In this document: piece by piece, positions 1 through 26,769 of the stretch
How positions within the stretch are numbered: the stretch's first letter is position 1
Layout of the letters: each line of letters begins with the position of its first letter
IMG/VR virus record: IMGVR_UViG_3300034063_000823
Span: 1 to 26,769 of that record
Direction: 5' to 3' (one strand)
Source: a virus
DNA: 26,769 nt
Position numbers and translations under genes: made by a program
Notes under the pieces: model-generated
Seen by the model: only the letters and a program-made list of their open reading frames with translations
Told to the model about the DNA's origin: nothing
Database searches by the model: none

Positions 1-2
1 TG

Positions 3-101
3 GGCGATCCATTCCAGGACAACCCCATCACAGTCAGACATCGTGCCGCTTTCCTGAAGCTGGCCGATGCCATCCAGCCAAGGGAGGAGCACAATGGCTG
101 A
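3..101 (+). CDS. C-terminal end of an unidentified upstream gene (partial)
   Basis: Reading frame 3 is open from the window edge to a TGA at 99-101 and encodes 32 residues starting GDPFQDNPITVRHRAAF. It overlaps the next gene by 8 nt in the form ATGGCTGA (94-101), the same arrangement seen at other junctions of this plus-strand cluster, which is the main reason to believe the frame is real. The visible tail is hydrophilic with a short helical stretch and no recognisable motif. Function unknown; the N-terminus is outside the window. Confidence 0.5.
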   Translation, partial: GDPFQDNPITVRHRAAFLKLADAIQPREEHNG

Positions 102-390
102 AGCCGCCTTTGTCTCCTACCTGCTCGATAACCGCCACCGGATCCCCAACCGGGCGATCATCAACTGCCTAGCTCTGGCTCAACTAAACCCAACTCCCAA
201 ACGCCGAGTCACCGCTAAGGGGCTAATTCCTATTTTCCAAAGCAACACGCAAGGCGGGATTAGATTTCTCATGAATGAACTCAGGCATTTTGGCCTGGTC
301 GACTTCGATTCAGGAAGACGCGGCACCCCCGGCTACCTGATCTGGCGGGTTGGGCCAGAGGAATGCCGCGGCCAGCAAGCCAACCACTGA
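94..390 (+). CDS. Small hypothetical protein, possible winged-helix DNA-binding protein
   Basis: Encodes 98 residues. I chose ATG 94 rather than the in-frame ATG 67 because a strong ribosome-binding site (GGGAGGAG) lies 6 nt upstream and because ATG 94 overlaps the preceding stop as ATGGCTGA. The protein has an N-terminal helical half (MAEAAFVSYLLDN, then NRAIINCLALAQLN) and a C-terminal half with the pattern GGIRFLMNELRHFGLVDF followed by a basic turn and GYLIWRV. That pattern resembles a recognition helix plus beta wing, so a DNA-binding role is plausible, but this is inferred from shape only. It is the last gene before leader copy A, which begins 2 nt after its stop codon. Function otherwise unknown. 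Confidence 0.7.
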   Translation: MAEAAFVSYLLDNRHRIPNRAIINCLALAQLNPTPKRRVTAKGLIPIFQSNTQGGIRFLMNELRHFGLVDFDSGRRGTPGYLIWRVGPEECRGQQANH

Positions 391-392
391 AT

Positions 393-490
393 TGTTACAG
401 AGTGTTGCGAGCCGCGGCCAATGAGCGGGAGGCGAGTGCATGATATGTGCATCGGGAGGCAACCGCCTCCTCCGGGGCTACAGCCCCTGG
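393..490 (+). promoter_or_regulatory. Leader/promoter module, copy A
   Basis: This stretch begins with TGTTACAGAGTGTT (393-406), followed 33 nt later by CATGATA (439-445) and, after 3 nt, GCATC (449-453). The same three blocks recur at identical spacing in copy B at 2348-2408. A perfect 6-bp hairpin follows, GGAGGC (455-460), loop AACC, GCCTCC (465-470). A second stem GGGGC/GCCCC (474-487, loop TACA) is found only in this copy. The element precedes the plus-strand genes at 564 and 913. CATGAT matches four of six positions of the sigma-70 -10 consensus, but no good -35 hexamer stands at 17 bp. A phage promoter plus structured 5' leader is the most economical reading; an operator is an alternative. 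Confidence 0.55.
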
Positions 491-563
491 CCCGCGGGGA
501 GCCTGCCAAGCAGTCGGCATTCCCTGCACACCACCCCATCCCACCGCATCCCCCGCCAACGCC

Positions 564-920
564 ATGTTCTACGTTCAATACGACAAAATCGCCAGCAGCT
601 TTGATCTCTGGTGTGACTACATAGACCCCAACGCCACCAGCAGCCGGGCGGACTTCGATGCCATGAGCCACGCCGACCGCGTGGCGTTGATCATCGAGAC
701 ATTCGGCCCAGATCCGGAGCGCGTCCCCACCGTCGACGAGATCCTGGCCGACACTGCCATCGCCAACGGCTGGCACCGCTGGGCCGTAGAAGGTGGCTCC
801 ATCACCGTCACTACCACCTTAATGCGCCAGCTCCTGGAGGCTGCTTACGACGCGGCCGATTCCGACTGGGTGGCGTTGGTTGATGCTGAGCAGCCGTGGG
901 AGGGACGGGCCGATGGTTGA
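564..920 (+). CDS. Hypothetical phage protein, 118 aa
   Basis: The start ATG 564 gives a protein beginning MFYVQYDKIASSFDLWCDYI. The frame is open further upstream, but that would place the start inside the leader hairpins and add a low-complexity Gly/Pro/Ala stretch, so I reject it. No Shine-Dalgarno sequence precedes ATG 564, so initiation may rely on the leader or be leader-independent as is common in cyanobacteria. The protein is acidic and predicted mostly helical, with no catalytic or metal-binding motif that I recognise. It resembles in style the small early proteins of picocyanobacterial prophages, which is an impression, not a search result. It overlaps the next gene by 8 nt (ATGGTTGA, 913-920). 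Confidence 0.75.
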   Translation: MFYVQYDKIASSFDLWCDYIDPNATSSRADFDAMSHADRVALIIETFGPDPERVPTVDEILADTAIANGWHRWAVEGGSITVTTTLMRQLLEAAYDAADSDWVALVDAEQPWEGRADG

Positions 921-1080
921 CCCCACCCCCGACCCCTGGGAAGCCCTCAGGGAAGCCCAGCAGGCTCTGATCCGGGCGGCAGGTCACATCCGTTCTCGCG
1001 AGGGCCACAGCGCTGCGGATCGTGCAGCGGCAAACGCTGCGGATCGTGCCCGTGCTGTTCTAGTGGAGATTAATGCCTGA
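913..1080 (+). CDS. Small helical hypothetical protein, 55 aa
   Basis: Start ATG 913 overlaps the stop of the preceding gene as ATGGTTGA and follows the purine-rich GGGAGGGACGGG. The product begins MVDPTPDPWEALREAQQALI and is almost entirely predicted alpha helix, alanine- and arginine-rich. Its C-terminal half contains an 8-residue tandem repeat (AADRAAAN then AADRARAV) encoded by a 15-nt direct repeat. Such a helix could mediate oligomerisation, but nothing shows a specific function. Its stop TGA (1078-1080) lies inside ATGCCTGA, so another short frame (1073-1213) starts here but runs into the oppositely oriented lysis cassette. Confidence 0.65.
   Translation: MVDPTPDPWEALREAQQALIRAAGHIRSREGHSAADRAAANAADRARAVLVEINA
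1011..1049 (+). repeat. Direct repeat of 15 nt, two copies at 24-nt period
   Basis: CGCTGCGGATCGTGC occurs at 1011-1025 and again at 1035-1049, inside the 55-aa gene, and yields the in-frame helical repeat AADRAxxx. The period of 24 nt keeps the frame, so it looks like a recent slippage duplication. Confidence 0.8.
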
Positions 1081-1213
1081 CCCCATCAAAACCGACCACC
1101 GCGGTAGGGGAACACCTGACGCAGAGCACGCAGCCCCAGCTGGGCGAGGCTGTTGCTCCGCAGAGAACTCATGCCTACCAGCTCAGAGGCAACGAACAGG
1201 CCGAACCCAATGA
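1073..1213 (+). pseudogene. Possible truncated gene start abutting the lysis cassette
   Basis: ATG 1073 overlaps the preceding stop as ATGCCTGA, identical to the genuine junction at 3656-3663 and to the terminase junction at 26565-26572. The first residues (MPDPIKTDHRG) also resemble the MPDPTEH start of the gene at 3656. After about 10 codons the frame runs antisense through the small membrane protein gene 1086-1244, becomes Cys/Arg/Pro-rich and loses protein-like character, ending at 1213 (46 codons). I infer that this is the stub of a gene whose remainder was replaced when the minus-strand lysis cassette was placed here. Chance overlap remains possible. Confidence 0.25.
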
Positions 1214-1244
1214 GTTCCAAGTGAGTGGGGGAAAGGTTAACCAT
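1086..1244 (-). CDS. Small membrane protein of the lysis cassette (second holin or antiholin candidate)
   Basis: Encodes 52 residues from ATG 1244, chosen over GTG 1277 because an AGGAG site sits at the right distance before ATG 1244. The GTG 1277 start would overlap the peptidase stop by 4 nt and add a polar MIESHQPQEHI extension, so it remains an alternative. Residues 6-25 (PTHLELIGFGLFVASELVGM) are amphipathic to hydrophobic and could span or lie on the membrane. The rest is basic (SLRSNSLAQLGLRALRQVF), as expected for a cytosolic tail. It is the third gene of a minus-strand cassette with the holin-like protein and the C39 peptidase, which suggests a role in lysis control or membrane permeabilisation. 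The gene ends convergently with the plus-strand cluster. Confidence 0.65.
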   Translation of the reverse strand: MVNLSPTHLELIGFGLFVASELVGMSSLRSNSLAQLGLRALRQVFPYRGGRF

Positions 1245-1273
1245 GATGTGCTCCTGTGGTTGATGGGATTCTA

Positions 1274-2011
1274 TCACCCGCTGGCCAAGATAGCCCAGCC
1301 GTTGCCGGGTGCGTAGCGGTAGCTGTTTCCACTTGGTACTACTTCCCAGCGGCGAGAGAAGTTCTTGTAGCTATAGCGTAGACCCGCCCCGTAGCTGTTG
1401 ACGTATCCGCCATTGACGAGATCCATTTCCCCAAACGGGTCATTGACGATTAAGGCGGTGTCGTCATAGCCGATTGCACAGATCCAATGGCCGTCGCCAT
1501 TGAGGCTGTTTAGATTCCCCTTGTGGACACAGCCAAGTGGCACGCGCCTGCCCCGATCGATCTCAGCCCTGACGTCATCAAGCGTGCAGGTTTGATCGAA
1601 TCGAGCCTGCACGCCAAAATATGCCAGCGCCTTGAGCTGCGCTGCCGCGTCGATGGTGTCGCCGTAGCGGAGCACGCGGCCCAGGTAGGTGTCGTCGCCG
1701 TTGACCCCCTTGAGGGTGCCAGGCTTGAGGGCCTCTAGCAGCATGGCGCAGGAGCTGCTGAAGCACATCCGCATCGCATGCTTGGTGCTGGAGTCTCGCT
1801 GGGAGTAGTAGGGCCCCGGCAGGGGGTTTTGCCGTACCGGTGCGGCCGGCTCCGCGGGGCTGCCATTGTCCCGCCACATTTCAGAGAACGCTTTGCGCTG
1901 CGCCTCGCTCATCCCCTGATCCAGGGCTGTGAGTGCTGCCAGCTCGTGGGGGGTGATATGAGCCTGGCGAACAAGCCACTCGGCAGCGGCGCGGACTGAG
2001 GTGTAAGCCAT
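1274..2011 (-). CDS. C39-like cysteine peptidase, probable phage endolysin
   Basis: Encodes 245 residues from ATG 2011, with GGAGGAT just upstream; the start overlaps the holin stop as TAATG. Residues 1-55 form a helical N-terminal region (AAAEWLVRQAHITPHELAAL). From about residue 68 it matches the Peptidase_C39_2 pattern: YYSQRD (68-73), the nucleophile motif MCFSSSCAM with Cys83, the histidine motif GDGHWICAIGYDD with His165, and the Asp motif NDPFG with Asp181. Bacterial C39 domains cleave peptides, and phage relatives in a lysis slot are thought to cut cell-wall peptide cross-links. Its position between two small membrane proteins supports an endolysin role. There is no signal peptide, so release would need a holin. 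A maturation protease or tail-associated wall hydrolase is less likely. Confidence 0.8.
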   Translation of the reverse strand: MAYTSVRAAAEWLVRQAHITPHELAALTALDQGMSEAQRKAFSEMWRDNGSPAEPAAPVRQNPLPGPYYSQRDSSTKHAMRMCFSSSCAMLLEALKPGTLKGVNGDDTYLGRVLRYGDTIDAAAQLKALAYFGVQARFDQTCTLDDVRAEIDRGRRVPLGCVHKGNLNSLNGDGHWICAIGYDDTALIVNDPFGEMDLVNGGYVNSYGAGLRYSYKNFSRRWEVVPSGNSYRYAPGNGWAILASG

Positions 2012-2298
2012 TAGATCCTCCGTAGGCGTGCGGGTGAAGGACGATCGGGACCGAACTCAACTCGTGGCGAGAGCACGGCCACGATGATCGGCATCACCAG
2101 ACTCAGCACGACAGCCAGGACGACGCCCTGAGCAATCCGCTGTTCTGCAAGGCCGAGCCTACGAAGTGCTTCCCCGATGTCACCTCGATTGATCCCCATC
2201 GTCTGGTGCAAGGCGTCCAGCCTGCCGTCCATCTTGCCCTCCAATACTCCAAGCCGGTGAAGAATGTCTCCATGCGAGACCCCATGTTCCTCCGCCAC
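2011..2298 (-). CDS. Holin-like protein (XhlA-type architecture)
   Basis: Encodes 95 residues. The start is GTG 2298; no in-frame ATG precedes it. Residues 1-50 are polar with heptad spacing of hydrophobic residues (DILHRLGVLEGKMDGRLDAL), as in a short coiled coil. Residues 57-77 (GVVLAVVLSLVMPIIVAVL) are a clear membrane span, and the tail is basic (RPSPARLRRI). Coiled coil plus one C-terminal span is the layout of XhlA-type holin accessory proteins. Direct overlap with the C39 peptidase start makes lysis the natural role, namely forming or regulating the membrane lesion that lets the peptidase reach the wall. Upstream lies the divergent control region shared with leader copy B. Confidence 0.7.
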   Translation of the reverse strand: MAEEHGVSHGDILHRLGVLEGKMDGRLDALHQTMGINRGDIGEALRRLGLAEQRIAQGVVLAVVLSLVMPIIVAVLSPRVEFGPDRPSPARLRRI

Positions 2299-2347
2299 AA
2301 AAAGCCCGCTGTTGCGGCCAGTGTAGCCGCCAGCAGCGTGGTTGCAA

Positions 2348-2426
2348 TGTTACAGAGTGTTAAGGATGGCAGCCAGTAGGCGGCAGGCTGATACATGATA
2401 CCCGCATCGGAGGCCACGGCTTCCGG
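2348..2426 (+). promoter_or_regulatory. Leader/promoter module, copy B
   Basis: TGTTACAGAGTGTT (2348-2361), CATGATA (2394-2400) and GCATC (2404-2408) repeat copy A at exactly the same spacing (33 nt, then 3 nt). The intervening 32 nt agree at roughly half of positions. A hairpin follows: GGAGGC (2409-2414), loop CACG, GCTTCC (2419-2424), closed further by C2408-G2425. Compared with copy A the right arm has T instead of C, turning a G-C into a G-U pair while keeping the stem. In this copy the first block reads TGTTA-CAGAG-TGTTA, a direct repeat at 10-bp period. It lies between the divergent lysis cassette and the plus-strand operon that ends in the sigma factor, about 70 nt upstream of the first candidate ORF. 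Confidence 0.55.
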
Positions 2427-2464
2427 GCTCCATCGATTCGTTCCCGTGACCGTCCCCCCCCTAG

Positions 2465-2520
2465 GGTCATCGCCTCCCATGGACCACAACAACACCCTCC
2501 CTCTGTGGTCATCGCCTCCC
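2465..2520 (+). repeat. Pair of 14-nt direct repeats in the leader of the second plus-strand operon
   Basis: GGTCATCGCCTCCC occurs at 2465-2478, immediately before ATG 2479, and again at 2507-2520 inside the 30-codon ORF that starts there. Spacing is 42 nt. Function unknown; it could be slippage or a binding site, since the CCTCC element is complementary to a Shine-Dalgarno sequence. Confidence 0.65.
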
Positions 2521-2571
2521 CCTGCTGAGCGGGAAAGCGCCATGCGCGCCGAGCTGGAGGGGGAGCCATGA
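2479..2571 (+). CDS. Possible 30-aa leader peptide or micro-gene
   Basis: ATG 2479 opens a 30-codon frame beginning MDHNNTLPLWSSPPPAERES. Its TGA (2569-2571) overlaps the next start as ATGA, and its last codons (GAG GGG GAG) contain the Shine-Dalgarno of the next gene. That overlap matches every other junction of this operon, which supports translation. The C-terminal part (ERESAMRAELEGEP) looks like a short amphipathic helix. It is the first frame after leader copy B and has no Shine-Dalgarno of its own. It could be a coupling leader peptide or a small protein; chance is not excluded. Confidence 0.4.
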   Translation: MDHNNTLPLWSSPPPAERESAMRAELEGEP

Positions 2572-2792
2572 GCAGAACAATCAAGGTTCGCATTGCTGTC
2601 TCCGTTGACTGTAATGGCGACTGGTCAGCAGCTGGATGGAGCGGCACCAGTTCTGAAGATTTTCACAGCTATACCCTTGACGCACTAGAGCCAGGGGAAA
2701 ACCGCTACTGGCTAGAGGCAGAGCTAGGTGTTCCCGAAACCGAAACCATCAACGCCACTGCCATCCCCGCCGAACCAAAAGGGCAGCCATGA
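2568..2792 (+). CDS. Small hypothetical protein, 74 aa
   Basis: ATG 2568 follows a strong GGAGGGGGAG site. The product begins MSRTIKVRIAVSVDCNGDW and appears mostly beta-strand, with alternating hydrophobic residues (KVRIAVSV) and an acidic, Trp-rich centre. Near the C-terminus is TETINATAIPAEP. No catalytic motif is visible. It overlaps the next gene as ATGA (2789-2792). I do not recognise a named family; it is probably one of the small accessory proteins common in cyanobacterial prophages. Confidence 0.75.
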   Translation: MSRTIKVRIAVSVDCNGDWSAAGWSGTSSEDFHSYTLDALEPGENRYWLEAELGVPETETINATAIPAEPKGQP

Positions 2793-3022
2793 GCCAGCAA
2801 AATGTCCGCGTTTCCTTTGGTGCCCTCTCCCCACCGATTGACGAACAACTCAGAGAGCAAGGACTGAAACTTGACATGGACCCCTTGCAGCGTGGCTATC
2901 TACAGCGCGATGCCGATGAGGTGACCCGCCTTCGTGTCCGTTGCATCCTCACCGAAGCCGAGTCAGACAAGGCCCGCAAGCGCATTTTCCAGATCATCAA
3001 AAAACAGGCTAAACCGCTATGA
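2789..3022 (+). CDS. Small hypothetical protein, 77 aa
   Basis: Starts at ATG 2789 in an ATGA overlap with the previous gene. The protein begins MSQQNVRVSFGALSPPIDEQ; the middle is charged (LQRGYLQRDADEVTRLRVRC) and the C-terminal helix (SDKARKRIFQIIKKQAKPL) is strongly basic. The basic end could bind nucleic acid, which is inference only. Its stop forms an ATGA overlap with the next start (3019-3022), so translation is probably coupled along the operon. Confidence 0.75.
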   Translation: MSQQNVRVSFGALSPPIDEQLREQGLKLDMDPLQRGYLQRDADEVTRLRVRCILTEAESDKARKRIFQIIKKQAKPL

Positions 3023-3225
3023 CCCGCCCCCTCTCCCCCGCCGCGCAGGCGGTGCATTGCCCGGTTTGCGGTGTTGCCGCTGAACCCAAAAGATACGGGC
3101 CGTTTTTTACACCAGATCCTGTGTATCGAGTAGCCATGACATGCCCTCACCATCATTGGCGCGGACGCATGTGCGAAACCACCGCAGACGCCATCGCCGC
3201 CGGGTGGGAGGGGGCCGATGGCTGA
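3019..3225 (+). CDS. Small putative zinc-binding protein, 68 aa
   Basis: Starts in an ATGA overlap at 3019. Contains CPVC (Cys14, Cys17), then after about 24 residues TCPHHHWRGRMC (Cys42, His44-46, Cys52), a spacing compatible with a treble-clef or zinc-ribbon site. No other domain is visible in 68 residues. Such proteins in phage accessory clusters are often DNA-binding or anti-host factors, but no role can be read here. The C-terminal region DAIAAGWEGADG is acidic. The stop overlaps the next micro-gene by 8 nt (ATGGCTGA, 3218-3225). Confidence 0.75.
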   Translation: MTRPLSPAAQAVHCPVCGVAAEPKRYGPFFTPDPVYRVAMTCPHHHWRGRMCETTADAIAAGWEGADG

Positions 3226-3307
3226 TCACTCGACTTGGGCCGATGTTGCAATGCAGTTGGTCTGGCTTCTTCCTTCCTGTTTGTTTATCTGGAGAACAAT
3301 GAAATGA
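3218..3307 (+). CDS. Micro-gene: 29-aa single-span membrane peptide
   Basis: ATG 3218 overlaps the previous stop as ATGGCTGA, follows the GGGAGGGGG purine tract, and ends at TGA 3305-3307, which overlaps the next start as ATGA (3304-3307). Both edges therefore fit the operon. The peptide begins MADHSTWADVAMQLVWLLPS and ends CLFIWRTMK: a short polar head, about 17 hydrophobic residues and a basic tail, typical of a tiny inner-membrane peptide with its C-terminus inside. Function is unknown; antiholin, superinfection exclusion or membrane-protein modulation are possibilities without specific support. Confidence 0.6.
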   Translation: MADHSTWADVAMQLVWLLPSCLFIWRTMK

Positions 3308-3663
3308 GCACCGACTTCCGCGCCTTGTGCGCTGAGCTACTGCCTCCGCTGGCTGAGTACGACGCCGCCAATCCGTATCACGACCACCGCGACCTGATCG
3401 CCCGCGCCCTCGCCGCCCTGGCCAAGCCACAACCACATGCGACGGCTTCCCAACCACCTGGCTACATCGACCCAAGGCCGACGGACAAAGAGATAAACGA
3501 GATGGTTGAGGCTCAGCGGCACCTAAGCGACTTAGGCGACCTCCGAATAGGAGTTGCACCAGAAGACGTGCCAGCTCTTGTTCACGATGCCCTTGCTCGA
3601 TGGGGCCGCACTACCACACCGCCGATCGCTGCTACCAACATGGAGGAACAGTCTGATGCCTGA
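3304..3663 (+). CDS. Hypothetical phage protein with DFRALCAELL N-terminus, 119 aa
   Basis: ATG 3304 is preceded by GGAGAA and forms an ATGA overlap with the 29-aa micro-gene. The N-terminus MSTDFRALCAELLPPLAEYD, followed by DLIARALAALAKPQP, is a pattern I associate with small proteins in cyanobacterial phages and prophages. The middle is Pro-rich (QPPGYIDPRPTDKEINEM). Helical segments at both ends suggest an adaptor-like protein, but there is no known biochemical role. The stop overlaps the next start by 8 nt as ATGCCTGA (3656-3663). Confidence 0.75.
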   Translation: MSTDFRALCAELLPPLAEYDAANPYHDHRDLIARALAALAKPQPHATASQPPGYIDPRPTDKEINEMVEAQRHLSDLGDLRIGVAPEDVPALVHDALARWGRTTTPPIAATNMEEQSDA

Positions 3664-3901
3664 TCCCACCGAACACGCTTGCCTGTCCTGCAAGTTCTCC
3701 AAATGGGAGCGCACCAAGGCAGGCAGCCTTCATCCATCCGGCGAAGGACGCTGCACATGGGAGGGATGGAAACACTTCATGTTACCTAAGTGCATGCACT
3801 ACACTTATTACTATGGCTCCAGTTGTCCCCCTCGACCGAACGGAGGTTATATTAACCGCAAGGAACCTATATCCTCTTGCCCGTGCTGGGAGGAGTTCTG
3901 A
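3656..3901 (+). CDS. Cysteine-rich small protein, putative metal-binding, 81 aa
   Basis: ATG 3656 overlaps the previous stop as ATGCCTGA; the longer frame from 3554 is a shadow of the upstream gene. Seven cysteines are present (9, 12, 33, 46, 57, 75, 77), including CLSC near the N-terminus and CPCWEEF at the C-terminus. Between them is an aromatic segment (MHYTYYYGSSC). This arrangement suggests a structural zinc or iron-sulfur site. The next gene starts in a TGATG overlap at its stop. Function unknown. Confidence 0.75.
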   Translation: MPDPTEHACLSCKFSKWERTKAGSLHPSGEGRCTWEGWKHFMLPKCMHYTYYYGSSCPPRPNGGYINRKEPISSCPCWEEF

Positions 3902-4302
3902 TGCCTGATATTATTCCAACCCCCGCCCAACTGGCTGCAATTGGAGCCGGTATTCAACGAGTAGGCCGCGCCTTCGTAGAACTGGAAGCGGAAATCCGGT
4001 ACTTTATTTATCGCCATCCTGAATGGGAACGAGCCGCCGCGAACCGAGAGGCGCAGTGGCATCGCGAGCATCAGAAGGCCATCCTCCGCCAGCTGCTGAA
4101 CCGCGATACCAGCCCCAGCGGTCGCAAGCGCCGCGCACGCCGCGCCGGGGGGAGATGGATCGAGGGGGGCTCCCCGCGGATCGAGGGGGGCTGGCAGCGG
4201 ATCGAGGGGGGCTCCACCCCGTCGATGCTTCGTGACGAGGTCAACAGTCCCTGGCTTGACCCCTCAGTAGGCCAACCGTGGGAGGATCAATCCAATGACT
4301 AA
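3901..4302 (+). CDS. Basic helical protein with three IEGG heptapeptide repeats, 133 aa
   Basis: ATG 3901 follows GGGAGGAG and overlaps the previous stop (TGATG). Residues 1-75 are helical with many charged residues (RVGRAFVELEAEIRYFIYRH, then EREAQWHREH-type sequence). A very basic patch GRKRRARRAGGR precedes three tandem heptads, IEGGSPR, IEGGWQR and IEGGSTP, starting at residue 87. The tail is acidic. The basic patch could bind nucleic acid or RNA polymerase, but this is conjecture. It overlaps the next micro-gene by 8 nt (ATGACTAA, 4295-4302), two genes before the sigma factor. Confidence 0.7.
   Translation: MPDIIPTPAQLAAIGAGIQRVGRAFVELEAEIRYFIYRHPEWERAAANREAQWHREHQKAILRQLLNRDTSPSGRKRRARRAGGRWIEGGSPRIEGGWQRIEGGSTPSMLRDEVNSPWLDPSVGQPWEDQSND
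4158..4220 (+). repeat. Three tandem 21-nt repeats
   Basis: GATCGAGGGGGGCT starts at 4158, 4179 and 4200, an exact 21-nt period that keeps the frame and encodes the IEGG heptads. The runs of six G in a row are prone to slippage, so copy number or frame may vary between relatives. Confidence 0.85.
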
Positions 4303-4444
4303 ACACCACAGCCAACTTTATTACGATGCCATCCGCATCCGTCGGGCACGCCGCGCCAGGGAATGGGCAGCACTTTACATCATAACCCTTTTGCTTTCTG
4401 TTTTCCCTTATCTTGTAATGCTTCTTTTTTTGTGGACCAGATGA
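4295..4444 (+). CDS. Micro-gene: 49-aa single-span membrane protein preceding the sigma factor
   Basis: ATG 4295 overlaps the previous stop as ATGACTAA and follows GGGAGGATC. Its TGA (4442-4444) overlaps the sigma-factor start as ATGA. The first 24 residues are polar and very basic (DAIRIRRARRAREW). Residues 27-47 (LYIITLLLSVFPYLVMLLFL) are an unmistakable membrane span, so the topology is probably N-terminus inside. Direct overlap with the sigma gene couples their translation. A membrane-bound partner or anti-sigma role is conceivable from context alone, with no sequence evidence. Confidence 0.65.
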   Translation: MTKHHSQLYYDAIRIRRARRAREWAALYIITLLLSVFPYLVMLLFLWTR

Positions 4445-5331
4445 ACAACACAGACACAACAAAATGGATGAAGGACCGCTTCGGCAGGGTTCCTCTTCTT
4501 ACCCCTGCGCAAGAAATAGAGCTAGCCCATGCAGTGCAGCAATGGATAGCGCTTGGTGATAACTACGAAAAGACAGCAGATACAGCAAAGATAGAGCGTC
4601 GCGGTAGGCGAGCCAGGGATAGGATTGTCGAGTCTAATCTAAGGCTAGCATTCAGTTACGTCTGTGAAAAGCATAGACACGCGCCGGTAGAAGATTTACA
4701 TGATATGTTTCAAGAGGCTACTTTAGGCCTTGCCCGTGCCGCCGAAAAGTTTGATCCAACAAAAGGATATAAGTTTAGCACTTATGCTTTCTGGTGGATC
4801 CGGCAAGCGGTAAACCGCTGGCTAGATACAAAGTCTCGAACGATCACACTACCATGCGGCAGCTTTGGCATTGCCATGAGGATCAAAGATGCAAAAAGGG
4901 AACTAAAAGAATTTGGAATACAGCCTACTGTTCAAGCCATAGCCACTCACCTAGACATAACGGAAAACAAGGTCGAGTCGATACTTGCCGCCCCTGTCGT
5001 TACCTACTCAATTGATCAGTTGGTCAGCGGTACCAATGAGCTAACCATCCTTGAAACCCTGTCTACCCCTTGTGAAGATGTTGATGAACCGCTTGCTTAC
5101 AGTACCTATCGGCTATCACTAATTGCCGAGAACATAGATGAGATACTGGGTATGTTAAATCCGGCAGAGGCTCGGATTCTCAGGGATTACTATGGAATCG
5201 GAGTAGCGCCACAGCAACAAGCGCAGATTGCAAGAACATACAATATCTCCGCTTCTGTTGTTCGGCAGCGATTAGCAAGCGCTCAGAAGAGATTTCGTGG
5301 TGCTGCCTTGCGATTTACACTGCCCGCCTAG
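4441..5331 (+). CDS. Phage-encoded divergent sigma-70 family RNA polymerase sigma factor
   Basis: Encodes 296 residues from ATG 4441, chosen because it overlaps the preceding micro-gene as ATGA; the longer frame from 4363 would read through that gene. Region 1.2 is at 9-34 (FGRVPLLTPAQEIELAHAVQ). Region 2 is at about 58-138, with KFDPTKGYKFSTYAFWWIRQ almost as in cyanobacterial group 2/3 sigma factors. Region 3 is at about 140-200 and region 4 is in the last 60 residues. The residue equivalent to E. coli sigma-70 Q437 is kept (Gln122) but the T440 equivalent is Asn125. In region 4.2 the R584/E585 equivalents are Ala271/Ser272, while the R588 equivalent (Arg275) remains. These are the residues that read the -10 and -35 elements, so altered promoter choice is likely. 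It should bind host core polymerase. The gene is visibly more AT-rich than its neighbours, suggesting separate acquisition. Its stop overlaps the late-operon end (CTAG). Confidence 0.92.
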   Translation: MNNTDTTKWMKDRFGRVPLLTPAQEIELAHAVQQWIALGDNYEKTADTAKIERRGRRARDRIVESNLRLAFSYVCEKHRHAPVEDLHDMFQEATLGLARAAEKFDPTKGYKFSTYAFWWIRQAVNRWLDTKSRTITLPCGSFGIAMRIKDAKRELKEFGIQPTVQAIATHLDITENKVESILAAPVVTYSIDQLVSGTNELTILETLSTPCEDVDEPLAYSTYRLSLIAENIDEILGMLNPAEARILRDYYGIGVAPQQQAQIARTYNISASVVRQRLASAQKRFRGAALRFTLPA

Positions 5332-7217
5332 AAGATCAGCGCTTTCCTTGTCCAGGATAGTGAAGCGCTTGCATCGATCATATTAAGCGATCCATTGTTG
5401 ACGGTTATCGATACACTCGCAACACCTGCCGAACCGGTTGTGCTTGTGATTGAATCAGGAGATCCGATGCCGTAGCTTGGCGTATAACTGCGCACACCCA
5501 TGGTGTTAGTGCAGCTACCTGTATCCAGGGTTGCGGCAGGGATATCATTTGCACCGGTACCCGCCGGTTGAGAAAGGCTAAAGCCGATCGCCGTTACTCT
5601 ACAGGTTGACTCAAAGCCGTCCAAAAGGTGAACGATCCCGCGTTCTTTTGTGATATCAATTCCATGCGCAGAGCCTTGGGTAAGCTGGCCGGATCGCAGT
5701 TCCCCGATGTTAGAACCAAAGCTTATTTCTGAATACCCAACAATAGAGCCGCCGTTGTTAGCGAGCTTTGTGATCTTCACTCCGCGCTGAATGCTGGAAG
5801 TTGACAAGTAGCCCTGTCCTGTTTCATTGGTTGCAAGGTGATAGATATTGCCAGAAGCATCCGCGGCGATGGCCATCCCGAACCCTTCTTCCCCAAGTAA
5901 CGTGCCGCCAGCAAAGCCAATCGAACCGGTATATTTGTACCTTGCGTTTACACTAAAGTCGGTAGCAATCTGCACCATTGTGTCTCTGTTGTGGCGGCAC
6001 AGATAGCTTCCATTCGGCAGCAAGGTGATCCCACCATCAAGGCAGCTGCCAGAGGAAGAAAAGACCGTGGTCTTATTGACGGTCGCACCATTGCTGGTGA
6101 TCTCCATCAACGTGGTCTGTGCCGCCTTGAGGATCATGGCGCCAGAGGGGAGAACCAACAGGCTGTCTCTGCCCGTGGGTTCGCGACCGCCTGTTGTGTT
6201 GTTTATACGGTAGTTGTTGCCACCGGTGTAACTGCCGTCCGCGAGGCTGATTTGCAGCAATGTAGGCGCCAGGGGATTACCAGAAACACCAGCAAGCCGA
6301 CTTGCTGTATAGACAATGACCTGTGAATCATTCAGCACTACGCGATACGCCCCAAGGATATTACCTGAATAATCCTTAGCCCAGAGTTGAGCACCCGATG
6401 CACTGAGCCTCCACCCCCTCATGGTTAGGACGCTTGTAATCCATGGTAGCTCATTATCATCAACAGTAAAAACAACACAACCGCCATCTGGCAATGGCAA
6501 AACCTGCGGCGCGTACGCATTCCTGGATGTAGTCAGCCTGCCAAATTCTGCAGACGTCCATCGCTGCCACAGCACAAGGCCATTGATGTCTCTCTTCACA
6601 ACAACAAGCCGCACCGTTGTTCCGCTTGTAGGCTCAAACCAGAAGACCTGGAAGGATGTTCCATCCGGGCCGGATACAGCCGAGCCAACGCTGCCGCCAT
6701 TGCCGATGGCAGATCGTTGTGCTGTCGCCAGGCGGGATGTCCACAGCTCAGGAATGGCGCCGGGGCCCACCAATCGAACTGTTCCGCCGACATGAATCAA
6801 CCCGGTGGCAGGTTGAACAATCAATGGATCAATGAAAGCAGGAAGCGGCGCCTGTACTAGCTCGACCTCTGCATCGTGAACACCGCCAGATTCGGAAGTA
6901 TAATCCATGATCCTGTAGGGGCCAGCGTAGCGCCAATAAAGGGCAGCATATTCAGCGGCATACTCTAACCCATCCAGTAATTCGGAAGATAACCTCCAAG
7001 CGTTATGCGTTTGCTCGCCATCCCAATGCGCTCGCACGGCGGCGATTGTTGTGGTTTTGGTATTGCGAAATGACAGCGAGAGTCTTGCGCCGGTAATGCG
7101 GTTGCCTGATTGGTAGTTCCTCAGGTTTCCAGCGATCGTGATGTGATCCACGCCCGGAAACGATCCAGGTTGGGGGGTGATGGTTGTGGGCCGGATGCCG
7201 GCAGGAAAATCAGCCAT
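5328..7217 (-). CDS. Distal tail protein with beta-rich (propeller-like) domain, 629 aa
   Basis: This is the last gene of the late operon; its start shares a base with the preceding stop (TAATG at 7217). Residues 1-130 (MADFPAGIRPTTITPQPGSF...) resemble in length and order the N-terminal domain of the neighbouring 231-aa tail protein, suggesting paralogous attachment domains. At 137-150 is ATGLIHVGGTVRLV, the same short motif repeated three times in that neighbour. From about 160 to 560 come repeated beta segments with turns such as VLPLPDGGCVVFTVDD, LLVLPSGAMILKAA and LLPNGSYLCRHN, typical of a propeller-like fold. I infer a receptor-contacting protein at the tail tip or side fibre. The gene ends convergently with the sigma gene in CTAG. 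Confidence 0.7.
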   Translation of the reverse strand: MADFPAGIRPTTITPQPGSFPGVDHITIAGNLRNYQSGNRITGARLSLSFRNTKTTTIAAVRAHWDGEQTHNAWRLSSELLDGLEYAAEYAALYWRYAGPYRIMDYTSESGGVHDAEVELVQAPLPAFIDPLIVQPATGLIHVGGTVRLVGPGAIPELWTSRLATAQRSAIGNGGSVGSAVSGPDGTSFQVFWFEPTSGTTVRLVVVKRDINGLVLWQRWTSAEFGRLTTSRNAYAPQVLPLPDGGCVVFTVDDNELPWITSVLTMRGWRLSASGAQLWAKDYSGNILGAYRVVLNDSQVIVYTASRLAGVSGNPLAPTLLQISLADGSYTGGNNYRINNTTGGREPTGRDSLLVLPSGAMILKAAQTTLMEITSNGATVNKTTVFSSSGSCLDGGITLLPNGSYLCRHNRDTMVQIATDFSVNARYKYTGSIGFAGGTLLGEEGFGMAIAADASGNIYHLATNETGQGYLSTSSIQRGVKITKLANNGGSIVGYSEISFGSNIGELRSGQLTQGSAHGIDITKERGIVHLLDGFESTCRVTAIGFSLSQPAGTGANDIPAATLDTGSCTNTMGVRSYTPSYGIGSPDSITSTTGSAGVASVSITVNNGSLNMIDASASLSWTRKALIF

Positions 7218-7912
7218 TACAACTCATCCGTTGAGATCGTAACGGTAGAACCTACACGAATCAAGCCTGTCTGCATGATGTGACCGGTTCTGACTTCGAT
7301 GTCGCCGCCAACATGAACGAGCCCTGCTTCGATGGCGTGCCCAGTTCTCAACTCAATCGAGCCGCCAACCCGGACCACGCCGGCAGGTAGCTCGGTTTCG
7401 GTTGGTGGTTCGATCGTGATCGTAGGCGCCACGATCGGTGGATCCGGAACCGGCTGCGGCAGTACCGGAGCGGTCACGACACCAGAGCCCGAGACAGCCG
7501 AGTAGATGGCCGCCACGGGGGCACCTACGGACGTGCCGGTGAGTGACGTGCCAAAGGCCCTGAGGCGCACTGTGATGCCTCCGATACCAGTGGAGAGGCG
7601 ATCGACGGCAGGTTGCTCCGCGTAGGACCAGAGCAGGCCCGCTGCGGCGATCGTGGCGGCTGCTGTGTGCCCGCACCATGCCGCGGCGGGAAGATCGAAT
7701 GGCTCTCGTTGCTGCGCGTGGTAGTGATCCCAGATCTGCTCCACCTCGCTGATGGGGCGCAAGGTGAAGGGGAGCTGTACTTCGGCGCCAACTTGTATGT
7801 TGCCAGTGCGGAACACGTAAGGCACGCCGCCAGGGCCGACGTAGGTTTCTGTTGAAACTGCGCCGAGCGTGTAACTGCGCTCGTCCGGCACGATGGCGGG
7901 GAATGTTGCCAT
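7217..7912 (-). CDS. Tail protein with C-terminal VGG repeats, 231 aa
   Basis: Starts at ATG 7912 in a TGATG overlap with the upstream gene. Residues 1-125 form a beta-rich domain (MATFPAIVPDERSYTLGAVS ... IWDHYHAQQREPFDL) that resembles tail proteins found near the tip genes of cyanophages; this is recognition by eye. Residues 150-175 are a Pro-rich linker. Residues 177-231 are three tandem copies of about 19 residues (AGVVRVGGSIELRTGHAIE, AGLVHVGGDIEVRTGHIMQ, then a shorter TGLIRVGSTVTIS). The repeats could form a small beta stack or a trimerisation element. Its position after the J-like protein supports a tip or fibre-attachment role. Confidence 0.65.
   Translation of the reverse strand: MATFPAIVPDERSYTLGAVSTETYVGPGGVPYVFRTGNIQVGAEVQLPFTLRPISEVEQIWDHYHAQQREPFDLPAAAWCGHTAAATIAAAGLLWSYAEQPAVDRLSTGIGGITVRLRAFGTSLTGTSVGAPVAAIYSAVSGSGVVTAPVLPQPVPDPPIVAPTITIEPPTETELPAGVVRVGGSIELRTGHAIEAGLVHVGGDIEVRTGHIMQTGLIRVGSTVTISTDEL
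7220..7384 (-). repeat. Three tandem ~57-nt units encoding VGG repeats
   Basis: Codes for residues 177-231 of the 231-aa tail protein: two full 19-residue units and a shortened third. A related single unit (GLIHVGGTVRL) occurs in the next gene downstream, at residues 139-149 of the 629-aa protein. Confidence 0.75.
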
Positions 7913-8364
7913 CAGATCGAAAGGCCAAGCGCTCCGTTGATCAGAGAAAAATCAATCTTGAATGGATAGGGAACTGTTACGGTTTGGCTGGCAGCAAAAG
8001 ACCAGTAACCCATCAGAAGTTGCTCTGATGCTGTTGTATTGCTAGATTGAGAGAATACATAGATATGCCGGAAGGGGCCAAAACCTGCACCGGTTGGCTC
8101 CCAGATTATGTCATTGCCAACAAGTAGCCATTTGTTGCCGCTTATGCTGCGGCTTGTGATGGTTAGCGCAGTGGGGCCAGGGTAGCCGTTGCCGGCACCG
8201 ATATCGACAAGGTCGCCGCGCTTTGTGTGTGTGACGCGGTTGGGCGTGGTGTTGGTAAGGCCAATACAGATGATATCATTTTGCATACTGATCGCACTGT
8301 TCTTCCCTAGTGCAAGCTGCGCCAGGAAGTTGTCGTACGGCTGAAAGGATGGATTTTCAGACAT
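7912..8364 (-). CDS. Phage structural protein of the distal tail, 150 aa
   Basis: The protein begins MSENPSFQPYDNFLAQLALG and contains DIICIGLTNTTPNRVTHTKRGD followed by IGAGNGYPGP. This order (short helix, then 'xIxxxLTNTxP', then 'GNGY') is typical of a family of small virion proteins encoded near tail-fibre genes, whose members often begin with N-x-F-x-x-x-L and a D-x-I/L-x-x-x-L strand. The rest is beta-rich (KWLLVGNDIIWEP, RHIYVFSQSS). It lies 15 nt after the J-like gene and overlaps the next gene. A tail-tip or decoration role is likely; the exact role is not known. Confidence 0.65.
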   Translation of the reverse strand: MSENPSFQPYDNFLAQLALGKNSAISMQNDIICIGLTNTTPNRVTHTKRGDLVDIGAGNGYPGPTALTITSRSISGNKWLLVGNDIIWEPTGAGFGPFRHIYVFSQSSNTTASEQLLMGYWSFAASQTVTVPYPFKIDFSLINGALGLSI

Positions 8365-8379
8365 GCGCTAGAAGGTGCT

Positions 8380-10416
8380 TTATGCAATTCTAGCAGCGGC
8401 AACAACCTGAGCAAGGAGGCTGGCACCAGTTTGATCCGTCGGATGGTGCTCCAGCTCCAGGGTCCAAGGGCCCAGGGGCGGGCCGCTGACGGCGAGGAGA
8501 TAGTAGTAGTAGCTCCAGTCGCCAGAACGGCCGACGGAGGGGTTGATCGCCTGGCTGAAGGCCACGATGCTGCCAGGCGCAAGGGCGGCAATCGCCAGCG
8601 AAGGCTCGACTTGGATGGTGGCTCGATGCTCGACGTAGCGCCGCCGGGCCAGCTCAAGGGCGGCCAGCCTGACCGCGTGCAACTCGCGGGTGACCCACTC
8701 GGATGCGTCAACCACCTCCACGGGGCTGCCATCCGATACCCCGTTGAACCTGAACGGGCCAGAGGCGCGGATGATGCCGACGTTGGTTTCTGGTTGCTCG
8801 CGCCAGCGGGGGAGGATGCCAACCTGCCAGCGGCGATCCTCAGCGGGGATGCCTTGTATCGATGGCGGGCCGATGATATTGGCTTCGTTGAAGATAGCAA
8901 CCGGAACAAGCGGGGCGGTGTTGAATTGATAGGTATCTGTGATCGGGATGGCGGGCCGCAAGCCAATTCTTCCGTTGTGGTTTGTTGGCCGCAACAGGAA
9001 CAGGGGGGCCATGACATCAAGCCATTCAGCGATGTTTGCGGGAGCAACGGCTAAGCCATCGCAGGTGATGGCATTGGCAGCATTGAATCTAGCCGAAAGG
9101 AGAAGGAAGTTATTGTCAATCTGTGAGGCATCTATTTCCTGCGACTGAAGCATGGCGTATTTTGCAAGATCTGGAAACAGGTTGCTGGAACCTGCTGTGC
9201 CTTCAATCAATCTTGGTACTGGTGTGCCATTGCGAGCGAAGACGTGAATATGCCGCCGCCAGCCTTCGTTTTCTGCCGGATATTGTTTTGTTACAGATAG
9301 TGTGGTGAGATCGGCATAACTCCCGCCGGTGCCGCAGTGGAGGGTAGCTTCGGGTTTGGGTGTAGGCTCGCTGTTTTCTTCCAGTATATTAAGAGTATAG
9401 GTTACACCGGCAAGGCCGCCGTATGCGCCGGTTTCATAATAAGCGCCAGTAGCATTTACTGTTTCAACTGCTGTGACGGTTTGTAAAAACCCACCTCTAA
9501 CGGTTTCATAAATATAAATACTAATGTTCCCATAAGGCTCTACTGACGCGGGCCGATTAAAGCTGTAGCTAGAGATATTTAAGTAACGCGCTTTGTCAGC
9601 CCTGGCATGTATTCCAGAGTTTTTAGCCGATAGAAGAAGGCCATAGGTGAGACCATTTTCATTGGCTTCATATAGTTCCACGTAACGGTAAGTGCCAGGG
9701 AAGGCAGCTTTATCATAATCAAGAAAGTTGTAAACCTGAAAGAAGCTTAAACTGTTGTACCATTCTGTTGATGGATTCTGTATCGATGTAGTACGGGGTA
9801 TACCGTGAAGAGTGGTACCCCCAGAAGATGGCCAGTCTATTTTTTTGTCGATGGTTATCTCAAATCTGGTTATGTAGTTTCCTGATGTGCTTACAGTAGT
9901 TTCGGCCATTGCTTCGGCGATAGCCGCGGCAAGACCAAGGGTAGAATACCCCCTAATCTCCAGCAAGGCGCCTCCTATTTTATCGCCGACGATAGTCTCC
10001 TGCCTGTTGCTTGTCGTTACAATAAATCTCTGTTGTATCAGGTTGCCCGGTGTCCATGTTCCTGCCCTTCCGTTATAGGCTTGTTGGTATTCTCCGATAA
10101 CAAGTGGGGTATCGCCTTGGTAGATGTCGCCAAGTTGAATCGTGGGCAATTGGCCAGCTGAGAGGACCAGCTGGTAAGAGGCAGTGACTTGGTTCAGGTT
10201 GTCGTTCTCGAATCTGCATTCTGACGCCAGGGGGCTCATCCACACACCGCCTGCGCCGTCTTCGCGCTTTCCAAACACCACCGGCACGGACCACCCAAGG
10301 TCCAGGCTGGTCTGAGCTACGTTCAGATCGTTCCCGCCGGTCTGGCTGTCAGACGCGGCCAGCAGGCGCCGATCAGCGGCCTGGAGGGGTGCAGCAGCGG
10401 CAGGGATCAGCAGCAT
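8380..10416 (-). CDS. Tail tip attachment protein, lambda gpJ-like position, 678 aa
   Basis: Starts at ATG 10416 in a TGATG overlap with the minor tail gene. The N-terminus after a short Ala-rich segment (LGWSVPVVFGKREDGAGGVW) and CRFENDNLNQVTASYQLVLS, then IQLGDIYQGDTPL, fits the first hub domain of central tail-tip proteins. The C-terminal third contains RHNGRIGLRPAI-type and EARRRYVEH/IALAPGSIVAF-type segments (ELARRRYVEHRATIQVEPSL, ALAPGSIVAFSQ), the features expected of gpJ/phage-tail_3 hub domains. The middle (roughly residues 110-380) is richer in A/T-ending codons and in Tyr/Asn, hinting at mosaic origin. It is shorter than lambda gpJ, and receptor binding may be delegated to the three downstream proteins. 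Confidence 0.75.
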   Translation of the reverse strand: MLLIPAAAAPLQAADRRLLAASDSQTGGNDLNVAQTSLDLGWSVPVVFGKREDGAGGVWMSPLASECRFENDNLNQVTASYQLVLSAGQLPTIQLGDIYQGDTPLVIGEYQQAYNGRAGTWTPGNLIQQRFIVTTSNRQETIVGDKIGGALLEIRGYSTLGLAAAIAEAMAETTVSTSGNYITRFEITIDKKIDWPSSGGTTLHGIPRTTSIQNPSTEWYNSLSFFQVYNFLDYDKAAFPGTYRYVELYEANENGLTYGLLLSAKNSGIHARADKARYLNISSYSFNRPASVEPYGNISIYIYETVRGGFLQTVTAVETVNATGAYYETGAYGGLAGVTYTLNILEENSEPTPKPEATLHCGTGGSYADLTTLSVTKQYPAENEGWRRHIHVFARNGTPVPRLIEGTAGSSNLFPDLAKYAMLQSQEIDASQIDNNFLLLSARFNAANAITCDGLAVAPANIAEWLDVMAPLFLLRPTNHNGRIGLRPAIPITDTYQFNTAPLVPVAIFNEANIIGPPSIQGIPAEDRRWQVGILPRWREQPETNVGIIRASGPFRFNGVSDGSPVEVVDASEWVTRELHAVRLAALELARRRYVEHRATIQVEPSLAIAALAPGSIVAFSQAINPSVGRSGDWSYYYYLLAVSGPPLGPWTLELEHHPTDQTGASLLAQVVAAARIA

Positions 10417-10877
10417 CAGAGCCTACAGGGGATCCCTACCATAGTGGAATCGTACCGGCGGGCAGGGAACTGAGCCGCCACCGGTGACAGCGGCGAACCC
10501 ACCACCACGCTCAGCGTGGAGACGCCCTGGATGGACCAGGAGATCAGCCGGCCAACGAACTGCGCGAGGATCGCCTGGCCCGCGGGGGGCGCCTCCGGGG
10601 CGACTGCTGCGGTGAACTGATAGGCGGTGATGGCCGCCAGGTAGAAGCCGGTGCCAGTGCCTACCATTTCCCTCGCGCCAGTCAGTGCAGGCAGTGTAAG
10701 TGTGATTTCATTTGCATCGGCAGTTACAGCAGAGGCAAACTTATCAACACCAAAATCAAGAAACTGGTAGGCGATGCCATCTTGTGTAATGGTTGAATGG
10801 TAGAAGTTTTGCACACTGTAGGCAGTAGAGCCGCCGGGTTCGTAGACACGTAGGAAAATGGGAGTATGTGTTGTCAT
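10416..10877 (-). CDS. Minor tail protein (gpL/DUF2163-like position), 153 aa
   Basis: Lies directly between tape measure and J-like genes and overlaps both (ATGA at 10874-10877; TGATG at 10416). Its C-terminal segment LSVVVGSPLSPVAAQFPARR, followed by YDSTMVGIPCRL, resembles the conserved end of lambda gpL-type and DUF2163/DUF1833-type minor tail proteins, which form the distal tail ring between the tail tube and hub. No cysteine cluster for an iron-sulfur site (as in lambda gpL) is present: there is only one Cys, near the end. Distal-tail role is likely; exact family assignment is uncertain. Confidence 0.6.
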   Translation of the reverse strand: MTTHTPIFLRVYEPGGSTAYSVQNFYHSTITQDGIAYQFLDFGVDKFASAVTADANEITLTLPALTGAREMVGTGTGFYLAAITAYQFTAAVAPEAPPAGQAILAQFVGRLISWSIQGVSTLSVVVGSPLSPVAAQFPARRYDSTMVGIPCRL

Positions 10878-13800
10878 CTTCCTCTACGGCGCTTTGCGGA
10901 GGGTTGGCGTTGTTCGGCGTTGTTCTTGCTTATTGCCTGTTTGGCTACTTCATAAGCCATTCTTTCTATCTCACTCTTAGGGGCCCATAGTTGCCCATCA
11001 GGCATGGGAGTCATTTTGGGTTGGATTGATATTGTGCCGTTGAATTTGGTGCCACCGACAAGGAAGCCGCCGCTTCCACCGCCTCGGCCACCGACAGCGA
11101 CTCCCGTGGAATAGCCAAACCCTGCGCTTGCAGTGGGGCCATAGGCCGTGTCTGTTCTGTTCGCTTTTCTTGCTTCATACTCTGCTTTTCTTTTTTCACG
11201 TTCTGCGTTCATTGCCGCCTCTCTATCCTCGTCTCTTACAAACCAGGGATCTGCGGGCGCGGGCATACGAACACCGCTCCAAGGACTCATTGAGCCACCA
11301 AAACTCTTGAGTACGTTTAGCTTGTCCATCTCGGTCAATCCATAGTAACCGCGCATCGATTTATTTTGTTCGGCAAGCCTGAGTTCTGCTTCACGAAGTC
11401 GCAAAGTACCAAACGGATCAAAAGTATACGTTACGCCATTTACTACTTTTGTACTTTGCATAAAGGTTGATACCTGGTTGTCTTGCAGCCAGTTTCCGCC
11501 CCTTCCTCCTGTTGTTATGTCTTGTCCGGCTCTTCTTCCTCCTGTCGTTATATCTCTGGGTTGAATATACCCCCCCGTAGCAAACTTAGGAATTGCCGCT
11601 GCTCCTGTCACGCCGGCCAGCACATTCCGTGCAAACCCCATCCGCTTGGAATCCGGCACGATGCTCTCGCCTTCGCCGCCTTCTCCAACCCATGCCAGCG
11701 TGGGGCCTCGTACGTGGCCGCCGGCTGCAAAACCGGAAATTTGATTTGATATATTGAACGATCCGTCCGCATTCTGTTTTACGGTGACCTTTCCGCCTAA
11801 TGCTTGATTTGTCGTGCCGCCGCCAGCCATCTCGGCAGCCGTTCCTGGATCATAGCCAGCATTGATGCCACTGGCCTGCAGGTTCAAGTTAGCAACCTGC
11901 GTCCTAGCCTTCACACTTGCGTCAAAGGCTCTATTCTCTACCGCTGCAACAACCAGCTTACTCCTTGCTTGCTCTCTAGCCATCGTAAGATCAGCCGTGA
12001 TCTTACCATATCGTTGGGCAATATTGTAAGCTTCTGTTGCACGGCGGAATTCGTTCTCAGCATTGATTACCCTGATCCGTTCCAGCTCCTTTTCTGCATT
12101 GATCTGAGCAATAATGGCGTTATAGTTTACTTGCGCAGACCTATACTCTAGGTCCGCAATCTGCTGGGCGATTTCTTTTCGCTCTACTTCTGTCCGCGCA
12201 AGCGATTGCTTTTGCTCTAAAATTGCTCGCGCAACGCCAATCTGCGCTTGCTCTACATTTAAGATATTCTGCGCAGCATCACGCCGTTCATTTATTCTTG
12301 CTGTTGCTGCTTCATTGATCCTTACTACTTGATCATATTGTAGATTCATCCTATCTGTGATTTCTTTTTCTATTGCCGCTTGGCGATCTCTGATGGCGGC
12401 TAGCTCCTCAGCTGCTGTTTTTGTGCCGTTCAATGCTTGCCCTTGTCCTTGCAATGATGCAAGGATTTCATCCGCTTCTATCCCAGCTGCTTTCAATGCA
12501 GCGCCAAAACCTTCGCCGGTTTTGCTTGTCTTCTGCGCTTTCTTGTCAAGCGCATCCATATCGTCCTTCAGTTTCCTGTAGGCAAATGATGCCGCTACAA
12601 TTCCAGCCAACATTGCCGCTGCCCCAGCAGGGGTGATACTCATAAATGCAGCCTGCGCTAACGTCGCAAGTTGCGCGGCTGTTCTGACCAAATTAAAGCC
12701 AGTCGCTAACTTTGCCAGGGATGCAAACCACTGCACAGTGGCGTAAGTAGCAAGTGCCCCCGCAATTGGGATCAGGGTTTTTATGGCTCCAGTGATGCCG
12801 GATATCATGTCAACAATCGCGCTTTTGTTTGCTGTTACCCATCCGCTTGCTTGGTCAATCATCACCTTGGTATAAGTTGCCCCGCGTACCAAGGCTGGCA
12901 ATAGCGCATCCAGCACACTGGCCCCAAGCCGTATCGCCGTTGCTCTCAATACATCTAACTGGTCGTTATAGGCCCCTGCCTTTCTTGCGAAGTCACCAGA
13001 TATGCCGGTGTTAAGTTTTTGTATTGCTTCGCTTCCCTGGCTTAGCGCTGGCACTAAACTTGCTCCTCCTTTCCCAAGGAGGTCCATTGATAATTTAACC
13101 CTTAATGCTGGATCTTCAACTCTTTGCAATCCATCGGCAATATCCAGCATTACATCACTCGGAATTCTCAGCTTTCCGGCTGTGTCAAAAGCACTGACAC
13201 CAAGCGCATCGAGTGCTGCTTTTGCTGCATCGCCTCCACCTGCTGCAATCTCAGCCATATTTCTTGCTAGCTTTGTAACACCCTTAGACGCTTCTTCTAC
13301 ACTGCTGCCTGACATCTGCGCAGCCATGCCAAGCTGCGACAACGTATCTACGCTTGATCCTGAACGTTGTGCCAGCTCGTCCAAGCTATCGGCCATGTCG
13401 ATTATGTTTTTGCTTGCTATCGTTAGCCCAGTGAAGCCTACTCCCAAAGTAGTAGCTACGCCAATTGCTATATTCCTTAGTGATGCCATTGCTTCCCCTG
13501 CTAGCCGCGTGGCCTGCGCACGCCTATTCGCTGCTTCTACTCCATCCAATGCCGCAACAGTCGCCTGCCTTTCCAGTCCCGCAATTTGCTTTAGATTATT
13601 GATAGATTGATATTGGGCCCTTGCCTTCTGGATTTCAATCTGCAATCCTTGCTCTGCTGCAGCTTTCTCCGATCGCATTGCATTGGTCACCACCAACGCC
13701 TGCTTCATTGCCGCATCGGCAGCCCTCACGCGATCTGCCGCGGACCTCACCTGCGCCGCCGCAAGCTCCTTCTGCGCCGCCAGTTGCTTGGTCGTCGCCG

Positions 13801-14056
13801 CATACTCAATCTCAGCAGCCCTGAGGCTGATCTGCGCACGCTGCGAGGCGAATGCCGCCCGCTCCTTCTCCGTCCTGGCCGCTGCCTGCTGGTTCTCGAT
13901 CAACGTCCGCGATAGGGCCAGCTGGGCGCGCTCCAGCGTTGCTAGCTGCCGCGTCTCGTCTGCTACCTGCCGCATTGCAGCAGACAACGCTCGCACGTCA
14001 GCTGCCCCCTCGACCCGGGCACCGATTCTCAGGATGGCATCAAACGTGGTAGCCAT
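10874..14056 (-). CDS. Tape measure protein, 1060 aa
   Basis: This is the longest gene, in the canonical slot between the frameshifted tail chaperones and the minor tail genes, starting at ATG 14056 (TGATG overlap). Residues 1-190 are long coiled coil (ALSAAMRQVADETRQLATLE and similar). Hydrophobic stretches follow (MASLRNIAIGVATTLGVGFT; IPIAGALATYATVQWF; ITPAGAAAMLAGIVAASFAY), as usual for proteins that insert into the host membrane during injection. Residues 520-720 are again coiled coil. The C-terminal part is Gly-rich with two near-identical short units (ITTGGRRAGQD / ITTGGRGGNW). It sets tail length: at about 0.15 nm per residue (a family rule), 1060 residues predict a tail near 160 nm. 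No lysozyme or peptidase motif is visible. Confidence 0.92.
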   Translation of the reverse strand: MATTFDAILRIGARVEGAADVRALSAAMRQVADETRQLATLERAQLALSRTLIENQQAAARTEKERAAFASQRAQISLRAAEIEYAATTKQLAAQKELAAAQVRSAADRVRAADAAMKQALVVTNAMRSEKAAAEQGLQIEIQKARAQYQSINNLKQIAGLERQATVAALDGVEAANRRAQATRLAGEAMASLRNIAIGVATTLGVGFTGLTIASKNIIDMADSLDELAQRSGSSVDTLSQLGMAAQMSGSSVEEASKGVTKLARNMAEIAAGGGDAAKAALDALGVSAFDTAGKLRIPSDVMLDIADGLQRVEDPALRVKLSMDLLGKGGASLVPALSQGSEAIQKLNTGISGDFARKAGAYNDQLDVLRATAIRLGASVLDALLPALVRGATYTKVMIDQASGWVTANKSAIVDMISGITGAIKTLIPIAGALATYATVQWFASLAKLATGFNLVRTAAQLATLAQAAFMSITPAGAAAMLAGIVAASFAYRKLKDDMDALDKKAQKTSKTGEGFGAALKAAGIEADEILASLQGQGQALNGTKTAAEELAAIRDRQAAIEKEITDRMNLQYDQVVRINEAATARINERRDAAQNILNVEQAQIGVARAILEQKQSLARTEVERKEIAQQIADLEYRSAQVNYNAIIAQINAEKELERIRVINAENEFRRATEAYNIAQRYGKITADLTMAREQARSKLVVAAVENRAFDASVKARTQVANLNLQASGINAGYDPGTAAEMAGGGTTNQALGGKVTVKQNADGSFNISNQISGFAAGGHVRGPTLAWVGEGGEGESIVPDSKRMGFARNVLAGVTGAAAIPKFATGGYIQPRDITTGGRRAGQDITTGGRGGNWLQDNQVSTFMQSTKVVNGVTYTFDPFGTLRLREAELRLAEQNKSMRGYYGLTEMDKLNVLKSFGGSMSPWSGVRMPAPADPWFVRDEDREAAMNAEREKRKAEYEARKANRTDTAYGPTASAGFGYSTGVAVGGRGGGSGGFLVGGTKFNGTISIQPKMTPMPDGQLWAPKSEIERMAYEVAKQAISKNNAEQRQPSAKRRRGR

Positions 14057-14415
14057 CAGTTATCCCCGTAGAAGCATGCAAGCCAAGCTGTCTCCATGGT
14101 ATCAAGGCCGTCGATCATCTCAGCTTGATCTTGCACTTTATAGACTCTGCAGAATTTAATGGCCAGGTTCATGTCAAGGCCAAGGAGGCGGCCATTTGAG
14201 TCGTACCGCCAGTTCTTCCGCAACCGGTAAAACATATCTACCACCTCTTTTGTTTCTGGATATAACCCAAACAACCTAGCCTTGGGTGGTGGTGGTTCTG
14301 GTAGGTTTGTGATATTTAGTAGCGCAGCAGCTTGTTCTAGCTCTGCTTGCTGCTGCTCTACCTTCGGTGCCTGCGCTAGCTCCCAGAGGAACTCGGCGGC
14401 TCCGGTGAGTTTCCC
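14056..14415 (-). CDS. GT-type tail assembly chaperone, -1 frameshift extension (DUF1799-like)
   Basis: This is the -1 frame relative to the upstream chaperone ORF. It is open without interruption from the slippery site at 14409-14415 to TGA 14056-14058. It reads LTGAAEFLWELAQAPKVEQQ onward, then FGLYPETKEVV and NWRYDSNGRLLGLDMNLAI. It has no ATG near its start: the only in-frame start in the separate ORF is TTG 14274 without a ribosome-binding site. The GLD and final WLACFYGDN segments resemble DUF1799-type proteins found after tail chaperones. The frameshift product would have 244 residues (127 plus 117) and act, like lambda gpGT, in assembling tail tube subunits around the tape measure. 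It overlaps the tape-measure start (TGATG). Confidence 0.85.
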   Translation of the reverse strand, partial: GKLTGAAEFLWELAQAPKVEQQQAELEQAAALLNITNLPEPPPPKARLFGLYPETKEVVDMFYRLRKNWRYDSNGRLLGLDMNLAIKFCRVYKVQDQAEMIDGLDTMETAWLACFYGDN

Positions 14416-14789
14416 ACCTTCCGGGTTTCCATTGATTCATACCATCCCATGACGATGGCACTGGCGACTCCTTCTCGATCCAGGAATTGGGCCTTCCTCT
14501 CTGGGGAGAATTCAACCTCAGAGCCGTCACGGTTCTTCATTCCTCGCCAGCCGGCGAGAAGTTCATCGGCTAGGTCTTCGTCTGAAATGGCATCGGCGGG
14601 GATTTCACCGGTAGCCTCAATCTTCTTGGCATTGTCAAGGATCAAGGCCAGGAGTTCTTTTTTCCTGGCGTTGCCGACCCTTTTGTAGTAGACCTTTTGC
14701 TCCTGTTCTTGGATCTCTCCATCAACAGGAACAAGGATCTTGATTTTCCAAAGGTACTCCGAATCGTCAATGAAGAACGGGGAGGCCAT
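14376..14789 (-). CDS. G-type tail assembly chaperone, 137 aa
   Basis: Starts at ATG 14789 and lies between tail tube and tape measure, the invariant position of tail chaperones. It begins MASPFFIDDSEYLWKIKILV, is acidic, and has the helical segment NARKKELLALILDNAKKIEA and the motif DLADELLAGWRGMKNRDGSE, as in phage tail assembly chaperones. The zero frame ends with NSPEPPSSSGS and a TAG at 14376. Ten codons before that stop is GGGAAAC, in phase for -1 slippage, giving the longer GT form from a minority of ribosomes. No strong Shine-Dalgarno is visible before ATG 14789. Confidence 0.85.
   Translation of the reverse strand: MASPFFIDDSEYLWKIKILVPVDGEIQEQEQKVYYKRVGNARKKELLALILDNAKKIEATGEIPADAISDEDLADELLAGWRGMKNRDGSEVEFSPERKAQFLDREGVASAIVMGWYESMETRKVGNSPEPPSSSGS
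14409..14415 (-). other. Programmed -1 ribosomal frameshift site GGGAAAC
   Basis: On the minus strand the zero-frame codons read GTG GGA AAC, so the heptamer G GGA AAC fits X XXY YYZ exactly and differs from lambda's GGGAAAG only in the last base. Slipping one base back places ribosomes in a frame that stays open for 117 codons, while the zero frame stops after eight more sense codons. Position, phase and gene context all agree. Confidence 0.9.
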
Positions 14790-14820
14790 GACAGGAGGCA
14801 GGGGCAGGGTGATGGTTGTA

Positions 14821-15756
14821 TCAGGTTAGCACCAGAGACCAGGCAGTAGGGCCCGTAGCGCTAAACGGCATATTGCGCAGCACCAAGCCGTCGCTTCCCT
14901 TGGTATAGGTAGCACGGCCGAAACTGGCCGCGGCAACATTGAATGCGAAAGTGTTGCCCACACCGCCAGCGGCATGGGTGAGGCTGATCGGGTACGTAAG
15001 GCCCGACGTGGACAATGTTGCCACAGGTTGAGTGGCCATGGTCTTCTGCTCGAAGACAATAGATCCGGAAGGCTTAGAATCGGTGATCAAGATCCGTGGT
15101 TGGCAACTGCGGCTGCTGAAAGCGACAACGTTGCCGCTGTCGAACTCAAAGCCCTGCAGACAGTTGGCTACAGAATTGACAGTGAATTGAGTGGATGATC
15201 CGATCGGTGAGCACTGCGCCTGGTTCGTGAAGGTTGCAGTAGGGAAGGTACCGGCATCGGTGGGCTGAGAATACAGGCCCATGAAGGTAAATTCAATATA
15301 CGGAAATTCATCGTTATTCATTCCGACTTTGCAGCTGCCGCGGCAGCCGGTCATCTGATGAAGCAGGGAGGTGGTGCCATTGGCGCCGATGATCACCCAG
15401 CGGAGGGTTATGCTACTGCTGGTGCTAACTGCAGGAGTATAGGTAGCGCTGGTGCTTGTTACCAGTGTCTCGGTAACCTTTGTCGCGGGGAACAAGCCAG
15501 CAAAATTCGGTGCGGTGCCAGCTGTTCCAGACCCGCCAAGGTAGATCCGGAAGGTGAATGTTTGATGCAGGCGGATGTTTGCCTGTTCGTTGCCTGCTTG
15601 ATAGGGCAGAACAAGATCTCGCTCGACGCTGTCTCCATTCATCAGCTCCCAGCTTGGATCCACCTGAATTTTCAGCGGGATGTAGCCGCTTGACGGGGCA
15701 GTCCCCTCCACGGTCTCTGGGGCGTAGGTGAGGAGGCCAGGATTTGTAAAGAACAT
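14821..15756 (-). CDS. Major tail (tube) protein, 311 aa
   Basis: Starts at ATG 15756 right after a TGATC junction and precedes the tail chaperones, as lambda gpV does. The sequence is beta-rich, Ser/Thr/Gly-rich, with few charges. It starts MFFTNPGLLTYAPETVEGTA and has an internal SITLRWVIIGANGTTSLLHQ; PYIEFTFMGLYSQPTDAG is a typical tube-subunit strand-turn pattern (pattern seen in many siphophage tail tube proteins). Several cysteines (MTGCRGSC, QCSP, NCLQ, SCQP) are unusual for this protein class and may form stabilising bonds in the virion. Length is somewhat above lambda gpV. Assignment rests mainly on position and composition. Confidence 0.8.
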   Translation of the reverse strand: MFFTNPGLLTYAPETVEGTAPSSGYIPLKIQVDPSWELMNGDSVERDLVLPYQAGNEQANIRLHQTFTFRIYLGGSGTAGTAPNFAGLFPATKVTETLVTSTSATYTPAVSTSSSITLRWVIIGANGTTSLLHQMTGCRGSCKVGMNNDEFPYIEFTFMGLYSQPTDAGTFPTATFTNQAQCSPIGSSTQFTVNSVANCLQGFEFDSGNVVAFSSRSCQPRILITDSKPSGSIVFEQKTMATQPVATLSTSGLTYPISLTHAAGGVGNTFAFNVAAASFGRATYTKGSDGLVLRNMPFSATGPTAWSLVLT

Positions 15757-15758
15757 GA

Positions 15759-15989
15759 TCAGGCCTCAGAGGCAGGGGCGGAGGTGGGGGCGGAGGTGGG
15801 GGATGCGCTGGCAGCGGCAGGTGGCAGTGCCAGGGGGAGGGGGGACGGCTCAGAGGTGATGCTGGCCTCCGGTGGAGCGGCATCCTCATCAGTTCGATTG
15901 TAGGTGCCGCCATCGAGCACGTACCGGCCCGCATGAGTGGGAGGTGCTGGAGGCGCCTCAGGGGCGGACATCGGGGCGGGGCGGGGCAT
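15759..15989 (-). CDS. Ala/Pro-rich small protein before the tail tube gene, 76 aa
   Basis: Fits exactly between its neighbours: it starts at 15989, 2 nt after the preceding stop, and ends at TGA 15759, followed by TCATG for the tube gene. The N-terminus is MPRPAPMSAPEAPPAPPTHA; a short ordered stretch GRYVLDGGTYNRTDE follows. The C-terminus is low-complexity (SASPTSAPTSAPASEA), with an 11-nt G-rich unit repeated in the DNA. The GRYVLDGGTY core may be a small beta hairpin. Function unknown; probably a disordered accessory protein of tail assembly. Confidence 0.6.
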   Translation of the reverse strand: MPRPAPMSAPEAPPAPPTHAGRYVLDGGTYNRTDEDAAPPEASITSEPSPLPLALPPAAASASPTSAPTSAPASEA

Positions 15990-15991
15990 CG

Positions 15992-16444
15992 TCAGGCGGT
16001 TAGGTCTCCCTCCAGTGTAGTGAACTGGAACTCATAAAACAAGTCGACGCTGCCAGGGTGGTCGTTACCCTTGTCATCGTTGAATACAGCAGAAGGTTGT
16101 TTAGTGGGTCGCCGTACTCTAAGTGTTAGACCACCAAGGTATTGGTTAGCAAAAAGCAAGCTGTGGATTTTTACTCTGATCGGATCAGCTACGCGGCTTG
16201 CTGCATCACCATCAACATAAATAGAAAACGCCACCGGTAGCGTGCAAAAAACTTGACAGCTTGTAGATGGTTCGGCGGATTCAGGTAGGGGTGTGATAAC
16301 TAGCGCGGGTAATTCTCTCCTGTCAAGTGCTTCCTTTCTGCTTCTATATACTCTGCGGTTTCCATTGCTGTCCACGCTGATCTCAGTGATACCAGCCATC
16401 AAGGTTTCTACAGCGGTTAGGATTTGTTCGGTTTTGGATGGCAT
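15992..16444 (-). CDS. Tail terminator, lambda gpU-like, 150 aa
   Basis: Starts at ATG 16444. The N-terminal helix TEQILTAVETLMAGI followed by RVYRSRKEALDRRELPALVI is the typical opening of gpU/HK97 gp10-type tail terminators. The middle has FCTLPVAFSIYVDGD and the end has GNDHPGSVDLFYEFQFTT, a final strand common in this family. These proteins form a hexameric ring that stops tail tube polymerisation and joins tail to head. Its place upstream of the tail tube gene agrees, although the fibre cassette intervenes between it and the head-tail joining gene. Confidence 0.7.
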   Translation of the reverse strand: MPSKTEQILTAVETLMAGITEISVDSNGNRRVYRSRKEALDRRELPALVITPLPESAEPSTSCQVFCTLPVAFSIYVDGDAASRVADPIRVKIHSLLFANQYLGGLTLRVRRPTKQPSAVFNDDKGNDHPGSVDLFYEFQFTTLEGDLTA

Positions 16445-16446
16445 GG

Positions 16447-17268
16447 TTACGGTATTGCGGCTGAGAGCGAAGCCATAAGAGTAGCAAGCCTGGTTTCAAG
16501 CAAAGCAAGGTCAAGTGCTTCACCTATGCTATAGAATGACATTCGGCCGTTTGCGCGAAAAGCAGAGTTTGACGTTGAGAACACAAATACATTGCCATCG
16601 TACGGAGTTTGAGATGCAACATTAACTTGTGAAGTAGCTGAATTTAACCGAAACGAAAAGTTGGCAGACGTTGATCTGCTGGTACCAATAAAGCCCGTAT
16701 TTGTCGAACTGCCTCCACCGCCGTTGGCAGAGCTTCTGTTTCTGCAGAAAATAATACCAGACGCTCCGATATTATTGGAGCCGTTTTCATTGGTGCCAGG
16801 GCCGACGCCAATGTAAACGGCCGTGCCAGTTGCCGCGGTTGTCACCCATACCGCGTTGTGGCTGCTGTTTTGTGGATCTGCGTTGTTGTTTCTATTGCTG
16901 TTGAGGGATTTTGATGTTGGGTTGCCGAGTAATCCGGTTTTGCGATTATAGTCTCCACTTGCAAAGCCAATGTTTGTTGGCGCAGGGCCAACCAGCGGCA
17001 CCAGTGCCCCGGCCAACGTCCGGGCACCGGCCAGGATTGGTGCGGCCTTAATGATACTGTTGGCTTGACTAATTACACCGCCGCTGCTACCAAGATCCCC
17101 AGTATCAAGCGAATCTCTAATAAATACGTCGTAGCTATCGCGCACGCCAACCTCTAGGCCCAGAGTGTTGCCGGCAGCAACATCCGCTGCCACTACCCGA
17201 TCAATGTAATCCTGGACAGGGCCTATGTAGGCGAAAAAACTGCCTGTCCCTACCCAAATGATTGCCAT
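16447..17268 (-). CDS. Putative lectin-like tail adhesin, 273 aa
   Basis: Starts at ATG 17268 (TGATG overlap). After an N-terminal helical section (GPVQDYIDRVVAADVAAGNT), the centre is Asn/Ser/Gly-rich beta structure (NSNRNNNADPQNSSHNAVWV; SSANGGGGSSTNTGFIGTSR). The C-terminus FRANGRMSFYSIGEALDLAL, then ETRLATLMASL, resembles the end of concanavalin-type carbohydrate-binding domains found in phage structural proteins, where a SFYSIG strand precedes a final helix. A host-surface binding role is likely. The coding sequence is more AT-rich than neighbours, which fits exchange of adhesin genes. It is part of a fibre cassette placed between head and tail modules. Confidence 0.6.
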   Translation of the reverse strand: MAIIWVGTGSFFAYIGPVQDYIDRVVAADVAAGNTLGLEVGVRDSYDVFIRDSLDTGDLGSSGGVISQANSIIKAAPILAGARTLAGALVPLVGPAPTNIGFASGDYNRKTGLLGNPTSKSLNSNRNNNADPQNSSHNAVWVTTAATGTAVYIGVGPGTNENGSNNIGASGIIFCRNRSSANGGGGSSTNTGFIGTSRSTSANFSFRLNSATSQVNVASQTPYDGNVFVFSTSNSAFRANGRMSFYSIGEALDLALLETRLATLMASLSAAIP

Positions 17269-17933
17269 CAGTATTTCTCCCAGGCCAGCGATTCACGCTC
17301 TGGCGTCGCTGGATCATCGGCCAGGAACTGCCCATCCTCACCGCGGGCCTGCACGACAATCCATAGGTCCCCGGCAGCATCAACCCATTCCTGCCCCACT
17401 GCTGTCGCGGCTGGCCGGCTGGAGCCTCCCAATGCTGCAATGAAAGCCTCGGGCAGGTGCAGCATCAGGGCCAGGCCGCGCACTTCCAGAAGCAGCTCAG
17501 GGCTCACCAGCCCCTGGCGGCGCAGGGCCACCCAGGCGCCGCGGAAGTCGTCAACATCGCCAGCGGCCGAAGCGGCCAGTAGGGTGGCAGGCAGGCTCAG
17601 GCCAGCCGCCGGGGCCTGGCTCAGGCTGCCGCCCAACAGGGCATTGATCGCAGGGTGGGCAAGGAGCGTGCGCTTGAATGTTCGCCAGTCCGGCACCGGG
17701 GCCACAGGCGGCAGCAGCTCGACCAGCCAGCCCCAGTGCCACTCGGCCGCATCACGGTCAATGGTGCGGGTTTCACTGATGCTCTGCGTTGCGGGGTCGT
17801 ATTCAGGCGCCGGCTCGCGCACGATGCGAAGCACCTCGTAGCGGGCATCAAGGCCCTCTACGGGCTCCTCATCGCGGCGGGGGTAGTCCCGGATCAGGCC
17901 GGTTTCAGTGTCGAGCAGGACGAGGTTTTGCAT
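17268..17933 (-). CDS. Tail fibre-associated protein, possible fibre assembly chaperone, 221 aa
   Basis: I choose ATG 17933 rather than ATG 17939: GGAGG stands 8 nt before the former but only 2 nt before the latter, and 17933 restores the TGATCATG junction seen three other times nearby. The N-terminus MQNLVLLDTETGLIRDYPRR describes a short beta segment. The centre EWHWGWLVELLPPVAPVPDW, followed by FKRTLLAHPAINALL, is similar to helical tail-fibre assembly or capping proteins. The C-terminal EWVDAAGDLWIVVQARGEDG is a strand pair. It lies immediately after the fibre gene, the usual place for a dedicated chaperone. Specific family not identified. Confidence 0.6.
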   Translation of the reverse strand: MQNLVLLDTETGLIRDYPRRDEEPVEGLDARYEVLRIVREPAPEYDPATQSISETRTIDRDAAEWHWGWLVELLPPVAPVPDWRTFKRTLLAHPAINALLGGSLSQAPAAGLSLPATLLAASAAGDVDDFRGAWVALRRQGLVSPELLLEVRGLALMLHLPEAFIAALGGSSRPAATAVGQEWVDAAGDLWIVVQARGEDGQFLADDPATPERESLAWEKY

Positions 17934-17935
17934 GA

Positions 17936-19555
17936 TCATGCCCTCCGCACGAACAGGCTGACCTTGAGGCCAGCCCCTGCAATGGTGGCGCCCTTCTGAT
18001 CAATGTCGATGCTAATCTCATCGTCATCTGTAATGCTAGTGGTGGTAATTGTTGCGGCGCTGGCAGCAGTTGTGCTAGTTGTTTCAGTAGCGTCAATACT
18101 GAGCTTTGTCCCAAGCATTGAAACACCGTTCTTGTTGATGTCCACAATCAGCGCTGAGCCAGTCGGTGCTGTATTTACTCCTGCGCGAACAGCGACAAGC
18201 GTTCCCGTAAAATCTGCTCTGAACCTTAGTTTGTTAGTTCCATCGGTAAGCGCGGTGCTTTCATCACCTACCGGCACCTTGTAAACATCAGTATCCCGCT
18301 GGTGAATGTGCCCAGCGTCCGCCGCTTGCCCCGTGCTGCCTGCCGCTGCCGTGGCGCCCAATGCTGCCGGGGCGTTGCTGCTGATCACCAGGCGGCCAGA
18401 CAGGTCGGCATAGGCTCCGCTTGTCGCCACCGCTGCCAGGCCGGTGATAGTCCCCGCCGTCTGCGTCCCGGTGTGGTTACCCCGGCTCAGCAGGAACGCA
18501 TCGGTCTGGTTCGCCGTCGCGCCGCTGGCGATCCCGGCCAGCTTTGAAGCGAAGGCGCTCGCTGCCCACCATGCCGCGACAGCCTGGAACACTCGCTGCG
18601 GAGTGAACGCGAGCCGAGCCGTGCTGGTGCCAGCCTCGGCCTCGGCCTGCGTCGCGGTCGCCGCGCTCCATTCTCTGACATCTCCTAGTCGCGTGTCGCT
18701 GGTTAGGACATAGCTGGCAAGGCCTGCAGGCTGCACGGCTGTGTCCGCTTTCGCACCTTGAGCAGCCGTGGCAAAGTCGCCTGCAGCGGCCGTCGCGGCC
18801 GATCCCAGCCCAAGCGCGGTGCGGCCCTGGGCTTGCGTGCCGGCGGCTGCAACAGCCCTGCCCGTTGCCCCGGAGAACGACTGCCACCACGCTTCAGCCG
18901 CCTGCCAGACCCGCACCACGGTCCAGGCGCGGCGGACGGTGCTGATGCCGGCCTCCGCCTCTGCTTGGGCAACCGTTGCAGCGCTCCAGTCCCTCGCGTC
19001 ACTCAGGCGGGCGTCCCCCTCCTGAACTGATGTGGCTGCCAGTACCGCCGCTGCGTTCCAACTTGCCTGGCTGGTGTTCGTTGGCAGCGAATAGCCAGTG
19101 GCATAGGTGACCGTCAGCGACGCCGTTCCGTTGCCAGCGACGGAGAACCCCGTTGGCATCGCCAGCGAGGGATAGCCGCCTCCTCCGCCGGTCACGGTGA
19201 GTACGCCGTCGACGATCGACAGCCCAGAGCCCAGGGTGAGTACCAGCGGGGCACCAGTGCCGCTCCCCCGGCCCAGAAGGCCAGCCGTCATCGTCAGGCC
19301 ACTGTCGCCGATCGGGCCGGCCGCGGCTTTGCCGACCAAGGCAGCCGCAGTCGCCGTGCTGATCGGCTTGTTCAGGTCGCTTGTATTGTTTACATTTCCA
19401 AGGCCAAGCGATGTCTTTGTGACTAACGCAAGGATGGTTTGAATTGTAGCAATACGATTCTTTGGTGTTGCTGCCAGATCTACAAACGGAACCAGTTCGG
19501 AACCGGAAACGTTAGTATCAAATGGTAAGGCGCTGATAATAGAATCGTCTGGCAT
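17936..19555 (-). CDS. Tail fibre protein with internal duplication, 539 aa
   Basis: Starts at ATG 19555 after GGAG and a TGATC junction. It carries the hallmark fibre motifs SLGLGNVNNTSDLNKPIS (near residue 49) and LLSRGNHTGTQTAGTITGLA (near residue 365), then GSTGQAADAGHIHQRDTD, and ends in a small beta domain (KLRFRADFTGTLVAVRAGVN ... GLKVSLFVRRA). Residues 181-224 and 297-340 are two copies of a 44-residue unit (DARLSDARDWSAATVAQAEA / DTRLGDVREWSAATATQAEA). Such repeats extend trimeric fibres. The C-terminal domain is a candidate receptor-binding head. The gene is followed by a likely assembly protein and a lectin-like adhesin. Confidence 0.8.
   Translation of the reverse strand: MPDDSIISALPFDTNVSGSELVPFVDLAATPKNRIATIQTILALVTKTSLGLGNVNNTSDLNKPISTATAAALVGKAAAGPIGDSGLTMTAGLLGRGSGTGAPLVLTLGSGLSIVDGVLTVTGGGGGYPSLAMPTGFSVAGNGTASLTVTYATGYSLPTNTSQASWNAAAVLAATSVQEGDARLSDARDWSAATVAQAEAEAGISTVRRAWTVVRVWQAAEAWWQSFSGATGRAVAAAGTQAQGRTALGLGSAATAAAGDFATAAQGAKADTAVQPAGLASYVLTSDTRLGDVREWSAATATQAEAEAGTSTARLAFTPQRVFQAVAAWWAASAFASKLAGIASGATANQTDAFLLSRGNHTGTQTAGTITGLAAVATSGAYADLSGRLVISSNAPAALGATAAAGSTGQAADAGHIHQRDTDVYKVPVGDESTALTDGTNKLRFRADFTGTLVAVRAGVNTAPTGSALIVDINKNGVSMLGTKLSIDATETTSTTAASAATITTTSITDDDEISIDIDQKGATIAGAGLKVSLFVRRA
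18536..19015 (-). repeat. Two 44-residue repeat units in the tail fibre gene
   Basis: The units are encoded at 18884-19015 and 18536-18667. Both read D-(A/T)-R-L-(S/G)-D-(A/V)-R-(D/E)-W-S-A-A-T and end in AAEAWW or AVAAWW, with an Ala/Gly-rich spacer between them. This is an in-gene duplication that has since diverged. Confidence 0.8.
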
Positions 19556-19557
19556 GA

Positions 19558-19923
19558 TCAGGGCTCCAGCAGGATTCGGCCGCCATCTTCGAGCAGCAGG
19601 TAGCCGCCGTCTTCAAGGAGCAAGGCGCCGAATGTTGTGACCACTGCTTCCTCACTCAAAAGAATTACACAAAACTTTCCGTCCCCTACAGGAAGGTTGT
19701 CCCTTACAGCGTAGGTTTGTCCGTTTACTGTAAGAAGTTGATCATACAACAGTGTGCCAAATTGCGATGACAAGCACCGTACCATGTGCCCAGTAGTGGA
19801 AATTTCGCCATCACTGATGTATCGGGCTGGCGCATCATATACACCAAGCCCGCTGACATCATTTGCGACAACGGGGGTCCCGAAGTCGGCTAGAAAAAAT
19901 GGTAGGTCATCATCGAACGGCAT
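19558..19923 (-). CDS. Head-tail joining protein, lambda gpFII-like, with LLLEDGG tail, 121 aa
   Basis: Starts at ATG 19923, overlapping the upstream 59-aa gene by 14 nt. MPFDDDLPFFLADFGTPVVA, then ARYISDGEISTTGHMVRCLS and QLLTVNGQTYAVRDNLPVGD, follow the order of FII/Phage_attach proteins: an N-terminal 'DLADFG' helix, a five-strand core and a 'xYxVxxxxPxGDG' end. These bind the neck and accept the tail. Residues 97-121 are an extra C-terminal segment with tandem LLLEDGG units (ALLLEDGGYLLLEDGGRILL), a short motif also seen in other phage fibre or structural proteins. It may be a docking or beta-solenoid element. The gene is followed by the fibre gene through a CTGATCATG junction. Confidence 0.7.
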   Translation of the reverse strand: MPFDDDLPFFLADFGTPVVANDVSGLGVYDAPARYISDGEISTTGHMVRCLSSQFGTLLYDQLLTVNGQTYAVRDNLPVGDGKFCVILLSEEAVVTTFGALLLEDGGYLLLEDGGRILLEP

Positions 19924-20089
19924 GGCCGGGACCTGGCTTAGGCTTGGACTTTTGGTCTTCTGCCTTTTCGATTACGCGAACTGCCAGCAATGGAGCGGCT
20001 GCATCTTCAGCCAGGGTAATCTCTTGCCCCGGCTCGTATCGAGTTCCGTTGTGATCAACGCAGCTCAGAACTGTGTAGTCGTAGTTCAT
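19910..20089 (-). CDS. 59-aa protein in the head-tail gene gap (FI-like position)
   Basis: ATG 20089 follows the capsid stop by 2 nt (TGATCATG). The frame runs to TGA 19910-19912, overlapping the FII-like start, so the gene fills what would otherwise be a 168-nt gap. It reads MNYDYTVLSCVDHNGTRYEP, GQEITLAEDAAAPLLAVRVI and a Lys/Pro-rich tail. The pattern 'Y.VLS..DHNGT.Y.PG..I.L.ED.A..LL...VI' is common in small phage head-completion or connector-associated proteins. Lambda has gpFI, which aids packaging, at this place, but similarity to FI is positional only. Confidence 0.7.
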   Translation of the reverse strand: MNYDYTVLSCVDHNGTRYEPGQEITLAEDAAAPLLAVRVIEKAEDQKSKPKPGPGHAVR

Positions 20090-20091
20090 GA

Positions 20092-21060
20092 TCAGGCGAC
20101 AATGTTTTGGAAGAAATAACCCACATCACTGGCCATGATGATCTCATTGACGCTTTCGCCAACGCGCAAACGTAGGGCGCCACGAAGGCCAATCTCAGGC
20201 GCTGGCATAGACCCGGCCACCCGAGTGCCGTACTCCGCGGTCATGCCAAACGTAATGGCATTGCCACGGATACTAGCCGCAGGGTTTTGGTGAAGGAATG
20301 CCATGTGTTTGCCCCACAGGCGGGTCATTGTGGCAGGCTGGCCGGGCTTGGCAGCGTTGAGCCAACCTTCGCCCACGTAAATCTCATCCAGCTCCAGCAG
20401 GTCTGCCACCGCACGGGTAGTGGCGGGGGCTCCAGCCGCGTTAGCCGTTGCGCTGTTGCCATTGCTAGAAGGCGCCAGGGCTGCAGTAATCTTTGGATGA
20501 ACCCGAAGCCTTGACCATGCCAAGCGACCGATAACGCCGATATTAGGCCGCATCAGCATTCCATCCAATGCAGCTTGAATAGCAGTATAAGGATCCGAGT
20601 TGGTGTAATCAGACCATTGGCTGGTGCCGCTTAGGGTGGTGCGGTTAGCGGATGGGTAAGTGTTGGAGCCAAACACAAGATCAGCGGTACGCTTTTCGCG
20701 GTCCAATGCAACCAGTTCGGTAAGGCCCATGTTGGCCAAACCGATCGGATCCCAGCCAGGAACGCTCCGAGCAGCGTCGATGTCATCGTTAGGCACGACA
20801 TCATCAAGGCCGTAATCCCGTACGCTGGCCGGAGTTTCGGTGCCACCGAATTCCACCTCATTAGGTTGGCCTTTGCGGCCTACCAATGTCGATGTAACTG
20901 TAAACATTTGATCACGGCCAATCTGCTTGTACTCAAATTCTCGGCCACTAACCGGCACGCGAGGAAGTACAAGATCAGCAATGTACTGGCGATTGGAATA
21001 TGCCAGTGTGATTCCCGTCTGAACCGGATCGATGGGGAAGGGAAAGGTCATGTTAGCCAT
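20092..21060 (-). CDS. Major capsid protein, lambda gpE-like family, 322 aa
   Basis: Starts at ATG 21060. The layout is typical of gpE-type HK97-fold capsid proteins: an N-terminal arm (FPFPIDPVQTGITLAYSNRQ) with YIADLVLPRVPVSGREFEYK, the DREKRTADLVFGSNTYPSAN segment, AIQAALDGMLMRPNIGVIGR, and a C-terminal part with LDEIYVGEGWLNAAKPGQPA, RLWGKHMAFLHQNP and YGTRVAGSMPAPEIG. It is close to the usual ~340 residues. It sits after the decoration gene, in the order B-C-D-E. It forms the icosahedral shell, expanding during DNA packaging, with the upstream small protein likely bound on the outside. Confidence 0.9.
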   Translation of the reverse strand: MANMTFPFPIDPVQTGITLAYSNRQYIADLVLPRVPVSGREFEYKQIGRDQMFTVTSTLVGRKGQPNEVEFGGTETPASVRDYGLDDVVPNDDIDAARSVPGWDPIGLANMGLTELVALDREKRTADLVFGSNTYPSANRTTLSGTSQWSDYTNSDPYTAIQAALDGMLMRPNIGVIGRLAWSRLRVHPKITAALAPSSNGNSATANAAGAPATTRAVADLLELDEIYVGEGWLNAAKPGQPATMTRLWGKHMAFLHQNPAASIRGNAITFGMTAEYGTRVAGSMPAPEIGLRGALRLRVGESVNEIIMASDVGYFFQNIVA

Positions 21061-21080
21061 GGTTCATTCCTGAGGAAGGG

Positions 21081-21470
21081 TTAGCCCTGGAACGAGCCAG
21101 GAGAGAGAAAAATTGAGCCAATATCACCGACGACGCCACTTACCATGGCGATGCCGGCGGTGTTGACATTGGCGCCATTGGCAGCAGTAGCTGTAATAGC
21201 CCGGCCACTGCTGTCACTCATGAGCTTTTCACCACGAGTTACAGTTCCGCCATAAGTGACGGGTTGTATTCCAGTAAAAACTACATCAACTCGCTCACCC
21301 GTGGCGACAGCAGGAAGGGGTGGGGAGTCACTTACCCCAAAGATCAGATCAGTGCCGGCAGCGCCTTGAAGCACGGTGTGGTCGTCTGTTCCAAACTTGA
21401 CGAGTCGAGCAGGGTTGATCGTTGCCCCTGCGGCAAACGTTTTAACCAGGCCAGTGTTGCGAGTGCTCAT
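21081..21470 (-). CDS. Capsid decoration protein (DUF2190/gpD-like position), 129 aa
   Basis: ATG 21470 is chosen (MSTRNTGLVKTFAAGATINP) with GAGGAC upstream; extension to 21542 would run into the protease gene and give an unlikely Pro-rich head. The sequence is all-beta with Gly-rich turns: NPARLVKFGTDDHTVLQGAA, ERVDVVFTGIQPVTYGGTVT, GEKLMSDSSGRAITAT. 'A.INP.RLVKFG..D..V..A' and 'G..V.RGE.L.SDS.GRA' are typical of the DUF2190 parallel-beta capsid-stabilising proteins. It lies between protease and capsid genes, as lambda gpD does, and probably cements the expanded shell. Confidence 0.8.
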   Translation of the reverse strand: MSTRNTGLVKTFAAGATINPARLVKFGTDDHTVLQGAAGTDLIFGVSDSPPLPAVATGERVDVVFTGIQPVTYGGTVTRGEKLMSDSSGRAITATAANGANVNTAGIAMVSGVVGDIGSIFLSPGSFQG

Positions 21471-21477
21471 GATGTCC

Positions 21478-22830
21478 TCAGGCGGGGGTGAGTTCGGCTT
21501 GTGCTTGCGCACAGGCAGCCGGCAAAGGTAGCTTCCGCCCATTGGCCTCCGCTTGGGACATCAGCTCGCGGGCGCGGCTGGCGATGGCAGCGCCTTGCGC
21601 AATCGGATCCACAGGGGCGGGATTTGCGGGGGCTGATTCCGCATCAGTCGGCGCGGCGGCAAACTCCTGGGGCGGTAGGGCCTCGGCCATGCGTTGGCTG
21701 CCCGCACTTGCGATACGCTCCCGCTCGGCGGCATTTACCAGCACCGCGGCTTCGGGGCCTGTGGTTTTGCCGTCGGCAACAAGCCTTTCAATCAGTGCTT
21801 CGTGGCCAGGCAAGAAAGCCATCGAGCGAACCGCAGCGACACGCTCACATTCAGCCGAGGCACCTTCGGCCCGCAGGATTGCAGCGGCTTCTGGGTGCTC
21901 AGCAGCCCACGCGGTTGCTTCTGCAGTGGGAGTCATGGGGGGAGAGTCCATAGAAACAGGAGCTGTGATGGTGGTTACCGTGCGACCGGTCGATGCCGCT
22001 CGGTCGTTGAGGATGGAGATTGTCTCCTCCAGTGTAGCAATGCCATCCACCAAACCGGCATCAATCGCCTGTTGTCCTATAAACATCCGGCCATCGGCCA
22101 TGTTCGCAAGCACTTGCTCAATACTTGTGCCGCGTTGCGCTGCCACATCACCGGCAAAAAGACCATAGAAGTAATTAACTTCATCCTGTAGCGTCTGCTT
22201 GCCAAATTCTGTCAAGGCAGAGTGCTGGCTAGCCGCACGCTTGTAAGTGCCTGCAACAATTTCTGTAGTCTTTATCCCCATCGCTTCCTCTTGCTTGCTG
22301 ATATCTACATGAGTTGCAACCACGCCAATAGAACCCGCTTGGCTGGTGGCAGACTCCATCATGATCAGATCAGCCGCCGTGCCAACCCACACACCAGCGC
22401 TGGCCATCATTCCCTCGACGTAGGTGGCGATCGGCTTGGTTCCACGAGCTGCCATCACAGCCGCTGCCGCACGCTGCGTGCCGTTTACGGCTCCGCCGGG
22501 TGTGTCGGCCATGATCACCAATGACTTAACCGACGGATCCTCAAGGGCCGCCCGCACATCTCGTACAAACAGTTCCGTGCTTGTGCCGCCACTGATCTGA
22601 GTCATCATGTTCATGCGTGGCGCCATCACACCGCGCATAGGGATCAACGCCGCGCCATCCTGCACCGTGTAACCCTGCGGATCATTCACCAGTGGGCGTC
22701 CGATCTTCGCTTCCACTGCCGCAACGTCTACCAAGTCTCCTCTTGCCCATGCCGCGTGTATCCCGTGGATCTGCTCCAGGTGGGGGGGCAAAATTGCCCA
22801 TGGGGCGTTTAAGACATCAAGAATAGTCAT
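21478..22830 (-). CDS. S49-family prohead protease (lambda gpC-like) with probable scaffold tail, 450 aa
   Basis: Starts at ATG 22830 in an ATGA overlap with the portal gene. The N-terminal 280 residues form a SppA/S49 serine protease domain: ALIPMRGVMAPR, SLVIMADTPGGAVNG, the nucleophile motif MMASAGVWVG with Ser144, QAGSIGVVATHVD, and the general base Lys197 in IVAGTYKRAA. Residues 295-450 are Ala/Glu/Pro-rich and helical (EATAWAAEHPEAAAILRAEG), as expected for a scaffold domain that is later cleaved. In lambda this part is also made separately (Nu3) from an internal start. Here Met codons exist near residue 294 (MDSPPM) but without a convincing Shine-Dalgarno. It should mature portal and shell proteins during head assembly. 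Confidence 0.9.
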   Translation of the reverse strand: MTILDVLNAPWAILPPHLEQIHGIHAAWARGDLVDVAAVEAKIGRPLVNDPQGYTVQDGAALIPMRGVMAPRMNMMTQISGGTSTELFVRDVRAALEDPSVKSLVIMADTPGGAVNGTQRAAAAVMAARGTKPIATYVEGMMASAGVWVGTAADLIMMESATSQAGSIGVVATHVDISKQEEAMGIKTTEIVAGTYKRAASQHSALTEFGKQTLQDEVNYFYGLFAGDVAAQRGTSIEQVLANMADGRMFIGQQAIDAGLVDGIATLEETISILNDRAASTGRTVTTITAPVSMDSPPMTPTAEATAWAAEHPEAAAILRAEGASAECERVAAVRSMAFLPGHEALIERLVADGKTTGPEAAVLVNAAERERIASAGSQRMAEALPPQEFAAAPTDAESAPANPAPVDPIAQGAAIASRARELMSQAEANGRKLPLPAACAQAQAELTPA

Positions 22831-24431
22831 GATCTTACGGTAGCGGATTGGTCAAGCATAGAGCCATCCTCTTCCTCGTCATCCTCCTCAAGAGGATCAA
22901 CAGGATCAACAGGATCAGGCTGAGGGGCCACTGGTTGTGTTTCAAGCATCAGACCACTCTCACGCCTTAGCCTTACTTCCCGAGAACGTTGATGGGTCTT
23001 CTCCTCCCAGTCGCCACCGTCATAAGCCACCGTTTCCTCCGCTTGAGTGGTTATACCAACCTCCATACGTTTCTCTGCTGCAAGTGCTTCTTTCAGCGGA
23101 TCCAAGGCGCCAGGGCCGTCGCCACCCCAATTTGAGCCGCACCAAGCTTCGCGTACAAATGGATCAGAGAAAAACCCTGGAGCAACAATAATCCCCAATG
23201 CAACCGCGTCAGCAAGCCATTCTTCATAAATTGGTTGACTCCAATTTGACACAAACCAAACACGTTCAATCTTCCATGTATGGTAAGCATCCAGTAATGC
23301 GGCCCTGCTGGCGGAATAGCTAGAATTAAAAGCCTTGGTTAATACTTCTTTCGGCATGTTTAGGGCTATGCTTATCATGTTAAGCATAGCCCCGAAGAAA
23401 CCTTCAAACTGCGGATTAGGTCTTCCCGGTGTTGGAGAAGTAATGCTTTCACCAGGTAGTAACCGCACGGTCTTCCCGCTGTTTAACCCACCGTCATATT
23501 TTGCGGCTTGAGCCACATAGGCTTCCTTCATTTCATCGTTATATACATCCTGAAATGCCGCGCCATCCATCATGGCAAACACTGCTAGCGCTGCACTGTT
23601 GACAGCCGCATCTACTTCTGCATCGCTATATCGCGTGAGCTGCTTTAGTGTTGCAATAATTGGCCCCAGGCAAGGGCGGCCACGGGTTTGCCCCGGTCGG
23701 TGCATCTTTTTTAAGTGCAGCACGTTGCGCCGACCTGATTCGGAATAGAATGGTATTTGCTGCCATGTATTACCAGAGTATTGTTTTACGTTGCCAGGGT
23801 GGTGTTTTGCTAGATGGATGCTTGTTGGCTCACCATCTGCCGCTCGTTCAATCCCAGACACCAAGGTGCTAGTATCCATTTTGCCGTTCGGGTTGCAAAC
23901 TCGATCGGCTTCTATTAGTTGAATCGCCAAGCGAAACGGCCAGTTGCTGCGTTTTTTGTTTACCAATAGCGAGAACACATCACCGCTTTCATCATGCGAA
24001 CGCAGAGCTAAACTTTGCAGCCCGTAGAAATCCAACTCGCGTGTTACGTCTGCAAACCTTGATCGAGCCCACATGTGAAAACGCCTTTCGGCTTTTGATT
24101 GCCACTCTGATGCCTGGTCTTCTGACAATCCAAGCTCATCCGCGTTGATCCTGCTTTGCAGTGTTAAACCGGTTCCAATGATTTTACTAGAACGTGTCTG
24201 TATTGCGCCCGCTGCAACCGGAGCAGTTCGCACAAGATCACGCGAGAATGCTCTTTCATCACCCGTTTGCCATGTTGCTTCGCTATCGGCATCATAAGAA
24301 AATGGGCGCCAATTGCTAAACCTAAGTTGGTTTGCAATATCACTTGTGCCAAGAGACAGGCCTGATCCGACCACTGCCAATGGCTCAGAAGCGGGTGCGC
24401 CGGGTTTTTGTTTTCGTTTGATTTTGCCCAT
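22827..24431 (-). CDS. Portal protein, lambda gpB family, 534 aa
   Basis: I choose ATG 24431, which overlaps the connector stop (TGATG), over a TTG two codons upstream. The conserved opening RFSNWRPFSYDADSEATWQT and AGAIQTRSSKIIGTGLTLQS is characteristic of lambda-type portals; RRNVLHLKKMHRPGQTRGRP, then PNPQFEGFFGAMLNMISIAL and MPKEVLTKAFNSSYSASRAA, match the stem and crown part. The C-terminus is very acidic (LEEDDEEEDGSML) with two PVDP units. The protein forms the dodecameric gate at one capsid vertex through which the terminase pumps DNA. Length agrees with the family (about 530). Confidence 0.93.
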   Translation of the reverse strand: MGKIKRKQKPGAPASEPLAVVGSGLSLGTSDIANQLRFSNWRPFSYDADSEATWQTGDERAFSRDLVRTAPVAAGAIQTRSSKIIGTGLTLQSRINADELGLSEDQASEWQSKAERRFHMWARSRFADVTRELDFYGLQSLALRSHDESGDVFSLLVNKKRSNWPFRLAIQLIEADRVCNPNGKMDTSTLVSGIERAADGEPTSIHLAKHHPGNVKQYSGNTWQQIPFYSESGRRNVLHLKKMHRPGQTRGRPCLGPIIATLKQLTRYSDAEVDAAVNSAALAVFAMMDGAAFQDVYNDEMKEAYVAQAAKYDGGLNSGKTVRLLPGESITSPTPGRPNPQFEGFFGAMLNMISIALNMPKEVLTKAFNSSYSASRAALLDAYHTWKIERVWFVSNWSQPIYEEWLADAVALGIIVAPGFFSDPFVREAWCGSNWGGDGPGALDPLKEALAAEKRMEVGITTQAEETVAYDGGDWEEKTHQRSREVRLRRESGLMLETQPVAPQPDPVDPVDPLEEDDEEEDGSMLDQSATVRS

Positions 24432-24673
24432 CACCAAAGCGGACGCGGTGTAATTGATCTGCGTCCATTACCTGAAGTGCCGATACTCAAGTTCTCTACT
24501 TGCTGTGTCCAGTATTCAATGCCTTTTCGGATTTCAGCCAAATCAGCTCGTCTCATTGACCGGAAGCCATCACCCTGGCCAAAGCTATACTGTTGCCCAC
24601 TTAAAACAGCAGCTTCCGCATCAAGGTACTGCGTCAGCCGCGCTCGGGCGGTCTCCAGGGTGATGGCGCTCAT
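24431..24673 (-). CDS. Head-tail connector, gpW-like (DUF6148), 80 aa
   Basis: ATG 24673 follows the terminase stop by 9 nt. The protein is a helical hairpin: TLETARARLTQYLDAEAAVL, SGQQYSFGQGDGFRSM, RRADLAEIRKGIEYWTQQVE. The pattern 'YLDAEAAVLSGQ.Y..........RADLAEIRKGI.YW...V' is characteristic of DUF6148/gpW-type proteins that sit between terminase and portal genes. It should bind beneath the portal after packaging and form part of the neck. The C-terminal 20 residues are basic and probably disordered. Confidence 0.85.
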   Translation of the reverse strand: MSAITLETARARLTQYLDAEAAVLSGQQYSFGQGDGFRSMRRADLAEIRKGIEYWTQQVENLSIGTSGNGRRSITPRPLW

Positions 24674-24682
24674 GCAACCATC

Positions 24683-26572
24683 TTAGCGCGTGAACCTTGT
24701 GACACCAGCAAAAACGCTGCCATCGGTCTTCCCTGATGCAGTCGCTGCGTCAGGCGCCCCCCTCGCCGCGGCCTCCGCCAGCCGCTCCAGTTGGTCCCAC
24801 ATCGTCGCACGGTTGTAGCGGCGCTTTAGCAGCTCCAGCATTGCCAGGCAGTAGACCTCGCAGTCCAGCGGTTCATTCCGCGCACCTGATGGGCAATGCC
24901 ACTCCAACACCTGAAAGCCTTTCACGTAACGCGGTTGCAACCGCTCAGCCGTCAAGCCTGCCAGGTACTCCTCTGTCGTCTCGTCATCAAAATGCACATA
25001 GCCGGGCCCTGGCTGCTCAATCTTCAACCTGCTATAGACCGTTCGCTTTAACCCATGGCCGCCCACCATGTAAAGCGTCAGCCCGTTGCTGATCGTCCGG
25101 CCCCTGAATGTCACGTCGATCTTGCTGCCCTTGCTTAACGCAGGCGCGTCCCGCTTGTTCGCACCCTTGATCGCTACCACGCCCTCATTCGTGTTCTCCC
25201 TTGCCCAGTTGTACGCCTCCGCCGTGTAATGCCCTGCCGTGTCCACTGCACAGAACCGCACCCGCATCGTTCCGCCTCCTTCCCGCGGAAACTCCGTCCG
25301 CAAGACCGTCAACACCTGGTCCCATACGTCGCTCTGCGCAGGGTCTCCCTCGATCTTCTGATGCCACACTCGCCAGCTCTCATCACCTCGTCCGAACCCC
25401 TTTACCACCACCTCCAGCCAGGTATCCTGCACGTCGACACTCATCAGCAGCACCAACACACCCGCCGGGCACGTTCCCGCTCGATACTCACCCGCACGCA
25501 CAATCAAGCCGTCAGCGCTTACCTTCGCCAGCGCTTCGTCCTCCCATGCCTCGGCCGCTCGCTTGTTCTTCCATCCCTTGAGCAGGTTGACGTCACTCTT
25601 GGCCCGCAGGAATTCATCCCGGATCTTTTCCCAGCTAAGCCATCCATAGGGCGCATACCACCCCGGCAGGTGGAATCCTGCCGTCTCCCCATCGCCTTTT
25701 GCCGTCGCCATCCATCGCCCGCCGCCAAGCATGGTGCCCTTGTGGTGTTGCGCCACCAGCTCGTTGCACGCTGGGCATTTGCACAAAACCTCTGAATCGG
25801 AAGTATTCCAAACAAAGTCTTTCCACTCCAGAAACTCGCGCTCTGCGCAGCACGGCATCAGCGCCGCATACCTTCGGCGATCAGATCGCTCCTCATACTC
25901 CCATGTGATACGACAAGCGCCACGGGTTCCCGGTGTACTGGTTAACAGGGTCTTCCGGTCTGGAAAGTTAGTCTGGCGTGCTTCCGCGTTTTCTAATGGA
26001 TCACCCTTATCGTCCATCTCCATTGGAAAGGAGCTAACCTCATCTGCCCAGAAATACTGTGCTGGCATCCCTTGCGCTGCACTTCCGCTATTGCTGCCAA
26101 CAATTGAAATCAACATATCCCCCTGAAACTCTTTTAGAAACATCGCATTAGCTGAATCTCTAGACTTATTGCTTAGTGCTTTTGCTGCAACCGCTGGCGT
26201 ATCCTCAAACAATGGCCTTAGCCTTTGTTGATACTGCCTCTTAGCAAACGGCTCCGTTGGAAACATGATCAACATCGGCGCCGGGTCCATTGCAATGCTT
26301 CGCGCTGTCCAGTTCAGTCCACACTCTGTCTTCGCTCCCGACTGGCTCCCAAAGATCAGCACCACCCTTCTGATACGCTTTTCCCGTGGGCTCAATAGGT
26401 CCATGGGCTCCCGCAAGAACGGAACCCGATCTGTTCGCCATGGCCCAGGTTCTGAGCACGACCGCCGCGTCAGAATCCGCTCAGCGTCCGCAAACTGACT
26501 CACCGTCAGGTCAACGGGCGGCTGAAGCGCTTCGATGAACGCCTCCCGATACAGCTGCGCTCCGTCAGGCAT
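24683..26572 (-). CDS. Terminase large subunit, GpA family, 629 aa
   Basis: Starts at ATG 26572, overlapping the small-subunit stop by 8 nt (ATGCCTGA). ATPase domain: Walker A GSQSGAKT at 75-82, Walker B YFWADE ending at Asp177/Glu178, and coupling motif TLLTSTPGT at 208-216. A cysteine cluster follows (Cys241, Cys242, Cys264, Cys266, Cys269: MPCC and CKCPAC), the zinc finger often seen in GpA proteins. The nuclease domain has acidic candidates Asp380 (LMSVDVQ), Asp444 (AVDTAGHY) and Asp570 (NEPLDCEVYCLAML). It cuts concatemeric DNA, in lambda-type phages at cos sites, and powers packaging through the portal. Length is typical for the family. Confidence 0.95.
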   Translation of the reverse strand: MPDGAQLYREAFIEALQPPVDLTVSQFADAERILTRRSCSEPGPWRTDRVPFLREPMDLLSPREKRIRRVVLIFGSQSGAKTECGLNWTARSIAMDPAPMLIMFPTEPFAKRQYQQRLRPLFEDTPAVAAKALSNKSRDSANAMFLKEFQGDMLISIVGSNSGSAAQGMPAQYFWADEVSSFPMEMDDKGDPLENAEARQTNFPDRKTLLTSTPGTRGACRITWEYEERSDRRRYAALMPCCAEREFLEWKDFVWNTSDSEVLCKCPACNELVAQHHKGTMLGGGRWMATAKGDGETAGFHLPGWYAPYGWLSWEKIRDEFLRAKSDVNLLKGWKNKRAAEAWEDEALAKVSADGLIVRAGEYRAGTCPAGVLVLLMSVDVQDTWLEVVVKGFGRGDESWRVWHQKIEGDPAQSDVWDQVLTVLRTEFPREGGGTMRVRFCAVDTAGHYTAEAYNWARENTNEGVVAIKGANKRDAPALSKGSKIDVTFRGRTISNGLTLYMVGGHGLKRTVYSRLKIEQPGPGYVHFDDETTEEYLAGLTAERLQPRYVKGFQVLEWHCPSGARNEPLDCEVYCLAMLELLKRRYNRATMWDQLERLAEAAARGAPDAATASGKTDGSVFAGVTRFTR

Positions 26573-26769
26573 CAGCCAATCCCTTCAATGCCATCTCAAT
26601 CTCACCTTGCACCAACTGGCGCACCTCCTCCTGATCCTGCATCGTCGCCAGCATTGCTGCAATCCTTGACGGAATGATCAACAAGCGGTCTCGTACCTGC
26701 CGGGCCAGCCGGGAAGCCTCCCTCTTTACGTCATCCGTTGGAACCAGCTCGCCCCGTCCATGCAACGCC
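26565..26769 (-). CDS. Terminase small subunit, C-terminal part (partial)
   Basis: The frame is open from the window edge to TGA 26565-26567, and an apparent TTG at 26765 is not a credible start. The visible part GELVPTDDVKREASRLARQV, then LLIIPSRIAAMLATMQDQEE and IEMALKGLADA, matches the C-terminal helical end of Nu1-like small subunits, in which a 'LL.IP.R.A..LA' segment precedes the oligomerisation helices. The N-terminal DNA-binding helix-turn-helix would lie outside the window. It recognises the packaging site and recruits the large subunit, whose start codon it overlaps. Confidence 0.75.
   Translation of the reverse strand, partial: ALHGRGELVPTDDVKREASRLARQVRDRLLIIPSRIAAMLATMQDQEEVRQLVQGEIEMALKGLADA

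Follow-up and report, generated by a model that had tools for sequence, protein, structure and literature searches.

The virus DNA analysed here (the window, a complete IMG/VR virus record of 26,769 bases) encodes a full-length sigma-70 family factor that retains the residues expected to bind core RNA polymerase and melt the -10 element, and carries changed residues at positions tied in E. coli to reading of the -12 base, the extended -10 and the -35 element. This factor probably directs the host's polymerase to start sites of the virus itself. With moderate confidence, we interpret it as a working member of a cyanosiphovirus sigma family that would bind core and melt -10 DNA, has lost the reading of canonical -35 and TG-extended -10 elements, and thereby would redirect RNA polymerase to phage promoters. 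The features discussed are collected in Table 1.

Table 1. Features of the window in and around the sigma gene (positions are those of the window; E. coli residues are RpoD equivalents).
Feature	Position	Strand	Basis or remark
Repeated leader ahead of the run ending in sigma; candidate promoter region	2343..2410	+	TGTTACAGAGTGTT and, 32 nt further, the -10-like hexamer CATGAT; function putative
49-aa small ORF, stop overlapping sigma start (ATGA)	4295..4444	+	Open also in relative L002; one hydrophobic stretch
Sigma-70 family factor, 296 aa	4441..5331	+	ORF exact; domain and family matches
Region 1.2, residues 15-34	4483..4542	+	Pfam PF00140
Region 2, residues 63-133	4627..4839	+	Pfam PF04542; core-contact Q91/E92 and -10 residues Y115, W118, W119, Q122, R126 retained
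N125 codon, at T440 (-12 contact)	4813..4815	+	Residue alignment
Codons 140-143; G140/G143 at H455/E458 (extended -10 contacts)	4858..4869	+	Residue alignment
Region 3, residues 147-208	4879..5064	+	Pfam PF04539
Region 4, residues 236-284	5146..5292	+	Pfam PF04545; helix-turn-helix intact in model
Codons A271, S272, V273, at R584, E585, R586 (-35 reading helix)	5251..5259	+	Alignment; same in L002
Final late (tail) gene, converging on sigma and overlapping its stop by 4 nt	5328..7217	-	

All four of the regions that a preliminary description had claimed, 1.2 to 4, scored above their Pfam gathering cut-offs, and the cyanobacterial type of region 2 was borne out as well. The best PHROG match was phrog_351, RNA polymerase sigma factor (E 2.4e-48), which 8/8 members of A3 also matched. 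Among NCBIfam models the best match was TIGR02997, the cyanobacterial RpoD/SigA family, but the score of 189.5 bits lies below its curated cut-off of 384.5. Of the 29 matches that reach 280 bits or more in five cyanobacterial genomes, 7 also fall short of this cut-off. The label "group 2-like" in the preliminary description therefore fits the architecture only: the TIGR02997 score is missed and most conserved promoter-reading residues are absent. The start of the gene is supported by the overlap with the 49-aa ORF, and given that ORF an alternative start at 4363 is less likely. The small product is basic, and a role as regulatory partner of the sigma factor is conceivable. An AlphaFold2 model from a 55-row alignment reached a mean pLDDT of 88.8, and residues 261-290, which cover region 4.2, had block means of 93-98; the pTM of 0.51 makes the relative placement of domains unreliable. 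By Foldseek, the model best matched the principal sigma chains in solved transcription initiation complexes (best E 4.6e-13), at a TM of about 0.4 as expected of a multidomain chain.

Residues were mapped by protein alignment to E. coli K-12 RpoD. The pairing of N125 with T440 and of A271/S272 with R584/E585, proposed earlier as evidence of altered promoter contacts, was recovered in this alignment, which also places V273 at R586. The extended -10 pair H455/E458, absent from the preliminary description, is replaced by G140/G143, and T136 and F117 stand for R451 and T432. Retained are the equivalents of the core-contact pair Q406/E407, of Y430, W433/W434, Q437 and R441, and of R436. R275/Q276 correspond to R588/Q589, and some -35 contact may thus remain. 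In E. coli, R584A moves the -31 preference to A:T, E585Q loosens -33, T440I suppresses a T-to-C change at -12 and H455/E458 act at -14, according to excerpts of PMC2613000. Thus the sites tied in E. coli to the -35, extended -10 and -12 elements are changed in the window sigma, and the melting sites and Q437 are intact.

On our preferred reading, conserved region 2 would bind host core RNA polymerase, and the retained aromatics together with the Q437/R441 equivalents would open -10-like DNA. Owing to A/S/V at R584/E585/R586 and G/G at H455/E458, canonical -35 (TTGACA) and TG-extended -10 elements would no longer be read as they are by host SigA. These changed promoter readers would in turn move polymerase to phage promoters through altered -12, extended -10 and -35 contacts.

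The gene is maintained and is not an assembly join. A second contig, IMGVR_UViG_3300042560_002043 (45.4 kb; loci L002, L110 and L190), matches the window collinearly over 7.5 kb at 93.9% across the sigma gene, and its sigma (L002) is 94% identical to that of the window. The possibility, raised in the preliminary description, that host and phage DNA had been joined in assembly was accordingly not borne out. Pairwise dN/dS between the two sigma genes was 0.17 over 888 bases and 0.10 in residues 230-296; the proteins differ at 20 amino acids, none of which lies in residues 267-295, the region 4.2 helix. Many IMG/VR records are fragmentary, and the sigmas of viral contigs L326, L219, L221 and L235, as well as that of MaAM05, fall in cellular clades of a 138-row tree; both points speak for a fragment or join. 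Against the collinear record, the purifying selection, the ATGA overlap with the upstream ORF and the position of homologous sigmas opposite late genes in four published phages, we regard a pseudogene, host gene fragment or assembly join as very improbable.

A different concern is whether the factor redirects transcription or simply boosts it. As an ordinary group 2-like sigma it would use host-like -10 promoters, need no -35 and tolerate drift of region 4.2. Its -10 residues are indeed retained, and N also occupies the T440 place in a clade of cellular cyanobacterial sigmas that have an SREY helix and retain R584/E585 (loci L371, L385, L386, L047 and L077). Because of this clade, T440N alone is weak evidence, and we rejected it as a hallmark. 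Many cyanobacterial promoters have weak -35 elements, and a change in the -35 helix could accordingly matter less. However, L002 shows no difference in residues 267-295, and purifying selection acts on region 4. In addition, phages of the S-LBS1 type share a helix type of their own (mean identity 59% within the clade, compared with 26.9% when all phage clusters are taken), a pattern that fits maintained new functions better than simple decay. Collectively, these data lead us to consider a group 2-like booster rather unlikely.

The case for altered specificity extends beyond the window. We gathered 321 sigma proteins from phage, five cyanobacterial genomes and other genomes into 191 clusters at 88% identity, and compared 85 phage clusters, the window's included, with 41 cellular cyanobacterial group 1/2 clusters. 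L018 and L228, which are cut, and the poorly aligned L408 (P-SS2) were left out of the phage set, whereas MaAM05 and the four viral-contig clusters within cellular clades were retained in it; the cell set omits seven cyanobacterial-genome loci (four group 3 and the odd L394, L399 and L400) and all non-cyanobacterial loci. R584 followed by E or D at 585 was found in 34/85 phage versus 39/41 cellular clusters. Neither state was kept in 35/85 phage versus 2/41 cellular clusters (Fisher p 5e-10, a value that ignores shared descent). Taken singly, R584, E585, H455 and T440 were present in 45, 33, 25 and 27 of the 85 phage clusters and in 39, 38, 36 and 36 of the 41 cellular clusters; E458 was retained in 39 of the latter, and R588 in 39/85 phage versus 40/41 cellular clusters. 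At R584, E585, H455 and E458 the window sigma has A, S, G and G. By comparison, Q437, Y430 and W434 were invariant in both sets (85/85 phage clusters). N at 440 occurred in 16 phage clusters, 12 of them without R584, and E407, kept in the window, was replaced by A in 23/85. On the 138-row tree, which was built without region 4, at least 12 changes between canonical and changed states at 584/585 are needed. Altered promoter readers are thus a family trend, and the altered-specificity reading of the window sigma is a reasonable one that stands on this family-wide pattern.

These patterns raise a broader, more tentative possibility: that cyanosiphovirus sigmas form a natural series in which core binding and melting are fixed and the parts that read the -12, extended -10 and -35 elements can vary freely, with lineage-specific, mutually orthogonal late promoters. 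The window sigma would be an extreme case that may fire promoters lacking a canonical -35. Among the open-licence full texts listed by our literature searches, as judged by titles and the beginnings of abstracts, none describes a fixed melting part with a changing promoter reader in such sigmas. This pairing is the aspect that we consider worth following. If our reading is right, these phages offer ready-made sigmas with distinct promoter specificity that are compatible with cyanobacterial RNA polymerase, tools to dissect how promoter reading is split among regions 2.4, 3.0 and 4.2, and orthogonal switches in cyanobacteria. The reading would also bear on late-gene activation in lambda-like cyanophages. 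Two phage lineages (L195/L196 and L204) have two nearby sigma genes; in L196, 5 nt separate a first gene with the canonical SRER helix from a second one whose helix is changed, an arrangement that hints at a sigma cascade.

The descent of the window sigma was examined in three trees, and in none did it fall inside one host sigma clade, the placement that the preliminary description would have taken as contrary evidence. In the 138-row tree it has a long branch of 2.12, and its branch is long in the 40-row tree too; in the former it stands beside 11 other phage rows (support 82). In a realigned 74-row tree that included L002, its neighbour is a fork comprising 33 phage rows and 16 cellular ones. 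Constraining it to 12 S-LBS1-type rows, although the free tree had it elsewhere, raised the likelihood by 11.56 units over that tree (p-AU 0.739). Five placements with cellular clades were 1.2 to 19.1 units worse than the free tree, at p-AU values of 0.116-0.47 that do not reject them. The careful 40-row tree contained 12 cellular rows, all of which fell together with 12 phage rows to one side of a branch with support 81/99; on the far side was the window sigma, next to S-LBS1-type phages at weak support (23/69). The odd sigma genes of Cyanobium CZS48M and Synechococcus BO 8801 (L394, L399 and L400) group with two phage sigmas in the 138-row tree (support 86) and are perhaps prophage genes.

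Relatives are plentiful. A tblastn search with the window sigma returned 137 phage records (65 named Vibrio), of which 35 span 80% or more of the query in a single place, all at less than 60% identity; the best, S-LBS1, was 35.7% identical over 97%. Scanning IMG/VR with the window protein alone confirmed 20 of 30 stretches. With an alignment as query, at least 557 of 599 stretches encode relatives, and with the S-LBS1 protein at least 598 of 600; in each case 80 were kept. Homologous genes are present in the cyanosiphoviruses S-CBS1, S-CBS3, S-LBS1 and KBS-S-2A (about 31-36% identity), where they have the same domain set as the window sigma and are annotated as RNA polymerase sigma factors. 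Freshwater S-LBS1 resembles the window in having a changed region 4.2 (STRALESR), but its substitutions differ and A takes the place of E407. S-CBS1 and KBS-S-2A keep SRER and S-CBS3 (rpsD4) has SREA, unlike the window. Cellular group 1/2 sigmas (SigA to SigE type, TIGR02997) share region 2 and the architecture with the window sigma, whose 4.2 and 3.0 contact residues are not of that type. Its best genome matches are L030-L032 of picocyanobacteria at 36-37% identity, with L030 in a cellular clade.

The T4 gp55-type factor of cyanomyoviruses is a reduced late sigma without a region 4 of the window type. As a phage late sigma it provides a working analogy, from which the window sigma differs by its PF04545 domain and its possession of all four regions. 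A full-length sigma in lambda-like cyanophages is already known, and the statement in the preliminary description that it is much less usual there is wrong. In addition to the four phages above, P-SS2 encodes a group 2 and a group 3 sigma (PMC2784084, in part). The parts of the S-LBS1 paper and the KBS2A announcement available to us mention a divergent rpoD (PMC6157547) and RpoD (PMC3751600), respectively, and a review, likewise available in part, counts RpoD/RpoS-type sigma factors in 65/153 cyanophage genomes (PMC10452541). The group 2 sigma of P-SS2 (ORF113) is, like the window's, siphovirus-encoded; excerpts of its description propose that it acts on host RNA polymerase and show that the authors expected canonical promoters. 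It is very divergent (branch of 4.06 changes per column). A more distant parallel comes from phiEco32 and 7-11, whose sigma redirects host RNA polymerase and in which the sigma gene is preceded by phage promoters, as stated in sections of PMC4331800. These are other phages with other hosts, and the same sections list predicted phage promoters and a predicted anti-sigma for 7-11.

The window sigma might instead act chiefly by competing with or mimicking host sigmas, reprogramming host metabolism rather than serving phage promoters. Expression of phage sigmas is reported by the review PMC10452541 to have raised growth of Synechococcus elongatus PCC 7942, and the S-CBS3 RpsD4 protein to have increased acetyl-CoA 1.9-fold in S. 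elongatus. Yet S-CBS3 keeps R584/E585 and the window sigma does not, such that the overlap of the latter with host targets should be smaller. As the main role of the window sigma, metabolic reprogramming is improbable.

Gene order is consistent with a late role for the factor. The window carries a lambda gpA-type terminase, portal, head protease, major head protein, tape measure and C39-type endolysin. Its late genes are on the minus strand, the last lying tail-to-tail with sigma. The preliminary description of sigma as the last gene of the operon opposite the late genes holds insofar as it sits at the end of a plus-strand run facing them; that run begins only at about 2568, since the endolysin gene (1274-2011) and an ORF (2011-2298), both on the minus strand, break it. 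The sigma factor would be made last from this run, which the leader at 2343-2410 precedes, and its likeliest targets would be late-gene promoters on the opposite strand, leading to late transcription. In S-CBS1, S-CBS3, S-LBS1 and KBS-S-2A, sigma is likewise found near the end of the late genes but on the other strand, and the endolysin gene comes 0.4-1.5 kb before it; in the window the endolysin gene is located elsewhere. S-CBS3 has four small genes after sigma on its strand.

We compared synteny over the 85 phage clusters with mechanical ORF calls of at least 90 aa, a crude procedure that disagrees with the S-LBS1 annotation upstream of sigma. Of 78 clusters with an ORF downstream of sigma, the strand changes at the first ORF in 52 and at the second in 21 more, so that 73/78 switch within two ORFs. 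Among the 81 clusters with an ORF upstream, the nearest one was on the same strand in 57/81 and on the other strand in 24/81; in S-LBS1 the annotated genes directly upstream (23040-24906) are on the other strand. Facing the late genes is a general feature of these sigma genes; a place behind a long early run, which the window sigma has, is not. Elsewhere in the window, ORF 564-917 matches Pfam AcrF31 (anti-CRISPR F31) over residues 6-48 at 42.7 bits (cut-off 27), and three 21-nt tandem repeats lie at 4157-4219 within ORF 3901-4302.

Phage promoters were sought in several places. A consensus promoter scan of window positions 1-9000 gave 4 sites against 4.6 expected, which is chance level. No shared -35/-10 motif was seen in intergenic DNA of relative G001 read by eye, or in the DNA upstream of terS in L110, L179, L158 and L155, which showed cos-like and terminase-binding-like repeats only; the DNA upstream of the terminase genes falls outside the window. 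Among the open-licence texts listed by our searches, none that maps late promoters of lambda-like cyanophages was found. The leader of Table 1 recurs at 388-455 and in G001 near 22115 and 28667. All copies share TGTTACAGAGTGTT, roughly a TTAC-N6-TTGC direct repeat, which in 4/4 exact copies precedes a -10-like hexamer (CATGAT or GATAAT) by 31-32 nt with no TTGACA between. This distance is too great for TGTTACAGAGTGTT to be the -35 of a sigma promoter, and we rejected that assignment. The layout resembles that of an activator-dependent promoter, with TGTTACAGAGTGTT as candidate activator site. An HLR1/RpaB site was not supported either: 4 matches to the strict pattern with at most 3 mismatches were found against 2.08 expected, and 18/100 shuffles scored as high, which is not significant.

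A GGGTCCTYC stretch, which may be a cos site, lies upstream of the terminase genes at about 9270-9300 in L110 and in the relatives L155, L158, L179 and L026. Of 80 terL loci, 24 begin 670-763 bases before terL, about at this stretch. The repeats near it vary by phage (TTGAACC, TGTCAGAAGG, GTTTAAG and GGTTAA). Iteron-like repeats, likely marking a replication origin, directly follow the primase gene in L110 (GGTAGGGCA, 7490-7760) and in S-LBS1 (GGTTAGGCAG, L027 34230-34641).
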